DNA of 64,000 bases from Oceanococcus sp. HetDA_MAG_MS8 (GTDB taxonomy: Bacteria; Pseudomonadota; Gammaproteobacteria; Nevskiales; Oceanococcaceae), in the NCBI GenBank assembly GCA_019192445.1, contig JAHCMK010000005.1, positions 1-64,000 on the forward strand, written 5' to 3'. Each line of letters begins with the position of its first letter. Position 1 is the first letter of the stretch. A model generated the notes under the pieces. The model ran no database searches. It saw only the letters and a program-made list of their open reading frames with translations, and was not told the origin of the DNA. Positions 1-64,000 of the stretch are shown one piece after another. The translations under genes and the position numbers were made by a program.

Positions 1-139
1 TCAAGGCGCTGCAGCCCTGGTCAAATTGGCAGTCGTGGTCTGACTGAGTGCCCAGGTCCTTCGCGTGTGGCTTGACTACCAGTTTCAAGGCGCTGCAGCC
101 CTGGTCAAATTGGCAGTCGTGGTCTGACTGAGTGCCCAG
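1..139. repeat. 84-bp tandem duplication (55 bp of the second unit visible)
   Basis: Positions 1-55 and 85-139 are identical over 55 bp, separated by 29 bp, giving a period of 84 bp. This is 28 codons, so the duplication stays in frame with the minus-strand gene that covers it. More copies may lie beyond the left edge. Confidence 0.9.
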
Positions 140-148
140 ATCGCTCAT
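1..148 (-). CDS. N-terminal fragment of a probable pirin-family protein, off the left edge
   Basis: An open frame starts at ATG 148-146 on the minus strand and runs through the window edge for 49 codons with no stop. The sequence is a 28-residue unit followed by the start of a second identical unit. The unit ends in KLVVKPHAKDLG, which resembles the N-terminal strand of pirin-family bicupins. It lies downstream of, and on the same strand as, another pirin-family gene at 323-1018, 174 bp away. A weak AGGGA stands before the ATG. Pirins are cupin-fold metalloproteins, some with quercetinase-like activity. The family call rests on a few residues, so another protein is possible. The gene body lies outside the window. 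Confidence 0.5.
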   Translation of the reverse strand, partial: MSDLGTQSDHDCQFDQGCSALKLVVKPHAKDLGTQSDHDCQFDQGCSAL

Positions 149-322
149 GATGTGTCCCTGTTGTAGTCTTTCCAACGCGAGTATGGCTTAGTGAACCACG
201 GAAGAGCTCTAGGTTTAGTTTGGACCTTAGTCGGGCTGCGTCAATGTCCTATAAGTACTCAGGCTTTCACCAGACCCAACTCCCACCCTGGGATATCGCA
301 GTTGGCAGAGCAGCGCGCGTCG

Positions 323-1018
323 CTAAACCGTGTCGAGACGCCGCTGGATCAACACTTGGCATGGTCCCGAGATCGTCAAGTTGGCTCCATCACAGAGCGT
401 CCCTCGAGGTAGGGGAAGATGCTGATCGCCTTCGCTTACGTGTCCCTCACCGTCAAACACATACAGGCGGCACGCGCCCTCCAACAACAAGCGGCTGTCG
501 CCATCGAGCACAGCAATATCGAGCTGGGTATCACTGGCAATGCGCGTCTGAGCGTCGTTAGTTTTACCTCCATACACGCGCTGTAAGCCGTGTTCCGGCA
601 AGGCCACCACCTTATGGCGTTGCCGCTTCGCGCTGTCGCAACTTGGCACGCACCACAACTGCACCATGCCCGATACCTCCGCTAGCGCGTTGATCTCGTT
701 ATGGCTAAAGCTGCTGGGCCCGCTGCATTGCACCAGAACCTGACCAGGCCTGAAGCGCTCCCCATCACCTAAGCTGCCTTGGTGCACCACCTCGCCCCGA
801 GTAAAAATCGAAATGATGTCCACATCTTGGTGATGATGAAGCCCCGTGCTGCCACCGGGGGTGAAATAGGCATGGGCCAGATACACGCAGCTGCCAAAGC
901 CATCGCGAACCTCGTCCGCCGGGTAGCGCTTGAAGTATTGACGGTCTTGTACCAAGACCTGTTCACGGATGCCGGCAAAGCCCGTGATGTCTATGGCTGA
1001 GTAGTTAAGCGTGCGCAT
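323..1018 (-). CDS. Pirin-family bicupin protein (YhaK/YhhW-like)
   Basis: A 231-residue protein of the short pirin class. Residues about 45-110 form the first cupin: the stretch TGLHHHQDVDIISIFTRGE matches the pirin HPHxDxE-type metal-binding motif, followed by the SLGDGE turn. The C-terminal half matches the YhaK pattern, with a short second cupin ending in a GDGA-like strand. YhaK and YhhW are cytosolic; YhhW oxidises quercetin in vitro, and the natural substrate is unclear. The start was placed at ATG 1018, where homology begins; an in-frame ATG at 1063 would reach into the upstream gene. Only about 10 bp separate it from that gene, so the two are probably co-transcribed. Confidence 0.8.
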   Translation of the reverse strand: MRTLNYSAIDITGFAGIREQVLVQDRQYFKRYPADEVRDGFGSCVYLAHAYFTPGGSTGLHHHQDVDIISIFTRGEVVHQGSLGDGERFRPGQVLVQCSGPSSFSHNEINALAEVSGMVQLWCVPSCDSAKRQRHKVVALPEHGLQRVYGGKTNDAQTRIASDTQLDIAVLDGDSRLLLEGACRLYVFDGEGHVSEGDQHLPLPRGTLCDGANLTISGPCQVLIQRRLDTV

Positions 1019-1028
1019 GACACCGTTG

Positions 1029-1592
1029 CTATGACAGCTCGGCTGAGTTGCCGAGCAGCTCATGCATGGCCTGCTGAGGCCAAATGCAGCCTTTATAGCC
1101 TTTCACCGTGCAGGGCCTATCGGCCAACCATGCACCAATACGGTACCCGGTGATGTCCGCAGTATTGATCTCTTGGTGATCAATCAACTGGCGGAGGTCC
1201 TGTGCCATTTGATTCATCGTCGCCTGGACTGAACGGTTGCACTGCGCATCACAAACCAAGGGTGATAAAGCCCGTTGCGCGCCATCCATCAGCTGATCAT
1301 CGGCGCCAGACTTCAGCAGGGTATTCATGAAGCTATGAGCAAAGTGCAGGTCCAGTTTGGCCAGGTCGGGTTTCTTCAAAGCTGGAATGAAAACCGGGAA
1401 TCGGGTGGTGTCGTGTAGCAAAAGCACACAATGCCGCCGTTGAATGCTGAGTACATGGCCATGCCAGCCGCTCAGGAGCGACTCTTCATGATTCCCGGCG
1501 GAGAGGTAGGAGGGCGGTGGCTCGGGTAAACGGCCGCCCTCATCTAAGGGCAATTGAGCGAGCAGCTTTTGGGTGCAGTGCAGCCGAATCAT
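1029..1592 (-). CDS. DUF6933-like protein of unknown function
   Basis: A 187-residue soluble protein with no signal peptide or membrane segment. It opens with MIRLHCTQKLLAQL, the opening I associate with the DUF6933 family, whose function is not known. A short AGGA precedes the ATG. It is immediately upstream of the pirin-family gene on the same strand, so it is probably the first gene of that unit. The family call relies on the N-terminus only. Confidence 0.55.
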   Translation of the reverse strand: MIRLHCTQKLLAQLPLDEGGRLPEPPPSYLSAGNHEESLLSGWHGHVLSIQRRHCVLLLHDTTRFPVFIPALKKPDLAKLDLHFAHSFMNTLLKSGADDQLMDGAQRALSPLVCDAQCNRSVQATMNQMAQDLRQLIDHQEINTADITGYRIGAWLADRPCTVKGYKGCIWPQQAMHELLGNSAELS

Positions 1593-1754
1593 GGAGTCCT
1601 GTCACGGTTGGCCGATAGATTAGGTAAGTGTGCGTTCTTGTTGGCCATGAAGTTATTGAGAATGACGGTGACAACCTGTCTGACTACTGCCAAAACACCC
1701 CGCCGGAACTGTACTACGAGCGACATCCCGCAAACCATCCACTAGATTTAACGG

Positions 1755-1781
1755 TTGACATATAACGAAGTCCGTTATACC
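1755..1781 (+). promoter_or_regulatory. Promoter of higBA
   Basis: TTGACA at 1755-1760 is a consensus -35. A -10-like TATACC lies at 1776-1781 with a short 15-nt spacer. Transcription would begin around 1787-1789, only one to three bases before the higB ATG at 1790. No Shine-Dalgarno is visible there, so higB may be read from a leaderless or nearly leaderless message. Confidence 0.6.
1761..1779. promoter_or_regulatory. HigA operator (perfect palindrome)
   Basis: TATAACG, five bases, then CGTTATA: a perfect 7-bp inverted repeat filling the spacer between the -35 and -10 boxes. TATAACG-type palindromes are typical targets of HigA antitoxins, which repress their own operon. Binding here would block RNA polymerase directly. 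Confidence 0.8.
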
Positions 1782-1789
1782 TTCTCCTC

Positions 1790-2068
1790 ATGATTCTGTC
1801 CTTCGCTTGCAAGCACACTGAAGCGCTTTTCACCACGGGGAAAAGCCGGAAGTTCTCCAGCTTCAAAAGTATTGCCGAGCGAAAGTTAGCTCAACTCGAT
1901 GCGGCCACGGCACTGGAAGACCTAAGGGTGCCGCCTGGTAATCAGCTAGAGGCGCTGAGCAACGACAGGGCGGGTCAGTACAGCATTCGGGTCAATAAGC
2001 AGTTTCGAGTGTGCTTTGTCTGGACGAAACATGGCCCGGCGAGGGTTGAAATTGTGGACTATCACTGA
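1790..2068 (+). CDS. higB: HigB toxin (RelE/HigB mRNA interferase)
   Basis: A 92-residue RelE-superfamily toxin in the host-inhibition HigB branch. Landmarks are MILSFACKHTEALF at the start, LAQLDAA in the helix, and the core ending YSIRVNKQFRVCFVW and VEIVDYH, matching HigB proteins along the full length. HigB cleaves ribosome-bound mRNA. It precedes its antitoxin, the reversed gene order typical of hig loci; higA starts 11 bp after the stop. The start has no ribosome-binding site but is fixed by family alignment and the promoter position. Confidence 0.9.
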   Translation: MILSFACKHTEALFTTGKSRKFSSFKSIAERKLAQLDAATALEDLRVPPGNQLEALSNDRAGQYSIRVNKQFRVCFVWTKHGPARVEIVDYH

Positions 2069-2079
2069 AGGTATCTGAC

Positions 2080-2382
2080 ATGACGATTAAGAATGGAATG
2101 CGGCCCGTTCACCCTGGCGAGATTCTGCGTGAGGACTATCTGCAGCCTTTGGACATGAGCGCCAATGCACTAGCCATTGCTCTGCGCGTACCGGCCCCGC
2201 GTATCAACGATATCGTTCGTGAAAAGCGCGGTGTGACAGCAGATACAGCTATGCGATTGGCGCGTTACTTCGGTGGCTCCGCCCAGTTTTGGCTCAACCT
2301 TCAAGCGGCTTACGACTTGCGTAAAGCCCAAATCGAATCGGAGGCTGAAATTAATCGGCAAGTTAGCCCGCGGGCCGCATAG
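2080..2382 (+). CDS. higA: HigA antitoxin (XRE-type HTH)
   Basis: A 100-residue antitoxin and autorepressor. The family signature RPVHPGEILREDYLQPL is followed by a helix-turn-helix (about residues 25-75: LAIALRVPAPRINDIVREKRGVT) and the FGGSAQFWLNLQ segment. HigA neutralises HigB and represses the operon, here presumably through the palindrome at 1761-1779. A GAAGG ribosome-binding site overlaps the higB stop region. The pair is complete and looks functional. Confidence 0.92.
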   Translation: MTIKNGMRPVHPGEILREDYLQPLDMSANALAIALRVPAPRINDIVREKRGVTADTAMRLARYFGGSAQFWLNLQAAYDLRKAQIESEAEINRQVSPRAA

Positions 2383-2545
2383 TCTCCTGCCAGCTAATCT
2401 GGATGGGCCGCCGTAGTCACTCAGGGAAAACCCAATCACTGACTAGATAACGAATAAGTCTCAAGAGGCTGGATAAAAACTGGCACCTGCTGAAGTCCAG
2501 AGATTGATCAAGGCTAGAATGGGTAAAAAATAATTCGGAGGAGCC

Positions 2546-2629
2546 ATGCCGGAGAGTTCGTTGAGCTGCATTGTGACGAGCAGCCTTGTTTTCTTTGCGG
2601 GTAGCGGGGGCATTTCGTGGAGCTGCTAA
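2546..2629 (+). CDS. Possible 27-codon leader ORF overlapping sngA
   Basis: ATG 2546 is preceded by GGAGGAG at 2537-2543, a far better ribosome-binding site than that of the next gene, though only 2-4 bases from the ATG. The frame runs 27 codons to TAA 2627-2629 and so overlaps the GTG start of sngA (2617) by 13 bases. The peptide matches nothing I know. It may couple ribosome traffic to sngA translation, or be chance. Confidence 0.3.
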   Translation: MPESSLSCIVTSSLVFFAGSGGISWSC

Positions 2630-4902
2630 TCATTGTCGTTATCGCTGCCGGGCTCGTTGTCTGGTCTCGCAGCAGCGGGAAATCACCAACGGCAAAGTCG
2701 CCACCGAAACGCGAGCAACGTGAAACCGTTCGTCCCACTAGAGATTTTGAAGTGGAGTTCACGATTTCAGATGGTCGGAAGCCCGGAAAATGCCCACCAG
2801 ACTGGGCTTGGACCCCTTTGGGGGAACCCGTAGAGCTTCCCAACAAGAAGGTTGCGCCGAATGGTGGCGTCTACATATCAAAAGACGAAGTCGCTGGTCT
2901 TCCAGACGGCTGGTGCTCAAACCCAAACCCAGAGCTGATTTTCCCTCAGCTAAAGGTGGGTGACGCAAATCGGAAATACGACCTGGGATACTGGCCGTCG
3001 TACAGGGAAATTCCACCAGGCGCGAGGACTCAGTATCTCGATTGGCTGGCTGACGGGGCGAAAGATCCACTCATCGATATCGGTCTTCTTTTCCTGTACT
3101 TCTATGGCTTGGAACGTCGAGCGTTGATCGACCCTGGCCTCTCAGAAAAGGCGGTTTCCGAGCGTCCCGCGATTTATCGGGAGGTTCAAAGATTGCTAGA
3201 GTTGTTTGGCCCGATTAGTTCGAGCTTTCGGGGCTACGCCACGGCATTGCGGAACGTTCTTGCTCTAACGACTCCTGGAGCAGACCTTCCCATTCCGTCG
3301 ATTGAGGCGCTTGCGATGCAAGACGGTGACTACCAAGATTGCATGCTGCTTGCCGGACTACAGGCTGAAAGGTCGGGGTTGCTGACTCCCGATGAAGTCT
3401 TTGCTGCTGGTTTAGACGCTGGTTATTTCGGAATTCGTACTGCAGGTCGCCGCTGCCCTCATGAGTTTGCCCAACTGTTTCGCATTCGATTGGCGGAAAA
3501 GTACCCGGATGGCATTTCGGTTAAGCAGGGAAAGAGCTATAGAACAACCTTGGATTATCGGTTTGCGCGCGGAAACGGAAGTACTCGGATTGACCTGCCT
3601 CAACCGATTCCGAATCTTGCTCGACGTTCGGCGATTTTTTCCCCGATCGCAGACCTTGTTGACTCGGTACAGGATGAACTTTCTGCTTTTTCACGATGGA
3701 GAGGAAAGAACCCTGAAAGCGACGTCACAGCGGAGGCTCTGAGCCATCTCCCGCCAGAGTTGGCGCGGAACCAAGCAGACAACCATGGCACGGTTGCTAA
3801 GCAGCTGCGGGAGACCATTCGTGCGGGCAAGGCAGTAAATGGTTTGCAGCGGGTTCCGGTTTCCGACCTCATCTCATTTCTTCCGCACCTTGACAAGTCC
3901 AAGTTCACCAAATCTGATGCTGTCACCTTGGCTCGACTCGTAGGATCACTGGGGTATGGGATGGAACCTGATCGCCGATTCGGGAGATTCGTTCCTGAGG
4001 TTGACGGAAACGTCTATCTGTTTCCCGCCGGGAAAAATGCCCCCCAAGCACCGAGCAATGAGTATGAGGTCGCAGCTGTGCTGATTGATCTTGGTGTCCA
4101 GGTTGCTCTTGCGGACGGCGTGGTGGCTTCTGAAGAACGCCAGATGCTGAGCAAGCTGATTAGCGGACAGACTCAGCTGTCACACCCTGAGCGATTCCGC
4201 TTGGCCGCACATGCCACCTGGATGCTTGAGCACAAGCCAGATACAAAGACAGGCCTGAAGGCTAAGCTGGAGAATCTGAATGACATGCAGCGTCAAGTGG
4301 TTGCTGACTACCTTGTCACCATGGCAGCCGCGGACGGCACGGTGAGTGGCGACGAGGTGGCCACTATGAACCGCTTGTACCGGTCGCTAGGGCTTAATGC
4401 TGCGGATGCTTGGGATCGGTTGCATGGGGCTCCTGAAGCACCTGTTCGCACTGCAGCGCCTGATATCGATGCCACGAACAAAGATCGAGAGATTCCGAAG
4501 CCGCCTGGCGCTGAACCACAAGAGAAGTCATCAGAGAACGTTTTGCAAATCGATGCAGACGTATTGGCGAAACGTTTGGCGGAAACGGCACGCGTTCAAT
4601 CCGTGCTCCGGGACGTCTTTGTTGATGAGGATGAGACTCCGCCAGAGCCTGTTAAGACCGAGGGGACCATCCAGGGCTTGGATGCCGCCCACTCCCAGCT
4701 TCTAGTGAAAATTGCTGAAGCAAACAGCCCCACGCGAGATGACCTTGAAAGCTGGGCTGATGAGCTTGGTCTATTCGCTGATGGAGCGCTTGAGGTCATC
4801 AATGAGCGTGCACTAGCGGTGGCCGATGCTACCGTCATTGAAGATGATGACCCTTTGTATTTCGATTCCGACGTATATGCCGCATTGACAGCGGCTGCTT
4901 AG
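2617..4902 (+). CDS. sngA: SngA-like TerB-domain protein of a Shango defence system
   Basis: A 761-residue protein starting at GTG 2617, with one membrane segment at residues 2-17 (LLIIVVIAAGLVVW). A TerB_N-like region follows at about 45-260 (ISKDEVAGLPDGW, YWPSYREIPPGARTQYLDWL). A TerB fold is at about 485-590, with two acidic helical repeats (ALADGVVASEERQML; AAADGTVSGDEVATM). A TerB_C-like tail is at about 648-757. TerB domains bind divalent metal and recur in membrane-linked defence complexes. It is the first of three same-strand genes, 12 bp before the ATPase gene. The trio matches the anti-phage system Shango as I remember it. Codon use looks less GC-rich than in the Wadjet genes. Confidence 0.78.
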   Translation: MELLIIVVIAAGLVVWSRSSGKSPTAKSPPKREQRETVRPTRDFEVEFTISDGRKPGKCPPDWAWTPLGEPVELPNKKVAPNGGVYISKDEVAGLPDGWCSNPNPELIFPQLKVGDANRKYDLGYWPSYREIPPGARTQYLDWLADGAKDPLIDIGLLFLYFYGLERRALIDPGLSEKAVSERPAIYREVQRLLELFGPISSSFRGYATALRNVLALTTPGADLPIPSIEALAMQDGDYQDCMLLAGLQAERSGLLTPDEVFAAGLDAGYFGIRTAGRRCPHEFAQLFRIRLAEKYPDGISVKQGKSYRTTLDYRFARGNGSTRIDLPQPIPNLARRSAIFSPIADLVDSVQDELSAFSRWRGKNPESDVTAEALSHLPPELARNQADNHGTVAKQLRETIRAGKAVNGLQRVPVSDLISFLPHLDKSKFTKSDAVTLARLVGSLGYGMEPDRRFGRFVPEVDGNVYLFPAGKNAPQAPSNEYEVAAVLIDLGVQVALADGVVASEERQMLSKLISGQTQLSHPERFRLAAHATWMLEHKPDTKTGLKAKLENLNDMQRQVVADYLVTMAAADGTVSGDEVATMNRLYRSLGLNAADAWDRLHGAPEAPVRTAAPDIDATNKDREIPKPPGAEPQEKSSENVLQIDADVLAKRLAETARVQSVLRDVFVDEDETPPEPVKTEGTIQGLDAAHSQLLVKIAEANSPTRDDLESWADELGLFADGALEVINERALAVADATVIEDDDPLYFDSDVYAALTAAA

Positions 4903-4914
4903 TAGAGGCGCACC

Positions 4915-6261
4915 ATGTCTATTCGTCCTCGCGAACGCGATGCCATTTTGCAGTCCCTTCGTTCTGGGGTAGTTCCACGTCAGGGCCTGCACCACATTCA
5001 GGTTGGTCGAGCTGTTGAAGTTGATGCCTTGCTACAAGACATTGAACGTGTTGCTGACCAAGGTTCCGCTGTGCGTTTCATTATCGGCGAGTACGGCGCG
5101 GGAAAGACTTTTTTCCTGACGCTTGTACGAGCGATTGCCATGAAGAAGGGCCTAGTGACAACACAGGCTGATCTCAATCCTTCTAGGCGTCTTCAGGGTA
5201 GCGCCGGCCAAGCTCGTAGCCTGTATGCCGAGATGATGCGAAACATTTCCACACAGACAAAGCCGGACGGCGGCGCTATGGAGGCCATTGTTCAGCGCTT
5301 TGTGTCTACGGCAAAACAGGAGGCAGGCCAGAGCGGGCAAACCGTCAGCACGATTATTCAAGAACGTCTCCATGACCTGTCTTCGATGCTGGGAGGCTAC
5401 GACTTTGCATCGGTCATTGAGCGTTATTGGCATGGCCACGACAATGGTGATGATGCCCTGAAGAATGCAGCCATTCGCTGGTTGCGAGCGGAGTATTCAA
5501 CAAAAACTGAGGCTCGGCAGGCCTTGGGCAGTGTTCGAACCATCATTGATGATGATGCGATCTACGACAGCATGAAGTTGATGGCTCGTTTTATCCGCCA
5601 CGCCGGTTTCCAAGGGCTCATGGTTTCGCTCGACGAGATGGTCAACCTCTACAAGATGAGCAACACCCGGGCTCGGAACGCGAACTATGAGCAAGTTCTT
5701 CGAATCCTGAACGACGCTCTACAAGGAGCATCAGAAGGGCTTTCGATCCTATTCGGAGGAACGCCGGAATTCTTGATGGACGACTACCGCGGGCTGTATT
5801 CCTACGAAGCCCTTCGGTCTCGTTTGGCAATGAATGCCTTTGCAAAAGACGGGCTGATTGATCTATCCGGTCCTGTCATTCGGCTTCAGAATTTGGCTCC
5901 CGAGGACTTGGTCATCCTCTTGCACAAACTTCGCCATGTGCAGGCCAGCGGGAAAGAAGAGAACTATCTGCTCAAAGATGCGGATATCCAGGCCTTTATG
6001 CATCACTGCGCGAAGACCATTGGGGAGGCGTATTTCCGCACTCCTCGAAATACGATTCGCTCATTTATTCACGTGATGGCTGTTCTTGAGCAAAACCCTG
6101 GAGCGCAGGTTGAACAGTTGATTGGCAAGGTAGGCATTGAAAAGGACGCCGGCGAAAACCTGGAGCCATTTGACGACGAAGAGGAACCTCCTTCACCGTC
6201 GGCTGTTGTAGCTACCGAATCTGGCGACGATGACGATGCGCTTGCGAGCTTCAAGCTCTAA
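4915..6261 (+). CDS. sngB: SngB-like P-loop ATPase (BrxC/BrxD-related)
   Basis: A 448-residue ATPase of the DUF2791 group, related to BREX ATP-binding proteins. Walker A is GEYGAGKT at residues 58-65, and a Walker B-like LMVSLDEMVNLY lies around 240. The PFDDEEEPPSPS region begins a disordered acidic tail. AGAGG precedes the ATG. Inferred role: the nucleotide-driven sensor or motor working with the TerB protein and the helicase. Without the neighbours it would be annotated simply as a BREX-type ATP-binding protein. The helicase follows after 8 bp. Confidence 0.82.
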   Translation: MSIRPRERDAILQSLRSGVVPRQGLHHIQVGRAVEVDALLQDIERVADQGSAVRFIIGEYGAGKTFFLTLVRAIAMKKGLVTTQADLNPSRRLQGSAGQARSLYAEMMRNISTQTKPDGGAMEAIVQRFVSTAKQEAGQSGQTVSTIIQERLHDLSSMLGGYDFASVIERYWHGHDNGDDALKNAAIRWLRAEYSTKTEARQALGSVRTIIDDDAIYDSMKLMARFIRHAGFQGLMVSLDEMVNLYKMSNTRARNANYEQVLRILNDALQGASEGLSILFGGTPEFLMDDYRGLYSYEALRSRLAMNAFAKDGLIDLSGPVIRLQNLAPEDLVILLHKLRHVQASGKEENYLLKDADIQAFMHHCAKTIGEAYFRTPRNTIRSFIHVMAVLEQNPGAQVEQLIGKVGIEKDAGENLEPFDDEEEPPSPSAVVATESGDDDDALASFKL

Positions 6262-6269
6262 TTGATCAG

Positions 6270-8489
6270 ATGACAGAGCAAAGCTCGATCTTTGAGCGCC
6301 TTGATCCTGCCATACAGAAGTGGATTTGGCGTCAGCAGTGGTCGAGCCTTCGTGGGATTCAAGAACAGGTTGGTGAAGTCTTGCTCAACGACTATGAGCG
6401 AGATGCCTTGGTATGCGTCGCGACTGCTGGAGGCAAAACTGAAGCCGCGTTCTTCCCTCTGCTAACAAGGTTGCTTTCTGAGCCCGACGAGCAGGGCTTG
6501 GTCGTGGCCATCTGTCCCCTGAAGGCGCTTATCAACGACCAGGCTAAACGCCTAAAAGACATCCTTCGCGACACCAATATTCCGGTATACCGCTGGCATG
6601 GAGATATCTCAGCGTCGGAAAAACAGAAGTTTCGAAAAGAGCCTAAGGGTATTCTGCTCATCACTCCAGAATCTCTTGAGGCCAACTTTTGCATCAGCGG
6701 GCATGAAATGCGGCAGCTCTTCGGTAATACCCGAGCAGTAGTCGTCGATGAGTGGCACGCCTTCTTGGGGACAGAACGCGGCCGCCAATTGCAGTCCTTA
6801 ATGGCCAGATTGGAATTAGCTGTAGGCCGGCGCCTGCCGCGCGTTGGTCTAAGTGCAACCATTGGAGATTTGCAGTTGGCTGCTGACGCGCTTCGCCCAG
6901 GCAATGGCAACCACGTCGCCATTTGTGAAGACTCTAGCCACCGACATGGTCTTCAGATACTGCTGGTTGGCATCGAGCAGGTTCCGATGCAGTTGAACCC
7001 TTCCTTGGATCCTACGGGTGAAGAAAAGCAGTCTGACGCTCCTGACCCTGTTGCAAAGTGGATATTCAAACTTCGTGGTGATAGCCATCTGGTATTCGCA
7101 AATTCGAAAAACCGTGTGGAGTCGTTGACCGATGCGCTAAGTAGGATGTCGGAGCGGCTAGGCGTTCCAAATGAATACTTCCCACATCACGGGAATCTTG
7201 ATCGCACGATGCGGCACAGCCTTGAGGATCGTCTCAAGCAGGGTGACAAGCCCACAACGGCAGTTTGCACAAGCACGCTAGAACTCGGCATCGATATCGG
7301 CAAAGTGTCCTCTGTTGCGCAGGTCGGTTGCCCACCATCGGTAGCGGCTCTCCGGCAGCGGCTAGGAAGGTCTGGACGCCGCGGGGAAGACTCGGTACTT
7401 CGACTATTCGTTACGGAAGATGAGATTACCCCGCAGTCAGAGCCATCGGATCAACTACGCCTGCAGCTTGTACAGACCATCGCCATGGTCGAGCTACTTC
7501 TTGAGAAGTGGTATGAGTCCCCGGACCAATCTCGCCTGCACTTGTCGACATTGATCCAGCAGGTCTTATCAGTCATTGCCGAACGGGGGGGATCCTCTGC
7601 CGCAAATCTGTATCAGATACTGTGCGAGAAAGGTCCCTTTCAGAATACTTCGACAGGGGTATTTGGACAGTTCCTCCGGAATTTGGGTGACGAGGATCTG
7701 ATCCGCCAGGAAAGCACAGGTATTCTTCTGCTGGGTGAAAAAGGGGAACGCCTAGTCAACCACTATGACTTCTATTCCGCATTTATGTCTGACGAAGAAT
7801 ATGAGGTGCGCACGGTTACCAAGCGGCTAGGCACCCTCCCAATCATTCAAGTGGTCAAAATCAACGATTACCTGCTCTTCAGTGGGCGCCGTTGGCAGGT
7901 GACCTCGGTTGATGATCAGCAAAAGCGAATCATCGTTAAGCCAGCGCCGGCGGGGAAAGCCCCGTTGTTTGGTGGTGCTGGTGCTCTTGTTGGAGCTGAA
8001 GTGCGACAGCGGATGTTAACTTTATACCAATCAGACCATCAGCCGCGCTATTTGAGTAGTGGCGCTCAGGCGTTACTTGAGCAGGCACGGGAGAGCTTCG
8101 ATCGACTTAATCTCGCGGATCGCGCATTTGTTCCATGGGGCGACAAGGTCATGGTATTCCCGTGGCATAGCGACGCCGCGTTGAGAACATTCGTATGGGC
8201 GGCCGAAGCACTCGATATTGAGGATATCGAAGTGGGGTGTGGATATGCCTGCTGGGAGTTTGGGGGCAAGAACTCAACATCTCAGGGTGCGGAAAAACAA
8301 GTTCGAAACGTGATGGAGCACGTTCGTGCTGCCAGCCTTAATCCAGTCCAGGTCATTGCCAAGGCGCCGGCCAAGCGGTTCGACAAACATGACGGTTTTC
8401 TCAATGACGAGATCGCTGCGCTCAATGCTGCGGCTGCCCACGTGCGTATCGATGAAATGCGAGAGGCGCTGGATCACGCACTTGGTTAG
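6270..8489 (+). CDS. sngC: SngC-like superfamily 2 helicase (Lhr/BrxHI-like)
   Basis: A 739-residue DEAD/DEAH-type helicase. Motif I is TAGGKT at residues 52-57, motif II is DEWH at 160-163, motif III is SAT at 195-197, and motif VI is QRLGRSGRRG near 365. An Lhr-like C-terminal half carries winged-helix and beta-rich segments. The closest relatives I know are BREX-associated BrxHI helicases. It probably remodels phage DNA or a DNA-protein complex in the Shango system. No good ribosome-binding site stands before ATG 6270, consistent with coupling to sngB. There is no frame disruption in the operon. Confidence 0.85.
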   Translation: MTEQSSIFERLDPAIQKWIWRQQWSSLRGIQEQVGEVLLNDYERDALVCVATAGGKTEAAFFPLLTRLLSEPDEQGLVVAICPLKALINDQAKRLKDILRDTNIPVYRWHGDISASEKQKFRKEPKGILLITPESLEANFCISGHEMRQLFGNTRAVVVDEWHAFLGTERGRQLQSLMARLELAVGRRLPRVGLSATIGDLQLAADALRPGNGNHVAICEDSSHRHGLQILLVGIEQVPMQLNPSLDPTGEEKQSDAPDPVAKWIFKLRGDSHLVFANSKNRVESLTDALSRMSERLGVPNEYFPHHGNLDRTMRHSLEDRLKQGDKPTTAVCTSTLELGIDIGKVSSVAQVGCPPSVAALRQRLGRSGRRGEDSVLRLFVTEDEITPQSEPSDQLRLQLVQTIAMVELLLEKWYESPDQSRLHLSTLIQQVLSVIAERGGSSAANLYQILCEKGPFQNTSTGVFGQFLRNLGDEDLIRQESTGILLLGEKGERLVNHYDFYSAFMSDEEYEVRTVTKRLGTLPIIQVVKINDYLLFSGRRWQVTSVDDQQKRIIVKPAPAGKAPLFGGAGALVGAEVRQRMLTLYQSDHQPRYLSSGAQALLEQARESFDRLNLADRAFVPWGDKVMVFPWHSDAALRTFVWAAEALDIEDIEVGCGYACWEFGGKNSTSQGAEKQVRNVMEHVRAASLNPVQVIAKAPAKRFDKHDGFLNDEIAALNAAAAHVRIDEMREALDHALG

Positions 8490-8647
8490 CTGGCGGTGTT
8501 TCGGTCGGTTATCGAGCATGAGCCTAGTTAGAACGCCGCGCCCCGAAGCGGTGCCGTTGCTATGCGAGATGCGCTCCTGCGGTCAGTTGGAGGCAGCGTG
8601 GCTTTTGATCTGCTGGGCTTTGCCTATGCTATTTTCGTGAATCAAGT

Positions 8648-9119
8648 TCACTGCCGCACCAGCGGCACGTAACACAACCCTGGCGATCGCTTTTGATCCA
8701 ACTTGGCGAATTGCTGTACGCGTAGCTCGTTGAGACTGCTAGGGGCGTCTTCACGACAGGACGAATTATCCCCAGCGTTGAGTCTGGTCGCGAATGGCGC
8801 TGGCTAGCGTCGCCATATGGGTTTCCGGCGCTCCCTCCCGGATGGAGTGTTGGCACACCGCCTCCAAGTGCGTATCCACTTGAGCGATGACGTCGTCCAT
8901 CCATGCTTGAAAGCGGGTTGGGGGCTGAATGCACTGTGAGGCCAGGGTGTCGATGTCGCGGCGCACCTATGATCTTGCAGTTGGGGCCGCACTGGGTGCA
9001 TTCTGGCGGGGCTGTTTGGCTTCTAGGCAGCGATGTGCAGCAATTCCAAGCGCGCAATCAAGTCGACTCGTTCATTTTTGGCCCGCTTCCGGCGGAAGCC
9101 ATCGACAAAAGGCCTGCTC
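8648..9119 (-). pseudogene. Wrecked minus-strand gene, family unknown
   Basis: No intact gene occupies 8490-9119, but minus-strand protein sequence survives in shifted frames. Reading downward: a basic stretch (GFRRKRAKNERVDLIARLEL) near 9110-9030; a cysteine motif CTQCGPNCK near 9000-8970; a 66-residue helical frame at 8966-8766 (RFQAWMDDVIAQVDTHLEAV); and a tail in yet another frame ending QQFAKLDQKRSPGLCYVP at 8648. At least two frameshifts separate them. It could be a remnant of a zinc-finger-containing mobile-element protein, but I do not recognise the family. Positions 8490-8647 show nothing. Confidence 0.45.
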
Positions 9120-9344
9120 ATGAGTGAGATACACCGCATTACGGTCGATCCTGCACAGTGCGGCGGGCGCCCTTGCATCCGAGGGCAACGCATTCGCGTC
9201 ACCGATGTTCTGGAAATGATGGCGTCAGGGATGTCTCGCGATGACATCCTTGAGGACTATCCATACCTGGAAGCTGAGGACATCAGCGCCGTGCTGGAAT
9301 ACGCGGCGAAACAAGCCGATCATCCCGTTGTTCACGCTGCCTAA
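9120..9344 (+). CDS. DUF433 antitoxin (VapB-like)
   Basis: A 74-residue DUF433 protein: ITVDPAQCGGRPCIRGQRIR, then a helix-turn-helix with the typical GMSRDDILEDYPYLEAEDI. DUF433 proteins are the antitoxin and DNA-binding half of pairs with DUF5615 PIN-like toxins, and the next gene is exactly that. The start was set at ATG 9120, where family similarity begins; a longer upstream frame is discounted. The stop TAA directly abuts the GTG of the toxin gene. Confidence 0.85.
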   Translation: MSEIHRITVDPAQCGGRPCIRGQRIRVTDVLEMMASGMSRDDILEDYPYLEAEDISAVLEYAAKQADHPVVHAA

Positions 9345-9674
9345 GTGCGCTTTTTGATTGATATGCAGCTACCGCCCGCTCTGGCGCGTTGGCTCAGCTG
9401 CCAAGGCTTCCCACCGGAGCATGTCGTTGACCGCGATATGGGCAGTACGGACGATGAAGCCATTTGGGCATTCGCCTCCGAGAACGGCTATGTCATCGTG
9501 TCCAGAGACGATGATTTCGCCACAAAACGGATTATGGCCACCGACGGACCTCAAGTCGTCTGGGTATGATTTGGCAACTCCAGCCGAGCTATCACCATCG
9601 AAGGCTTTAAGCGCACGCTACCTGATCTTATTCCGGCTCTTGCAGCGGGTGAGCCCCTTGTAGAGCTGGCATAG
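9345..9674 (+). pseudogene. DUF5615 PIN-like toxin interrupted by an in-frame TGA
   Basis: The frame opens at GTG 9345 with the family start FLIDMQLPPALARWL and continues through IVSRDDDFA. It stops at TGA 9567-9569 after 74 residues, just after QVVWV. The same frame stays open and protein-like for another 34 codons to TAG 9672-9674. Family members usually have arginine after the VW pair, and CGA to TGA is one C-to-T change, so this looks like a nonsense mutation. The missing part is the last third. The toxin is probably inactive or weakened while the antitoxin gene stays intact. Confidence 0.75.
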
Positions 9675-9812
9675 GACCGCTTCATGGCTGATGACATTCT
9701 CCACCTGAAGCCTATTTGCGTTCACTCTGGTGTTGGGCTAAATGGGTTCGAAAAGTAGCAGGCTGGCCTGCACTCAAGTGGAGGAACAATAGGGCGTAAT
9801 CGCATTTCAGCA

Positions 9813-9834
9813 TTGACAGGCTCAAGATTTGAGC
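9813..9834 (+). promoter_or_regulatory. Candidate -35 box and operator for the Wadjet operon
   Basis: TTGACA at 9813-9818 is followed at once by the palindrome GCTCAA-GAT-TTGAGC (9820-9834), which would fill the promoter spacer. The -10 box downstream is weak (around TTTTCAT, 9836-9842). This resembles a repressor site over the jet promoter, although the hairpin plus TTTT could also be a weak terminator of the upstream unit. Confidence 0.4.
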
Positions 9835-9878
9835 TTTTCATCGTTCATGGTTTTTTGCTCTCAATCGGTGTCTACTTC

Positions 9879-11336
9879 ATGAACCTGGGAGGCCAGCTCG
9901 CCCGATTTTCTACCCAGCGGGAAATGCACCCTGCTTGGCGTCTGCTGGCCGCAAGCAATGCTCCCTTGATCCTCGCGACACTGGGCGACCTGTTTCGCGA
10001 GCAACTGGAGATCCCGATCGCACGAGCCAAGATAGCGCTCGACGTTGAACTCGGCCGGCTTCGCGAATCCGGCGCGAACTACCAGGAATCGGCGACCAGC
10101 TATCTGCGCGAATGGATCGCCAGCGGCTGGTTGCGTGAGCAGGATTCTTACTTAAGCCTGACCGACGCTGCGGAGTTGGCGTTGGCCTTCGCCCGTGGCC
10201 TTGATCAACGGGTCGAGGGCACCAGTGCCTCCCATTTGCGAATCGTTCAGGACGCCGTTCGGGATCTAGCCATGGCGCTGTCACCGGATGCCGACGTGCG
10301 GATTGAGGCATTGACCGCGCAGCGCGATGCGATCACCGGCCAGATTCAAAGGCTGAAGGGGGGCGAGCTTGAGCATCTGAGCGCGGAGGAACAACGCGAA
10401 CGCCTGCGCGAGGTTTATCACCTGGCCTCCACCTTGAGTAGCGACTTCCGCCGGCTGGAAGACGAAATCCGTCATATGGATCGGCAACTACGCGTTGACA
10501 TGATCCAGGATGACAGCAACCGTGGGGCGGTTCTGGAAAAGCTGTTGCACGAGGAAGATGCGTTGTCGCGCACGGAAGCGGGGCGCGCTTTCGCCGGATT
10601 CTTCAGCCTGCTCAGCGATGATTTGCGTACGACCGAATTTCGCGAGCAGCTTCGCTCCATCCTGGAGCTTGCAATCGAAGATGCCGTGACGCCATCCCAG
10701 CGCCATTTTCTGGCCCATCTGGTGCGGGAACTCGGGCGTGAAAGTGAACGGGTTCTGAACGTGCGCCGGCGTACCGAGGAGAGCTTGCGCGCGTATGTGG
10801 AAAGCAACGAGTTTCGCGAAAATCGCGCCGTCTCGCGTCTTCTGACCCAACTTGAACAAGTTGCGATTGATCTTCGCGACCGGGGCGTATCTCCTCGTGC
10901 CACTTGCGGGATGGGGCTTGATAGCGGCCGCGCTGAAGTCCATTCGGTCAGCAGTTTGCGGCTGAGGCTGCCAGAAGAGGCGCTGGAAATCGGTGAACTC
11001 ACAGTGCGGGAAAGTCTGCTGGGTCCAGGCGAAGACGTACTGGACTATCTGGAAACCATCAAGGTGCTCGATATTGCCGCCGAGATTCGGGGCTTGCTGG
11101 TCGATCGGGGCGGTATGTCTTTGGCTCAACTGATCGCACAGCGCCCGGTTCGTGGCGGGCTGGAAGAACTCGTGGCCTGCATTCGCGTAGCTCAGGCCGT
11201 CCAGGCACCACGCGATGAGACCAGAGAGCGGGTCGTCGTTCAGACTCGCGAGGGTGATTTCTTGAGGGCCGATATCCCTTCCTACCTGCTGACTGCAGAC
11301 ATGTTCCCCGTCCATTTGGAGGAGCTCGCCCTATGA
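9879..11336 (+). CDS. jetA: JetA, Wadjet kleisin-like subunit (DUF3375)
   Basis: A 485-residue DUF3375 protein. The family opening MHPAWRLLAASNAPLILATL lies just after the chosen ATG 9879, where a GGTG site sits 8 bp upstream. An earlier in-frame TTG at 9813 overlaps the promoter and is rejected. JetA is the kleisin/MukF-like subunit that bridges the JetC heads in this SMC complex, which extrudes and cleaves circular plasmid DNA. Central residues about 160-230 are a predicted coiled coil. The stop overlaps the jetB start (ATGA). Confidence 0.92.
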   Translation: MNLGGQLARFSTQREMHPAWRLLAASNAPLILATLGDLFREQLEIPIARAKIALDVELGRLRESGANYQESATSYLREWIASGWLREQDSYLSLTDAAELALAFARGLDQRVEGTSASHLRIVQDAVRDLAMALSPDADVRIEALTAQRDAITGQIQRLKGGELEHLSAEEQRERLREVYHLASTLSSDFRRLEDEIRHMDRQLRVDMIQDDSNRGAVLEKLLHEEDALSRTEAGRAFAGFFSLLSDDLRTTEFREQLRSILELAIEDAVTPSQRHFLAHLVRELGRESERVLNVRRRTEESLRAYVESNEFRENRAVSRLLTQLEQVAIDLRDRGVSPRATCGMGLDSGRAEVHSVSSLRLRLPEEALEIGELTVRESLLGPGEDVLDYLETIKVLDIAAEIRGLLVDRGGMSLAQLIAQRPVRGGLEELVACIRVAQAVQAPRDETRERVVVQTREGDFLRADIPSYLLTADMFPVHLEELAL

Positions 11337-11995
11337 GCGACGAGAGCGCCGTTAAGGACGAGACTGAAGTCATTCAGCAGGGACGCCTTGCGCCTGAGGC
11401 GCGTCGCGCAGTCGTCGAACTGATGCGGCAAGGCGTTGTGATGGCAGATTCACGGCGGCTCGTTTTTGACGCGCTGTGCCGGTATCAAGAAGATATCCGT
11501 AACCATTTGGCTGACATGTATCTTCGGATGCAGATCGATGAGCCTGCAGGACTCGCCTTGTTGCTCCAGGGTATGCCGGAGGCGGAGAGTGATGCCGATG
11601 AGGGCGCAGAAGATTCCCCGGCACTGATCAGTCGGCGGCTGCTGACCCTGTACGACACGCTGATACTGCTGGTCTTGCGCCGGCACTACCTGGACCGTGA
11701 GACGGCTGGAGATTCTCGCATCACGATCGAGCTCGACCAGGTTGCCGAGCGCCTGATTCCCTTTCTGCCACTCACCGCGAGCCAGAGTCAGGACCGCAAA
11801 CGCTTGAATGGCTCCATCGAGCAGATGAAGAAGCGCCGTATTCTGGCAGCGGTACGGGGCGAGGCAGATCGCTTCGAGATCACGCCGGTGATCCGCTATG
11901 TCGTCAGCGCCGAGATGCTGGAACAATTGCTGGTTGAGTATCGACGCATGGCCGATGAGGCTGGACCGCAAGCATCGGAGCCTGCTGGTGAGTGA
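11333..11995 (+). CDS. jetB: JetB, Wadjet accessory subunit (DUF4194)
   Basis: A 220-residue DUF4194 protein, the KITE/MukE-like dimer that binds JetA. It shows the expected winged-helix pattern, including ISRRLLTLYDTLILLVLRRH and a C-terminal segment ending MLEQLLVEYRRM. GGAGGAG at 11318-11324 stands 8 bp before the ATG, inside jetA. It overlaps jetA by 4 bp and jetC by 8 bp, so the subunits are likely made in matched amounts. Confidence 0.9.
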   Translation: MSDESAVKDETEVIQQGRLAPEARRAVVELMRQGVVMADSRRLVFDALCRYQEDIRNHLADMYLRMQIDEPAGLALLLQGMPEAESDADEGAEDSPALISRRLLTLYDTLILLVLRRHYLDRETAGDSRITIELDQVAERLIPFLPLTASQSQDRKRLNGSIEQMKKRRILAAVRGEADRFEITPVIRYVVSAEMLEQLLVEYRRMADEAGPQASEPAGE

Positions 11996-14900
11996 GAGTA
12001 TTGGGCAGAGCGGGTTGTTTCCGCATGGTCAGATGCGTCTGGCCAGATTGTCGGTGTTCAATTGGGGCTCCTTCAAAGGCCTCCATCACGCCGAGATCGA
12101 TCCGCAGGGTACGCTGGTCACTGGCGACAATGGCGCAGGCAAATCAACGCTCATCGACGGTCTCACCGCTCTGCTGTTGCCGTCGGGCAAGGCTAGCTTC
12201 AACATCGCTGCTGCACAGGGCGATCGAACCGACCGGTCGTTGGTGTCCTATGTTCGTGGCAGCTATGGCCGTGCCCAGGATGGCGGCAGAACCCAGGTGC
12301 TATCCAAGCGCAATGGAGCGACCATCAGCGCAGTGGCCGCTTGCTATCGCGCGGATGATGGCAGCGTGGTCACGCTGGCCGGATTGTTCTGGCTGACGAC
12401 AGCGTCCAGTGCGGTTGCCGACGTGGCCAGGTTGTTCCTTCTGGCCCATGGCGAGCTCGAACTTGCCGAAGTATTGAAGGAGTTCGAAGCTGGACAGAAG
12501 CGCGCGGTGAAAACCCGGTATCGCGACGATGCGCAAGTCGTCGTGTTCGACCAGTTCAGCGATTTCCAGGAGGCTCATCGCCGTGTCCTGCATCTAGACA
12601 ACGCCAACGCTCCGGCTCTTTTGGCCCGAGCACTCGGGCTCAAGAAGATTGACGACTTGACGCGTCTGATCCGGGAATTCGTTTTGGAGCCCAGTCGGGT
12701 TCGTGAATCCGCTCGCAAGGCGGTGACGGAATTCGAAGATCTTGTAGCAACGCACCGGGAACTCGAAGACACACGCCGGCAGCGGGACACGCTCGCGCCG
12801 CTGCCCAGCCTGAAAAACGAGTTGGATACGCTGACCGAGCGCAGAGGACGACTAGAGGCCGAGCGCAGCGCGCTCCCGGCTTATCTGGCGAGGCAGGAGT
12901 GGGAACTGTGGGCCCGCCGAACACAAGAACGCGATGCGAGGCTGCAGGCCGCCATCGCGACACGGGATCAAACAAAACATGAGCTGGTGGAGGCTCAGGC
13001 TTTTGAACAGGATCGCCATGCGGACTATCTCAAGGCGGGTGGTGATCGGATTCAGGCCCTGGAGAAGGATCTGGATTCCGCCCAAAACAGGCTGAAGGCC
13101 ACTGCGGACAAGGCTCGCGAGTATCAGACCGTTGCGAGTGAGCTGAACCTTGATGATCGCCTTGATGTGACACAGTTCCGCGAGAACCAAGCGCGAGCAG
13201 TACGCGAAAAAGACGATTTCGCAGAGCGCCAGACAAAGGCCCAGGATGCTTTTGGTCGCGCGGCCGGTCGGCTCAGCGAAGCTCAGGCGCTGGTCAACCG
13301 CTTGTCGGATGAGCTTTTGGAAGTCGAACGTAGGCCGGATTCCAATATCGATCCGCGCTATCTGCGCATGCGAGATGAGCTTGCGCAGGCGCTGGACTTT
13401 AGCCAAGACGAGCTGGTCTTCATTGGCGAAATGCTGGATGTGCGAGATCAGCACACGCAATGGCAGGGCGCTATCGAACGTGCTCTGGGTGGTCTGCGTA
13501 CCACGCTCGCGGTGCCAGCGGATCGATATTCCGCGATTACGGCCTGGCTGAACGCGCGGCATCTGGGGTTGCACGTTCGGGTCCAGACTGCCAGCACGGA
13601 TGCTGGTCCGGCGCGCTTTGGCGAAAGCAGTTTTCTCCACAAGCTGAACTGGCGCGAGCATCCCTATCGCGACTGGCTCAAGCACTTCCTGTCACGCCAC
13701 GATCTGGCTTGTGTGGCGAGTACGAGCGAGCTTGACCGGACTCCTTTTTCGCTAACCCAGGAAGGGCTGATCCACCGCGACAAGGGTCGCTTCGAGAAGA
13801 AGGATCTCAAGCGGGTCGACGACCGGCGTGACTGGTGCCTGGGGTTTTCCAACCGTCGTCGTCTCGCCACGCTGCAGCACGATTTGGCTGAAGCGAAGCA
13901 CGCGCTCACAGAAGCCGAGAAAAATGCGCGCGTAAGCCGGGGTGCCCTGAATGGCGTCGGCGAGAACATCGAACGATGGAAAAAACTGTTGGGCTTTGAC
14001 TGGAACGCTTTGGACTTGACTGATGCCATGCAAAAGCGTGACGACCTGTCCGCAGCTCTTGAAAAGCTGCGAGCTGCGGGCGGCGATCTCGAAGTTTCTC
14101 GGCTCGCCTTTGAAGGTGCCAAGGTGAGTCGAGAAAATTGGCAGGTGAAGCTTTCCGAGCGGGATGGGGAGGTCGCCAGCCGGGCGAAAGACCTCGAATT
14201 TGCCCAGCAGCAGATGGACCGGGCCAAGCGGTTTGCCGAGCTCCCGATTGATGACCTCACACGGGACCGCCTGGATGCCCGAGTCGGGCAACTGCGGGAT
14301 CCTCAGCTGGATGACCTCGGCGAGCTGCGTGATCGGTGGTTGGGCAAGATCAACGGAGAATTGAGCCATGTGGGCGGCAAGATCAACAGTAAGCAAAGCG
14401 CAATTACCGGTGTCATGGGCGGCTATCGCGGCAAGGACGAATGGCGCGCCATTACCGCTGAATGGGGCCTGAGCCTTGCCGACCTGCCCAGCTACCTGGA
14501 GCGTCTAGAATACATCGATCGCGAAGGGCTGCCGGAACTGGTCGAGAAGTTTCGTGAGCGGTTGAACCGCCATACAACACAGTCATTGGCCGGCATTCGC
14601 CAGCAACTCAATAACGAGCTGGATGATATTCGTGATCGGATCGAGACCATCAACAGTGTCTTGGTGCGCACCGAGTTTAGGGCGGGAACCCATCTGCAGA
14701 TCCGTGCTCGACGGGAAGAATTCCCGCATGTACGCGAGTTCAATCAGAAGCTCGGCGCCGTGCTGGCTGCCGTAACCAGTGACGATCATGAAAAGCGATT
14801 CGTGCAGCTCGTAGAGGTTGTTGAGATTCTTGAAAAGGCCTCTGCGCCGGCGACGGCCAGCAGCCTGGAGAGTCAGCGCTTGCTGGATCCGAGATTCCAG

Positions 14901-15350
14901 CTCAGCTTTCTTGCCGAGGACATCCAGACTGCGACGGGGGACGTGCTGGATGTTCTGGATTCCTCAAGCGGGAAATCCGGCGGCGAGAAGGAAGCTTTTG
15001 CCGGGACCATCGTCGCGGCGTCGCTAGCCTACGTGCTGACGCCGGAGGGTGCCGATTTCCCCGTGTACTGCACAGTATTTCTGGACGAGGCTTTCTCCAA
15101 CACGGCCGAAGCGGTGAGTCGCCGGGTTTTGCGGGTTTTTCGTGAGCTTCATCTGCATGTCAACCTGGTTACTCCATTCAAAAACCTCAATCTGGCGCGC
15201 GAATCTGCTCGCTCCCTATTGATAATCGAGCGAAATCAGGATTGTCATGAGAGCCGACTCAGCCAAGTCACTTGGGAAGAAATCGACCGGCGACTAGCGG
15301 ACCGGGCCGGACGCTCTACCGTCGCTCAGGACATCGAAGTCCTTGCCTGA
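11988..15350 (+). CDS. jetC: JetC, Wadjet SMC-like ATPase
   Basis: A 1120-residue SMC/MukB-like ATPase. Walker A is GDNGAGKS at residues 46-53. Long coiled coils at about 260-450 and 660-900 flank a hinge. The C-terminal head has the signature SSSGKSGGEKEAF and Walker B VFLDEAF. The start is GTG 11988, chosen because GGAG lies 7 bp upstream; ATG 12036 is the alternative. The family opening LARLSVFNWGSFKG follows. JetC drives ATP-dependent DNA loop extrusion. No frameshift is seen across 3.3 kb. Confidence 0.93.
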   Translation: MSESIGQSGLFPHGQMRLARLSVFNWGSFKGLHHAEIDPQGTLVTGDNGAGKSTLIDGLTALLLPSGKASFNIAAAQGDRTDRSLVSYVRGSYGRAQDGGRTQVLSKRNGATISAVAACYRADDGSVVTLAGLFWLTTASSAVADVARLFLLAHGELELAEVLKEFEAGQKRAVKTRYRDDAQVVVFDQFSDFQEAHRRVLHLDNANAPALLARALGLKKIDDLTRLIREFVLEPSRVRESARKAVTEFEDLVATHRELEDTRRQRDTLAPLPSLKNELDTLTERRGRLEAERSALPAYLARQEWELWARRTQERDARLQAAIATRDQTKHELVEAQAFEQDRHADYLKAGGDRIQALEKDLDSAQNRLKATADKAREYQTVASELNLDDRLDVTQFRENQARAVREKDDFAERQTKAQDAFGRAAGRLSEAQALVNRLSDELLEVERRPDSNIDPRYLRMRDELAQALDFSQDELVFIGEMLDVRDQHTQWQGAIERALGGLRTTLAVPADRYSAITAWLNARHLGLHVRVQTASTDAGPARFGESSFLHKLNWREHPYRDWLKHFLSRHDLACVASTSELDRTPFSLTQEGLIHRDKGRFEKKDLKRVDDRRDWCLGFSNRRRLATLQHDLAEAKHALTEAEKNARVSRGALNGVGENIERWKKLLGFDWNALDLTDAMQKRDDLSAALEKLRAAGGDLEVSRLAFEGAKVSRENWQVKLSERDGEVASRAKDLEFAQQQMDRAKRFAELPIDDLTRDRLDARVGQLRDPQLDDLGELRDRWLGKINGELSHVGGKINSKQSAITGVMGGYRGKDEWRAITAEWGLSLADLPSYLERLEYIDREGLPELVEKFRERLNRHTTQSLAGIRQQLNNELDDIRDRIETINSVLVRTEFRAGTHLQIRARREEFPHVREFNQKLGAVLAAVTSDDHEKRFVQLVEVVEILEKASAPATASSLESQRLLDPRFQLSFLAEDIQTATGDVLDVLDSSSGKSGGEKEAFAGTIVAASLAYVLTPEGADFPVYCTVFLDEAFSNTAEAVSRRVLRVFRELHLHVNLVTPFKNLNLARESARSLLIIERNQDCHESRLSQVTWEEIDRRLADRAGRSTVAQDIEVLA

Positions 15351-16555
15351 TGAGTTCGACCTGGGGGGTAACACCGGATGAACTGCGCATCCGGCTTCAA
15401 GAGCAGGAATGGGAACGCTCCGAACGCTTACGTGCGCGGCTCAGTGGTGAACGCGCGTTCCCGCTGAGAGCCTCGCTGAGGCCGCCCACCGGCCGGCACG
15501 CCCTAGCAAACCTGGATAAGTTCAGGGACTACGTCAGATCCTGGGCCGTGTGGAACGGGCCGGGGAAGGTGACGTTGGAGGTGCGCAAGTTGCCTCAGAT
15601 CGGCGAAACACAATTGCCGACGCACTACCAGCTGGATTCAATGTCGGAACTTGCCAGCTTTCTCGGCGGGGACGCACAGCAGGATTGGGAGCGCTGGCAG
15701 ACAGCATTGGAACCCATCAACACCTGGGACGCCAACGCTGCCGTTGCGGTGTGTCGAAGGCTCGATTGGCTTGATTCCCTCACTCCGGAGCACTCCGAGA
15801 AGTGTGTGGCCGTTCTGCGGCAGCTTAACCGGGGGATGGGGCGCGGCGGCTACTTGAGGAGCCTGCCTTTACGTGGCGTCGACACCAAGTTTCTTGAAGA
15901 CAATCTGCGCTTGCTGATTGCTATGCATGGTGCAAGCAGCGCTCAAGGCAACGACCGGGGCGACAGCTCTGAAGACTTTTTGATGTGGCTGAACTGCTCG
16001 CCGCGTCCCTCGCACTGGCTCCTGATACGAGCGCTGGACCCTATGGTTCGTGAGGCCTTGGGTGGATTAGACGTCCTCAAGTTGCCAGCGAGTGAGCTTC
16101 ACCAAACTGAGCTGCCAGGCACAACCGTCCTGTTGGTTGAGAACATGGAGCCGGCCTTCAGCTTGCCGGAGCTCCCCGGCACATTGGCCATATGCGGGTT
16201 TGGGAACAACCTTGGATGGCTGGCTGCGCCGTGGCTCGCTCAGCGCCGGCTTGGGTACTGGGGTGACCTGGATACCTGGGGCTTGAACTTCCTCGCCTCG
16301 GCCAGACGCGAACAGCCGCATGTTCAGCCGATAATGATGGACCTGGCCACCTTGAAGTGTTTTCGAGAAGGTATGGGCCTGGAAACAGCTCCGAATCCCG
16401 CTTTGCCAGATGGTCTGACTGAAGACGAAACCAGTCTTTACCACGACCTGCTCAGCGAACGTTATGGTGGACGGGGCTTGGAGCAGGAACGCATCCCGCA
16501 GGACCACGTTGTGAAGCAGCTGCAACGTTGGGCGAAAAGTCGCGATGTGTCTTAG
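15350..16555 (+). CDS. jetD: JetD, Wadjet Toprim nuclease subunit (DUF3322/DUF2220)
   Basis: A 401-residue JetD. The N-terminal DUF3322 arm opens with WGVTPDELRIRLQEQE. The C-terminal Toprim domain carries the catalytic glutamate in LLVENMEPAF (E264) and the acidic pair in YWGDLDTWG (D306, D308). JetD cuts circular DNA after the SMC complex has reeled it in. The ATG at 15350 overlaps the jetC TGA by one base. All catalytic residues are present, so the complete jetABCD operon is predicted active against plasmids. The architecture looks type I (inference). Confidence 0.92.
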   Translation: MSSTWGVTPDELRIRLQEQEWERSERLRARLSGERAFPLRASLRPPTGRHALANLDKFRDYVRSWAVWNGPGKVTLEVRKLPQIGETQLPTHYQLDSMSELASFLGGDAQQDWERWQTALEPINTWDANAAVAVCRRLDWLDSLTPEHSEKCVAVLRQLNRGMGRGGYLRSLPLRGVDTKFLEDNLRLLIAMHGASSAQGNDRGDSSEDFLMWLNCSPRPSHWLLIRALDPMVREALGGLDVLKLPASELHQTELPGTTVLLVENMEPAFSLPELPGTLAICGFGNNLGWLAAPWLAQRRLGYWGDLDTWGLNFLASARREQPHVQPIMMDLATLKCFREGMGLETAPNPALPDGLTEDETSLYHDLLSERYGGRGLEQERIPQDHVVKQLQRWAKSRDVS

Positions 16556-16640
16556 ATTGCTGATCTTGCATTCTGGCGCCGAAATCGACTGTTTTTGCGT
16601 GTTAAACATGCCGATACCTTCAGAGACGCTGTAAGTCTCC

Positions 16641-16796
16641 TGCAACGCTCTTGCCCCGTGTTACCTCGCCGAGTTTTGCTACCGCTTCAATCGGCGTTTT
16701 AACTTGGTCGACGTGGTGCCACGGCTCGGGTACGTTGCCGTACGTACGCCACCGCTACCGTATCGCCTCGCTATCTTGCCTCAGCGTCATTGGTAA
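16641..16796 (+). mobile_element. IS1595-type transposase relic (C-terminal end)
   Basis: About 50 codons in frame from 16641 to TAA 16794 read CYLAEFCYRFNRRFNLVD and YVAVRTPPLPYRL, the hallmark C-terminal segment of IS1595/IS1016-family DDE transposases. The rest of the transposase and the terminal inverted repeats are not seen. It sits 86 bp after jetD and marks past mobile-element activity at the edge of the defence operon. The rest of 16556-16922 shows nothing further. Confidence 0.75.
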
Positions 16797-16922
16797 TCCG
16801 GAAAAAAATGGCTCGGGCAAACGATCCACCGCCGTGCTCAGATCAAGCTGTGGCTCATGGATTGAGCCTGTACTGGCCTAGGCTGGAATCACACTGACAT
16901 TCCACCCTGGAGGGTCCAAACA

Positions 16923-17102
16923 ATGATCCGCAAGTACACCAACCTCACTTTTTTCGCTTTGGTTTGGTTCTTGGCTTTGGGTTTGGATGACGATATCGAT
17001 GTGATGACCAGCTTCGCTTTTATTGGTCTCGTTCTGCTCAGCCCTTGGTTCGTTTTCGTGTGGTTCTTTCAATTTATTGGTTGGCTTGATGATCACTTTT
17101 AG
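16923..17102 (+). CDS. 59-residue two-helix membrane protein
   Basis: ATG 16923 is preceded by GGAGGG at 16909-16914 with an 8-bp gap, an excellent ribosome-binding site. The 59-residue product has two hydrophobic helices (LTFFALVWFLALGL and FAFIGLVLLSPWFVFVWFF) joined by an acidic DDDID turn. It matches no family I recognise. It lies between the IS relic and vapBC. Small phage-lysis-like, toxin or membrane-stress proteins have this look, but no function can be assigned. Confidence 0.65.
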   Translation: MIRKYTNLTFFALVWFLALGLDDDIDVMTSFAFIGLVLLSPWFVFVWFFQFIGWLDDHF

Positions 17103-17231
17103 TGGGTGGGGGCAGCTGCAGCTCTGAGCGTGCTACGCGGCGAGTCTTGTGCCGCTCGCTCTGTCACAGGCACAGGGCGCCGCGCGCTGGTCTGGAGCGA
17201 CGGAGTTTGCGAGTCATGCCCTAAAACGCTA

Positions 17232-17250
17232 CTGTCTTACCCTGTCTTAC
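17232..17250. repeat. 10-bp-period direct repeat upstream of vapB
   Basis: CTGTCTTAC occurs at 17232-17240 and again at 17242-17250. Two sites one helical turn apart, 15 bp before the antitoxin start, would suit cooperative binding by the AbrB-type antitoxin. Confidence 0.45.
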
Positions 17251-17264
17251 ATCTCGGTGTGATC

Positions 17265-17498
17265 ATGCAAACAACCTTGACGAGTAAAGGCCAAGTGGTG
17301 ATTCCTCAGGCCATTCGTAAGCAGATGCTACTGGCCCAGGGCAGCAAGCTGGAGGTGATCGTGCGCGATGGAGAAATCATTCTGCGACCATTGGCTGTGC
17401 CAAAGGAGCAGTCTTTGACCTGGCGGTCACGAAATCCCAAAGGACGTCAGTTGTCGGTGCAAGAGCTTTGTCAGCCGGTGAATCTGGACGAGGAATGA
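17265..17498 (+). CDS. vapB: VapB antitoxin, AbrB/MazE-type
   Basis: A 77-residue SpoVT/AbrB-fold protein: MQTTLTSKGQVVIPQAIRK is the swapped-hairpin DNA-binding signature, and a flexible toxin-binding tail follows. It neutralises the PIN toxin encoded next and represses the pair. The start at ATG 17265 is fixed by the family N-terminus; a longer upstream frame is noise. The stop overlaps the toxin ATG (ATGA at 17495-17498). Confidence 0.9.
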   Translation: MQTTLTSKGQVVIPQAIRKQMLLAQGSKLEVIVRDGEIILRPLAVPKEQSLTWRSRNPKGRQLSVQELCQPVNLDEE

Positions 17499-17890
17499 TT
17501 GCCCTCGACACCAACCTGTTGGTGCGCTTGGCCACAGCGGACGTGGCTGAGGACGCCGCTCTGGTCAATGAACTCATGGCCGCTCAGCGTTGCTATGTGC
17601 CGGTCACGGTGATGCTAGAGGCCGAATGGGTATTGCGTTCGCGTTATGGATACTCAGCAGAGGACTTCGCCGCCTTCGCGAGTTTTATTTGTCAGCACGC
17701 AAATGTGCACATGCGCGAGGCAAGCGAGGTGCTCCAGGCTGTGGAGCTGCATCGAAAGGGCTTGGATTTTGCCGATGCTTTGCACGCAAGTTTGGCCGGT
17801 AGGGTGCCCTTTGTGACCTTGGATCGGACACTCATCAAACGCGGGCGCAAGTTGGGCCTGGAACTTCTCGCTTTGAACGAGCAGCCTTAG
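17495..17890 (+). CDS. vapC: VapC toxin, PIN-domain ribonuclease
   Basis: A 131-residue PIN nuclease. The first acidic residue is in MIALDTNLLVRL, the second in VMLEAEWVL, the third in KGLDFADALHA, and the fourth in FVTLDRTL. All four metal-binding acids are present, so it should be active; VapC toxins cut tRNA or rRNA. Overlap with vapB enforces translational coupling. It closes the defence-rich region; a different operon follows on the opposite strand. Confidence 0.92.
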   Translation: MIALDTNLLVRLATADVAEDAALVNELMAAQRCYVPVTVMLEAEWVLRSRYGYSAEDFAAFASFICQHANVHMREASEVLQAVELHRKGLDFADALHASLAGRVPFVTLDRTLIKRGRKLGLELLALNEQP

Positions 17891-18008
17891 GCAACATTGC
17901 TTGTGCTCTTGACCCTCTCGGCTAACTCTTCCCTGAGGCTCTAGGCGGGACGGTTAAGGAGAACTGTGCTTTGGGAGCAGGGTCTGCGGCGCCAATGGCA
18001 AAAACGCC

Positions 18009-18914
18009 CTAAAACGGCAGCAACTGGTTCTCACAACCCTCCAGCACAGGCTCCACATACTCCGGCACGCCGACGGGCTTGGGGTTGATGCCGCATTGGG
18101 CCGGTACGCGGCGGGCGGCAACCAGAATGCCCTGGAGGATGTGCTGCAGAAAATCCTCTTGTTGGTAGAGGTATTCGGAGTGGCCCAGGGCGGTATACCA
18201 GGCGCGGCCGGCGAATTTGTCGTGGCACCAGCTCATGGGGTGATCGCCCATCTCGCCTGAGTAGCCTTGGGGGAAGGTTGGTCCGGCGGGGTTGCAGCTG
18301 GTGTTGGGTTCGAGCAGGTAGCTGGACTCGTCGATATTCATCAGCACGCGCACGGCGCCGCGCGGGTTGGATTTGAAGCTGTAGTACTCCTCAATGGGAA
18401 TGGACCAGGTGTCGCCTAAATGCGCCATGCTAGGGTGATCGGGGTCTTCAATGCGCAAGGTGCCCGGCTGGTTGAGCAGGGGGTGCGCGAGGAACTGAGC
18501 AGCGACTAGCTCGGAGTAAAAGGGCCAGTCGTGGTGGGTGTCGGCTGCGGAGTGAATGCCTACAAAGCCGCCGCCGCTTTTGATGAAGTTTTCAAAAGCC
18601 GCTTGCTGCTCGGGGGTGTCCAAAACATCCAGAGTGGTGTTGAGCCAAATCAGTAGGTCGTAGTTGGCCAGGTTTTCTGGTGTGAAGGCTGTGGGGTCTT
18701 CGGTGGCATCCACACTGAAGCCGTTATCCGCCCCCAGTTGTTCGATGGCGGCAATGCCGACTTCGATGGAGGTATGCCGAAAGCCTGCCGTGCGCGAGTA
18801 GATCAGGGCCTTGAAGGGGCTGTTGTCTAGCTCGGCGCCGCCGCCAAACCCCGACTCAGATCCGCTGCAGGCGGCAAGAAGCGCGGCTGCGCCAGCAAGA
18901 AGAAACTGTTTCAT
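18009..18914 (-). CDS. ThuA-like domain lipoprotein
   Basis: A 301-residue exported protein. The signal peptide ends in a lipobox LLAACS, so cysteine 16 should be lipidated. The ThuA/glutamine-amidotransferase-like fold follows (ALIYSRTAGFRHTSIEVG; GGGFVGIHSAADTHHDWPFY; GHSEYLYQ). ThuA-like proteins occur with sugar oxidoreductases and trehalose/glycoside use. It is the last gene of a three-gene operon and overlaps the oxidoreductase stop by 4 bp (ATGA). It probably acts at the inner face of the outer membrane or on the periplasmic side with its partners. Confidence 0.85.
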   Translation of the reverse strand: MKQFLLAGAAALLAACSGSESGFGGGAELDNSPFKALIYSRTAGFRHTSIEVGIAAIEQLGADNGFSVDATEDPTAFTPENLANYDLLIWLNTTLDVLDTPEQQAAFENFIKSGGGFVGIHSAADTHHDWPFYSELVAAQFLAHPLLNQPGTLRIEDPDHPSMAHLGDTWSIPIEEYYSFKSNPRGAVRVLMNIDESSYLLEPNTSCNPAGPTFPQGYSGEMGDHPMSWCHDKFAGRAWYTALGHSEYLYQQEDFLQHILQGILVAARRVPAQCGINPKPVGVPEYVEPVLEGCENQLLPF

Positions 18915-20623
18915 GAGGTCCCCTGAGCGAGATGGCGGCTAATGCGCAGTGAGTTGGCCAGTACGGTGAGTGTGGGGTTGAAGCCGGGGAAGGTGGGGAA
19001 GGTAGAGCCATCCACCACATGCACATTATCCAGTTCATGCAGACGGCCAAAGCGGTCGCAGACGGAAGTATCGGGGTTGTTGCCCATGCGGGTGGTGCCG
19101 GCTTGGTGAAAGGTACTGGGCGCGGCATCCGATAAGTTGGGGTTGGGAAGAACCGCAGCCGCAATCGCCCCCGGTGTGGCCAAACACAGGGCTTCGAGCT
19201 TGGCCCCAAAGAACACCCCGCCCGCTTTCTCGTGTGGGTGCGGGGCATAGGTGACGCGGGCTGCGGGCAGCCCATTCCAGTCTTTTACGCTGGGGTCCAG
19301 GTCAATACGGTTGTTGGCCTGTGGCAGGTCTTCGCCCACGAATTGCAGGCCGGCAATGCGCTGGCGCATGGGCGAGAGGCCCATCAAGGCTTTATGCGCC
19401 GCGCCCCAGCCGGTATAGCCGGCATAGGTGTAGGCCTCGGTAAGCAGAGGCAGTCCGGAGCCCAGCTGTACCAGCGCGCCCTTGAGATAGGGCAGGCCAA
19501 ATGCTTGGGCTTCGGCGCCGGTGAACGGGCCGACCAGATCGTCAAATTCCAGGGTGGTGCTGTGCGCGCGCAGCGATTGAATATCCCGCTCGAATAGGGC
19601 CCCGCCCAGAATGAAGTTATGAAACATCATGTTGCGCCCCACCTGGTCGGAGCGATTGCCCAGGCCATTAGGGTGGCTGCTGTTGGCCGACATCAACAGC
19701 AGGCGCGCGGTTTGGATGGGGCTGCCGCCGAGGATGATTTCATCGGCGCAGAGGTCATGCGAGACCTGCTGGTCATCGTAGTAGCTCACACTCACGGCCT
19801 TAGTGCCCGCGGCATTGGTATTGATGCGATAGACCAGAGCGCGGGTGATCAGCTCCACATTGCCGCTGCGCATGGCTGGATTCAGATAGGACACCAGTGC
19901 ATCGCCACGGGCGTTGATGGTGCAGCCAAAACCCGAGCACAGCCCGCAGGAGTTGCAGGCCGGGCGACCATCAAACTCCACGGAGTTCACCGCAGCCGGA
20001 TAGGGGAAGGGCTGGTAGCCCAGCCGCTGGGCTCCGGCAGCCAGAAGCTGTGCGGCATAGCCGGTGGGGTTGGGCGGCATCACAAACTGCCGGCTGCGTG
20101 GCGATTGCTCCAGAACAAAGCTTGGCATTTTGTCCACATCGCCCTGCACGCCAATTTGATACTCGACCTCGTCGTAGTAGGGGGCCAGGTCCTCGTAGCT
20201 AATGGGCCAATCGGCCATGGTGGCGCCGTCGACGGGGCCGAGGTCGGAGAACTGCGTGAAGTCCTGCTTCCAAAAGCGCGGGAACTTGGCGTTGTAATGC
20301 ATGGAAGTGCCGCCCACGGCGGAGCCCATATTCACCACCTGACCTTCGGCGGTGCGTTCCAGCCCATCCTGCGCCTCGGATTGGGTGCGCCCGGTCATGG
20401 GTTCGAGTACCGGGTCGGGGAAGCCAAAGGCACGAGCCGATTTGACCTCATCGCTGCCATACAAGCTGCCGAGTTCGGCACTGGGTTTTTCGCCCAGGCC
20501 AGGACGGAGGTTACGACCCCGCTCCAGTACGGTGACCTTCCAGCCAGCACGCGCCAGCTCCCAGGCGGCGATGCTCCCGGCCGGGCCCGAGCCAATGATG
20601 ATGGCGGTTTTGGCCATGCTCAT
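18911..20623 (-). CDS. GMC-family FAD oxidoreductase
   Basis: A 570-residue glucose-methanol-choline oxidoreductase. The dinucleotide motif GSGPAGS lies at residues 10-16. The C-terminal GMC domain holds the active-site pair in FHQAGTTRMG and GFNPTLTVLA. The start at ATG 20623 is favoured by GGGAGGAG five bases upstream and by ATGA overlap with the preceding gene. It has no signal peptide of its own. The paired small subunit carries a Tat signal, so the complex may be exported folded, as in gluconate/fructose dehydrogenases. The substrate is unknown: a sugar, alcohol or polyol. A large open frame on the opposite strand is a shadow. Confidence 0.88.
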   Translation of the reverse strand: MSMAKTAIIIGSGPAGSIAAWELARAGWKVTVLERGRNLRPGLGEKPSAELGSLYGSDEVKSARAFGFPDPVLEPMTGRTQSEAQDGLERTAEGQVVNMGSAVGGTSMHYNAKFPRFWKQDFTQFSDLGPVDGATMADWPISYEDLAPYYDEVEYQIGVQGDVDKMPSFVLEQSPRSRQFVMPPNPTGYAAQLLAAGAQRLGYQPFPYPAAVNSVEFDGRPACNSCGLCSGFGCTINARGDALVSYLNPAMRSGNVELITRALVYRINTNAAGTKAVSVSYYDDQQVSHDLCADEIILGGSPIQTARLLLMSANSSHPNGLGNRSDQVGRNMMFHNFILGGALFERDIQSLRAHSTTLEFDDLVGPFTGAEAQAFGLPYLKGALVQLGSGLPLLTEAYTYAGYTGWGAAHKALMGLSPMRQRIAGLQFVGEDLPQANNRIDLDPSVKDWNGLPAARVTYAPHPHEKAGGVFFGAKLEALCLATPGAIAAAVLPNPNLSDAAPSTFHQAGTTRMGNNPDTSVCDRFGRLHELDNVHVVDGSTFPTFPGFNPTLTVLANSLRISRHLAQGTS

Positions 20624-21576
20624 GCTCCTCCCTGCCAACTTTGGACCATGCGCTGTACCCGCTGCCAACTGCCCTGGCTATCCAGCATCATGCCCAAAGA
20701 CATTTCGGCGGAATGGCTGAGCAATAGCGCCTGCATGGTCTGGATGACTTGCGCGCTTTGCGCCGCATCCAAAACCGGAAGCAAGGGTGCCAGTGGCCGG
20801 TTGCTGCCAGGCAGGAACACATCAAACAGGCCGGGGTTGTCCGGGGTTGTCACCTGCTCGGCGGTGTAGCCGCGCGGCTGCACGTCGCCATCGTAGTTGG
20901 TGAAATCCCAGGCGGCCAGATCCTTGTTGCCGCCGTACTCTGGTGCGCCATACATGGCGTCCAGGCAGTGCATAAAGGCCACATCGATCAACTGGCTGAT
21001 CTGTAAGTCCTGACCATCGCGCATCAACAATTCCTGCGCGGGCGCCGGCATGGCTACAAAGTCGGCAAAGCCCAGGCTGGCGGCGCGCTCATTCAGCCGC
21101 GCCAAACCATCTTGGTAAATGGGCTGCCAACCCAGCACGGGCCCATTGAACTCGCGTTCCGGGAGGCCCTGACTGCCCTCGATCTTCAGCCGCCAGGCTG
21201 TTTGCTCGTAGCGATCCAAGGGCAGGAAGTTCAGAAAGTCGTTCTCCGCCGCACCGCCCCGATCCGAAAAGGGCCCGCCAGCAAAAATCATGGGCGGGTC
21301 AAAGGCAAAGGCCGAGAGCAAAATATTGATGGCGTCGGCGCAACCGGTAGCACCACCACCGGGGCCAATGCCAGCCGGAATAAGGCGATCGGCTAGCGCG
21401 TTGAGGCTAAGCAGCTCGGCCTCGTTTAAGAAGCTAGCTCCTGTGGAGCGATCGTTGGCTACGGTATAGCGCCCCCCGTTGGGTGAGCAGGCTTGTAAGC
21501 CAAAACTGGCAACGGCCAAGGCGCCGCCACTTTTTAATAATGAGCGGCGACTGAGCCCTTGTGGACTGTTCGGCAT
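20620..21576 (-). CDS. Gluconate 2-dehydrogenase subunit 3-like protein, Tat-exported
   Basis: A 318-residue protein with a Tat signal (LSRRSLLKSGGALAVASF) followed by LQACSP, which could also make it a lipoprotein. The body resembles the gluconate 2-dehydrogenase subunit 3 family (LNEAELLSLNALADRLIPAG), the small partner of GMC-type large subunits. The start at ATG 21576 has GGAAGGAG upstream. It is the first gene of the operon with the GMC enzyme and ThuA-like lipoprotein, and its stop overlaps the next start. Confidence 0.82.
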   Translation of the reverse strand: MPNSPQGLSRRSLLKSGGALAVASFGLQACSPNGGRYTVANDRSTGASFLNEAELLSLNALADRLIPAGIGPGGGATGCADAINILLSAFAFDPPMIFAGGPFSDRGGAAENDFLNFLPLDRYEQTAWRLKIEGSQGLPEREFNGPVLGWQPIYQDGLARLNERAASLGFADFVAMPAPAQELLMRDGQDLQISQLIDVAFMHCLDAMYGAPEYGGNKDLAAWDFTNYDGDVQPRGYTAEQVTTPDNPGLFDVFLPGSNRPLAPLLPVLDAAQSAQVIQTMQALLLSHSAEMSLGMMLDSQGSWQRVQRMVQSWQGGA

Positions 21577-21780
21577 GGTGCGGTGTCTCCTTCCGGTTCC
21601 CGTGGTCTGCGGGGCGGTTCTGGAAAACACCTTAAGGCGTTAAGGGCGAAGGTTATTGACTTCAGGTGCCAAGACACTGCTGCAACGGCACGATTTTTCG
21701 AGCTTCAGAAGGCAGAACAGAGGCCTAAGCTGGGCTCCTTAGGGCGAAGGTACGCCAGGAATTAGATGGGCAGTCAGGGG

Positions 21781-21978
21781 TCAGAGGGTTACAAAAGGCC
21801 GCACATGCTTAAGCCCTTTCACAACCTGTTCCTGGCGATCTTGCGATGCTCGGGCCTCTTCAAGCACCTTGTTACTGCGCGCCTTGAAGAGTCTGATGGC
21901 CTCCTCAATGCTTTCAGGCTGGTCTTGTGGATCTTTGGCTTCGAAGCGGTCTTTACCGCTGTAATTGCGTAGTTTCAT
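21781..21978 (-). CDS. 65-residue charged protein downstream of the patatin gene
   Basis: Starts at ATG 21978, 18 bp after the patatin stop, with AGAGGA 8 bp upstream. The product is highly charged and helical (EEAIRLFKARSNKVLEEA; QDRQEQVVKGLK), with no membrane segment. No family is recognised. The opposite strand is also open but lacks a ribosome-binding site. It is likely co-transcribed with the phospholipase and could be a small partner or inhibitor (inference). Confidence 0.6.
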   Translation of the reverse strand: MKLRNYSGKDRFEAKDPQDQPESIEEAIRLFKARSNKVLEEARASQDRQEQVVKGLKHVRPFVTL

Positions 21979-21996
21979 GGCTCATTCCTCTGCGAA

Positions 21997-23775
21997 TCAG
22001 CGTGGCTCCATACCTTCGATGCGCTGCTGCAATCCGTCGAACTCAGTTTGAATGCTTTGCAGGACTAAGTCCAATTCCTGCTCTACCACCGCTTCGTCTT
22101 GCATAAGCTCAGCGTTCGAATCAATGACCAGCGCTGCGCTGGTTTGGCCATTTGAATATGGGATCGCAATGCTCCAGCAAAGTTCTGACCATCCATTGGC
22201 TTGCAAGGTTTGGCCCGCCAACCCACCCTCTTGGCAGAGATTGTCCAAAGTGGCTTTGGTGGCCAGCGTCGCCCGACCTCGTGCAACTGCTTTGGCGACA
22301 AGGCTGCCGGGGTCGGGTAGGTAGATCTCACGATCAGGGTGGCTATCGTCAAAACCGGCTCCATCATGCAGCTTCCAGCTGCTGAGGTGGTTGCGGGGGC
22401 GGGTTGCAATCGCCACGCGTACATGCGCGGGCTTGCCATGGGTCTGGAACAGACTACCCAGGTCCTCGTCGGCGATCACGTTCAGGAAAAGGGCACGCAC
22501 GCCTTCGGTGAACTCCCTTAACTCGCTAGGTATGCGAACGAGCTGGTCTACTAAACGCTCCATGGCGAAGGTGTGCGCGTCGCTGATGATGCCCTGGGCG
22601 TCCAAGGTATCAACGTCAAACTCCAACAGTTGTAGCACTTCGCCATTCCGCTTGAGGGGGGTTAGCTGAAGGGGAATCAGTAGACCTCGCACGCGCTTGC
22701 TAAGCGCTCCTGCGCCAAAAATCGCCGTTCGGACCAATGCGCCTAAAAATGCGAGGCCACTCAGCCTGTTAGGAGCTTGGGTCGTGGCGGGGGGCGCCTC
22801 CAGTTCAACGGCGATCACGGCCGCGTCCGGGTTTAAGCAGCGCTCTTCCTCGAAGACCCAGGCTGGCAGGTTTGAGAGCATGCCGCCATCAACATAACTG
22901 TGATGGGCAGCCTCTAGCGGAGTGCCTGAGGGTTTGCTTGGGGCAGAGTGAGGTGCTTCCGCTGCCGGCTTTAGGTGAATTGCGCGGAATAAAATGGGAA
23001 TGCAGATCGATGCAGCTACGGCGTCGGCTAGGCTGACATGGGGCGTGGTGGCCTCGCTGAAAACCTCGATACGGCCTTGGGTGATGTTCGAAGCGACGAT
23101 CTTGATAGGTTTCCAGCCCAGGGCTTTGGCTTGCGCGAAGGTTATCTCGCTGCTGCCCTCTTGGATGAGCGCCTCAAGAGCCGGGTTTTTTTCATTCGCT
23201 GGGAGATTTTGCTGCTGCTGACTGCATTTCCAGCGCAGAATGAGGTTGAGGTTTTTACGCAGCTGCTGCAGCGAAACCATGCCCAGGCAGGCCAGCCCCA
23301 CGACAAACAAAGCCAGCAGTCCAATGCTGGCAAACAAGCCGACTAGGACAGCCCACGCGGGAGCCTGCGTACACCAAGCCAACGCTATTACGGCTAAAGC
23401 CAGGCCAATGAAACCAAGCCCCCCGCGCATGGCCTGAGCCCAGATAGCCCCCGTGGCGCGGAGGACGCGCAATTGCAACCAGGCATTGGCACCAAGTACA
23501 TCAGTGACCTTTCTGAAGGGAAAGTCTGGGTTTCCAAAGAGAGTTGTTTTGTTCTCGTGGTCGAAGAGCTCGGCTGCCTCAAAGCCCGCAGCGCTGAGCA
23601 CGGCCATAATGGCACCGGCCGAGGTTCCGGCGACCCCCTGAATATCGGCCTCACCATCCTCCAGCGCACGTAGGGCGCCAATGTGGGCAATGCCCTTAGC
23701 ACCGCCGCCCTCAAATACGGCAAATACGGGGCGGCCTTTAAGGGCGCCTCCAAGGTCAGAGCGTTGCTCCATCAC
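21997..23775 (-). CDS. Patatin-like phospholipase with inserted membrane segments and GAF-like tail
   Basis: A 592-residue patatin-like lipase. The oxyanion loop is GGGAKG (23-28), the nucleophile is in GTSAG (Ser52) and the catalytic Asp is in VDGG (296-298). Between Ser52 and Asp296 lie two strongly hydrophobic helices (about 118-136 and 141-168), an unusual membrane insertion inside the catalytic fold. From about 430 the sequence resembles a GAF sensor domain (RVAIATRPRNHLSSW; GSLVAKAVARGRATL; ALVIDSNAEL). Predicted role: a membrane-bound lipid hydrolase gated by a ligand. It is divergent from the operon starting at 23945. Confidence 0.8.
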   Translation of the reverse strand: MMEQRSDLGGALKGRPVFAVFEGGGAKGIAHIGALRALEDGEADIQGVAGTSAGAIMAVLSAAGFEAAELFDHENKTTLFGNPDFPFRKVTDVLGANAWLQLRVLRATGAIWAQAMRGGLGFIGLALAVIALAWCTQAPAWAVLVGLFASIGLLALFVVGLACLGMVSLQQLRKNLNLILRWKCSQQQQNLPANEKNPALEALIQEGSSEITFAQAKALGWKPIKIVASNITQGRIEVFSEATTPHVSLADAVAASICIPILFRAIHLKPAAEAPHSAPSKPSGTPLEAAHHSYVDGGMLSNLPAWVFEEERCLNPDAAVIAVELEAPPATTQAPNRLSGLAFLGALVRTAIFGAGALSKRVRGLLIPLQLTPLKRNGEVLQLLEFDVDTLDAQGIISDAHTFAMERLVDQLVRIPSELREFTEGVRALFLNVIADEDLGSLFQTHGKPAHVRVAIATRPRNHLSSWKLHDGAGFDDSHPDREIYLPDPGSLVAKAVARGRATLATKATLDNLCQEGGLAGQTLQANGWSELCWSIAIPYSNGQTSAALVIDSNAELMQDEAVVEQELDLVLQSIQTEFDGLQQRIEGMEPR

Positions 23776-23944
23776 CTCTCCCGGGGCTAGGTCTTTGCAA
23801 CTTCTAACGGGAATTGCTGCTCAAGGCGGACGCGGTTTGTCCGCTTTGGTGGAGTTTCCCCGAATTGCATGAATACAACGGCAAATATTTTTGCCTGGTT
23901 TTTCGGGGCGGACTGCACAGCACAGTGCAGCGAGGAGGGGACGT

Positions 23945-24973
23945 ATGTTGCTCTCGTTACTAGATGTGTTAATCGGGCTCACGGTGGTGTACCTCATATT
24001 GAGTACCGTCGCGTCTTTGCTGGTGGAGCTCATCGAGGTATGGCTACGCCGGCGCGGCAAATTGCTCGCGAACTGCGTAGAGGAAATGCTCATCCTCGGC
24101 AGCGACGCCGGCTCCACGCATGACACGGCCAAAGCTCTAGCCGAGTTCTATAACAGTGTTCACATTGCCTCCTTGTTCCCGGGTCGCGCCGAACCAGGAA
24201 CTCTGCGCAGTGGTAAATCTGTGCCGCAGGTCATCAACGGTAAACTACCCTCCTACATTCCGCCGGAACGGTTTGCTGCCGCTATTCAGAGCCTGTCTGA
24301 GATCGCTCAGAGCGAGCCCACTAAGCAGCTGTTTGCCAGTATTCGGGCGGCGGCCAGCGCCAACCTCCCCCTAGCCAAAGACGGTGATGAAGAGCAGGCG
24401 CGAATTGAGCAAAGCAAAGCACTCGCCAAGTTTTTTGAAGAATCCACTGAGCGCTTCTCGGGCTGGTATCGCCGCCATGTGAAACTGATTTTGCTCGGTT
24501 GCGGGTTACTGCTGGCGCTGTTGAGTAATGCCGATACCCTGCGCATTGCCACCACGCTATCGAATAACCCAGACCTGCGCCAAGCGGTGGTGAGCAGTAC
24601 CTTGACCCATCTGCGGGACAGCCAAAAACAGTCTTGGTATCAAAACTGTGAGTCGCCGGCCGACCCAGGCTGCGAGGAACACCTGCGTGAGGAGATCAAC
24701 GCCCAGCTAGCGCTGGTGGAGACCCTGGGTCTGCCCCTAGGTTGGAAAGACGAACCGCTACTTCAGCCATCGCGATCACAGCCGGAGGAGATTCAGGCGC
24801 CCTCCTGCAGGTGCCTGGCATGGCTGAACAAAGCGGTGGGGATAGTCATTACCGCATTTGCCATCAGCCTGGGTGCACCGTTTTGGTTTGACCTGCTGAA
24901 CAAGTTGGGCAGTGTGCGCAGCGCTATTCGCCCCCAAGAGAACGCAAAAACCACTGAGGAGAAACCAGCATGA
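23945..24973 (+). CDS. Inner membrane protein of unknown function
   Basis: A 342-residue protein starting at ATG 23945 after GGAGGGG. Hydrophobic helices are at about 4-30 (LDVLIGLTVVYLILSTVASLL), 180-200 (LILLGCGLLLALLS) and 295-318, the last ending in APFWFDLLNKLGS. The soluble regions between are helical. I have seen APFWFDLL-type endings in unannotated membrane proteins but know no function. It is the first gene of a three-gene unit and overlaps the amidase start by 4 bp. It may anchor the amidase, which lacks a signal peptide. Confidence 0.7.
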   Translation: MLLSLLDVLIGLTVVYLILSTVASLLVELIEVWLRRRGKLLANCVEEMLILGSDAGSTHDTAKALAEFYNSVHIASLFPGRAEPGTLRSGKSVPQVINGKLPSYIPPERFAAAIQSLSEIAQSEPTKQLFASIRAAASANLPLAKDGDEEQARIEQSKALAKFFEESTERFSGWYRRHVKLILLGCGLLLALLSNADTLRIATTLSNNPDLRQAVVSSTLTHLRDSQKQSWYQNCESPADPGCEEHLREEINAQLALVETLGLPLGWKDEPLLQPSRSQPEEIQAPSCRCLAWLNKAVGIVITAFAISLGAPFWFDLLNKLGSVRSAIRPQENAKTTEEKPA

Positions 24974-26031
24974 ACCCACTAGCTAGTCGCATTGCCCTGA
25001 TCGTAGGGCATACCCAAAAACGACAAGGTGCGCCAGGGGCGTACCCCATTGCGAGTAGTGAATATCTTTACAACACCGGTTTGGCCGAGTTGGCTGCACA
25101 ATTCGCCCGTAGCCGCGCCCACGAGGTGGAGATATTTTTTCGCGACGGCGGAGGCATTGCCGCAGCTTACGATGCCGTCGCCGAGTGGGAGGCCGATTGC
25201 GCCATCGAGTTGCACTTCAATGCCTTCAACGGCCAGGTGGCGGGCACCGAGACTTTGTACTGCGATGACCAAGACCATAAGCGGGTGCACGAGTTTGAGT
25301 TCGCCACCTTGGTTCAGCAGCACATGTGTCGAGTGTTTGAGCGCAGCGGTCGCGGCGACCGTGGGCTGAAGAAACGCCCCTTAAGTGCCGGAGAAAGGGG
25401 TTACTTCAGTGTGAACCAGCTCTTTCACATTCCTTCAGTGTTGGTGGAGCCTTTTTTTGGTGACAACCGCGAGGAGGCCAAGCTGGCGGTAGAGCGTAAG
25501 CAAGAACTGGCCGAAGGTTTGGTGCTGGCGGTGGAAGAGTGGAAGCAGCAGATGTACTCGCGCCGCGAGATGGAGGTGAGCTCAAATGCGATTGAGTTTG
25601 GTCCTAGTGCCGCTAAATCCGATGAGAATGGCCCGGTGGGGTTGCATTTTCTGCCTGCGGGTACCGTGGTGGAGTTACGTTGTGATGAGCCCCCCAACGT
25701 GGCAGGCGTGGAGCTGGTGTCGCGGACACTCAAGCTGCTTAGCGACAAGACAGAAGATATAGCGCCGATGGATGGTCGCCATTTGGCCAAGGGCAAGCCC
25801 GCTCGCTACCAGCTGACGGAGTCTGGAGAGTACGAGCTCCATGTGACCCTGAGTTCTTCGAAGGCCCGCGCGGCCCAGGCTCTGGTAAGCGCGGCGGTGA
25901 TTTTGCCCGGTCACAAGGGAACTAAGCCTGTTCCTCCTTCAGATGTGCTCTCGCTGGCCGTACCCTTCCAGCACCACGATGGGGGTTCAGTCTGGTTTCA
26001 TTCTTCGTATTTTGAAGCCTCGGTGGTATGA
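24970..26031 (+). CDS. N-acetylmuramoyl-L-alanine amidase (Amidase_3), no signal peptide
   Basis: A 353-residue protein. The zinc amidase fold fills residues 8-195: His14 in LIVGHT, Glu31 in SSEYLYN, His82 in ELHFNAFNG and a catalytic Glu in SVLVEPFFG. It should cut the bond between MurNAc and L-alanine of peptidoglycan. The C-terminal 150 residues are a beta-rich domain I do not recognise. There is no export signal, as in phage endolysins, so it needs a partner or lysis to reach the wall. ATGA overlaps on both sides tie it to the membrane protein and the secreted protein. Confidence 0.85.
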   Translation: MNPLASRIALIVGHTQKRQGAPGAYPIASSEYLYNTGLAELAAQFARSRAHEVEIFFRDGGGIAAAYDAVAEWEADCAIELHFNAFNGQVAGTETLYCDDQDHKRVHEFEFATLVQQHMCRVFERSGRGDRGLKKRPLSAGERGYFSVNQLFHIPSVLVEPFFGDNREEAKLAVERKQELAEGLVLAVEEWKQQMYSRREMEVSSNAIEFGPSAAKSDENGPVGLHFLPAGTVVELRCDEPPNVAGVELVSRTLKLLSDKTEDIAPMDGRHLAKGKPARYQLTESGEYELHVTLSSSKARAAQALVSAAVILPGHKGTKPVPPSDVLSLAVPFQHHDGGSVWFHSSYFEASVV

Positions 26032-27758
26032 ATCAGATGCCCAAGGTATTGTGTTCCAAGATTTTTCTGATATTTCTGCTGCCAACACCCTTACATGCGT
26101 TTGAGTGCTCACTTAAGAAGCCAGATACAAACTTCGACGCGACGATTAGCAGCTGTCGCAGTGAACATTTTGATGAGGCTAAGAGGGCGATACCGAGCTA
26201 CCAGCGAGCCGCAGAGGAGGCGCTACCTAAACTGCGCGAGGGAATACGAAAGAGTTTAGAACAAGCACCCCAAGGTGCGAACCTTGGTGTTCTTGCCACC
26301 TCCGTCCTTAACGCTTTGGTTCCGGGGCGCTTTGCTCTTTTTAACAGTGGCGGATTTGCTGGACCTAACCAGCCCAACGCAGGTTTGATAGCAAGAGTAA
26401 GTGGGGATGAGGCGGCGGATTCTCTTCCTGCTCGTAGCTTGTTGCTACGACCGGCGGCAGTACTGGACCCCGAGCTTGCGCCACCGCTGGCGCAGGCCCT
26501 GAGGGACGCGGGCGCCCAGGAAGATCTGCAGCGTCTGGAGGAGTCTCTAGACCTTAGCGACGCCCTTGAAGTTGATTTGGTGTTAGCCACGCTAGGCCGA
26601 GATTGGAGCTTCGGATTCGGTGGCAATGGTGAGCGTTACGGCAGACTCTTTGCACAAATCGTCCAAGGGGCTATTGGATACGGGGAGCAACACGCCAGGA
26701 CTGTATTCAGAGGCGTTGAAAAACGTGCTGCGAAAAAGCTGGCTGAAGCAGAAAACCAACCCTGTGCTTTGCCCGGAGTTGCGCAGCCTACACAGCGTGA
26801 TCTGCTCCTTGCCAAGATTAAAGATCTTCCAACGCCTTGTCTTAGGATGTTGAACGAGATTCTGGAAGACGCGGCTGTGGAATCCGCTGCGCCCTATCGT
26901 TGGGTGATTGAAGCTACCGGCAAAGCCCGCCTCGATGAGTTTGCGCAACTTATCTCCAACACCTCTCAACTCAGTTTGCGTTTACGGCATATAGAAGCCG
27001 ATTCGTTGGTGGGGACCAGCGCGAGTGGTTTGCGCATTGATTGGGAAATCAGCTTGAGCCCCAGCATAGAGAGTTTTTTGTCCCAAACTCTAAGTGGGTT
27101 GGGGGCTAAAGGCCGGAACTCTGAACGCACGATGCAGAGCGTCTGTGCTGAAGAGTCTGTGGATGGTGCGACCGAGTGCTTTGATGGCTTTTTAAAGTGG
27201 CAAACTGCCAATGATGACCAGGAATCTCAAGCGGCAATTCGTCACAACCGCCGCATTGCAGTGTCTTTGGAGGCGATGCGCCTGAGGCCTTTGGACGCCT
27301 CGGTAGAGGTGCCCTTGTTGGCAAATAATTCTGACGGGGACGACTCTGGAGAGGGCGGTGGGCTTCTAGCCCCACTTTTACCGCCTATTTTGAGTCCAGA
27401 TGAGGGTGATGGTGGCGGTGGGGGTATGCGCGAGGTCGCGGTGAGTGCGCCCGCCGCTTACCGCTACCGGTTGGCCCTCAGAGCAGGAGACACGCTATGG
27501 AGTGGCAGGCAAAGTGGCTTGGGCGTCATGTACCTGCGCTTAGAGGCAGGCGCTGACTACACGCACTTTGATGTAGAAGCCCAAGGTAATGAAGTGGTAC
27601 GGCAAGACTTTTGGCGTTGGTACATTGGGCCGGTTCTGCAAATAGGACGCTATGCCTTTCCTCTCACCGTGGGTGGCCAAAGCCGAAGTGAGTTTGAGGC
27701 CGCAGGGGAGTCTGTAGATTTCGGGGTTTTAGGCGGTCTGCAGTTCCGGTTTTTATAG
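26028..27758 (+). CDS. Exported protein of unknown function, possibly outer-membrane
   Basis: A 576-residue protein with a signal peptide of about 24 residues (IFLIFLLPTPLHA). A helical N-terminal half is followed by a Gly/Asp-rich low-complexity linker near 430-465. The C-terminal 100 residues have alternating aromatic and polar residues (YRYRLALRAGDTLW; WYIGPVLQIGRYAFPL) ending in LQFRFL, a terminal phenylalanine pattern suggestive of outer-membrane strands. No family is recognised. It is the third gene of the ATGA-linked unit with the amidase and inner membrane protein, so the products may span the envelope. Confidence 0.65.
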   Translation: MNQMPKVLCSKIFLIFLLPTPLHAFECSLKKPDTNFDATISSCRSEHFDEAKRAIPSYQRAAEEALPKLREGIRKSLEQAPQGANLGVLATSVLNALVPGRFALFNSGGFAGPNQPNAGLIARVSGDEAADSLPARSLLLRPAAVLDPELAPPLAQALRDAGAQEDLQRLEESLDLSDALEVDLVLATLGRDWSFGFGGNGERYGRLFAQIVQGAIGYGEQHARTVFRGVEKRAAKKLAEAENQPCALPGVAQPTQRDLLLAKIKDLPTPCLRMLNEILEDAAVESAAPYRWVIEATGKARLDEFAQLISNTSQLSLRLRHIEADSLVGTSASGLRIDWEISLSPSIESFLSQTLSGLGAKGRNSERTMQSVCAEESVDGATECFDGFLKWQTANDDQESQAAIRHNRRIAVSLEAMRLRPLDASVEVPLLANNSDGDDSGEGGGLLAPLLPPILSPDEGDGGGGGMREVAVSAPAAYRYRLALRAGDTLWSGRQSGLGVMYLRLEAGADYTHFDVEAQGNEVVRQDFWRWYIGPVLQIGRYAFPLTVGGQSRSEFEAAGESVDFGVLGGLQFRFL

Positions 27759-27893
27759 AAGAACGGTTTGCGGGGGCAGCGTCTATCTAGCCTCGTGGGT
27801 TGGTAGTTAGGGTTCGGGGTAGTTTTTGGGTCTAATACCCAGGCCTCGAGGTGGCTGGGCAGATTGGCCTTCCTCAAAGCCCTGCAGAATGGA

Positions 27894-28204
27894 CTAGGGT
27901 AAGACGGCTTGGAGCCGGTCTATTGCCTGCTGGGGTAATCTGGACCAGGCCTGTAGCAGCTTTTGCCAGACGGCAACATGAAAAGTCTTCACCATATGGC
28001 GGTAGGGGTAGCCCAATAGTTGCCCCTCATAAAGGGCCTCGTAAAAAAACCATGGTGTAAAAGCTGATCTGCTAGCGTCGGCTTGGCGGGCTCACGCTGA
28101 CGAGAAAGTTTTAGATTGAGAGTTTTGCTTTGGCGCATATTTTGAGACATGCTGTCGTCGTGAGCGATTGCGTTGCAGGTGTAGATCAATAGTTGATCAT
28201 CCAT
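27894..28204 (-). pseudogene. Decayed or slippage-dependent gene with a homopolymer frameshift
   Basis: In the stretch 27759-28287, which holds no intact gene, the minus strand encodes one continuous protein if the frame shifts by one base at a run of seven T (plus-strand A run near 28044-28050). The first half starts at ATG 28204 (DDQLLIYTCNAIAHDDSM). The second half reads YEALYEGQLLGYPYRHMVK and KTFHVAVWQKLLQAWSRLP, to TAG 27894-27896. One extra T would join them into a protein of about 103 residues. Either a mutation or transcriptional slippage is possible. The family is unknown; 27759-27893 shows nothing. Confidence 0.5.
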
Positions 28205-28287
28205 ACGAGGCCGCTTGGCTTGGGGTGCTAGCGAGTAATATGGCCTGGGTCGCATTGCTGTCATAAATAGAAATGCGAGGTGACGTT

Positions 28288-28386
28288 ATGCAAAACAAGG
28301 CTCTGCCGATGATGGCCGTTCCAATGCTTGTATTCTTTGTGCTGGTCACAACCATACATTTTATTGGGCGGACTATAGCTTTGTAG
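28288..28386 (+). CDS. 32-residue single-helix membrane peptide
   Basis: ATG 28288 follows GAGG (28277-28280) with a 7-bp gap. The 32-residue product has one hydrophobic helix (MMAVPMLVFFVLVTTIHFIG) and basic ends, ending at TAG 28384-28386. It stands 38 bp before the next membrane protein gene on the same strand and may be its partner. No family is recognised. Confidence 0.45.
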   Translation: MQNKALPMMAVPMLVFFVLVTTIHFIGRTIAL

Positions 28387-28424
28387 ATTATGGTAGGTGT
28401 GAGTCTGATCAAACGCCCTGTGTT

Positions 28425-29174
28425 ATGGAGTATCGACATCGTATGATTTGGGCGGGTACTTCAATAATTCTGTGGGTAGTTTCAACCTTTACATTTACTC
28501 ACGCTGTGATAATCGCCAAAAGCCGGCTCTCGGGGGCCTATGCTCGGGCTGCAATCCTATTCTTAGGCGTGTGCAGCTTAATCGCAGTTTGGTTCAGCTT
28601 TCATATAGAAAAAGATCTAACGTCCAACCAGGTAAGGATGGCTGTTGGTAATGTCGCGTCTGAGAAGTACGCACATGTATCCTGGTTGGTGGACGTAAGC
28701 CTCGCTCTCGCAATGATTACGATTCTCATGCTGCTTGTGGCTGTCACGGCGTGCTCCTATCGCACCAAGCCCTTAACGTTAGAGGTGCTGCGTAGGGATA
28801 TATTTGCGGTTAGGGGGCTCTTTTATTCGACATCAGTATTTCTTAGCGTGGGCGTGACTCAAATTGTATTCTTGTACTACTGGTTGGCCTTGGCGGCGGG
28901 GGGCGAGCCATGGCATGTCGCATGGGCGCTGAGTTTTGGAATAGGTGGCTCGATGCTATTCCTAACTGTCTTCGCGATCCTGTTCTTTCCGGTTGGTGCA
29001 GCGTTATTCGTGCAGGTCAGGACGTTGGAGGCTCAACAAAACCTCAAAACCTTTGACGAGCGCTTGACTTGGCGTAGAGATGCCGGCGTCGCGACCTCGT
29101 TAAGGGAAGATTTGCGTGACTTGGTAGTGTTTCTGTCGCCACTTATCACAGGGGGCGTTACGGTGCTGGTTTAG
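28425..29174 (+). CDS. Multi-pass membrane protein of unknown function
   Basis: A 249-residue protein with about five hydrophobic helices: near 8-30, 40-58, 85-108, 130-155 and 163-192. A soluble charged segment follows (TLEAQQNLKTFDERLTWRRD) and the extreme C-terminus is hydrophobic. No family is recognised. The start at ATG 28425 has no clear ribosome-binding site; ATG 28443 is an alternative. Base composition looks more AT-rich than in the flanking operons, hinting at acquisition. Confidence 0.65.
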   Translation: MEYRHRMIWAGTSIILWVVSTFTFTHAVIIAKSRLSGAYARAAILFLGVCSLIAVWFSFHIEKDLTSNQVRMAVGNVASEKYAHVSWLVDVSLALAMITILMLLVAVTACSYRTKPLTLEVLRRDIFAVRGLFYSTSVFLSVGVTQIVFLYYWLALAAGGEPWHVAWALSFGIGGSMLFLTVFAILFFPVGAALFVQVRTLEAQQNLKTFDERLTWRRDAGVATSLREDLRDLVVFLSPLITGGVTVLV

Positions 29175-29218
29175 CTGCCCTTCGGGTCCAGCGTTGATAC
29201 CTTAAATAAGTCCAAGCC

Positions 29219-29594
29219 CTAAGGTCCTACTGTCATGGTGAGCAGGCTGCTGAGGGCTGTGGCGTTAGAGTCCTTTGCGGTGTAAAGGGTAGAGACCGTG
29301 CCAATAAGGCTGCTGTGGATGTAGCACATTTGATTACCCACTACGGTAACGCTGCCGGTGATCGGCATCACCAGATTCAACGGTGCCGATGCGGTAATCG
29401 AAGCGCCAGTCAGGGTCAGCTCAGCGCTTGCGCGGTGGAGGCCGTTGGCCAGACTACCGAATCCCGGCCAATGACGATTGTTGAGCTTGCGGGGTCAACA
29501 TTTCGCAAGGCCAGGGGAAGCGCATCCACACTCAGCGCGAACGATTGTTCGACTCCTTGAGTTCATCCAAGGCAACTTTGAAGCTGATTGGCAA
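29219..29594 (-). pseudogene. Decayed gene with at least two frameshifts
   Basis: Minus-strand protein sequence survives in three shifted frames. Near 29594-29555 it reads ISFKVALDELKESN. Near 29550-29430 it reads QSFALSVDALPLALRNVD and STIVIGRDSVVW. From about 29420 to TAG 29219-29221 it reads ELTLTGASITASAPLNL and MCYIHSSLIGTVSTLYTA. The pieces join head to tail if two frameshifts are corrected. The beta-rich, Thr/Ser-rich character suggests a tail, adhesin or secreted beta-domain protein. It fills most of 29175-29616. Confidence 0.5.
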
Positions 29595-29616
29595 TCAGGT
29601 ATGAATGTCTTCAGCT

Positions 29617-30120
29617 TCAGCGTAGGCGGATTTGAACCTCCGTGGTGCCGCCACTGAAGAGTGCCGATTGCGACTCCCCGCCGTAGTCCACATTGAGCAA
29701 GTTGACCTGTGCGGGCCAGATGTCTCGCAGGGCTTGGTGGCGAACCGATAGTGACTCTAGCTTGCTGGGGATGGGAGCCTCGGCGTACACCCAGAGGTAG
29801 CGTCCATCGATCTCGTGGCCCACGGCTTGGAGTGGAATCGGTTGGCCTTGTTGGTCGTGCAGGCTGAATCGCTGGCTCACGTATTCGGCGAAGCGATCGC
29901 GAGTGTTGGCAGAGCCCAAGATGTCGGCATCTGCCGCGAAGATTTCGCGCACGGCATGCTCAGCATCATGCACCAAGAAGCGGTGCATGACTTCAATGTT
30001 TTCCGTACGTGGGTTGAACAGCACCCGAGTGATCGCTTCTTTGGCCTGATGGGCGCTGGCGATGCCACTCATTAGCAGCGCTATCGCTAGAAGCCAGGCT
30101 GGGCGCAGGAAGCAGCTCAT
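29617..30120 (-). CDS. DUF6702 family exported protein
   Basis: A 167-residue protein with a signal peptide (LLAIALLMSGIASAHQ). The mature part matches the DUF6702 pattern: ITRVLFNPRTENIEVMHRF, HDAEHAVREIF, and a C-terminal YGGESQSALF strand. The function is unknown, but such genes sit beside exported M1 peptidases, as here. The start was placed at ATG 30120, which overlaps the peptidase stop (ATGA), rather than the ATG four codons upstream. Confidence 0.8.
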   Translation of the reverse strand: MSCFLRPAWLLAIALLMSGIASAHQAKEAITRVLFNPRTENIEVMHRFLVHDAEHAVREIFAADADILGSANTRDRFAEYVSQRFSLHDQQGQPIPLQAVGHEIDGRYLWVYAEAPIPSKLESLSVRHQALRDIWPAQVNLLNVDYGGESQSALFSGGTTEVQIRLR

Positions 30121-32573
30121 GGCTGCTCGCATTCCTCAGGCAGATTTGCAGCGTCCGCGTCATCGGTGCACACATCAAGCTGCGTTTTGCTGTCCTGCAT
30201 GATGTCGCGGTACTCCAGGCCCTCGCGGTCGGGAGTTTTAAACATTTCAATACGCGAAGGCACGAAGCGACGTGGGTAGTAGTTGTTGTCCACATTCACA
30301 TCGGCTGTTTCCCACTGCGGATCAACAGTCACGCTTTGGAGTTCTTTATCTAGCACCAGCAGCTTTTTCACCTGCTTAGCATTGCGCCGCCAGATTTCGG
30401 CGGGGATGTTGTAGCGGCGCGTGCTGCCATCCACAAATTCCAGCTCCAACAAAATTGGCATGACTAAGCCGCCGAGGTTGGAGAACTCCAGCAGGTAATA
30501 GTTGAGGTCTTCTTCAATAGCGCGGTCGAGCGTGGCGCGTTCCCAGGGCTCTAGGTCGTCCAGAAACTCGCGGTAATCATTGCGCTCTTCGTTGGTGACG
30601 GTGTACTCGTCGTTGGCATCGTAGAAGTCGCGAATATTGGGGTTGCGTTCTACCCATGTCCGGCGGCCCTCGGCCTGGTTCCGCTGCACCGTGAGTGAGG
30701 CCGGTTTATCGGCTTCAAACTCGCGCCTGCGGGCGAAATCGATATCGGGGTTGGTGGTGTTTAGACGCAGTTTCCAAATGCGGTCTAGGGAAATGTCCAC
30801 ATGATCGGTGGTGTAGAACCAGCCGCGCCAGAACCAATCTAGATCGACCCCAGAGGCCTCCTCCAGCGTGCGGAAGAAATCGGCCGGAGTGGGCCGCTTG
30901 AAACGCCAGCGACGGGAGTACTCTTTAAACGCGAAGTCAAATAGCTCTCGGCCCAGGATAGTCTCGCGCAGGATGGTCAGCGCAACCGCGGGCTTGGAGT
31001 ATGCATTCGGGCCCAGCTGTAGCACGCTGTCAGATTGGGTCATGATGGGTACTTGGAAGTCCGAGCGCATGTAATCGGTGATATCGCGCGGCTCCACATG
31101 CCAGGGAATGTCGGGGTCCCATTCGCGACAGGCCAGTGCGTCCAGGAAACTGTTCAGGCCTTCGTCCATCCAGGTCCACTGCCGCTCATCCGAGTTCACC
31201 GTCATGGGGAAGTAGATGTGCCCGATTTCGTGGATGATCACCCCCACCAGGAAGCGCTTCTCGGCCAGGGTGTAGGTGCGGCTGCCGTCATCCTGCAAAT
31301 CGGTACGCGGGCCGTTGAAAGTAATCATGGGGTATTCCATGCCACCGACAGGCCCATTCACCGATTGCGCGGTGGGGTAGGGGTAGTCGAAGGAGAAGCG
31401 GGAATACACCTCCATGGTATGAATCACAGCCGCAGTCGAATACTTTGACCACAGCGGCTCGCCTTCTTTGGGGTAAAAGCTCATGGCCATGACCAAAGGC
31501 TGTACTGCACCGCCTTGTTGGTAGCCCTGGGCATCCCAGATGAATTTGCGGGAAGAGGCCCAGGCGAAGTCGCGCACGTTTTGAGCGGCAAAGCGCCAGG
31601 TTTTACTGGCCTTGGTGCCCTGCGCTTCATTGGCCAGAGCTTCCTCAGGCGTGACGATAAATACGGGCTCATCCGCCGTGCGTGCTTGTTTTAGCCGCTG
31701 CACTTGCTCGCTACTGAGTACCTCGTAGGAGTTCTGCAGCTCGCCCGTCGCCGATACGATGTGGTCTGCCGGTACGGTGATGTCTACGCTGTAGTCACCA
31801 AACTCTAGGGTGAATTCGCCGCGGCCTAAAAACTCCTTATTGGTCCAGCCTTCGTAGTCGGTGTACGCCGCCAAGCGTGGAAACCATTGGGCTAGCAAGA
31901 AGATGTCATTTCCGCCCTCGCGCTCGTCATCCGGGAAATGCTCGTAGCCGGCCCGGGCCCACACCGCGTTCTCCTCCACAATATTGAAGGCGTAATCCAG
32001 CTTGAAGCGGGTGGTTCGACCGGGACCCAAAGGCTTGGAGAGATCGACACGCATTAAGGTGCCGACGATGGTGTAGTTCAGATCTTGGCCGCTGCTGTCG
32101 ACGAGTTTGCTGATCTCAAAGCCGAAGTCGTTATCGGCAAGCGCATGCTGGCGCCGCAGCTCATCCAAACTCAGCTGTGCTACGCCACCCTCGTCAGTGA
32201 CCTTGGGGCCACGCCGGCTGGCATCTGCAAAGGCCGACGAGCGTTCGGCTAGGGAATCTCTGCGAAAACGGTTTTGATCGAGCTGCAGCCACAAAAAGCG
32301 CAGGGTGTCGGGGCTGTTGTTGGTGTAGCTCACAGTTTGGCTGGCGCTCAGACGACGAGCGTTTTCGTCTAGGCGGACATCAATGTCGTAATCGACTTCT
32401 TGTTGCCAATAAGCATGGCCAGGCTCACCGCCGGCTGTGCGGTAGGCATTGGCGGTAGGCAGAGATTCATCGAGCTGGCGGAACTTATCGACAAAGTCGC
32501 CTTTGGTTTGCTCAATAGCAGCCTGCGCCGCGAATGAAGAAAAAGCAGCGAGAAATACGAGTATGCGAGTCAC
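30117..32573 (-). CDS. Exported M1-family (gluzincin) metallopeptidase
   Basis: An 818-residue zinc peptidase. The signal peptide (RILVFLAAFSSFAAQAA) follows the GTG start at 32573, preceded by AGGGTG; the longer frame to 32669 would bury the signal. The zinc site is HEIGH near residue 446 with a second ligand Glu 18 residues on (WMDEGLNSF). The exopeptidase motif GxMEN appears as GGMEY, with the Asn replaced, so substrate end-recognition may be altered. The product is predicted periplasmic or secreted. The DUF6702 gene follows with a 4-bp overlap. Confidence 0.88.
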   Translation of the reverse strand: MTRILVFLAAFSSFAAQAAIEQTKGDFVDKFRQLDESLPTANAYRTAGGEPGHAYWQQEVDYDIDVRLDENARRLSASQTVSYTNNSPDTLRFLWLQLDQNRFRRDSLAERSSAFADASRRGPKVTDEGGVAQLSLDELRRQHALADNDFGFEISKLVDSSGQDLNYTIVGTLMRVDLSKPLGPGRTTRFKLDYAFNIVEENAVWARAGYEHFPDDEREGGNDIFLLAQWFPRLAAYTDYEGWTNKEFLGRGEFTLEFGDYSVDITVPADHIVSATGELQNSYEVLSSEQVQRLKQARTADEPVFIVTPEEALANEAQGTKASKTWRFAAQNVRDFAWASSRKFIWDAQGYQQGGAVQPLVMAMSFYPKEGEPLWSKYSTAAVIHTMEVYSRFSFDYPYPTAQSVNGPVGGMEYPMITFNGPRTDLQDDGSRTYTLAEKRFLVGVIIHEIGHIYFPMTVNSDERQWTWMDEGLNSFLDALACREWDPDIPWHVEPRDITDYMRSDFQVPIMTQSDSVLQLGPNAYSKPAVALTILRETILGRELFDFAFKEYSRRWRFKRPTPADFFRTLEEASGVDLDWFWRGWFYTTDHVDISLDRIWKLRLNTTNPDIDFARRREFEADKPASLTVQRNQAEGRRTWVERNPNIRDFYDANDEYTVTNEERNDYREFLDDLEPWERATLDRAIEEDLNYYLLEFSNLGGLVMPILLELEFVDGSTRRYNIPAEIWRRNAKQVKKLLVLDKELQSVTVDPQWETADVNVDNNYYPRRFVPSRIEMFKTPDREGLEYRDIMQDSKTQLDVCTDDADAANLPEECEQP

Positions 32574-32737
32574 AACAACACCCTGGGGGGAAGGGGAGTG
32601 GATTAAGGAAAGCCGGCAACCATACCGTATGCCGCCGTAGGTGGCAGTTAAAACGGCAATTTGCAGCACAGCGCTGAATGCTCAGGAATCCAACCCTAAC
32701 TTGCAGGCAACAGGCTTCAACCTGATGCCTAAAGCAT

Positions 32738-33034
32738 TCAACCAAATAATTCGGAGTGGGAGCCAATCCTGACAAGCCGGATCGTTTCATCGTCAGGCTT
32801 AGAGTAGATCAGTAATAGATCGGGCCTGATGTGCAACTCTTGATAGCCCACCCACACGCCTGAAAGTTTGTGGTCTCGATATGGAGGGTCGCTTAGAGAC
32901 ACATCCGCTGCTAAGTCAGCAATCACCGGCTTGAGCCAACCTTCAAGCTTGCGGAACTTGGGGTTCCGTTTTGCCTTGCGATAATCCCGTTTGAACTGGG
33001 AGGAATATTCAATCGTCCGCACTGAGTTCATCAA
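32738..33034 (-). CDS. yafQ: YafQ-type mRNA interferase toxin
   Basis: A 98-residue RelE-superfamily toxin matching YafQ: TIEYSSQFKRDYRKAK, DHKLSGVWVGYQELHIRPD, LLLIYSK and IGSHSELF. The catalytic histidines and aspartate of YafQ (in the HxL, ELHIRPD and SHSELF motifs) are in place. The start is ATG 33034 or the adjacent ATG 33031, inside the end of the antitoxin gene (overlap about 25 bp). YafQ cuts ribosome-bound mRNA at in-frame AAA-type codons. Confidence 0.9.
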   Translation of the reverse strand: MMNSVRTIEYSSQFKRDYRKAKRNPKFRKLEGWLKPVIADLAADVSLSDPPYRDHKLSGVWVGYQELHIRPDLLLIYSKPDDETIRLVRIGSHSELFG

Positions 33035-33269
33035 ACAGGCTATCTACGCTTTTAGCTCTGTGACCTTGCCCGCTTTCTAGCTCATGGATGGCTTGTTTAG
33101 TAGCCAAATTTGGCACTCGCAGCTCGAAAGGCAGCCTCTGCTCGGCACTGATTCGAGCCAAGTAAACACGCACGGCTGTAGACAAATCCAACCCCATCGC
33201 TTCGAGTGCCTGGGTTGCCTTTGCTTTGGTTTCATCGTCCACTCGGACATGAATTGTGCTCGTGCTCAT
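33009..33269 (-). CDS. dinJ: DinJ/RelB antitoxin
   Basis: An 86-residue ribbon-helix-helix antitoxin: IHVRVDDETKAKATQALEAM, then GLDLSTAVRVYLARI and LPFELRVPN, as in E. coli DinJ. AGGATGA precedes the ATG. It neutralises YafQ and represses the operon. Direct repeats TGTTACA and TGTTGCA lie just upstream (about 33288-33304) and may be the operator. It is separate from the flanking M1 and ugd operons and looks like an inserted cassette. Confidence 0.92.
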   Translation of the reverse strand: MSTSTIHVRVDDETKAKATQALEAMGLDLSTAVRVYLARISAEQRLPFELRVPNLATKQAIHELESGQGHRAKSVDSLFDELSADD

Positions 33270-33513
33270 ATCTTGTCATCCTGAAAGACTGCAACACAAT
33301 GTAACACGCGCATGCACTTCTTGATCAAGGTCTGCCTTGCGCGCATGACAGACTTGCCCCCAGGTTGAAAGCTCGACCGTATCAATCGCAGGCTGCAAAT
33401 AGCCGTTAAATCGAGCTAGGAGCAGCAGAGCAAAGCATACTCAGCATGAGCGGCCATTTTCCCTCCGGCTCCCGGCTTGATCGGCCCGCTTTAGCGAGGT
33501 GTGGATCGCTCCC

Positions 33514-34866
33514 CTAAGCGCTCTGCGCTTTGGCCGCAGGGAAATGGGGTCTGCCGATGCAGTAGTAATCGAAACCTTGGGCCGCCACTTCTTTGGGGTT
33601 CCACAGATTTCTGCCGTCGACGATGACTCCCGTCTTCAGAGCTTTGGCCATCAATGGGTAATTCGGCGTGCGGAACTCTGACCACTCGGTGCAAATCACT
33701 AAAGCGTCGGCTCCGGCGAGTGCATCTCCAGCTGAGGCGGCAAGCACCAGATCTTGGCGAGTGCCATAAATGCGCCGGGTTTCATTCATCGAAGCCGGGT
33801 CATAGGCCTGTACGCGGCCGCCTGCTTCCCAAACCGACTCCATCAAAGTGCGGCTGGGTGCTTCGCGCATGTCGTCGGTGTTGGGCTTAAAGGCCAAGCC
33901 CCAAACGGCGATGGTTTTGTTTGCAAGGTCGCCCTTGAAATGGGCGCTCAGCTTTCTAAATAGCGTGTGTTTTTGCTCAGCGTTGGTGGCTTCTACGGCC
34001 GCCAAGATGCGCGCTGGGTAGTCAACGGAGTCAGCTGTACGCTCCAAAGCTTGTACGTCTTTGGGGAAGCAGGAGCCGCCGTAGCCACAACCGGGGAATA
34101 TAAACTTGTAACCGATGCGCGGGTCGGAGCCTATACCCCGGCGCACAGCGTCCACATCTGCTCCCAGGCGCTCGGCGAGATTGGCCATTTCGTTCATGAA
34201 ACTAATCTTGGTGGCCAGCAACGCATTCGCTGCATATTTGGTCAGCTCAGCGGAGCGCACGTCCATCACAATGAGTTTCTCGTGCTGACGTGCGAAGGCT
34301 GCATACAGCTGATGCATGGCCGCGGTGGCCTCTTCAGACTCGGTACCCACTACGATGCGGTCGGGCTTCATGAAGTCCTCGATGGCGGCCCCTTCTTTGA
34401 GAAACTCCGGGTTGGAGATCACATCGAAAGGCAGGTCGGCGCCACGCTGCGCAAGAGCTTCGCTTAAGGCCGCACGCACTTTATCTGCGGTGCCCACAGG
34501 TACCGTGGATTTGTCCACCACGAATTTGTGCTCGCTCATGTGCTCACCAATGGTGCGCGCCACGGCCAGCACATATTGCAGATCCGCCGAGCCATCTTCG
34601 TCAGGAGGCGTGCCCACTGCAATGAAAATGACTTTGCCAAACTCCACGGCTGCCGCCGCATCAGTGGTGAAGCGTAAGGACTTGCGCTCGCGGTTGCGCA
34701 ATACCATTGGCTCTAGTCCGGGCTCATGGATGGGGATTTCACCCCGATTCAAACCATCGACTTTGGCTTCATCGACATCCACGCAAATGACGTCATGGCC
34801 CATCTCGGCTAAGCAGGTGCCGCTGACCAGTCCCACATAGCCTGTCCCGAAAACTGTGACCTTCAA
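33514..34866 (-). CDS. ugd: UDP-glucose 6-dehydrogenase
   Basis: A 450-residue NAD-dependent enzyme making UDP-glucuronate for capsule, exopolysaccharide or lipid A sugars. The Rossmann motif is [10 protein letters not shown] at residues 7-16. The middle segment is [12 protein letters not shown], and the active-site Cys is in [13 protein letters not shown]. The start is TTG 34866, supported by AAGGA six bases upstream and by the conserved [11 protein letters not shown] that follows at once. The gene stands alone, with no glycosyltransferases nearby. Confidence 0.95.
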
Positions 34867-35113
34867 ACTTATTCCTTATGCGCCGCTCGCGCCGAATATG
34901 GCGTTACGACTACGGTACTGTGACAAGCCCCATTTTACCTGCGCAGATGACAATTCAATAACAATGGCTACACAGCTGTTTGCTGAAGCAAGCGTGTTGC
35001 GTGGCGACTACGGGGTAGATGTCGCCGCAGCGCTGGTCATCTGCTAGCCGGGCATGGTACGTATACTGCTAGCTGCAATATGTCGTCGCCCCCCACATAC
35101 CTCGGAGCAATGC

Positions 35114-35302
35114 ATGAGCAAACAAGATCTGACGGGTTGGATTTACCAGCGTGATGGCGTGTCCTACGAGGTCACCGGAAAGAACCCGATTGCCGAAACT
35201 CTGGTGGACGCCGTTTCCGCTGATGGCGCCATCAAAGCCAGCTTCTACCACGCCGATGTTCTACTCGGCGGGCAGGAACAGGTGTCCGCCAAAGCTGCCT
35301 AG
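35114..35302 (+). CDS. 62-residue hypothetical protein
   Basis: Starts at ATG 35114 after CGGAG; an upstream in-frame start at 35054 is less likely. It is a small soluble protein (LTGWIYQRDGVSYEV; FYHADVLLGGQEQVSAKAA) with no membrane segment or family I recognise. It is isolated between ugd (divergent) and the sigma factor (convergent). Confidence 0.55.
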   Translation: MSKQDLTGWIYQRDGVSYEVTGKNPIAETLVDAVSADGAIKASFYHADVLLGGQEQVSAKAA

Positions 35303-35398
35303 GTCAATTTTGGCGCAGGCTAGTTTGCTTGCATAGCAGGCGCAAAGCCGTTGTTTTGGTGGGGTTTGAAGCGCCAGCCCCTGGTTGGTGAACCTGCC

Positions 35399-36685
35399 TC
35401 AGTTCCACTTACTCAGCTCGCTGGCAGGGGGTTGATAATCCTCCTGCTCAAGCTGGTGCAGGCGCAACTGTTGCTCCAAGTACCGCCGCACTGAGGATGC
35501 TTGTGTGCAATTAATGGCCTGTAGGTAAGCCCTGTTGGCATCACTAGCTCGGCCTAATTGAGCCAGAATGTGAGCACGAGCCGCCCACCATGGCTGGTAG
35601 CTCATTGTTTGGCGGCTCGGGAGACCGTCTAGTTCCGAAAGGGCGTCTTCCAACTGTCCTGCCTTCGCTATTGCAACGGCTCCAGCAACGCGGGAGCCAA
35701 TGGTTGGCCAATGCGCGTTGAGCTGGGAATACAGTGAAGCGATAGCCTTCCAGGGCGTTTCTCCCGTCATTCGACGTTGGCAGTGCGCGGATTGGATGGC
35801 TGCCTCTAGTTGCATAGGTCCTGGTTGACGCAACCTGGCTGCAGCAGACAACAACCGCTCTGCCTCGTTGATCATCGGTTGGTCCCAGCCTTGAGCGTCT
35901 TGCTCATCGAGTGGAACGTACGGAGTGTCGACCAAGCTGTCGCGGCTGTTTCGTGCGCGGCAGTAGCGTGCGAGAGCTGCTAGAGCAAGTGCCTCAGGTT
36001 CTGCAGGTAAAGCCGCGGCAAGCACATCAGCCAGAGTGTCGGCTGCCCAAGTGTGATCCAAATCAGCAGATCTAGCGGAGTCAGGTTGTGCACCGAGTAC
36101 GAGGAGAGCATAGACGGCTTCCAGCACCGCGGGTAGACGCGAGGGCATTTCTGCTCGTTCTGGCTCAACGAAATCTGACGCCTGTGCCGCAAGCTGTCGT
36201 TTGGCGCGCACTAATCGTTGTGCGAGTGCCGACGGAGACACTAGCATCGCCTTTGCTATGTCGCGAGCGTCGAAGCCCAACACTACTTGAAGCATCAAGG
36301 CAGTTCGTATCGATATGGGTACGATGGGGTGGGCACAGGCGAACAATAGGCGCAAACGGTCATCGTCTATTCCCAAGTCTGGGGAGAGTCTATTTGCCGG
36401 CGGCGGTGTCACCTCTAATGCCGCGAACGCCGCGGCGCGGACCCTGTCATGACGAGCCTTCTGCAGCAGATTGCGCCTAGATGCCGTTAATAGCCAAGCC
36501 TCAGGGGCATCAGGAACGCCGGCAACTGGCCAATTCTCCAGAGCTTGAACCAAGGCGTCGGCCAGCGCATCTTCAGCCGATACAATATCTCCCCATTGGC
36601 GTACCAGGCGTCCTAGGAGACGGCCGTAGGCTTCCCGAGCAGCATAAGCTGCCACTCGGGAGGCTTCTTTCACCGCGTTATTCAA
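35399..36685 (-). CDS. ECF42-type RNA polymerase sigma factor
   Basis: A 428-residue ECF sigma factor of the DUF6596 group. Sigma region 2 is at about 15-80 (YGRLLGRLVRQWGDIVSAEDALADAL) and region 4 at about 115-175 (FDARDIAKAMLVSPSALAQRL). A long C-terminal extension of TPR-like helices replaces an anti-sigma factor. ECF42 sigma factors are linked to DGPF/YciI proteins, and such a gene lies 9 bp upstream. The start is TTG 36685, with GTG 36673 the alternative; neither has a good ribosome-binding site. Confidence 0.85.
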   Translation of the reverse strand: MNNAVKEASRVAAYAAREAYGRLLGRLVRQWGDIVSAEDALADALVQALENWPVAGVPDAPEAWLLTASRRNLLQKARHDRVRAAAFAALEVTPPPANRLSPDLGIDDDRLRLLFACAHPIVPISIRTALMLQVVLGFDARDIAKAMLVSPSALAQRLVRAKRQLAAQASDFVEPERAEMPSRLPAVLEAVYALLVLGAQPDSARSADLDHTWAADTLADVLAAALPAEPEALALAALARYCRARNSRDSLVDTPYVPLDEQDAQGWDQPMINEAERLLSAAARLRQPGPMQLEAAIQSAHCQRRMTGETPWKAIASLYSQLNAHWPTIGSRVAGAVAIAKAGQLEDALSELDGLPSRQTMSYQPWWAARAHILAQLGRASDANRAYLQAINCTQASSVRRYLEQQLRLHQLEQEDYQPPASELSKWN

Positions 36686-36694
36686 TGTACGGGC

Positions 36695-37054
36695 TTAGCT
36701 AAGAGGCGGCGGTAGTACCGGTCGGACTTCGGTGGACCCATTTTCAGCATTCGGGGCTTTCGCGGCCCACTCCAAGGCCGTTTCAAGGTCATCAACTTCT
36801 ATCACGAAGTATCCTCCAAGAAATTCTTTGCTGTCGGCGAATGGACCATCCTGTACCTGCCGTTTCCCCTCTCGAACTTGTACTCGTACAGCAGTTTCCG
36901 GTGGCTGCAAACCATCGCCATTCACCACAACTCCAGCGGACCGTATCGCTTGAACGTAGTGTGTCCACGCCCCCCAGTAGGCTTGCGCGGCCGCCGGGTC
37001 ATTACGCTTGGCGAAGTCGCTGGAGGGTTCGAAAAACATCAACATGTACTGCAT
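36695..37054 (-). CDS. YciI/DGPF-family protein
   Basis: A 119-residue ferredoxin-like YCII-related protein. It starts MQYMLMFFEPSSDFAKR and carries the diagnostic QDGPFADSKEFLGGY. DGPF proteins are the usual genomic partner and target of ECF42 sigma factors; their biochemical role is unsettled. It is the first gene of the two-gene unit. The minus-strand TGTCGA at 37133-37138 matches the -35 element I remember for ECF42 promoters, but the -10 is not clear. Confidence 0.85.
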   Translation of the reverse strand: MQYMLMFFEPSSDFAKRNDPAAAQAYWGAWTHYVQAIRSAGVVVNGDGLQPPETAVRVQVREGKRQVQDGPFADSKEFLGGYFVIEVDDLETALEWAAKAPNAENGSTEVRPVLPPPLS

Positions 37055-37680
37055 CTTTTAAGACTCCAATATGTGAAATATCTGCCGGATATTCTTTCCC
37101 GACATCTTGTTGATGCCTGAGCGGAGCGCTAATCGACACTGTACGCGACATTTTATTGAGATTTTTTGTGCGGCCCTTTAGAAACTTTGTTTGGCTGTAG
37201 CGGGACAGGCACTAGCAGTGACTTTTCACTTGTTGCAGACAAAGTGGAGCACCTCAACAGAGCCCATCGTCTAGTAGGGCTACATGGCAATGAAACCAAG
37301 CTGCCGAAGGTCTCATCGTTTTTTGGGGGGGGCGGCTTTCCGATTCCGGAAACTTCGCTCGGGATTTCGCGTCATTGAGTTTCATTCCAGGATAGCGTAG
37401 CGATTGATGAAGCCGTGCTCTGCCAAGCCCATTCTTGAACCTAAGGCACCTACAAGCTTAAAAAAGCCTGAGAGGTATACCGGGTGCCGCCTAGTTCTAC
37501 CAGGCGGCTTGACGCCCCAACATCGCCTGTTATGCAGTTGAGGGCTGCTGGTACATGATTGCTGATCCTCAGCAATATGCTCCGCCCTTCAACCATTCTC
37601 CCAAGTAGTATCGATGCACTGGGCTCTCGATTTTTTGTTGCCTGGGCGAGTCACGGCAATGCTTGGATAGTAGAATTAGA
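37055..37680. other. Gene-free stretch with hairpin and possible ECF42 -35 box
   Basis: No convincing gene is seen. The left part holds the leader of the yciI-sigma unit, including TGTCGA on the minus strand at 37133-37138. A hairpin GCCGCCT, nine-base loop, AGGCGGC lies at 37486-37508, with no T-run after it on either strand. Short open frames here lack ribosome-binding sites and protein-like sequence. Confidence 0.5.
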
Positions 37681-37756
37681 TGGTGGCCAGGGACGGAATC
37701 GAACCGCCGACACGGGGATTTTCAATCCCCTGCTCTACCAACTGAGCTACCTGGCC
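37681..37756 (-). tRNA. tRNA-Phe (anticodon GAA)
   Basis: A 76-nt cloverleaf on the minus strand. The acceptor GGCCAGG pairs with CCTGGCC, with encoded CCA at 37681-37683. The D-arm is GCTCAGTTGGTAGAGC, the anticodon stem-loop GGGGATTGAAAATCCCC gives GAA, and the T-loop is GGTTCGATTCC. It lies downstream of mutY-yggX, the arrangement found in Pseudomonas. Confidence 0.97.
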
Positions 37757-37821
37757 ATTTTTTGTCGCCGTTAAAGAACCTTGTTCAGTGCGGCGTGGCT
37801 GCCTTGCGCAGCAAGCCGCGT

Positions 37822-37850
37822 ATTAAACGCGAGCTGGGCACTGGCGTCAA
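37822..37850 (-). promoter_or_regulatory. Promoter of tRNA-Phe
   Basis: On the minus strand, TTGACG (37845-37850), a 17-base spacer and TTTAAT (37822-37827) form a good sigma-70 promoter. A GC-rich discriminator follows, as usual for growth-rate-controlled stable RNA genes. The start would be about 58 bp before the tRNA. Confidence 0.7.
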
Positions 37851-37891
37851 GTCCTTCGCGCTGATTTCCTTCGGCGTTGCATGTGTCGCAC

Positions 37892-38176
37892 CTAGCTTTG
37901 CGGAGGAACGTAGCCTGTTTGTGTGAGTTTGCCTTTGGTGAAGAAGAACTTATCCATTTCTTCGCGCAAAAATTTCCGCGCCTCGGGCTTGGCTAACACT
38001 AGGCGATATTCATTGATAAGGCGGGTTTGGTGGGCGAGCCATTCTTGCCACGCGCGCTGGGACACTTGCTCGTAGAGTTTTTGGCCAAACTCGCCAGGCA
38101 TGGGTGGTTTGAGCAGGCCGGGTAGCTCTTCGTCAAATTTAGCGCAGTGCACCATGCGGGGGCTGTTCTCAGTCAT
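37892..38176 (-). CDS. yggX: Fe(2+)-trafficking/oxidative damage protection protein YggX
   Basis: A 94-residue protein matching YggX from MVHCAKFDEELPGL through LVLAKPEARKFLREEMDKFFF, including the conserved Cys. YggX protects iron-sulfur clusters such as that of MutY from oxidative damage. It overlaps the mutY stop by 8 bp. ATG 38176 is chosen; ATG 38155, seven codons on, is the more typical family start. Confidence 0.95.
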   Translation of the reverse strand: MTENSPRMVHCAKFDEELPGLLKPPMPGEFGQKLYEQVSQRAWQEWLAHQTRLINEYRLVLAKPEARKFLREEMDKFFFTKGKLTQTGYVPPQS

Positions 38177-39200
38177 TACTCAATTTCTCCAGGATGCGAT
38201 GAACCGCTGTGGGTAGTCCGTATTGCCCCATATTCTGGGGTGTGACCCAGCGTGCTTCCAACTCTTCGGCCACGCCGTTGGCTGTGGGCTGAGGCGGTTC
38301 GTCCAGCATTACATAGATGTGCAGGTCAAAGTGGGTGAAGACATGCTTGATTTTCAGTGCATGGTCTTGTGTAGGAGGCTGAGCCTCCAACAGCTCTGAA
38401 TGTGGCGGGCACCATAAACCACCCCACAAGCCCGAGGGTGGACGACGCTCCAACCAAATTGCTTGGTCCTTTGGGCGGCGGCTCAGCCACATGAGGCAAT
38501 AACGCTGACGGCGGCTACGGTTTTTGCGCGGTGCTTTGATCGGCAGAGATTCCACCAGCCCTTGTCGAAGAGCCTGGCAGTCATCCGCGATGGGGCATTC
38601 GCCGCATCGGGGCTGTTTGGGGATGCAGATGGTGGCGCCTAAATCCATCAATCCCTGGGTGTAGTCCGGCAGGCGGACACTAGGGAGATGTGACTCAGCG
38701 TAAGACCACAGGCGTTTTTGGGCGGCGGTTTTCCCTGGCCACTCCTGCTCGGCGCTATGCCGGCTGAAGACGCGCTTCACATTGGCATCCAGAATGGCTT
38801 CGGGTAAGCCAAATGCCTGGGCACAGATGGCTGCAGCAGTGCTACGGCCTATGCCAGGTAGCGCCTCTAGCGCTTCTCTATTGGCTGGGAACTCGCCGCC
38901 GTAGTCTTCTTGAATGCGCTGTGCACAGGCATGGAGGTTGCGCGCACGGGCGTAATAACCCAAGCCCTGCCAAAGGCTGAGAACTTCATCCAAGGGGGCG
39001 GCTGCGAGTGGGCCTACATCGGGAAAACGCGCGACAAAGCGCTTGAAGTAGGGGATAACTGCACTGACCGTGGTTTGTTGCAGCATCACCTCGGACAACC
39101 ACACACGGTAGGGAGTGCGGGGATGCTGCCAGGGTAGGTCATGACGCCCGTGTGTGGCTTGCCAGCCCAGTACGCGCTGGGCTAGGGAGGGTGGCGCCAA
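38169..39200 (-). CDS. mutY: A/G-specific adenine glycosylase MutY
   Basis: A 343-residue base-excision repair enzyme that removes adenine opposite 8-oxoguanine. The helix-hairpin-helix with catalytic Asp is LPGIGRSTAAAI...EAILDANVKRV. The [4Fe-4S] ligands are in CIPKQPRCGECPIADDC. The NUDIX-like C-terminal domain senses 8-oxoG (SGLWGGLWCPP). The start is TTG 39200, only 4 bp after the previous stop, so translation is probably coupled. It is followed by yggX. Confidence 0.95.
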   Translation of the reverse strand: MAPPSLAQRVLGWQATHGRHDLPWQHPRTPYRVWLSEVMLQQTTVSAVIPYFKRFVARFPDVGPLAAAPLDEVLSLWQGLGYYARARNLHACAQRIQEDYGGEFPANREALEALPGIGRSTAAAICAQAFGLPEAILDANVKRVFSRHSAEQEWPGKTAAQKRLWSYAESHLPSVRLPDYTQGLMDLGATICIPKQPRCGECPIADDCQALRQGLVESLPIKAPRKNRSRRQRYCLMWLSRRPKDQAIWLERRPPSGLWGGLWCPPHSELLEAQPPTQDHALKIKHVFTHFDLHIYVMLDEPPQPTANGVAEELEARWVTPQNMGQYGLPTAVHRILEKLSND

Positions 39201-39204
39201 GGGC

Positions 39205-39831
39205 TTACAACGCTCCTGCCAGGGTGGTTTCGATCACCTTTGGTTGCTGTGGCGGGGCCAATGCTAAGGCGAGCTGCTCGATACCGTTGGCGGTTTCTTC
39301 GGCTTCGGACTGCAACTTGCGCTTGATGAGCCATGGTCCAACGATGGGCGGAATCCAAAAGTCGGGCTCTATTTCGGCAAAGAAGTGCAGGTGCGCCTCG
39401 CCCTCCTGGTCCCATATGCGCCACTGCGCCTGGCCGAAGCGCAAATTGGACAGCTCTGGAATCACTTGCGCACTGAGCTGCTCCGGCGGCTTGAGTTGCA
39501 TGTCTTGAACTTGATCAAAAACGCGGCAAACGCTCATGACGCAGACGCGGACCTGGGTGTGTACCCGCTGCAGGCCAGGGGCAGCGCCATCGATGGGTTC
39601 AGCCTTAATGATGGCGGGGTTGATGTCTACCAGACGGGGGAAGTCGGTAAACACGGCATAAGCGCGGCCGGCGTCCACATCCATGCGGGCGCGCATGGTG
39701 ACGCGGTAGCGCTTGCCCTCATGGGCCACATCAATATGATCGATTTTTGCCGGCATGGCCGCGGTGCAATAACAAATACTGGCGGCGAAGATTAGCAAGC
39801 GCAGCTTCAGTCTTCGAGTCTGAAGCATCAT
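39205..39831 (-). CDS. SRPBCC/START-like exported protein
   Basis: A 208-residue protein with an N-terminal signal-like helix (LLIFAASICYCTAAMPA) and a polyketide cyclase/START-like domain: VDAGRAYAVFTDFPRLVDI, then IPPIVGPWLIKRKLQSEAEE. Such domains bind hydrophobic ligands. It overlaps the AsmA stop (ATGATG at 39831-39826; either ATG could serve) and precedes mutY by 4 bp. A periplasmic lipid-related role beside AsmA is inference. Confidence 0.7.
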   Translation of the reverse strand: MMLQTRRLKLRLLIFAASICYCTAAMPAKIDHIDVAHEGKRYRVTMRARMDVDAGRAYAVFTDFPRLVDINPAIIKAEPIDGAAPGLQRVHTQVRVCVMSVCRVFDQVQDMQLKPPEQLSAQVIPELSNLRFGQAQWRIWDQEGEAHLHFFAEIEPDFWIPPIVGPWLIKRKLQSEAEETANGIEQLALALAPPQQPKVIETTLAGAL

Positions 39832-42017
39832 TGCGGGTCTTTGTTGCCGCCAAACAGGTCCTGCAGTTTGCCGCGTAGTTTGTCTTTGGCTTCGTCCTTG
39901 AGCTCCTCTTTACGCTGGTCCAGGTCTTGTTTGAGCTCTTGTTTCTTGGCGTCAAGCTCCTGCTGGGCACGGGCTTTGAGTGCGCCCTCCACATCGATTT
40001 GGAACCGGGGGGCGGTAAGTGGTCCGCTGATTTGCACGGGCACGGCTAGTCCAATCAACTTATCCAGCCCCTTATTCTTGCGAATGACCGGATGGTCTTT
40101 CAGTGTGGGCAGTAGCTGCATATCCCAGGCCAGCGCTTCCATATTTAGGCCGCCAGTGCCGCTCACAGCCAGCAGCTCACTGTCGGCGCGAAGGTTCTGT
40201 GCTTTAGCCTGTCCGGAGCTAAACAGAATTTTCCCTGCAAATTCAGAGAAACTTGTTGCGGCCTGCGTATCCTCGGCGGCTTTGGTTTTGCTCAGGCCCT
40301 GATTGATGATGTCGACCAAGGAAACGCCCTGAACTGCACCATCCTTCAACAAATAGGAGGCTTGCCCAGCCGCACTGGCGAGTAGCTGCCGCGGCGTGGT
40401 GCCCACAGCTTCTAAGTCCAGGTCCAGTTGGGTTAACCCGCTAAGCCATTGTTCCCCGATGGTGTCTTGCAGCAGGGGACCAAGTCCGACAGCGGCCATG
40501 CTGAGCTGTAGGCCGGTCTTTGGCGTATTTTTGCTGAAGTCCACCGTATTGCTGGCCTTCAGCTGGCCTCCATAAGCTTGCATGGTGAGCTCGGATGTGA
40601 AGGCCTGGCCCGGCCGTGCGCGCGCTTGCCAGGTCACGTTTTTGGCTTTGACGCCGGCGCCCAAGAACTCCCCGATCGTGGCCTTGGCTTCTATATCGAG
40701 TTCGGCCAGCATGTCTAAGGGTAGAGGCTGGTCGAGTGGGTCAGGGCCGCTTTCATCGCCGCTCTCTTCTGGCTCTTCTTCCGCCGTTGGTGGTGTCCAA
40801 TTGTCTAGATCAAAGCGATCTAGCTGAAACTGCGCTCGAAGCTGAGGCGGCTCTAAGGTCACTACACTTACGCTGCCGTTAAATGGCGCACCGTCGAGTT
40901 GACCTTGCAAACGCGTACTACGAATACGCTGTGGTTCCAAGCTGAGGTTCAGCGCCAGCTGAGTTGGGCCGCCGGGGCTGCCATCGCCTAGGGGAATTCC
41001 AAAGCGCTGGCTGAATTCTTGGGCCACAAAGGCATTGGTCTGCAAACTGGCGCTGCCCTGAGGTTGTCCAGCACTCAAATCCAGGTCGGCATTGAAGGTG
41101 GCTTGCATGCCTGCATTCTCCAGTCGCCAATCGCTGACTTCTACATGTTGCTGAGCCCCGTCATAACGGGCTCCGCCCCGGGCGATCGCTGTTTGCTTGC
41201 CACCAGGCACGCTGGGCCCCTGGGTCGTCACGCGGAGTTCACTTTGGCTGAGCTCCAGCAAGGGGCCCTCAGGGTCAAATGTCCAGTCCGACTCGAGCTC
41301 GACTTGGGCTTGGAGGTCGTCGGGCAGACTGGCTCTGAGCAGTAGGGCAATCGTAGAGGTCTCGCCGGGCGCAATGGGGCCTGTCCGTAACTGGTCCAGG
41401 GTTAACTCGGTTCGCTCCTCGTCAGCGCTATAGACCAAACTAATGTTGGTCAGCTCCACGCCGGCCACATAGATATCCATCGGCGTGTCCTTTTGGACAA
41501 TCACCGTGGTTTTCTCAGGTGTTTTGATGGTGGTGGTATTGCCGCTCTCTTCGACTTCAACCACGCCATCCTCGGTGTCCACGCGCACCGTATCACCGGA
41601 ATCCTGCTCGGCCAGGCTGGCCAGGTCATCCCAGTTTGTGCTCTCAGCGCGGGTCTCTAGGCGCAGGCTCAGATCGGCGACACGTACCTGACCCACGCGC
41701 AAGGTATTTTGGGTGAGCAGGGGCCAAAGCTCTACCTCGGCTTGGACTTGGCCGATCTGCACCATAGGTTCGGGCCCAAAACCCTGGGCGTTGGCGAGTC
41801 GCACATCATTTATTTCGGCTCCTACAAAGGGGAACAGGCGGAGCTCTATGGGGCCGCTGAGCTCCAGTTCACGGCCGGTTTTTTCGAGCACAGCTTGGCT
41901 GATGTCGTCGCGATAGTCATTGGGGTCAAAGATGGCCAAAACCCAAATTAGTACGCCGCTAATTGTCAGGCCCGTCAGCCCTACAAATGCCAATAAGATT
42001 TTGAGTGGCAACGCCAT
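39828..42017 (-). CDS. AsmA-family envelope protein
   Basis: A 729-residue protein with one N-terminal membrane helix (LLAFVGLTGLTISGVLIWVL), then the AsmA opening FDPNDYRDDISQAVLEKTGR. A long beta-rich body includes an acidic Glu/Asp-Pro segment (EEEPEESGDESGPDPL), and the end is a Lys/Glu/Asp coiled tail. AsmA-like proteins form chorein-type bridges thought to move phospholipids to the outer membrane. It is the first gene of the AsmA-SRPBCC-mutY-yggX unit. Confidence 0.88.
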   Translation of the reverse strand: MALPLKILLAFVGLTGLTISGVLIWVLAIFDPNDYRDDISQAVLEKTGRELELSGPIELRLFPFVGAEINDVRLANAQGFGPEPMVQIGQVQAEVELWPLLTQNTLRVGQVRVADLSLRLETRAESTNWDDLASLAEQDSGDTVRVDTEDGVVEVEESGNTTTIKTPEKTTVIVQKDTPMDIYVAGVELTNISLVYSADEERTELTLDQLRTGPIAPGETSTIALLLRASLPDDLQAQVELESDWTFDPEGPLLELSQSELRVTTQGPSVPGGKQTAIARGGARYDGAQQHVEVSDWRLENAGMQATFNADLDLSAGQPQGSASLQTNAFVAQEFSQRFGIPLGDGSPGGPTQLALNLSLEPQRIRSTRLQGQLDGAPFNGSVSVVTLEPPQLRAQFQLDRFDLDNWTPPTAEEEPEESGDESGPDPLDQPLPLDMLAELDIEAKATIGEFLGAGVKAKNVTWQARARPGQAFTSELTMQAYGGQLKASNTVDFSKNTPKTGLQLSMAAVGLGPLLQDTIGEQWLSGLTQLDLDLEAVGTTPRQLLASAAGQASYLLKDGAVQGVSLVDIINQGLSKTKAAEDTQAATSFSEFAGKILFSSGQAKAQNLRADSELLAVSGTGGLNMEALAWDMQLLPTLKDHPVIRKNKGLDKLIGLAVPVQISGPLTAPRFQIDVEGALKARAQQELDAKKQELKQDLDQRKEELKDEAKDKLRGKLQDLFGGNKDPQ

Positions 42018-42140
42018 GCTGTGTCCGCCCTATCCTTGGATGAGCGCTTGAGCATAACCAATGCCATCAAAAATTCCTGAGGACTTGGTAATGTGACTCG
42101 CAAATTGCACATCCCATACTGGGATTACAGGGGACAGACC

Positions 42141-43457
42141 ATGAAACAACCATCCAATCTGCGCCGGGGGCTGGCTTTAGCGGCCGCGCTGATCAGCGTC
42201 GGTATGAGCCTTCAGCCCGCTCAGGCGGCTGATGTTATTCAGGTCAAAGACGCGGTTCCGGGGCAGTTTATTGTGGCTTTGGAGCGCAGGTCTCAACGTT
42301 GTTTGGCGGATCGCTTGGCGCGTTTGGTTGGCGGGCGAGTTCTGCATGAATACAACCGAGCTTTTCAGGGCTTCGCGCTTAGCGCAGCGCCGGCAGCGGT
42401 CGCACAGCTGCTGCAGCAGCCTGGAGTGCGCTACGTGGAGCAAGTTGGCCGGGTGAGCTTGGTTGCCAGACCGCCTTGGGGGCTGGACCGCGTAGACCAA
42501 CCGCAGCTGCCGCTGGATGGTGACTATCAGCCTATGAATCAGGGCCAAGACGTCCATGCATACATTGTCGACACCGGTATTCGGAGCACGCATCGGGCTT
42601 TTGCAAAGCGCTTGGGCAACGGGGCCAATTTTGCCCAGACGGGCACAGCGCCGGAAAATCCTCCGGGTTTAGGTGGCGACTTGGGTAAAGCCATTGGCGA
42701 CACGGTTGGTGGTTTGCTCGGGGGCGGTTCCGGTGGCGACGATGATGAGCAAAGCGGCTCCCGCCCAGACTGGGACGACTGCAACGGCCATGGTACCCAT
42801 GTGGCCGGTACGGTCGGCGGGCAGGGTTACGGCGTTGCGACGCAGGTACGCTTGCACGCAGTGCGGGTGTTGGATTGCGCGGGCTCTGGTACCACTGCGG
42901 ATGTGATTGCAGGAGTGGATTGGGTGACGAAGAATGCCCAGGTGCCAGCAGTGGCTAATCTGAGCTTAGGAGGCGGGGCTAGCCGCTCCTTAGATGAAGC
43001 CGTCAATAATGCGATTGATCAGGGCATCACCATGGTGGTCGCGGCGGGAAACAGCAATGAGGACGCTTGCGATAGCTCCCCGGCGCGTGTGGCGAATGCC
43101 ATCACGGTGGGGGCAAGCACCATCCGTGACGAACGCGCGGAGTTTTCTAACTACGGAGACTGCATCGATATTTTTGCTCCGGGAACCGAAATTTTATCGG
43201 CCTGGCATAGCTCGGACGATGCCCAAAAAGAACTACAAGGCACGTCCATGGCGGCGCCGCATGTCGCGGGCGCGGTGGCAATTCTGCTGGCCGACAACGG
43301 CGAGGCGCCACCTTCGGTGGTGTTTCAGGATCTAGTCGCCTTGGCCGTGGATGACGTGGTTGAGCAAGCTCGCTCAGATGCGAACCGCTTGCTCCAGGTT
43401 CCGATGCCTGCGAAGGACGACAAGCAGACGCAGTCTCGTCGTATGGGCTTGTACTAG
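42141..43457 (+). CDS. Secreted subtilisin-like serine protease (S8)
   Basis: A 438-residue preproenzyme with a signal peptide to about residue 29 and an inhibitor I9-like propeptide at about 38-108 (PGQFIVALERR...GVRYVEQ). The catalytic triad is Asp144 (YIVDTGI), His217 (NGHGTHVAG) and Ser368 (GTSMAAPHVAG), with oxyanion Asn in AAGNSNEDA. A Gly-rich insert of about 45 residues (GLGGDLGKAIGDTVGG...) separates Asp from His and is not typical. The start at ATG 42141 is preceded by AGGGGA; an upstream in-frame ATG at 42093 is unlikely. Confidence 0.92.
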   Translation: MKQPSNLRRGLALAAALISVGMSLQPAQAADVIQVKDAVPGQFIVALERRSQRCLADRLARLVGGRVLHEYNRAFQGFALSAAPAAVAQLLQQPGVRYVEQVGRVSLVARPPWGLDRVDQPQLPLDGDYQPMNQGQDVHAYIVDTGIRSTHRAFAKRLGNGANFAQTGTAPENPPGLGGDLGKAIGDTVGGLLGGGSGGDDDEQSGSRPDWDDCNGHGTHVAGTVGGQGYGVATQVRLHAVRVLDCAGSGTTADVIAGVDWVTKNAQVPAVANLSLGGGASRSLDEAVNNAIDQGITMVVAAGNSNEDACDSSPARVANAITVGASTIRDERAEFSNYGDCIDIFAPGTEILSAWHSSDDAQKELQGTSMAAPHVAGAVAILLADNGEAPPSVVFQDLVALAVDDVVEQARSDANRLLQVPMPAKDDKQTQSRRMGLY

Positions 43458-43465
43458 TGCGAAGC

Positions 43466-43507
43466 TCGGCCTGCGGCTGACGTTACCTAGCGCCAGCCGC
43501 AGGCCGA
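43466..43507. terminator. 14-bp perfect hairpin between convergent genes
   Basis: TCGGCCTGCGGCTG (43466-43479) pairs perfectly with 43494-43507 around a 14-base loop. It lies between the convergent subtilase and AbgT genes, 9 and 6 bp from their stops. There is no T-run, so termination would not be classical; it may act in both directions or protect 3' ends. Confidence 0.5.
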
Positions 43508-43513
43508 CAGGCC

Positions 43514-45058
43514 TCAAACGCCTAAGGGCAGCCCTGTGACAAAGAACAGCACCAGCAGGGCCGTCCAGACCAGCAAGAAGGCCAGTGAGTAAGGCAGCAT
43601 GATGAGCAATAGATCACCAAAGCTCATGTTCGGCCGGTATTTGCGCATGAAGGCCAGAATTACGCCGGCATAGACCATCATCGGCGTGATGATGTTGGTG
43701 GATGAATCCGCTACGCGGAAAGCTGCTGCGACGTAATCCGGGGTCATGGCTGGGTTCACAAAGTACAGCATGGGTACGAAGATTGGCCCCAATAGCATCC
43801 ACTTAGAGGTGAGCCCGCCAATCACCAAGTTGATCAGCGCGGTCGTGAGCACAAAACCAATCAGCAGTAAGACCGGGAACTCCTGCAAGCCCAGCGCTAG
43901 TAGCCCTTGAGCTCCGAGGTAGGTGATGTAGGAGCCCAGGCCGGAGTAGCTCAGCAGGCCCAAAAAGTTGTAGCAGAAGAAGGTCAGCACCAGGATGTAG
44001 CCCATGGTGTTCATTTGGCTCACCATGGCTTGGACTACATCATTGGCGCTGCGGAATTTGCCGGTGGCAAAGCCAAAAAAGCTGCCGGTGACAACAAAGA
44101 ACAAGGAAATAAGCAGGATGATGTTGTCGAAGTAAGGCTTGACGACGCGTCCGGCTTCGTTGGTGTAAGCCGCCAGCGGGCCCATGCTGAGGAGAGCAAT
44201 CAATACGGCAGCGACGACAGTACCTAACCCGGCAGCACGCAAGCCTTTGGTCTCGTCGGCGCTAATGCCAAACTCGGCGCTACGCAGGTCGTCTGGGATG
44301 ACGAATTCCTGCCCATCTAACTTGGGCTCAATGTAGCGGCGTGTGACCCAGTAACCGGTAATGGCTAGTACAAAGGTAGACACCACAATAAAAATCCAAT
44401 GCATGGTGGCTGGGTTGAGTGGCTCACCTGCGGCATTGGCGAAGGCAATGCCCTGGGCCTGGGCAAAGCTTTGCGCATTCATGCCAATGACCACATCCAC
44501 CGGGCCCGGAATGAGATTGGCGCTAAACCCGGCTGACACCCCTGCAAAGGCAGCAGCCATACCGATGAGTGGGTTTCTGCCCAGGCCCGCGTACAGTAGG
44601 CCCGCAAGCGGAATCAGCACCAGGTAGCCCGCGTCGGTGGCCACCGAACTCAGAATGCCAATGAGCACCAGCAGCAAAGGCAAGAGTTTCTGAGGAATGT
44701 GACTGCCGGCTTTTTTGATCAGGGCGCCAAACAGCCCGGAGTGCTCGGCCACACCAATGGCGAGCATCACCACCAAAATGACACCGAGCACGCCATGCCC
44801 AAAGCCCAGCCAATTTGCAAGCAGGGCGTTGTCGAAAATCCAGCGCACATGCTCGGCCTCGTACATGGCCTTAATGTGGTACTGAACCATCTCTCCGCCG
44901 GTACCTGCGGTTTCAAACTGCAGCCCACCCAAGGCCACGGTGATGGCAAAGGCCAGCGGGTAGAAGGCCATGAAAATGAGGATGGGGTCGGGGATTTTGC
45001 GCCCCATGCGTTCCACGGCGGCCCCAAATTTGGCACCAAAACTTGCTTGCGCAGCCAT
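43514..45058 (-). CDS. AbgT-family transporter
   Basis: A 514-residue inner membrane protein with a dozen hydrophobic helices, matching AbgT/MtrF: IPDPILIFMAFYPLAFAITV at the start, VATDAGYLVLIPLAGLLYA, FAGVSAGFSANLIPGPVD and DSSTNIITPMMVYAGVILAF. Members import p-aminobenzoyl-glutamate or export sulfonamides. The start at ATG 45058 has GGGAGAA upstream; a longer frame begins with an implausible Cys-rich stretch. There is no abgA/abgB neighbour, so the substrate is open. Confidence 0.92.
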   Translation of the reverse strand: MAAQASFGAKFGAAVERMGRKIPDPILIFMAFYPLAFAITVALGGLQFETAGTGGEMVQYHIKAMYEAEHVRWIFDNALLANWLGFGHGVLGVILVVMLAIGVAEHSGLFGALIKKAGSHIPQKLLPLLLVLIGILSSVATDAGYLVLIPLAGLLYAGLGRNPLIGMAAAFAGVSAGFSANLIPGPVDVVIGMNAQSFAQAQGIAFANAAGEPLNPATMHWIFIVVSTFVLAITGYWVTRRYIEPKLDGQEFVIPDDLRSAEFGISADETKGLRAAGLGTVVAAVLIALLSMGPLAAYTNEAGRVVKPYFDNIILLISLFFVVTGSFFGFATGKFRSANDVVQAMVSQMNTMGYILVLTFFCYNFLGLLSYSGLGSYITYLGAQGLLALGLQEFPVLLLIGFVLTTALINLVIGGLTSKWMLLGPIFVPMLYFVNPAMTPDYVAAAFRVADSSTNIITPMMVYAGVILAFMRKYRPNMSFGDLLLIMLPYSLAFLLVWTALLVLFFVTGLPLGV

Positions 45059-45125
45059 GCGGTTCTCCCAAGTACAGCAACAGTACAGCAACGGCAAAGC
45101 GGCGCAGTATACCTACGCGCCGTTG

Positions 45126-47807
45126 CTATCCCTTAGGCTGCCTCCCATAGTGCGGCGAGGGCCGTTCGCGACGCCGTTTCCAAGTGGCCGCGGCGCGCTT
45201 GTCTAGATCTAGCAGCAGCATGAGCGCAACGCCCGGTACGCTGCATTGCGCGACCTGTAGTGGGCTTAGTGGCACGCTGTGAAACAGCATTTGCATGAAG
45301 GGCACATAGGTAAACACCAGCTGTAGCAGCACCACCACGGCCAGAGCGATCAACACGGCCGGCGTGCCCTGGATGCCCGTCCAGGTTAACGAGGCTCCAT
45401 GCCGATAGCGCACGCTGAAGAGATAGAAGACCTCCATGGCCACCAAACTGTTAAGGGCCATAGTTCGGGCCTCATCAAGGCTGCCGCCTTGGCCATGCAC
45501 TAAGGTAAATTGACTAAAGATGCCAATGGCAAAAAGTACCGAGACCAACAGCACCCGCCACAAGATAAAGCGCGACAAGATGGGGGCATGCGGTGACCGG
45601 GGCGGCTTTTGCATCAGCCGCTCTTCGGCCGGCTCGAAGGCTAGTGACATGGCCAATGCTACGGAGCTGACCATGTTCACCCATAGAATCTGCAAGGGTG
45701 TAATCGGTAGTAATAAGCCGAACAGCACGGCAATGATCAGCGATATTGATTCACCGCCATTCACCGGAAGCAAGAAGGTGATGACCTTCTTGAGGTTGGC
45801 ATAAACCGTACGCCCTTGCTCCACTGCTGCCACGATGGACGCAAAGTTATCATCGGCCAGCACAAAATCAGATGCTTCGCGAGCGGCTTCGGAGCCTTTG
45901 AGACCCATGGCTATTCCGGCGTCAGCGCGTTTCAGCGCTGGGGCATCGTTGACGCCGTCACCAGTCATGGCCACAACCGCTCCCTGGCTTTGCATCACCT
46001 GTACCAGTCGCAGCTTATGCTCCGGGCTGGTTCTGGCGAAGATATCGCTGCCTGCAATGGCTAGAGCTAATCCCGCATCATCCAAAGCATCAATGTCATG
46101 TCCGCTCAGTGGTTTCTGAGTTTGTTTGAGGCCAATTTGCTGGCCAATCGCAGCTGCGGTTCCAGCATGGTCGCCCGTGATCATTTTCACGGTGATGCCG
46201 GCTTCATAGCAGCGCGCAACAGCTGTGATGGCCTCTTCACGTGGCGGATCTATTAGTCCCACCAGGCCAAGTAACACCCCTTGCCCTTTCAGGCTGGAAT
46301 GATCGAGTTCAGCACTACCCAATGGAGTGTGCGCTAGCGCCAGCACACGCTGGCCTTGGGCGGCGATTTCACCCGCTTGGTTCTGCCAGTAGTGGGTATC
46401 CAAAGGCTCTGGTCCGCTTGGGCCAAGTTGTTGAGTGCATTGGGCAATCAGCACTTCCGGAGCACCCTTCATCAGCGCTAGGCCATCATGAAGTACAGCC
46501 ATATAGCGGTAACGGGCATCAAAGGGGATGCTGGCTTCCGGTTGCGGGCGGGTATCAATGGAGTGCCCCAGTTTGCCAGCCATCGCAAGCAAGGCCCCTT
46601 CCATGGGGTCGCCCTCGACCCGCCATTGGCCGTGTTGCTCTACTAATGCTGCGGTGTTGCACAGGGCGGCTACCCGCGCCAGGGCTTGCAAGATGCTGGG
46701 CTCATGCGCCCCTTCCAAGCTGCCATGGGGCGCATAACCACTTCCCGAGACCCGTATCGGGCCAGTGGCCGTCATGATCGTGGTCGCCACCATTTGATTG
46801 CGGGTTAATGTGCCGGTTTTGTCCGAGCAGATGATCGACACCGCGCCCAAGGTTTCAATGATCGGTAAGCGGCGTACGATGGCGTGGCGGCGCGCCATAG
46901 CTTGAACCCCGATCGCCAGTGTGACCGTGAGTACCGCCGGCAACCCTTCTGGTATGGCGGCTACGAACAGCCCAACCACGACCATAAATGATTCCGCGAA
47001 CGGTGCCTCATTCACAACGATATTGAAGCCCAGTACTGCAGCGGAGAGCAGCAACAAAAACACGGTGAGATAGCGGGCGAAGCCCTCCATCTGCTGGATC
47101 AGTGGAGTTTTGAGCGTGTGAACCTGCTCGATCATGTGGCTGATTCGGCCAATCTCCGTTTCTGCGCCGATCTGGCTCACCACTCCTAGAGCATGCCCCT
47201 CCACAACCATCGTTCCGCTGTAGGCCATGTTCAGCCTGTCGCCGAGCGCTGCATCCGCTGCCACAGCTTGGATTTGTTTACGGACTGCTTCGGACTCGCC
47301 TGTCAGGATGGCCTCATCTACGGTGAGGTTGGCACATTCCAGTAAGCGAAGATCAGCGGGAACACGGTCGCCTGACTCAATCACCACAATGTCGCCAGGT
47401 ACGAGCTCCTGGCCAGGAATGCTTTGCCGTTGCCCATGGCGGAGTACATTGGCGCGCGGGGCGAGCATATGGCGCAGAGCGTCAAGGGCAGCCTCAGCTC
47501 GACCTTCCTGCACAAAGCCAATAATGGCGTTGATGATCACGACTGCGAGGATGACCCCGGTATCAATGACATGGCCGAGAACGCCGGTGATGCTGGCTGC
47601 TACCAGTAACACCATGATGAGCAAATTATTGAACTGACGGCCCAAACGTCGCAGCGGACCAGGGCGGGGCGGCTGGGGGAGTTGATTCAAACCCCATTGC
47701 ATTCGCCGTGCCTGCACCTCGGCTGCGTCTAAGCCAGTGCGCCGACTGCCTAGACCGTCCAGAACTGTATCCACGTTCTCAGACCAGACTGAGGAAAGCT
47801 CCGTCAT
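45126..47807 (-). CDS. P2A-like cation-transporting P-type ATPase
   Basis: An 893-residue cation ATPase. The actuator motif is ILTGESEAV, the M4 site is VAAIPEGLPAVLTV, the phosphorylation site is CSDKTGTLTRNQM, and the hinge is MTGDGVNDAPALKRADAG. The N-terminal cation-ATPase domain and a four-helix C-terminal block give ten helices. The PEGL in M4 is typical of Ca2+/Na+-type P2 pumps, so calcium efflux is the best guess. It stands between AbgT and glpD with its own spacing on both sides. Confidence 0.9.
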   Translation of the reverse strand: MTELSSVWSENVDTVLDGLGSRRTGLDAAEVQARRMQWGLNQLPQPPRPGPLRRLGRQFNNLLIMVLLVAASITGVLGHVIDTGVILAVVIINAIIGFVQEGRAEAALDALRHMLAPRANVLRHGQRQSIPGQELVPGDIVVIESGDRVPADLRLLECANLTVDEAILTGESEAVRKQIQAVAADAALGDRLNMAYSGTMVVEGHALGVVSQIGAETEIGRISHMIEQVHTLKTPLIQQMEGFARYLTVFLLLLSAAVLGFNIVVNEAPFAESFMVVVGLFVAAIPEGLPAVLTVTLAIGVQAMARRHAIVRRLPIIETLGAVSIICSDKTGTLTRNQMVATTIMTATGPIRVSGSGYAPHGSLEGAHEPSILQALARVAALCNTAALVEQHGQWRVEGDPMEGALLAMAGKLGHSIDTRPQPEASIPFDARYRYMAVLHDGLALMKGAPEVLIAQCTQQLGPSGPEPLDTHYWQNQAGEIAAQGQRVLALAHTPLGSAELDHSSLKGQGVLLGLVGLIDPPREEAITAVARCYEAGITVKMITGDHAGTAAAIGQQIGLKQTQKPLSGHDIDALDDAGLALAIAGSDIFARTSPEHKLRLVQVMQSQGAVVAMTGDGVNDAPALKRADAGIAMGLKGSEAAREASDFVLADDNFASIVAAVEQGRTVYANLKKVITFLLPVNGGESISLIIAVLFGLLLPITPLQILWVNMVSSVALAMSLAFEPAEERLMQKPPRSPHAPILSRFILWRVLLVSVLFAIGIFSQFTLVHGQGGSLDEARTMALNSLVAMEVFYLFSVRYRHGASLTWTGIQGTPAVLIALAVVVLLQLVFTYVPFMQMLFHSVPLSPLQVAQCSVPGVALMLLLDLDKRAAATWKRRRERPSPHYGRQPKG

Positions 47808-47851
47808 ACTGCACCGCCATTGGTGTATACCCCTTGGCGAGGGTTATAACC

Positions 47852-47875
47852 AAAAACTACGCCAAAATCGTAGTT
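47852..47875 (-). terminator. Rho-independent terminator after glpD
   Basis: On the minus strand AACTACG, a seven-base loop, CGTAGTT and then TTT form a 7-bp stem with a T5 run counting the stem's last bases. It begins 22 bp after the glpD stop and lies upstream of the P-type ATPase. Confidence 0.65.
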
Positions 47876-47896
47876 CTTAGGCTGAAGTCGACTGCT

Positions 47897-49543
47897 TTAG
47901 GCGGCTGAGACCTCGCGGGGGTCACCGGTGAGCGGATCAACACTATCGTCGCTCACAATGCGCGGCCAGCGCGCTAAGGAGCGCTGAACTTGTCGGCGTT
48001 TTTCGGCTGCGTCCCATCCCAGTTCTTGGCCAACCAAGTGAGATAAGTCGTCCAGCACGGCCTCGTTGGGCGGCATCATCAATACCAGCGGCATACGTCG
48101 CCGGACCAAGTCTTGAAGTTGCACCACCATTTCTTCGCGTGCGGCGTAGATGGCTTCAGCGCGGCAAAAGGGCAGGTCGCCTAGGCTTTTGCCCAGTTCG
48201 GGTTGGTCTTCGACAAGATCCAGCACGTTGGCAGCATCCTTGCCATAACGCTTAGCAACCCAGTAGGCCGTACGCGCTTCCAGCCCCAGCGACTGTCCAC
48301 GTTGCGCAATGTCCTCAAGCCAAGGCTTGAACTCAGCATTTGGTTTGCGCGGTAGTGGGATTTTTGTGCTGCCGGCCTTAGGCGGTGCGCCCAGTTGCCG
48401 ACGCGCCGCGGCCAGTATCTCTTCAGCATCACGCCGGGCCGTGGTGAACTTGCCGCCCATTGGCACTAATGCGCCGGGCATGGGGGCATGTACCGAAAAC
48501 TCGCGACTCACGGCAGATAAGGATCCAGCCTCGGCCTCGAGTAAGGTGCGCACGCCCACCCAGGCGCCGCGCACGCTATCGCGGGTCCAGTTCAAGCCGG
48601 GCAGGGCGCGGTTGGTGGAGCTGAGCAGATAGTCCACCTCGCTTTCAAGAATGGGCGCGGCCTGAGGGTTGCCGCGAAACTCGGACTCGGTGGTGCCCAC
48701 AATGGTTTGTTCGTACCAAGGGATCACGAAGAACACGCGGCCGTCTACCGGGGCAGTCAGCAAAAAGGCTGAACGCGGCTCCGGCAAGGGAGGTAGCATC
48801 AGGTGCACGCCTTTGATCAGTTTGGCTTTAGGGCCATGTCCACCCAGCAACTGCATGGACCAGGGGCCAGCGGCGATGATTGTGAGCCTGGAGCGAATCT
48901 TGTAGCGGCGACCATCGATTTGGTCATGCAGGCTAGCCCCACTGACCCGTCCGCGTTGAATGTGGGGTTCGGCCTGAAGGTAATTGCAGGCCTTGCAGCC
49001 GGCCTGCATGGCGGCCCGTACGACTTCCAGCGTGACCCTGGCATCGTCTTCCTGGCAGTCGCCGTAGGAGAAGCCCCCCTTGAGCTGCTCGGCTTTGAGG
49101 TAGGGAAGCTGTTGCAGCAGTCCTTTGGCGTCATAGCTTTTGTGCCCTGGTGTGGGCTGCCCACTGCCGGCGAGTTGGTCGTACAGCGTAAGGCCGGCCT
49201 TCATCTTGGTGCGGCCCACCCTATCTCCCGCATAGATGGGCACCATAAAGCTCACTGGGTCTACCAAATGCGGCGCGAGCTCGGCCAGAGCGCGGCGCTC
49301 TTCCAGGGCGTGCCGCACCAGCGAGAACTCGAAGTTTTCCAAGTACCGCAGTCCGCCATGGATGAGCTTGGAAGAGGCTGAGGAGGTGCCCGAAGCCCAG
49401 TCGCCTTGCTCCACCAAAGCCACCTTCCAACCTTTGCGTGCGGCCGAATACGCCGTCCAGGCACCGTAAATACCACCGCCAATGACCAGTACATCGACCT
49501 CTTGGTCATGGAGTTCCTGTGGGGCTCGGGCCATCACGCTCAT
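47897..49543 (-). CDS. glpD: Aerobic glycerol-3-phosphate dehydrogenase
   Basis: A 548-residue FAD enzyme oxidising glycerol-3-phosphate to dihydroxyacetone phosphate at the inner membrane. The FAD-binding start is VDVLVIGGGIYGAWTAY. Family motifs include SSKLIHGGLRYLE, PWYEQTIVGTTESEF and the C-terminal DAO_C domain. The ATG overlaps the fadE stop (ATGA), so the two are one unit, an unusual pairing. No glpK or glpR is nearby. Confidence 0.93.
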   Translation of the reverse strand: MSVMARAPQELHDQEVDVLVIGGGIYGAWTAYSAARKGWKVALVEQGDWASGTSSASSKLIHGGLRYLENFEFSLVRHALEERRALAELAPHLVDPVSFMVPIYAGDRVGRTKMKAGLTLYDQLAGSGQPTPGHKSYDAKGLLQQLPYLKAEQLKGGFSYGDCQEDDARVTLEVVRAAMQAGCKACNYLQAEPHIQRGRVSGASLHDQIDGRRYKIRSRLTIIAAGPWSMQLLGGHGPKAKLIKGVHLMLPPLPEPRSAFLLTAPVDGRVFFVIPWYEQTIVGTTESEFRGNPQAAPILESEVDYLLSSTNRALPGLNWTRDSVRGAWVGVRTLLEAEAGSLSAVSREFSVHAPMPGALVPMGGKFTTARRDAEEILAAARRQLGAPPKAGSTKIPLPRKPNAEFKPWLEDIAQRGQSLGLEARTAYWVAKRYGKDAANVLDLVEDQPELGKSLGDLPFCRAEAIYAAREEMVVQLQDLVRRRMPLVLMMPPNEAVLDDLSHLVGQELGWDAAEKRRQVQRSLARWPRIVSDDSVDPLTGDPREVSAA

Positions 49544-52077
49544 GCGTCTTCGGTGTCCTTGGCGGTCCGGGTGCTTTTGCCAGTCGTAGACTTGCGCGCC
49601 GTGGTTTTGCGCGGACTACTCTTGGCGCGACTGGCGCTGGTTTTACTGCTGGTGGTTCGGGCTGGCTTACGGGCCATGTCTTGGCTGCGGAAGTCATCCA
49701 CGGCGACTAGCTCATGAATAAGCGCTTGAGCCTGCTGCATTTGTTCCAGCTCGTGGGGAGCCAGAATCCCGGCTTCGCCGGCCGCGGCAATTAAAGCTGC
49801 CGGGGCGGCCTCTTGTAATTGTCCTTCGCGAACAGCCTTCGCCAAGCGCTTTTGCAGCGGTGCAATATCCCGCTGGGCGGAAAAAGCTGCTTCATACACA
49901 GCCACCGACGACTTAGCATGCGGGGTCCAGCAACTGGCCGTGAGGCGATCACGCGCCGGCCCAGGCGTGGTCATCAGCTTGGCGATGTCGCGCCGCTGTG
50001 CATCACTGACACCCAAGGCGCGACGACCTAAGGGGAAGATCAACGCCCGGGCGAGCCAGGCTGCTGGACGGGAGGGCAGGTTGTGCAGCACGCCATGCAG
50101 GGCTTCTTCGATGTTGTGGTTGGCCTGGGCGCAGACGCTGCGCAGAAGCGGTAGGTCGTCCTGAGGCTGGCCGTCATCCTCGAAGCGCTTCAACGCGCAA
50201 GAGGCGATATATAGCTGGCTGAGCACATCCGCCAAACGCCCAGAAATGCTTTCGGCGAATTTCAATTTGCCGCCCAAGGTGGCAAAACACAGCTCCGTGA
50301 GTAGGGCTAAGTTTGCGCTGTAGCGGGCCAGGCTTCGGATTTCGCGCACATGCACGCCGCCACGCTCTGGGACTGGCGCAAGGGCTGGTATCAGGCCCAA
50401 CACCAAAGACCGGCTAGCGGCGCTGATGGCATGGCCAATATGCGCCATCAAAGCGCGCCCGAAGCGGGCTTGCGAGCCTTCGGCTATGGCGTCGATTTCC
50501 TCGCGCACATAAGGGTGGCAACGCATGGCGCCCTGGCCGAAGATCATCAGGCTACGGGTGAGAATATTGGCGCCTTCAACCGTGATCGATACTGGCGCCG
50601 ACATGTAGGCATTCGCAATGGGGTTGGCAGGGCCGACCATCACGGCCTTACCGGCATGAATATCCATGGCATCAATGGAAGATTCGCGAAGCATGCTGGT
50701 GCAGGAGTATTTGGCGATGGCCGAGGGCACGCTGGGCTTATCCCCCATATCCACCATGCTGGCCGTCATCCAGCGCACGGCGGTAGCCGCATAGTTGCGG
50801 GTGCCCATCCGGGCCAGGGCTTCGCTGATGCCCTCGAAGTTGGCTATGGGCATGCCGAATTGCTGGCGAACGGCAGCGTAAGCGCTGGTCAGCCGGCTGA
50901 GACCATTGATGGTGCCGGTGGAGCCCGACGGTAGGGAAATGGCCCGGCCCACTGAGAGACACTCCATCAGCATGCGCCAGCCCTGGCCGGCCATTACTGG
51001 CCCGCCAATGAGCATATCTAGTGGCACGAACACCTCATTGCCTGAGGTGGGCCCGTTCATAAATGGCGCGGAAATGGGCCAGTGCCTACGCCCAATGTTC
51101 ACACCAGGAGTCTTGGCTGGAATTAATGCGCAGCTAATGCCCAGGTCTTCGCCCCGGCCCAACAAATTCTCGGGGTCGCGGAGTTTGACGGCCAGACCTA
51201 AGACAGTCGCCACCGGAGCAAGGGTGATGTAGCGCTTATCCCAGGTCAGGCGCATTCCTACGACTTCTTCGCCTTCCCATTCGCCTTTGCAGATCACGCC
51301 ATGGTCGGGAATGCTGGCGGCATCCGAGCCGGCCCAGGGACTGGTGAGCGCAAAGCAAGGAATATCTTCGCCCACGGCCAGCCGCGGCAGGTAATGCGAT
51401 TTTTGCTCATCGGTGCCGTATTTGAGCAATAGCTCAGCCGGGCCCAGCGAGTTCGGCACGGCCACAATGGAACTGGCCACCATGCCAGCGGGGTGCGAGC
51501 CAATGCGCGCTAATACTTCAGAATGCGCTAGCGCCGAAAAGCCTAAGCCGCCATATTCCTCGGGAATGATCATGCCGAAGAATTTTTCTTTTTTGAGGTA
51601 AGTCCAGGCAGCGGCCGGTAGGTCGGCTTCGACCTCGTTGACCTTCCAGCCATCCAGCTTTTGCAAAAATGTTTCGACGGGTCCATCCAGAAAGGCTTGC
51701 TCACGTGCCGACAAGCGCGGCATGGGGGTGGCAAACAACTTGCCGAAATCGGGCCGACCGCTAAACAGCTCGCCATCCCAAGACACCGTGCCAGCCTCCA
51801 ACGCCGTCCGCTCGGTGTCGGAAATGCTGGGCAGCACTTTTTGCATAAAAGCGAAGGCGGGAGCGACGAGGTAGCGTGCGCGAATGTCTTCGCGGAGCAA
51901 CAGCAATGCGGCTGCTCCGTACACCAGCCACAGCAGCCCGCCGCCAAACCAGCCCGGTTCACCGAGCAGGCTGAGGGCAGCCAGCCACGCACCCGTAAAG
52001 ATAAAGCTACGTTCTAGGGAGGCACGCCAGAAGCTCAGTGCCAACAGCAAAACAATTAGGCTCAGAATCCAGAACAC
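49540..52077 (-). CDS. fadE: Acyl-CoA dehydrogenase FadE with histone-like tail
   Basis: An 845-residue FadE-type enzyme for the first step of fatty acid beta-oxidation. Two N-terminal hydrophobic helices precede the dehydrogenase core: EQAFLDGPVE, FFGMIIPEEYGGL, VPNSLGPAELLLKYGT, SVGRAISLPSGSTG, VEGANILTRSLMIFGQGA. It matches E. coli FadE nearly end to end. The last 45 residues are an added Lys/Arg/Ser/Thr/Ala tail (RKTTARKSTTGKS), like histone H1. The start is GTG 52077, with AGAGGA upstream; the longer frame to 52152 lacks support. It overlaps glpD. Confidence 0.93.
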   Translation of the reverse strand: MFWILSLIVLLLALSFWRASLERSFIFTGAWLAALSLLGEPGWFGGGLLWLVYGAAALLLLREDIRARYLVAPAFAFMQKVLPSISDTERTALEAGTVSWDGELFSGRPDFGKLFATPMPRLSAREQAFLDGPVETFLQKLDGWKVNEVEADLPAAAWTYLKKEKFFGMIIPEEYGGLGFSALAHSEVLARIGSHPAGMVASSIVAVPNSLGPAELLLKYGTDEQKSHYLPRLAVGEDIPCFALTSPWAGSDAASIPDHGVICKGEWEGEEVVGMRLTWDKRYITLAPVATVLGLAVKLRDPENLLGRGEDLGISCALIPAKTPGVNIGRRHWPISAPFMNGPTSGNEVFVPLDMLIGGPVMAGQGWRMLMECLSVGRAISLPSGSTGTINGLSRLTSAYAAVRQQFGMPIANFEGISEALARMGTRNYAATAVRWMTASMVDMGDKPSVPSAIAKYSCTSMLRESSIDAMDIHAGKAVMVGPANPIANAYMSAPVSITVEGANILTRSLMIFGQGAMRCHPYVREEIDAIAEGSQARFGRALMAHIGHAISAASRSLVLGLIPALAPVPERGGVHVREIRSLARYSANLALLTELCFATLGGKLKFAESISGRLADVLSQLYIASCALKRFEDDGQPQDDLPLLRSVCAQANHNIEEALHGVLHNLPSRPAAWLARALIFPLGRRALGVSDAQRRDIAKLMTTPGPARDRLTASCWTPHAKSSVAVYEAAFSAQRDIAPLQKRLAKAVREGQLQEAAPAALIAAAGEAGILAPHELEQMQQAQALIHELVAVDDFRSQDMARKPARTTSSKTSASRAKSSPRKTTARKSTTGKSTRTAKDTEDA

Positions 52078-52225
52078 GGGTTGTCCTCTTGGTGCATGGG
52101 CGGCGGCCTGAAAAACACAGGCTCTGCAAGAATAACAAGGGCTTGCCTGCACGGTGCAAGGCTTTTGTTAAAGCGCATCACGCCGCCTCGAGCCGGTCTG
52201 GTTCAGCGGCGCAACAATGCTGGGT

Positions 52226-53068
52226 TCAGTCTTGGCTGAGGAAGCTTTGAATGGCGGCGGCGGTGCGTTCCGGGGCATCAAAATGGAGCATATGCCCGCA
52301 GTTGTCCAAAACCTGGTGTTGATGCTTGGCAATGGCGTCTAGCCTAGCTTGACGGACCTCAGCCGGGCACATGTGTTTGAGGTTGGACTGCGCTGCATCC
52401 AGAATCAACGTAGGGGCCTGGATCTGCCCAAAAATGGCCAAAGCCTCCTCGTCGCGATAGAGCAATGGTCCGCGCTGGCGGTGCCGCGGGTCGGCCAATA
52501 GCCGAACTCGGCCATCAGCTAATGATTCGCTCCAAGCGCTGGCCACTTCCATCGCCCCAGCCGCATCGAGGCCAGCGTGATATTTGGCAACGCGCTGGGC
52601 GAAGTCTTCCAAAGAGTCATAAATTTTGTCGCTGGGCTGTTTGCGCAGGTCATCCAGCCACTCGCGTAGCCGCTGCGGAGCTTTGCTTGGAGGGCTCAGC
52701 GGTAGAAACAAGGCATCAAGAATCACCAGACGGCGCACGCGCTCTGGTCGCAAGCCTGCGTAAAGCGCGGCGATCTGTCCGCCCATGCTGTGACCGATGA
52801 GGTCTATGGGCTCTGGGGAATACAGATCGAGTAGAGCATCCAAGTCGCCGAGGTAGTCCGGAAAGATGTAGGTATCGGTGTTGCGCGAAGAATGTCCAAA
52901 GCCTCTCCAGTCCGGGGCATACGCCGGCCAGTCCGGCGGCAAATGGCGAACAACACGATCCCAAGTGGCGGCCGTGTCGCTCCATCCATGCAGGACCCAG
53001 CAGCTACCGCTGCGCTCGCCTGGCCAATGGCGCAGATGCAAATCTAAGCCGCGTACTGGGGCAATCAT
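52226..53068 (-). CDS. Alpha/beta-fold hydrolase
   Basis: A 280-residue single-domain hydrolase. The oxyanion region is VLHGWSD, the nucleophile elbow is LIGHSMGGQ, an acid follows LILDAAQ, and the catalytic His is in NCGHMLHFDAPE. The substrate is unknown; esters or haloalkane-like compounds are possible. The start at ATG 53068 matches the family N-terminus; the longer frame to 53167 overlaps the divergent minC leader. It shares a 128-bp divergent region with minC. Confidence 0.85.
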   Translation of the reverse strand: MIAPVRGLDLHLRHWPGERSGSCWVLHGWSDTAATWDRVVRHLPPDWPAYAPDWRGFGHSSRNTDTYIFPDYLGDLDALLDLYSPEPIDLIGHSMGGQIAALYAGLRPERVRRLVILDALFLPLSPPSKAPQRLREWLDDLRKQPSDKIYDSLEDFAQRVAKYHAGLDAAGAMEVASAWSESLADGRVRLLADPRHRQRGPLLYRDEEALAIFGQIQAPTLILDAAQSNLKHMCPAEVRQARLDAIAKHQHQVLDNCGHMLHFDAPERTAAAIQSFLSQD

Positions 53069-53196
53069 TGACTCGGACCTTCGCAATTTCCTCTCCTCCC
53101 ATTGGAGCCTGTGAAGCAGACAGAGTATCCTGCGCGGCTTGGGGTAGGTGGCCAACGAGGCCGGCACGCCTCCTATTGACTACACTTTGCAAATCT

Positions 53197-53967
53197 ATGA
53201 GCACACCGAACGGACGCCCAACGCTGGAGTTCAAAGGGCGCATGTTGAGCGTTTCGCTACTGCGCATCTATACCAATGACCTGGAGCAGATCGCGCAAAC
53301 CCTGCGCGACCACCTGATTCAGGCTGCATTGCTGCGCGAACTGCCCGTGGCTTTGGATCTACAAGTGCAAATTATCGATGTTGATGGTCTGCTGGCCATT
53401 TGCCGCAAGGAGCATCTGAAGGTCATCGGTGCAGTTCGTGGCGCGGCGTCGATGGAGGCCGCTGTTCGCCGCACCGGTTTGGCGGTGATTCGCGATCCTG
53501 GCGGCAAAGGAGATGTGGTCGAGGTGCCGGTGGCCGATCTGCCGCCAGCTCCGGCTCCAGCTCCACCACCAGCCGCCGAAGCTGCACCCGCGCCAGCCCA
53601 GGCCGCGGAGCCGCCAGCGGCACCTACGGCTGAGCCTTTTGCCGTCAAAGTGCACAATACGCCCGTGCGCTCCGGGCAGCAGCTATACATACGGCAGGGC
53701 GACCTGACGCTGACCGCGCCGGTGGGCGCAGGCGCTGAGGTCATTGCCGACGGCAATGTACATATTTATGGTGTACTGCGTGGACGCGCCATTGCTGGGG
53801 CGCAGGGTGATACCAATGCGCGCATCTTCTGCCACTCTTTGCAAGCAGAGTTAGTGGCAATTGCGGGTATTTACGTGGTGGCGGACGATATTCCTGCGGA
53901 GGTGCGCGGGAAACCCGTCCACATCAAATTGGATGGTGAGCGGCTGGATTTCCAGGCGCTAGATTAA
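53197..53967 (+). CDS. minC: Septum site-determining protein MinC
   Basis: A 256-residue FtsZ antagonist that blocks division at the poles. The N-terminal domain covers residues 8-100 (LEFKGRMLSVSLLRIYTNDL; VIGAVRGA). A long Pro/Ala linker covers about 107-150. The C-terminal beta-helix that binds MinD is at 155-250 (LTAPVGAGAEVIADGNVHIYG; ARIFCHSLQAELVAIAGIY). The start at ATG 53197 was chosen from the family N-terminus. It is followed by minD after 51 bp. The linker is longer than usual. Confidence 0.95.
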   Translation: MSTPNGRPTLEFKGRMLSVSLLRIYTNDLEQIAQTLRDHLIQAALLRELPVALDLQVQIIDVDGLLAICRKEHLKVIGAVRGAASMEAAVRRTGLAVIRDPGGKGDVVEVPVADLPPAPAPAPPPAAEAAPAPAQAAEPPAAPTAEPFAVKVHNTPVRSGQQLYIRQGDLTLTAPVGAGAEVIADGNVHIYGVLRGRAIAGAQGDTNARIFCHSLQAELVAIAGIYVVADDIPAEVRGKPVHIKLDGERLDFQALD

Positions 53968-54018
53968 GCTGGCTACAGGCTGAATAGAACGAAATCGTCT
54001 CTGAAGGGGGAATCAATC

Positions 54019-54825
54019 GTGGCGAAGATTATTGTGGTGACCTCGGGCAAAGGCGGTGTGGGGAAAACCACCACCAGTGCCTCCTTTGCTTGTGGGCTTG
54101 CCAAACGCGGCCACAAAACGGTCGTCATCGACTTCGATGTGGGCCTACGGAATCTTGACTTGATTATGGGCTGCGAACGCCGGGTCGTTTACGACTTCGT
54201 GAACGTGGTCCATGGCGAAGCGAATCTCAAGCAGGCTTTGATCAAAGATAAGCGGGTCGACAACCTGTACATTCTTGCCGCCTCGCAAACGCGCGATAAA
54301 GACGCGCTGACCGAAGAAGGTGTGAAGAAGGTATTGGATGATTTGTCCAAAGACTTCGACTACATCGTCTGCGACTCCCCGGCGGGTATTGAAAAAGGCG
54401 CATTCCTGGCGATGAACTTCGCTGACGAAGCTCTGGTGGTGACCAACCCCGAAGTGTCGTCGGTGCGTGACTCGGACAGGGTGCTAGGGCTGTTACAGTC
54501 GAAAACGGTCGGCGCCAAGAACGGCACACCACCCAAAGAGCATTTGGTGATTACGCGTTACTCTCCGGAGCGTGTGCAGCAAGGGGAAATGCTCTCGGTG
54601 GAAGATGTGCAGGACATTCTTGCCATTCCGTTGATGGGCGTCATCCCAGAGTCGAAAACGGTTCTGAATAGCTCTAATGCCGGCACGCCCGTGATCATGG
54701 AAGAAGAGACCGATGCCGGTGTGGCCTACGGTGACCTTGTCGATCGTTTCCTTGGCAAAGACCGCCCCTTGCGCTTCGTAACCATTGAACGCAAAGGCCT
54801 ATTCAGCCGCTTGTTCGGAGATTGA
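54019..54825 (+). CDS. minD: Septum site-determining ATPase MinD
   Basis: A 268-residue membrane-associated ATPase that carries MinC to the poles. The deviant Walker A is VTSGKGGVGKTT at residues 6-17, and DFDVGLRNLDLIMGCERR and DYIVCDSPAGIEKGA follow. The C-terminal amphipathic helix (KGLFSRLFGD) binds the membrane. It starts at GTG 54019 after AAGGGGG. minE begins one base after the stop. Confidence 0.97.
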   Translation: MAKIIVVTSGKGGVGKTTTSASFACGLAKRGHKTVVIDFDVGLRNLDLIMGCERRVVYDFVNVVHGEANLKQALIKDKRVDNLYILAASQTRDKDALTEEGVKKVLDDLSKDFDYIVCDSPAGIEKGAFLAMNFADEALVVTNPEVSSVRDSDRVLGLLQSKTVGAKNGTPPKEHLVITRYSPERVQQGEMLSVEDVQDILAIPLMGVIPESKTVLNSSNAGTPVIMEEETDAGVAYGDLVDRFLGKDRPLRFVTIERKGLFSRLFGD

Positions 54826-54826
54826 T

Positions 54827-55126
54827 ATGTCCTGGTTGACTGATCTATTTCGCGAACGTCAAAAGTCTACGGCCAGCGAAGCCCGTGAGCGGCTGAAGTT
54901 GGTGGTGGTGGCTGATCGTATGCACGAACGTGGTGCGCCCAGCTTTTTGCCAGAGCTACAGCGTGACATTCTCAAAGCCATCCGCCGCTATGTGCAGGTG
55001 CCCGATGATGCGGTGGCTATTGATGTGAGCAAAGACGACACCACTGAGGCCTTGGAACTCACCATTACCGTGCCGGAGGCCAACAACACGCCGCCGGTGG
55101 CCAAGAAGGGCCGGGCGCGGCGCTAA
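54827..55126 (+). CDS. minE: Cell division topological specificity factor MinE
   Basis: A 99-residue MinE. The N-terminal anti-MinCD helix (SWLTDLFRERQKSTASEARE) precedes the topological domain (LKLVVVADRMHERGAPSFLP; LQRDILKAIRRYVQV). It drives MinD off the membrane to set up pole-to-pole oscillation. A short basic tail follows. It ends the minCDE unit, with a strong terminator 37 bp on. Confidence 0.96.
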   Translation: MSWLTDLFRERQKSTASEARERLKLVVVADRMHERGAPSFLPELQRDILKAIRRYVQVPDDAVAIDVSKDDTTEALELTITVPEANNTPPVAKKGRARR

Positions 55127-55163
55127 AGGTAGCCTTGAGGGCAACCTACCTGCCGATATAGTT

Positions 55164-55197
55164 AAAAAAGCCGCAGCATCAAAGCTGCGGTTTTTTT
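55164..55197. terminator. Bidirectional rho-independent terminator after minE
   Basis: CCGCAGC (55171-55177), loop ATCAAA, GCTGCGG (55184-55190), then seven T; six A precede the stem. It can end minCDE on the plus strand and the yihY gene on the minus strand. Confidence 0.9.
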
Positions 55198-55311
55198 ATG
55201 AGAAACGCATTGTGTCCGCGACCGGGCATCACCCTGGCCTGGGTATGGGCGGTTGAGGCGTGTTGCTCTCGTCCCGGTAGGGCAGTTTTAAGTGCTGCCG
55301 CGCGATAGCAG

Positions 55312-56637
55312 CTAATCTGGTTTGCAGCGCAGGAGATCTTCCAGGCTGCGCCCGGCGAGATGCTCGCAGCGCATCTGCTCAAGCTCGCTGGCCAGGGTGG
55401 TCACCGCCGCGTAGCGGGCATCTGTCACGTGCCCCCCTGTATGAATGGGGTTGCGTGAGGCTTGCAAGATATCCAACAGTTTTAGAGCCTGAATCGGCGC
55501 TCCGGGCAGGTATCCTCCGTCGCTGGTCTCCCGTAGCAAGCCTTGCTCCAACAGTCTGGCGATGAGCATATTGGTTGCCTCTGGTCGGGCTTTGAGCTGC
55601 TTTGTGAGTTGTTCAGCATTGGGTGGAGATTGCTGCTCGCTAAACCGCTTGGCCACCTCGAGCATCAGACTCAAGCTCAGTGCGTCATGGCCCTGCGGTG
55701 ATAAATCTCCGGCCTCACGGCGCGCCGTCAGATACTGCGGGTTCTGGCTAAAGAAGGTGATTTGCGCGCCCAGCAGCAAGATCATCCATGCGATGTACAT
55801 CCAGATGAGGAGCAAAATGAGGATGGCAAAGCTGGAATACACGGCGTTGTAATTGCTGCTACCGGCAGCAAATTCGGCAAAGCCCACCGTGGCCAGCTGC
55901 CATAGCACGCCACTGAATAAACCCCCCATCATGGCCGCACCCCAACGTACCCGTGTGTTGGGAATGACGACGAATAAGAAACTGAAAATGGCACAGACCA
56001 TGAGTAGTGGGGTGAGACGACCCAGCAAAATTACACCTTCGCTCATGCCGGGCATCGTGAGCAGCGTGCTCACCAGCCGATTCGAGGACAGGCTCGCCGT
56101 GACGCCAACAGTGAGCGATACGGCCAGTGGACCTAAGAGCAGCAGGACCAAGTATTGGGAGACACGCTGACTCAGGGGCCTGGTTCTGGGGATTTTCCAG
56201 GCGTGGTTGAAGGCCGCTTCCACTTTTTGAATCATGGAAATGACGGTGTAAAACAGCATCGCCACGCCAATAGACCCAAGCACTCCGATCTTGACGTTAT
56301 CGACAAAGTCCAAAAGCATGCTGGTGATGCGTGGAGCTTCTGCACCCAAGGGCTGCAGCAGATTCATCAGCATGGGCTCAATCTGGTTGTGCAGCCCTAA
56401 GGCTTTGAATAAGGAAAAGCTCAAGGCGAGCAGGGGAACCAGCGCCAGTAAGGTGGTGTACACCAAGCTCATCGCACGTAGTGTGAGGTCACCCTGACTG
56501 AGCTCGCGGATGGAGCAGTAAACAACCTGTGCGATGCGTTGCAGTGCCGCTTGCCCCCGCGATTGAGGTGGCTGCCACAGTTTGTCTTGCCAGTGCTGCG
56601 GCTGAAGCCAGTAAGAGATTGCGCTGATATCGGGCAT
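55312..56637 (-). CDS. YihY/BrkB-family inner membrane protein with winged-helix tail
   Basis: A 441-residue protein. The six-helix YihY domain is at about 40-295: LTLRAMSLVYTTLLALVPLLALSF opens it, and PNTRVRWGAAMMGGLFSGVLW and SSFAILILLLIWMYIAWMILLLGA follow. A cytosolic C-terminal winged helix follows at about 330-420 (LTKQLKARPEATNMLIARLLEQG). The family was once mislabelled RNase BN; its function is unresolved. It is convergent with minCDE and divergent from the phasin gene. Confidence 0.9.
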   Translation of the reverse strand: MPDISAISYWLQPQHWQDKLWQPPQSRGQAALQRIAQVVYCSIRELSQGDLTLRAMSLVYTTLLALVPLLALSFSLFKALGLHNQIEPMLMNLLQPLGAEAPRITSMLLDFVDNVKIGVLGSIGVAMLFYTVISMIQKVEAAFNHAWKIPRTRPLSQRVSQYLVLLLLGPLAVSLTVGVTASLSSNRLVSTLLTMPGMSEGVILLGRLTPLLMVCAIFSFLFVVIPNTRVRWGAAMMGGLFSGVLWQLATVGFAEFAAGSSNYNAVYSSFAILILLLIWMYIAWMILLLGAQITFFSQNPQYLTARREAGDLSPQGHDALSLSLMLEVAKRFSEQQSPPNAEQLTKQLKARPEATNMLIARLLEQGLLRETSDGGYLPGAPIQALKLLDILQASRNPIHTGGHVTDARYAAVTTLASELEQMRCEHLAGRSLEDLLRCKPD

Positions 56638-56667
56638 GGGTCCTGCTTGTCACTTCGAATGGAAATT

Positions 56668-56723
56668 GTTGCAACGCAACACTTGACAATTGTTGCACTG
56701 CACACATATGATGCACTGCAACA
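56668..56723 (+). promoter_or_regulatory. Phasin promoter embedded in GTTGCA/TGCAAC repeats
   Basis: TTGACA at 56683-56688 and TATGAT at 56707-56712 are 18 bp apart, a near-consensus promoter. A palindrome GTTGC-AAC-GCAAC lies at 56668-56680. TGTTGCACTGCA (56691-56702) is inversely repeated with one mismatch at 56712-56723, over the -10. Such TTGCTGCA-type elements are what I remember of PhaR sites before phasin genes, so polymer-responsive repression is inferred. Confidence 0.65.
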
Positions 56724-56794
56724 TATCCGGCAGATGACGGATTTGCTGTCATCGTAATTCGTTTGCAGATCCCTTGAGTGGGGAGGAGCCAAAA

Positions 56795-57352
56795 ATGCAA
56801 GTACAAGAAATCATCGAAAAAGCCAAAACTCGCGTCGAGTCGCTGCGTAAAGAAGCTGAAACTCGCGTAGAAAAAGTTCGCGGCGAAGCCAAGAGCCGCT
56901 TTGAGCTGGTCAGTGGCCGTGCTGAAAACGCCATCAAAGTGTCGACCGACACCTTGAAAAAGGCTGGCGATCTGGTGAGCACCACGGCGAAAACCGTTGC
57001 CAAAACCAACCAAGACGCCGCTGAAGACCTTTACGGTCAAGCCAAAACCAGTGTGACCAAGGCTCGCGAAGCCGGCTTCAAGGCTGTCAGCGAAAAGCCA
57101 GCTGACTTCCTGCCGCAGGGTCGCACCGTCGTTGTGAAGGCTTTTGAAGAGTCCAAAGAGTCTGTGCTGAAGACTGCTGAAGAGCTGCAAAAGCTGGGCA
57201 AAACGGGCTACGAAGGTGTTGTTAAAGCTGTGGAAGGCAAAAAGCCTGCCGCTAAAAAAGCTGCGGCCAAGCGCACCACCACGCGTAAGACCACTGCTCG
57301 TAAAACCACCGCTAAAACGGCGGCTGCGAAAAGCACAACAGCAGCTAGCTAA
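56795..57352 (+). CDS. Phasin-family protein with histone-like tail
   Basis: A 185-residue amphipathic helical protein of the phasin type, which coats polyhydroxyalkanoate granules. Residues 1-140 are heptad-like (IIEKAKTRVESLRKEAETR; GRAENAIKVSTDTLKKAGDL). The last 37 residues are Lys/Ala/Thr-rich (KKPAAKKAAAKRTTTRKTT), like PhaF or histone H1, and may bind DNA to spread granules at division. GGGAGGAG lies 6-7 bp before ATG 56795. A terminator follows. No pha synthase is in the window. Confidence 0.85.
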   Translation: MQVQEIIEKAKTRVESLRKEAETRVEKVRGEAKSRFELVSGRAENAIKVSTDTLKKAGDLVSTTAKTVAKTNQDAAEDLYGQAKTSVTKAREAGFKAVSEKPADFLPQGRTVVVKAFEESKESVLKTAEELQKLGKTGYEGVVKAVEGKKPAAKKAAAKRTTTRKTTARKTTAKTAAAKSTTAAS

Positions 57353-57404
57353 TCCCTAGCGCTAACGGGTATCCCCCGGTGAGAGTGGTTCCTCACCAAC
57401 CCCG

Positions 57405-57439
57405 ACCGGAGCATCTGTCCCAGGTGCTCCGGTTTTTTT
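57405..57439 (+). terminator. Rho-independent terminator after the phasin gene
   Basis: ACCGGAGCA pairs with TGCTCCGGT (57405-57413 with 57425-57433) around an 11-base loop and ends in a run of seven T. Confidence 0.9.
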
Positions 57440-57467
57440 ATGCCCTTATTGCTGGCATGCTGCGCCC

Positions 57468-58061
57468 ATGAGCGAAGCACCGCCGAGCGGGCAGCCTGGT
57501 AGCTTGAAGGCTGTGCTCGAGAAAGCATTGCAACGGGCCAGCGCTCAGCAGGTGTCCATAGAGGATGTGGTGGTGGCCTTCGGTCCAACCAGCTTTGTCC
57601 CGCTTTTGCTGGTGCCGGCATTGGCCGTCACCTCGCCTTTGAGTGGTATCCCACTATTTTCTAGCGTATGTGGGGTGATGATTGCCCTCATTGCACTGCA
57701 GCAACTCTTGGGCATGGAAAGGGTCTGGCTGCCCCAATGGATACTCCGCCGGACAATCTCCGGACGACGCCTGAGTGCCGCTTTGGAGAAAATGCGCCCA
57801 TTGGTGGAGTGGTTAGACCGCCAAAGTCGTGCGCGTTGGTCGCTGATCTTTCACCCCCCATTGCAGCGCCTGGTGCCAGGAGTTTGTGCCTTACTGGGGG
57901 CACTCATGCCCTTGCTGGAACTGGTGCCGTTTAGCTCCTCTTTGCTCGGCGCTACCGTCTCGGTGTTGGCGACCGCGACGCTAGTTCATGATGGTGTGCT
58001 GGCGAGTCTGGCTCTGATACCGCTGTTGCTTGCTATGAGCTTGGGCCTTCTTGCCCTTTAG
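57468..58061 (+). CDS. ExoD-family membrane protein
   Basis: A 197-residue protein matching the exopolysaccharide synthesis ExoD family: IEDVVVAFGPTSFVPLLLVPALAVTSPL with the conserved GIPLFSSVCG, then RRTISGRRLSAALEKMRP. Four or five hydrophobic helices are present. In rhizobia ExoD mutants are altered in exopolysaccharide and alkali tolerance; the mechanism is unknown. ATG 57468 has no clear ribosome-binding site. Confidence 0.85.
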   Translation: MSEAPPSGQPGSLKAVLEKALQRASAQQVSIEDVVVAFGPTSFVPLLLVPALAVTSPLSGIPLFSSVCGVMIALIALQQLLGMERVWLPQWILRRTISGRRLSAALEKMRPLVEWLDRQSRARWSLIFHPPLQRLVPGVCALLGALMPLLELVPFSSSLLGATVSVLATATLVHDGVLASLALIPLLLAMSLGLLAL

Positions 58062-58134
58062 CACTGCCTAGGCGGGCAGGGCGGCACACCCCATGCTGAC
58101 CCGCATGTGTGCGACGAACTTCTGTCTAGGGACA

Positions 58135-58428
58135 CTAGTCCTCGTCGGCATCTTTGGTACGGGGCTTGCGCCGGCGAGACTCCGGCGCGGCCTCGGTATC
58201 TTCCTCAGGACTTAAGCTGGCATCGATGAAGCGGCGCCAGGCCCGTAACCCTCGTTTACCGGTCATGGTGTCGCGCAAAAAGCTGACCGGGTCAAAATTC
58301 TCCCCCGATTGCGCGAGTCGATCACGCGCGTAGCGAATGAGGTCTTCCTGGATTCCAGCTACATCGGGCAGGCCGAGCAATTGGCGGAACTCCTCGGGGT
58401 TGAGCTCGATTTCAATACGCACCTTCAT
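58135..58428 (-). CDS. DUF6489 family protein
   Basis: A 97-residue soluble protein: KVRIEIELNPEEFRQLLGLPDV and the C-terminal TGKRGLRAWRRFIDASL fit DUF6489, with an acidic/basic tail. Family members often accompany polyhydroxyalkanoate or phasin genes, which fits this locus, although that link is from memory. ATG 58428 follows GGGAAG; the GTG one codon earlier is possible. Confidence 0.65.
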   Translation of the reverse strand: MKVRIEIELNPEEFRQLLGLPDVAGIQEDLIRYARDRLAQSGENFDPVSFLRDTMTGKRGLRAWRRFIDASLSPEEDTEAAPESRRRKPRTKDADED

Positions 58429-58546
58429 CACTACTTCCCATTGTCGCGATTGGAGTACAGCACTCTATGCCAAAGCGAAGCAGCGCAGTGCAAGTCCGGT
58501 CACTGTCTTGCGCCAAAGTGACGCCGCTTGCCTGCGAAGAAATGCG

Positions 58547-58567
58547 GGCGCAGGAACAGCCTGCGCC
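58547..58567 (-). terminator. Hairpin after the NAGGN operon
   Basis: GGCGCAGG and CCTGCGCC pair around a five-base loop, 24 bp after the peptidase stop on the minus strand. Only a weak T-rich stretch follows, so it is a plausible but imperfect terminator. Confidence 0.5.
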
Positions 58568-58591
58568 TCCAAAATACACAAGCTGTTTGAA

Positions 58592-59752
58592 CTAGTCTTG
58601 CTTGTCATCCGCGCCGGACTGCTGATGTTCAGCACCGGCCTGGTGGTGATCTGCGCCGGAAACGAAGCCCTCCAAGGGAGCGAGATCTTTTTGGTCGCGG
58701 AGGAAGAGCGGTTCGCTCTCGACATAGGCCAGGAGTAGTCCCGCCATGCTCTCCAGGCTGTTGAGGTGCGTGCGCTCATAACCATGAGATGCGTCTACAC
58801 CAAAGCAGATCAGTGCGGTGCGAATGTCGTTGCCCGCTTCAATGGCGGAGGCTGAGTCAGAGCGGTAATAGCGGAACACATCGCGCTGGTGCAGGATGCC
58901 ATTCTCTTTGCACAAGTCGATCAAACGACGTGTTAGGTGGTAGTCAAAGGGCCCGACCTGATCCTTCATGGCAATAGTCACGCCGGTTTCTTTGGAGTTC
59001 TGGCCGGGCGCTGGCGTGGCATTGTCGATGGTGACCATCTCTGCCACGTCCTGGTGCAGCACGGCAGAGCAGCCCGAGCCCACCTCTTCGGAAATCGTGA
59101 AAAGCAGGTGGCAATCGGTGGGCAGCTGACGCTTTTCCTCCACAACCAGCTTGGCCATGGCAAGTAAGGCGGCTACCCCGGCTTTGTCATCAAGGTGGCG
59201 GCTGTTGATAAACCCCGACTCGGAGACCTCCGTACGCGGATCCACCGCAACGAAATCGCCAATCTGAATACCCAGGTCAGCCAGATCTTGTTTGTTATGA
59301 CAAAACTCGTCGACGCGGAGTTCGACATGATCCCAACTGGATTTTTGGGTGTCGATCTGCTGGTTGTACACATGGCCTGAGGCTTTGAGGGGCAGGATGG
59401 TGCCGCGGTGATGTTTGCCCGAATCTGTGAGTACATCCGCACGGGCGCCTTCGGCAAAGCGCGAGGACCAATGCCCAATCATGGCCAGGCCTAATCGCCC
59501 GTTAGGTTTGAGCTCGCGCACCATGGCGCCAATCGTATCGAGGTGCACAACGATGGCGCGATCTGGGCTCTTGATCTTGCCGGGCAGCGTGGCGCGGATG
59601 GCTCCGCGCCGGGTGAGCTCAATATGGATGCCCATTTTTTCGAGCTCGGCGCCGGTGTAGCGGACGATTTCGTCGGTATATCCGGCCGGGCTGGGAATGG
59701 CCAGCAGGTTTTTGAGTTGTTCGACCAGATACTTGCTGTTAATGCCTTTCAT
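58592..59752 (-). CDS. M42-family peptidase of the NAGGN osmoprotectant operon
   Basis: A 386-residue co-catalytic metallopeptidase: IVVHLDTIGAMV gives the first metal His/Asp, HLDDKAGVAALLA the bridging Asp, and TISEEVGSGC the catalytic Glu pair. The C-terminus adds a His/Gln/Ala-rich extension. This subgroup is always found after the NAGGN genes and may trim or recycle the dipeptide. It overlaps the synthetase stop by 4 bp (ATGA). Confidence 0.9.
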   Translation of the reverse strand: MKGINSKYLVEQLKNLLAIPSPAGYTDEIVRYTGAELEKMGIHIELTRRGAIRATLPGKIKSPDRAIVVHLDTIGAMVRELKPNGRLGLAMIGHWSSRFAEGARADVLTDSGKHHRGTILPLKASGHVYNQQIDTQKSSWDHVELRVDEFCHNKQDLADLGIQIGDFVAVDPRTEVSESGFINSRHLDDKAGVAALLAMAKLVVEEKRQLPTDCHLLFTISEEVGSGCSAVLHQDVAEMVTIDNATPAPGQNSKETGVTIAMKDQVGPFDYHLTRRLIDLCKENGILHQRDVFRYYRSDSASAIEAGNDIRTALICFGVDASHGYERTHLNSLESMAGLLLAYVESEPLFLRDQKDLAPLEGFVSGADHHQAGAEHQQSGADDKQD

Positions 59753-61479
59753 GATGCGGTTTCCGGAAAGAGTAAGTCGATGAAGCGCTGCGCAGTGGGC
59801 TGGGGCTCATGGTTGGCCAAGCCTGGGCGCTCGTTGGCTTCAATGAATGCATAGTCGGGGGTGGTCGCGGACTTGACCATGAAGTCCAATCCGGTGACCG
59901 GGATTTCCAAGGTGCGCGCGGTCGTTTCGGCGGCTTTACGCAGGGCAGGGTGGAGTTGCTCCGTCACATCCACCAAGATACCGCCGGTATGCAGATTGGC
60001 CGTTTTGCGTACCTGCAATCGTGAACCGGAACGCAAAACTTCATCCATGCGATGGCCTTCAGCTTCCACGCAGCGGATGGTTTCGCCGTCCATGGGAATA
60101 CGGCTTTCCCCTTGGGTTGCCGCCGCGCGTCGACGCGACTGCTTCAAAATCAGATTTTCCACAGTATTGCGTCCGTCACCCACAATAGCAGCGGGTTCGC
60201 GGATGGCTGCGGCCACCACTTGGTAGTCGATGACGATAATGCGTAGATCTTTGCCTTGGATATATTCCTCCAGCAATACGCGGCCATGCGCTTGGGCAGA
60301 TTCAATGGCCGCTTGCATGGAGTCTTCGTCGCGAATGTCCACGCTCACGCCAGCGCCTTGTTCGCCGTCTACAGGTTTGACCACAATGCGTTGAAAACGC
60401 TGTAGAAATTCGCGGTTGTCTTCGGCTGCTGCCGCAAACATTTGGGCAGGGACGCGCACATCGGTTTTGCGGAGCATACGTGCGCACAAGGCCTTGTCGG
60501 CACAACGGCTCATCACGACGGCCGAGGTGAGATCGGTAAGCGACTCGCGGCAGCGGATGCTACGCCCACCGTGAGCGAGCTTGAAGTAACCACCGGCAGC
60601 ATCGAGTATTTGCACCCGAATACCGCGCGCCAGGGCTTCATCAACGATGATTTGCGCGTAGGGGTTGAGATTGTCATGCGACTCGCGCCCCACAAACAGA
60701 CCCCGGTTGAAGGTGTTTTTACGTTTGAGACAAAACACATTCACGCGGTGAAAGCCAAGCTTGTCGTACAGCGCGATGGCCTGTTTGTTGTCGTGCATCA
60801 CCGACAAATCCATCCAGGCACGACCACGCCCCAGAAAACGCCCAGCCAAGTTGCGCACCAGGGCCTCGCCGGTACCGGGTAGGGCATGGTGAATGTCTAC
60901 CGCTAGGCACCACAACGACGAGCCCTGCTCAGGGTCATTAAACGTTTCTACGTGATCGATGCCTGTGACCGTGCCGATGATTCGTCCATCAGGGTTCAGG
61001 GCCACCAGAACAACGCGGCGGCGGTCGCGTAAATTGTCGACCAGGAAGTCTGCATCGGCCTGCTTCATATGATGCTGGCCATAGAGCCGGTTGACCGCAT
61101 CTACATCATCGCGGGATTGAATGCGCCGAATCTGAATGTTGTCTGGGGGGCGCTCTTGGGGCCGTAGGCGCGTGAGTTCCAGGCGGAAGGTGTGCGAGGG
61201 GTCGAGAAAGATATCTTGGGGCGCATAGGAAACGATCACATGAGGATCGCTGACATACATGGCCATGTCGCGCCGGTCGGACTGTTCTCGTAACAACTCG
61301 TCCACCAGCTCGGCCGGGTCACTAGAGAAGGTTTGGCCGAAGAGCAGACGCCCCCAACCGCAATCTAGTGTGACGTTGCGCTGCTCCGGTCGCAGGGGGT
61401 GGTCTGGAGCCTTGGTGGAATCAATGCGCCGATGCAGACGGTCGGGCCGTCGTAGCTTGCGCGCAGTCCGCGATCTCAT
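59749..61479 (-). CDS. ngg: N-acetylglutaminylglutamine synthetase
   Basis: A 576-residue fusion. A GNAT acetyltransferase domain is at about 115-290 (IQIRRIQSRDDVDAVNRLYG; LGFHRVNVFCLKRKN), followed by an ATP-grasp ligase at about 300-575 (IVVKPVDGEQGAGVSVDI; GLDFMVKS; IEANERPGL). It acetylates glutamine and joins glutamine or glutamate units for the osmolyte NAGGN. It sits between asnO and the M42 peptidase with ATGA overlaps on both sides, so all three are translated together. Confidence 0.94.
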   Translation of the reverse strand: MRSRTARKLRRPDRLHRRIDSTKAPDHPLRPEQRNVTLDCGWGRLLFGQTFSSDPAELVDELLREQSDRRDMAMYVSDPHVIVSYAPQDIFLDPSHTFRLELTRLRPQERPPDNIQIRRIQSRDDVDAVNRLYGQHHMKQADADFLVDNLRDRRRVVLVALNPDGRIIGTVTGIDHVETFNDPEQGSSLWCLAVDIHHALPGTGEALVRNLAGRFLGRGRAWMDLSVMHDNKQAIALYDKLGFHRVNVFCLKRKNTFNRGLFVGRESHDNLNPYAQIIVDEALARGIRVQILDAAGGYFKLAHGGRSIRCRESLTDLTSAVVMSRCADKALCARMLRKTDVRVPAQMFAAAAEDNREFLQRFQRIVVKPVDGEQGAGVSVDIRDEDSMQAAIESAQAHGRVLLEEYIQGKDLRIIVIDYQVVAAAIREPAAIVGDGRNTVENLILKQSRRRAAATQGESRIPMDGETIRCVEAEGHRMDEVLRSGSRLQVRKTANLHTGGILVDVTEQLHPALRKAAETTARTLEIPVTGLDFMVKSATTPDYAFIEANERPGLANHEPQPTAQRFIDLLFPETAS

Positions 61480-63254
61480 GTCTGCCCTCGTAGGTGTTCA
61501 CGCAGCCACAGTTCCAACAGGCCGATCTGCCACATTTCGGAGCCACGCAATGGAGTGATGTAGTCATCGGGGGAGGCCAAGCGGTCTTCAATGGCTTGAC
61601 GCTGCAAGATGCCCGCGGTGCAGGCCTGTGGGTCCAGTAAGCTGTCACGCAGGCGGTCCAGCAGCCCGCCGCGCAGATAACGCAGCGCGGGCACCGGGAA
61701 ATACCCCTTAGGCCGGTCAATGACTTCGCGCGGAACCAGCTTGCGTGCCAGGCTCTTAAGCAAGCCTTTGCCGCCATCGGCCAGTTTCAATTGGCTAGGC
61801 ACACGGGCGGCGAACTCGACCACTTCATGGTCCAAGAAAGGCACCCGTGCCTCAAGCCCGAAGGCCATCGTCATGTTATCCACGCGTTTAACCGGGTCGT
61901 CGGCCAACATGACTTGGGTATCCAGGCGTAAAGCCTTGGCCACGGGGTCCTCTGCGCCAGGCAAGTCGAAGTGTGAACGAACGAAGGCTTGGCTAGGGTC
62001 CGGCTCGGCCAGCCAATCCGGCTCTAGCAACTGGGCCATACCAGCTTGGTCACGGTCAAAAAAGGCTTTGGCGTAGGTTTGCACCGGATCGCTGGTGTGC
62101 TGCATCGGTGGGTACCAGTGATAGCCCGCAAAAATTTCATCCGCGCCTTGGCCGCTTTGCACAACTTTGAGATGTTGGCTGACGGCCTGTGACAATAAAA
62201 AGAAGCCTACATTGTCATGGCTTACCATAGGCTCACTCATGGCTCGGATCGTGGGATCCAAGGCCGCCATCATTTCCGTTTCCGGTACCGGAATTTTGTG
62301 GTGCGTGGTGCCAAACTCGGCTGCTACGCGGTCGGAGTATTTGAACTCATCGCCTTCGGTATCGCCCCTCGAATCGAAGCCGACTGAGAAGGTGTGTAGG
62401 CCAGACTGCCCGGCCTCGGCCAGCAAGGCCACAATGAGGCTGGAGTCCACGCCGCCTGATAGCAATACTCCCACTGGCACATCGGCCACCATGCGTCGAT
62501 CCACAGCGCGGCGCATGACGGCATGTAGCTCCTCTTCCCAATCAGCGGCTGAGCGCTGGCCGTCATCGGCTGGGAACTCAGGTTTCCAGTACAGCGTGTC
62601 TTGGATGCGCCCATCGGGTTGGATATGACGGATTGTCGCCGGGGGCATTTTCTGCACACCGTTTACGATGGTGTGCGGTGGTGGAACCACAGCATGCCAG
62701 CTGAGGTAATGATGGAGGGCCACGGGGTTAATGCTGCTATCCACATCACCACTGGCCAGCAGGGCCGGCAAGGTCGAGGCGAAGCGTAAGCCGCCTTGGA
62801 GTGCTTGGACGTAAAGAGGTTTGATGCCCAGGCGATCACGGACCAGCCATGTATGGGCAGAGCTGAGGTGGTGCAGGGCAAAGGCAAACATGCCATTGAG
62901 CCGGTGCACGCAGTCTGGGCCCCACTCAATCCAGGCCCGAAGGATGACCTCAGTATCGCCCTGGGAGCGAAAGCTGTGGCCACGCCCTTCCAACTCTTTG
63001 CGCAGCTCCTGATAGTTGTATATGCAGCCGTTAAAGACCATGGCATAGCCTGCGGCCTCATCTACGAAGGGTTGGGCGCTGGCATCGGAGAGGTCAATGA
63101 TCTTGAGTCGGCGGTGACCGAGCAGTAAGGGCCCCTGGGCAAAAAAGCCCTCAGCATCAGGGCCGCGTGGCCTCAGCTGCTGGTTAATGCGTTGATGTAC
63201 TTGCCGGTCAGGCTGTTGGTTATCGAAGCGGATTTCTCCGTGCAGTCCACACAT
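61476..63254 (-). CDS. asnO: N-acetylglutaminylglutamine amidotransferase
   Basis: A 592-residue asparagine-synthetase-like enzyme. Cys2 in MCGLHGEIRF is the glutaminase nucleophile. The PP-loop SGGVDSS lies near residue 265, and GQGADEIFAGYHWYPP follows. It amidates the terminal carboxylate of the dipeptide to finish the compatible solute N-acetylglutaminylglutamine amide, made under osmotic stress. It starts 11 bp after the MarR-type regulator. Confidence 0.94.
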   Translation of the reverse strand: MCGLHGEIRFDNQQPDRQVHQRINQQLRPRGPDAEGFFAQGPLLLGHRRLKIIDLSDASAQPFVDEAAGYAMVFNGCIYNYQELRKELEGRGHSFRSQGDTEVILRAWIEWGPDCVHRLNGMFAFALHHLSSAHTWLVRDRLGIKPLYVQALQGGLRFASTLPALLASGDVDSSINPVALHHYLSWHAVVPPPHTIVNGVQKMPPATIRHIQPDGRIQDTLYWKPEFPADDGQRSAADWEEELHAVMRRAVDRRMVADVPVGVLLSGGVDSSLIVALLAEAGQSGLHTFSVGFDSRGDTEGDEFKYSDRVAAEFGTTHHKIPVPETEMMAALDPTIRAMSEPMVSHDNVGFFLLSQAVSQHLKVVQSGQGADEIFAGYHWYPPMQHTSDPVQTYAKAFFDRDQAGMAQLLEPDWLAEPDPSQAFVRSHFDLPGAEDPVAKALRLDTQVMLADDPVKRVDNMTMAFGLEARVPFLDHEVVEFAARVPSQLKLADGGKGLLKSLARKLVPREVIDRPKGYFPVPALRYLRGGLLDRLRDSLLDPQACTAGILQRQAIEDRLASPDDYITPLRGSEMWQIGLLELWLREHLRGQT

Positions 63255-63265
63255 AGGGGTCTCGT

Positions 63266-63724
63266 TTAATCGTTTGCAGGGGTTTGCTCGGCAATCAGAG
63301 TTGCCAAGTCGAGCACGCCGCTGAGCAGGCGTTGCCGCCGCGCTGGGGGGAGGTTGGCAAAAGTGGTTAGAAAGCTGCTCGGTAGTAAGCCGGCTTCAGA
63401 GCCTAATGCCAAATGGCCGGCAGGGGTGAGGTGTACCACGGTACGGCGCTTGTCATCTGCATCTCGGCGCCGTTCAATCAGGCCTTTGGTCGCCAACCTT
63501 AAGCTGATATCGGTGGTGGTGGCTTGGGATAAGCACACTGCCTGACTCAGGGCCGTGATACTGAGGGGCTCGCTAGCTTGAGCCAGAGTTGCCAGGGTGA
63601 GGGCTTGGGGAGCCGTCAGCCCCGATAGCGCGTTTTGGCGGCGCGAATGCCGGTCCAAAGCATGGTTAATACGGCGCAGGGCAATCGCCAGCGCTCCCAG
63701 ATCTACTTCGATCTCGGCATTCAT
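63266..63724 (-). CDS. MarR-family transcriptional regulator
   Basis: A 152-residue winged-helix protein: LTAPQALTLATLAQ, the recognition helix SQATTTDISLRLATKGLIERRRDADDKR in family register, and HLTPAGHLAL. It is the first gene of the NAGGN operon and a likely local regulator. ATG 63724 is used; a TTG at 63733 is in frame. A palindrome lies 13 bp upstream of the start. Confidence 0.88.
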   Translation of the reverse strand: MNAEIEVDLGALAIALRRINHALDRHSRRQNALSGLTAPQALTLATLAQASEPLSITALSQAVCLSQATTTDISLRLATKGLIERRRDADDKRRTVVHLTPAGHLALGSEAGLLPSSFLTTFANLPPARRQRLLSGVLDLATLIAEQTPAND

Positions 63725-63736
63725 CGTGTTCAATAT

Positions 63737-63748
63737 ATCGTCTACGAT
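63737..63748. promoter_or_regulatory. Candidate MarR operator
   Basis: ATCGT-CT-ACGAT, a perfect 5-bp inverted repeat, lies 13-24 bp before the marR start and between marR and the divergent lipoprotein gene. Autoregulation, and perhaps control of both directions, is inferred. Confidence 0.45.
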
Positions 63749-63837
63749 GCAACTTCACAACCGAATGCCGGATGCGCTGTTATGCTCTGCGACAAACTCC
63801 GGCGCTTGATGCCGAGCACATTTGGGGAGACCGTGAG

Positions 63838-64000
63838 ATGAAGACACTCTGGATTGGGGGACTGTGTTTGGCCTTGCTGGGCTGTGGCCAAAGCCATGTA
63901 GATTCTCAGCGCGTGGCGGTGGCTAGCGTGGAGGCTTTGGATAAGCACAGCGAAGAATTTCGGGAAGGCGTCGAAGAAATCGCCCCAGGAATCTGGATTG
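63838..64000 (+). CDS. Lipoprotein, possibly MBL-fold alkylsulfatase, off the right edge
   Basis: The frame opens at ATG 63838 after GGGGAG and runs off the edge after 54 residues. The signal peptide ends in a lipobox LALLGCG (Cys16). The mature start ALDKHSEEFREGVEEIA resembles the beginning of alkyl/aryl-sulfatases with a metallo-beta-lactamase fold, just before the GxWVAIG region. The catalytic part is outside the window, so the enzyme call is tentative. It is divergent from the marR/NAGGN operon. Confidence 0.5.
   Translation, partial: MKTLWIGGLCLALLGCGQSHVDSQRVAVASVEALDKHSEEFREGVEEIAPGIWI

Follow-up and report, generated by a model that had tools for sequence, protein, structure and literature searches.

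A recurring pairing of a GAPFWFD membrane protein with exchangeable signal-less hydrolases, seen from an Oceanococcus gene cluster

Results

Gene organisation at the Oceanococcus locus

The window analysed here is a stretch of 64,000 nucleotides from Oceanococcus sp. HetDA_MAG_MS8, in which a divergent cluster of five genes was examined; all five open reading frames (ORFs) were found where the first-pass annotation had placed them. On the minus strand, a gene for a 592-aa patatin phospholipase (21997-23775; Pfam PF01734, 6e-27) is followed downstream by an ORF for a small charged protein of 65 aa (21781-21978). A 169-bp intergenic region (23776-23944) separates the patatin gene from a plus-strand gene for a 342-aa protein that we call MEM (23945-24973), which is taken as the core of the module and is assigned to the inner membrane from its family, structure model, hydrophobic segments and charge. 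Within this divergent region, a strong Shine-Dalgarno sequence (23931-23939) precedes the MEM gene, reading gaggagggg acgt ATG over 23931-23947. The next two plus-strand genes encode a signal-less, endolysin-like N-acetylmuramoyl-L-alanine amidase of the Amidase_3 type (24970-26031) and an exported orphan protein of 576 aa (26028-27758). The right-hand trio had been described as tight and ATGA-linked, and both of its junctions are indeed 4-bp ATGA overlaps, with the MEM stop at 24973 and the amidase start at 24970, and the amidase stop at 26031 and the start of the third gene at 26028. The third gene has a third-codon GC of 0.53 compared to 0.65 for MEM and the amidase, which suggests that it has a separate origin. 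Some 670 bp past the third gene lies a gene for a 249-aa orphan membrane protein with multiple transmembrane segments (28425-29174) and no family match.

The amidase and the third protein

The amidase has neither a signal nor a transmembrane segment, as the first reading of the sequence had proposed. It matches Pfam Amidase_3 (9.8e-17) with H14, E31, H82 and E160 retained, and a PHROG endolysin family (1.9e-21), and its closest solved relative among PDB sequences is the CD27L endolysin (5.8e-8). It differs from CD27L-type Amidase_3 endolysins in being bacterial and coupled to MEM, and in its C-terminal region; its phage matches span the catalytic half only, and the extra C-terminal region of ~160 aa has no assigned role. 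No orthologue of the amidase was detectable in 60 other genomes, nor in the genome contigs or plasmids searched.

Export of the third protein had also been proposed, and agrees with a hydrophobic signal-like segment at residues 7-25. The protein ends in ...GLQFRFL and is possibly an outer-membrane component. Searches of Pfam, NCBIfam, PDB and PHROGs yielded no match to it and PADLOC a negligible hit only, and no orthologue was detectable in 199 other genomes. At four other loci (L085, L112, L159, L162), MEM is followed by a subtilase and then by a protein of ~650 aa with a signal-like start, and these third proteins are homologous among the four. The window's third protein is not homologous to them, and occupies the same position.

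MEM represents a widespread protein family

No match to MEM was obtained in Pfam, NCBIfam, PADLOC, PHROGs or the PDB. With tblastn, relatives were located on plasmids, and of 298 further genomes from the phylum 7 had a relative; a profile-guided scan of genome contigs confirmed at least 565 relatives in Acidobacteriota, Bacteroidota, Pseudomonadota, Chloroflexota, Planctomycetota, Nitrospirota and others. Within the window's own order, the Nevskiales, MEM is found in 20 of 85 genomes, and on a tree of the MEM core the window protein clusters with Nevskiales members L038-L040 (support 99). A phage origin of MEM was rejected, given its absence from all 50,697 phage records searched and the lack of a PHROG or viral structural match; a single contig among the 2.9 million viral contigs of IMG/VR carries a MEM gene.

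The motif GAPFWFD is nearly invariant in the family, including in relatives that were found without using it, and precedes the predicted cytoplasmic tail. It occurs in no paper text within our search, whose coverage excluded most subscription journals. A structure model built from 66 sequences (pLDDT 88, pTM 0.83) is all helical and has no significant structural neighbour in the PDB or among viral structures. Three hydrophobic segments (residues about 1-35, 178-197 and 290-309) are accompanied by positive charge after segment 1, before segment 2 and after segment 3. Together these features predict an N-out/C-in topology, so that the tail would be cytoplasmic.

MEM is paired with exchangeable hydrolases

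We define the module as a MEM containing GAPFWFD with a hydrolase encoded immediately next to it or fused to it, and the window carries exactly this arrangement. As the partner of each MEM we took the nearest downstream ORF on the same strand, and 58 such ORFs were scanned with Pfam. This strict reading replaced a clustering of all neighbouring ORFs, which was swamped by antisense ORFs; even so, it at first scored locus L051 as unpaired. In the first sample, a hydrolase is adjacent or fused to 38 of 92 MEM genes (the window and 37 of 91 others). The 58 immediate downstream ORFs include 14 Amidase_2, five M15, two muramidases, two GH46, two S8 and two patatins, where M15 covers M15/VanY and the muramidases are N-acetylmuramidases; CHAP, GH19, GH24 phage lysozyme, GH25 and GDSL lipase were also recognised downstream of MEM by Pfam. 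These partners belong to unrelated classes and are signal-less, and the gap between MEM and enzyme is often -4 bp. At L028 and L092, a class 3 lipase (Lipase_3) is fused to the MEM C-terminus. Among 95 neighbours lying farther away, the sole wall-hydrolase-related family of those shown more than once was PG_binding_1, in three. The enzyme class switches at least 16 times across paired members on the MEM core tree.

In an unbiased survey of the window's order, 10 of 19 other MEM genes sit right before a wall hydrolase and two have C-terminal fusions. Four of these partners were compared with PDB sequences and gave GH19 endolysin matches (9.8e-57 and 2.2e-44), an M15 match (4.3e-10) and a relative of ChiX (2.2e-29); the remaining enzymes were identified by eye or at loci already scanned. 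When Bacteroidota and Alphaproteobacteria were sampled evenly, the rate was lower, with a recognised hydrolase next to MEM in 4 of 23 cases, and about half of the top-ranked MEMs have no recognised adjacent hydrolase. As so many MEMs (19 of the 23) stand without a recognised hydrolase nearby, MEM has other partners or roles as well. Overall, MEM lies beside a hydrolase at dozens of loci, which exceeds chance, and we consider it almost certain that the MEM-hydrolase module is real. The trio singled out in the first pass is thus a recurring kind of unit, MEM plus envelope hydrolase and sometimes an exported protein, which is nameless in the libraries searched.

Two MEM proteins of unusual length were also seen, at L219 (880 aa) and L220 (806 aa). 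Both have large C-terminal domains, that of L220 appearing lipase-like by eye, and L219 has a PG-binding-like repeat.

The MEM tail varies with enzyme class

The tail that follows GAPFWFD exceeds 45 aa in 29 of 37 paired MEMs, compared to 3 of 55 unpaired ones. Its end also differs between partner classes: LPx[AT]xGG[VIM] is found in 14 of 16 Amidase_2 pairs and in no other class, F(V/E)xxxWxxG in 6 of 6 M15 pairs and in no other class, and a VG or IG immediately before the stop in all 6 pairs with an enzyme that starts in an SH3-like domain (catalytic domains S8, GH25 or GH46) plus one GH24 pair, a fit that in this first sample is partly by construction because the motifs were written after viewing it. 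Independent observations come from individual loci. The tail at L051 predicted an M15 partner, and an overlapping M15 gene was then found; L203 and L204, fetched later, both combine an M15 tail with an M15 enzyme; and at L051 and L094 tail and enzyme match despite a ‘wrong’ position on the core tree. Under strict phylogenetic pairing the correlation between tail and partner is not significant (median p 0.125), there being only 8 supported pairs, too few for significance. The window MEM itself has a short tail of 30 aa without a known motif.

From the co-variation of tail and enzyme class we infer that the MEM tail docks the enzyme, and we hold this with fairly good confidence. The conserved topology and the fusions at the cytoplasmic C-terminus, along with tails that differ by partner, point to MEM capturing its enzyme on the cytoplasmic side and then either delivering or gating it.

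The patatin half probably stands apart

The patatin had been called membrane-inserted, and its catalytic domain (20-307), in which S52 (GTSAG) and D296 (DGG) are intact, is indeed split by a hydrophobic hairpin spanning residues 114-172. A conserved C-terminal domain at about 430-575 is evident from the alignment and looks GAF-like by eye; the structure model is poor, and the domain cannot be identified from it. The nearest solved structures are PlpD, VipD, ExoU and CapV, which share the catalytic fold and dyad of the window patatin and lack its internal membrane hairpin and extra conserved C-terminal domain. Proteins with this hairpin and C-terminal domain form a small subfamily that is often plasmid-borne.

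Close relatives of the patatin have no MEM nearby in any of eight loci (L018-L022, L120-L122), and in genomes G155 and G371 the patatin and MEM are both present on separate contigs. A conserved patatin-MEM operon was therefore rejected. The proposal that all five genes form one conserved system is not supported either: it had been accepted at the outset that finding the two halves apart would refute a joint system, the left-half homologues are apart from MEM at all eight loci, and the amidase and third protein have no detectable orthologues in the genomes searched. The 65-aa protein has no significant match; small ORFs also follow patatin relatives at L018, L019 and L021, with unconvincing similarity, and its membership of the module is doubtful. 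The patatin half is probably separate from the MEM module, as an accessory or a chance neighbour.

As a kind of association, the pairing of lipase and MEM does recur. A patatin directly adjoins MEM at L012, L027 and L109 and lies within about 5 kb of it at L066 and L112; Lipase_3 is fused to MEM in the two proteins described above; and a lipase, a wall hydrolase and MEM occur together at L012 and L092. A lipid-attacking partner for MEM is thus plausible in kind.

Comparison with known lysis systems

Type 10 secretion systems (T10SS) are host-encoded cassettes outside phages, in which specialised cells are lysed by the combined action of a holin, an endolysin and spanins (PMC10847048). The trio resembles T10SS such as Serratia ChiWXYZ and Yersinia entomophaga HolA-PepB-Rz/Rz1 in being host-encoded and in combining an inner-membrane protein with a signal-less endolysin and, in some cases, an outer component, and the M15 partner of MEM at L209 is the ChiX relative noted above. 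It differs in having MEM in the place of the holin, no spanin, class-specific MEM tails and an enzyme that has been swapped repeatedly. When the window is compared component by component, the endolysin is represented by the Amidase_3 protein; the protein in the holin position has no Pfam, NCBIfam, PHROG, PDB or viral structural match, and the one in the spanin position is exported and matches no Pfam, NCBIfam or PHROG family.

Phage holin-endolysin-spanin cassettes share with the module the order of a membrane protein followed by an endolysin, and also the endolysin classes. Class I holins have three membrane segments and an N-out/C-in topology, as predicted for MEM. Unlike these cassettes, the module has a membrane protein of 342 aa that is found in no phage record and lacks a viral structural match. 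What the module shares with both systems is that synthesis of a signal-less wall hydrolase is coupled to that of a membrane protein. In short, the module would work like a T10SS or a phage lysis cassette, and on the features tested it belongs to neither.

A possible envelope-opening cassette and its alternatives

In our reading, MEM is an inner-membrane partner, distinct from holins, on which an endolysin-type enzyme docks before being delivered or gated. MEM would sit in the inner membrane, with the signal-less hydrolase held in the cytosol at its C-terminal face, an arrangement for which translational coupling and fusions are seen and tail docking is deduced. On a trigger, MEM might let the enzyme through or open the membrane itself; the amidase, by its family, would cut peptidoglycan, and the exported third protein may work at or near the outer membrane. 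The patatin would contribute an attack on membrane lipids, if it is part of the cassette. The outcome would be lysis or permeabilisation of the cell, or of a subpopulation, leading to cargo release or cell removal. The cell thus probably breaks open or permeabilises its own envelope on cue, without a phage lysis gene. We put about even chances on the right-hand trio being a host-encoded envelope-opening cassette for holin-like delivery or lysis, given that MEM is three times the size of a holin and has no holin match, that subtilase partners are not wall enzymes, and that there is no spanin match. The first-pass annotation had left self-lysis, defence, remodelling and antagonism side by side; of these, envelope lysis fits best, and support for defence is positional only.

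As an abortive anti-phage system, infection would trigger MEM and the amidase, perhaps with the patatin, to wreck the envelope of the infected cell. Complete Shango (SngABC, 2617-8489; SngA 1.6e-60, SngB 1.7e-175, SngC 6.7e-244) and type I Wadjet (JetABCD, 9813-16555) systems were detected upstream in the window with PADLOC, CapV-related patatins are defence effectors, and the distribution of MEM is patchy. Metabolic genes, however, lie between the defence island and the cluster, and only scattered defence matches occur near paired MEMs elsewhere. PADLOC gave no specific model match for the cluster: MEM, the amidase and the small protein have no model there, and the patatin drew nothing beyond weak hits to generic phospholipase effectors. 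A CBASS assignment finds no support either, as the patatin scores 22 bits against the NCBIfam CBASS_lipase cut-off of 200, and Pfam identifies the neighbouring genes as GMC oxidoreductase, Gluconate_2-dh3 and DUF6702, with no cyclase. We regard defence as unlikely. Self-lysis that releases contractile particles or other large cargo, in the manner of T10SS, draws on eCIS_core proteins beside MEM at L066 and L076, Baseplate_J beside MEM at L057, a sheath gene lying about 3.5 kb away from MEM in genome G671, and the presence of a sheath in 21 of the 36 genomes or records of a set chosen mainly for MEM-hydrolase pairs. When Bacteroidota were sampled evenly, the difference was weak (sheath in 7 of 16 genomes with MEM vs 48 of 202 without), and the window genome (G000) has no PF04984 (Phage_sheath_1) match. 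Release of such particles is real at some loci and weak overall, and was rejected as a general explanation; it is excluded for the window genome because the sheath is missing, and we consider cargo release of this kind rather improbable.

If the enzymes were toxins delivered to other cells, MEM would load them, anchor them or confer immunity. Antibacterial effector repertoires do resemble this mixture of hydrolases acting on wall, lipid and protein, all of them signal-less. Immunity proteins vary with their toxins, however, whereas MEM stays constant while its partners span at least ten enzyme classes. No delivery domain was seen, and the window genome lacks the sheath; there is little to recommend antagonism. 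Nor is there more than a slim chance of ordinary envelope remodelling, in which MEM would be a membrane scaffold for local editing of wall or lipid during growth or development. In NCBIfam the amidase comes closest to the cyanobacterial cell-shape amidase TftA, at a score far under the cut-off, and MEM has a wide phyletic spread, but its patchiness within the order, partner swapping and plasmid carriage are unlike housekeeping, and the enzymes are signal-less.

More tentatively, and with somewhat less than even odds, MEM may be a new inner-membrane delivery class, unrelated to holins or secretion systems. Its enzyme-specific cytoplasmic tails would each take up one of several interchangeable endolysins, lipases or proteases, and it would open the host envelope on a signal. 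If so, it would be a widespread and hitherto unnoticed bacterial machine for programmed lysis or export. To our knowledge, holins are the sole well-described inner-membrane route for host-encoded signal-less endolysins outside phages. A widespread family whose tails tell its partners, and whose fold has not been seen before, offers a second and testable explanation of how endolysins could get through the inner membrane, and a way into the study of programmed lysis, of cargo release or of defence among environmental bacteria.

Further observations

In the upstream part of the window, the Shango genes have a third-position GC of 0.54-0.56, below most of the window, and the defence genes are flanked by ORFs that by eye look like a HigA-like antitoxin (2080-2382) and PIN/VapC (17468-17890).

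Several Nevskiales MEM genes (L206, L207, L208, L212-L214, L217) have no hydrolase, and several of their tails are rich in arginine and proline (..RTPRRRRSSPRPPRTPAA). Those of them that were read as L038 and L040 have pntB and DUF4105/DUF3015-like genes in their vicinity. The hydrolase-free MEM genes possibly form a second MEM subfamily.

On Rhizobium and Paracoccus plasmids, L013 (1744-7921) and L016 (1016-7921) share a like gene order, in which three hypothetical genes are followed by a vanadium-dependent haloperoxidase and then MEM. In Mucilaginibacter, a row of eCIS_core (DUF4157) genes lies directly upstream of a MEM-Amidase_2 pair at L066 (1017-6815) and L076, with the L066 patatin further downstream. 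A small coiled-coil lipoprotein gene is also found near MEM at these two loci and at L106; a spanin-like role for it was considered and dropped, as it occurs at these three loci only. At L106 (9239-10906), the lipoprotein gene follows a second MEM gene, which itself lies straight downstream of a first MEM-GH46 pair.
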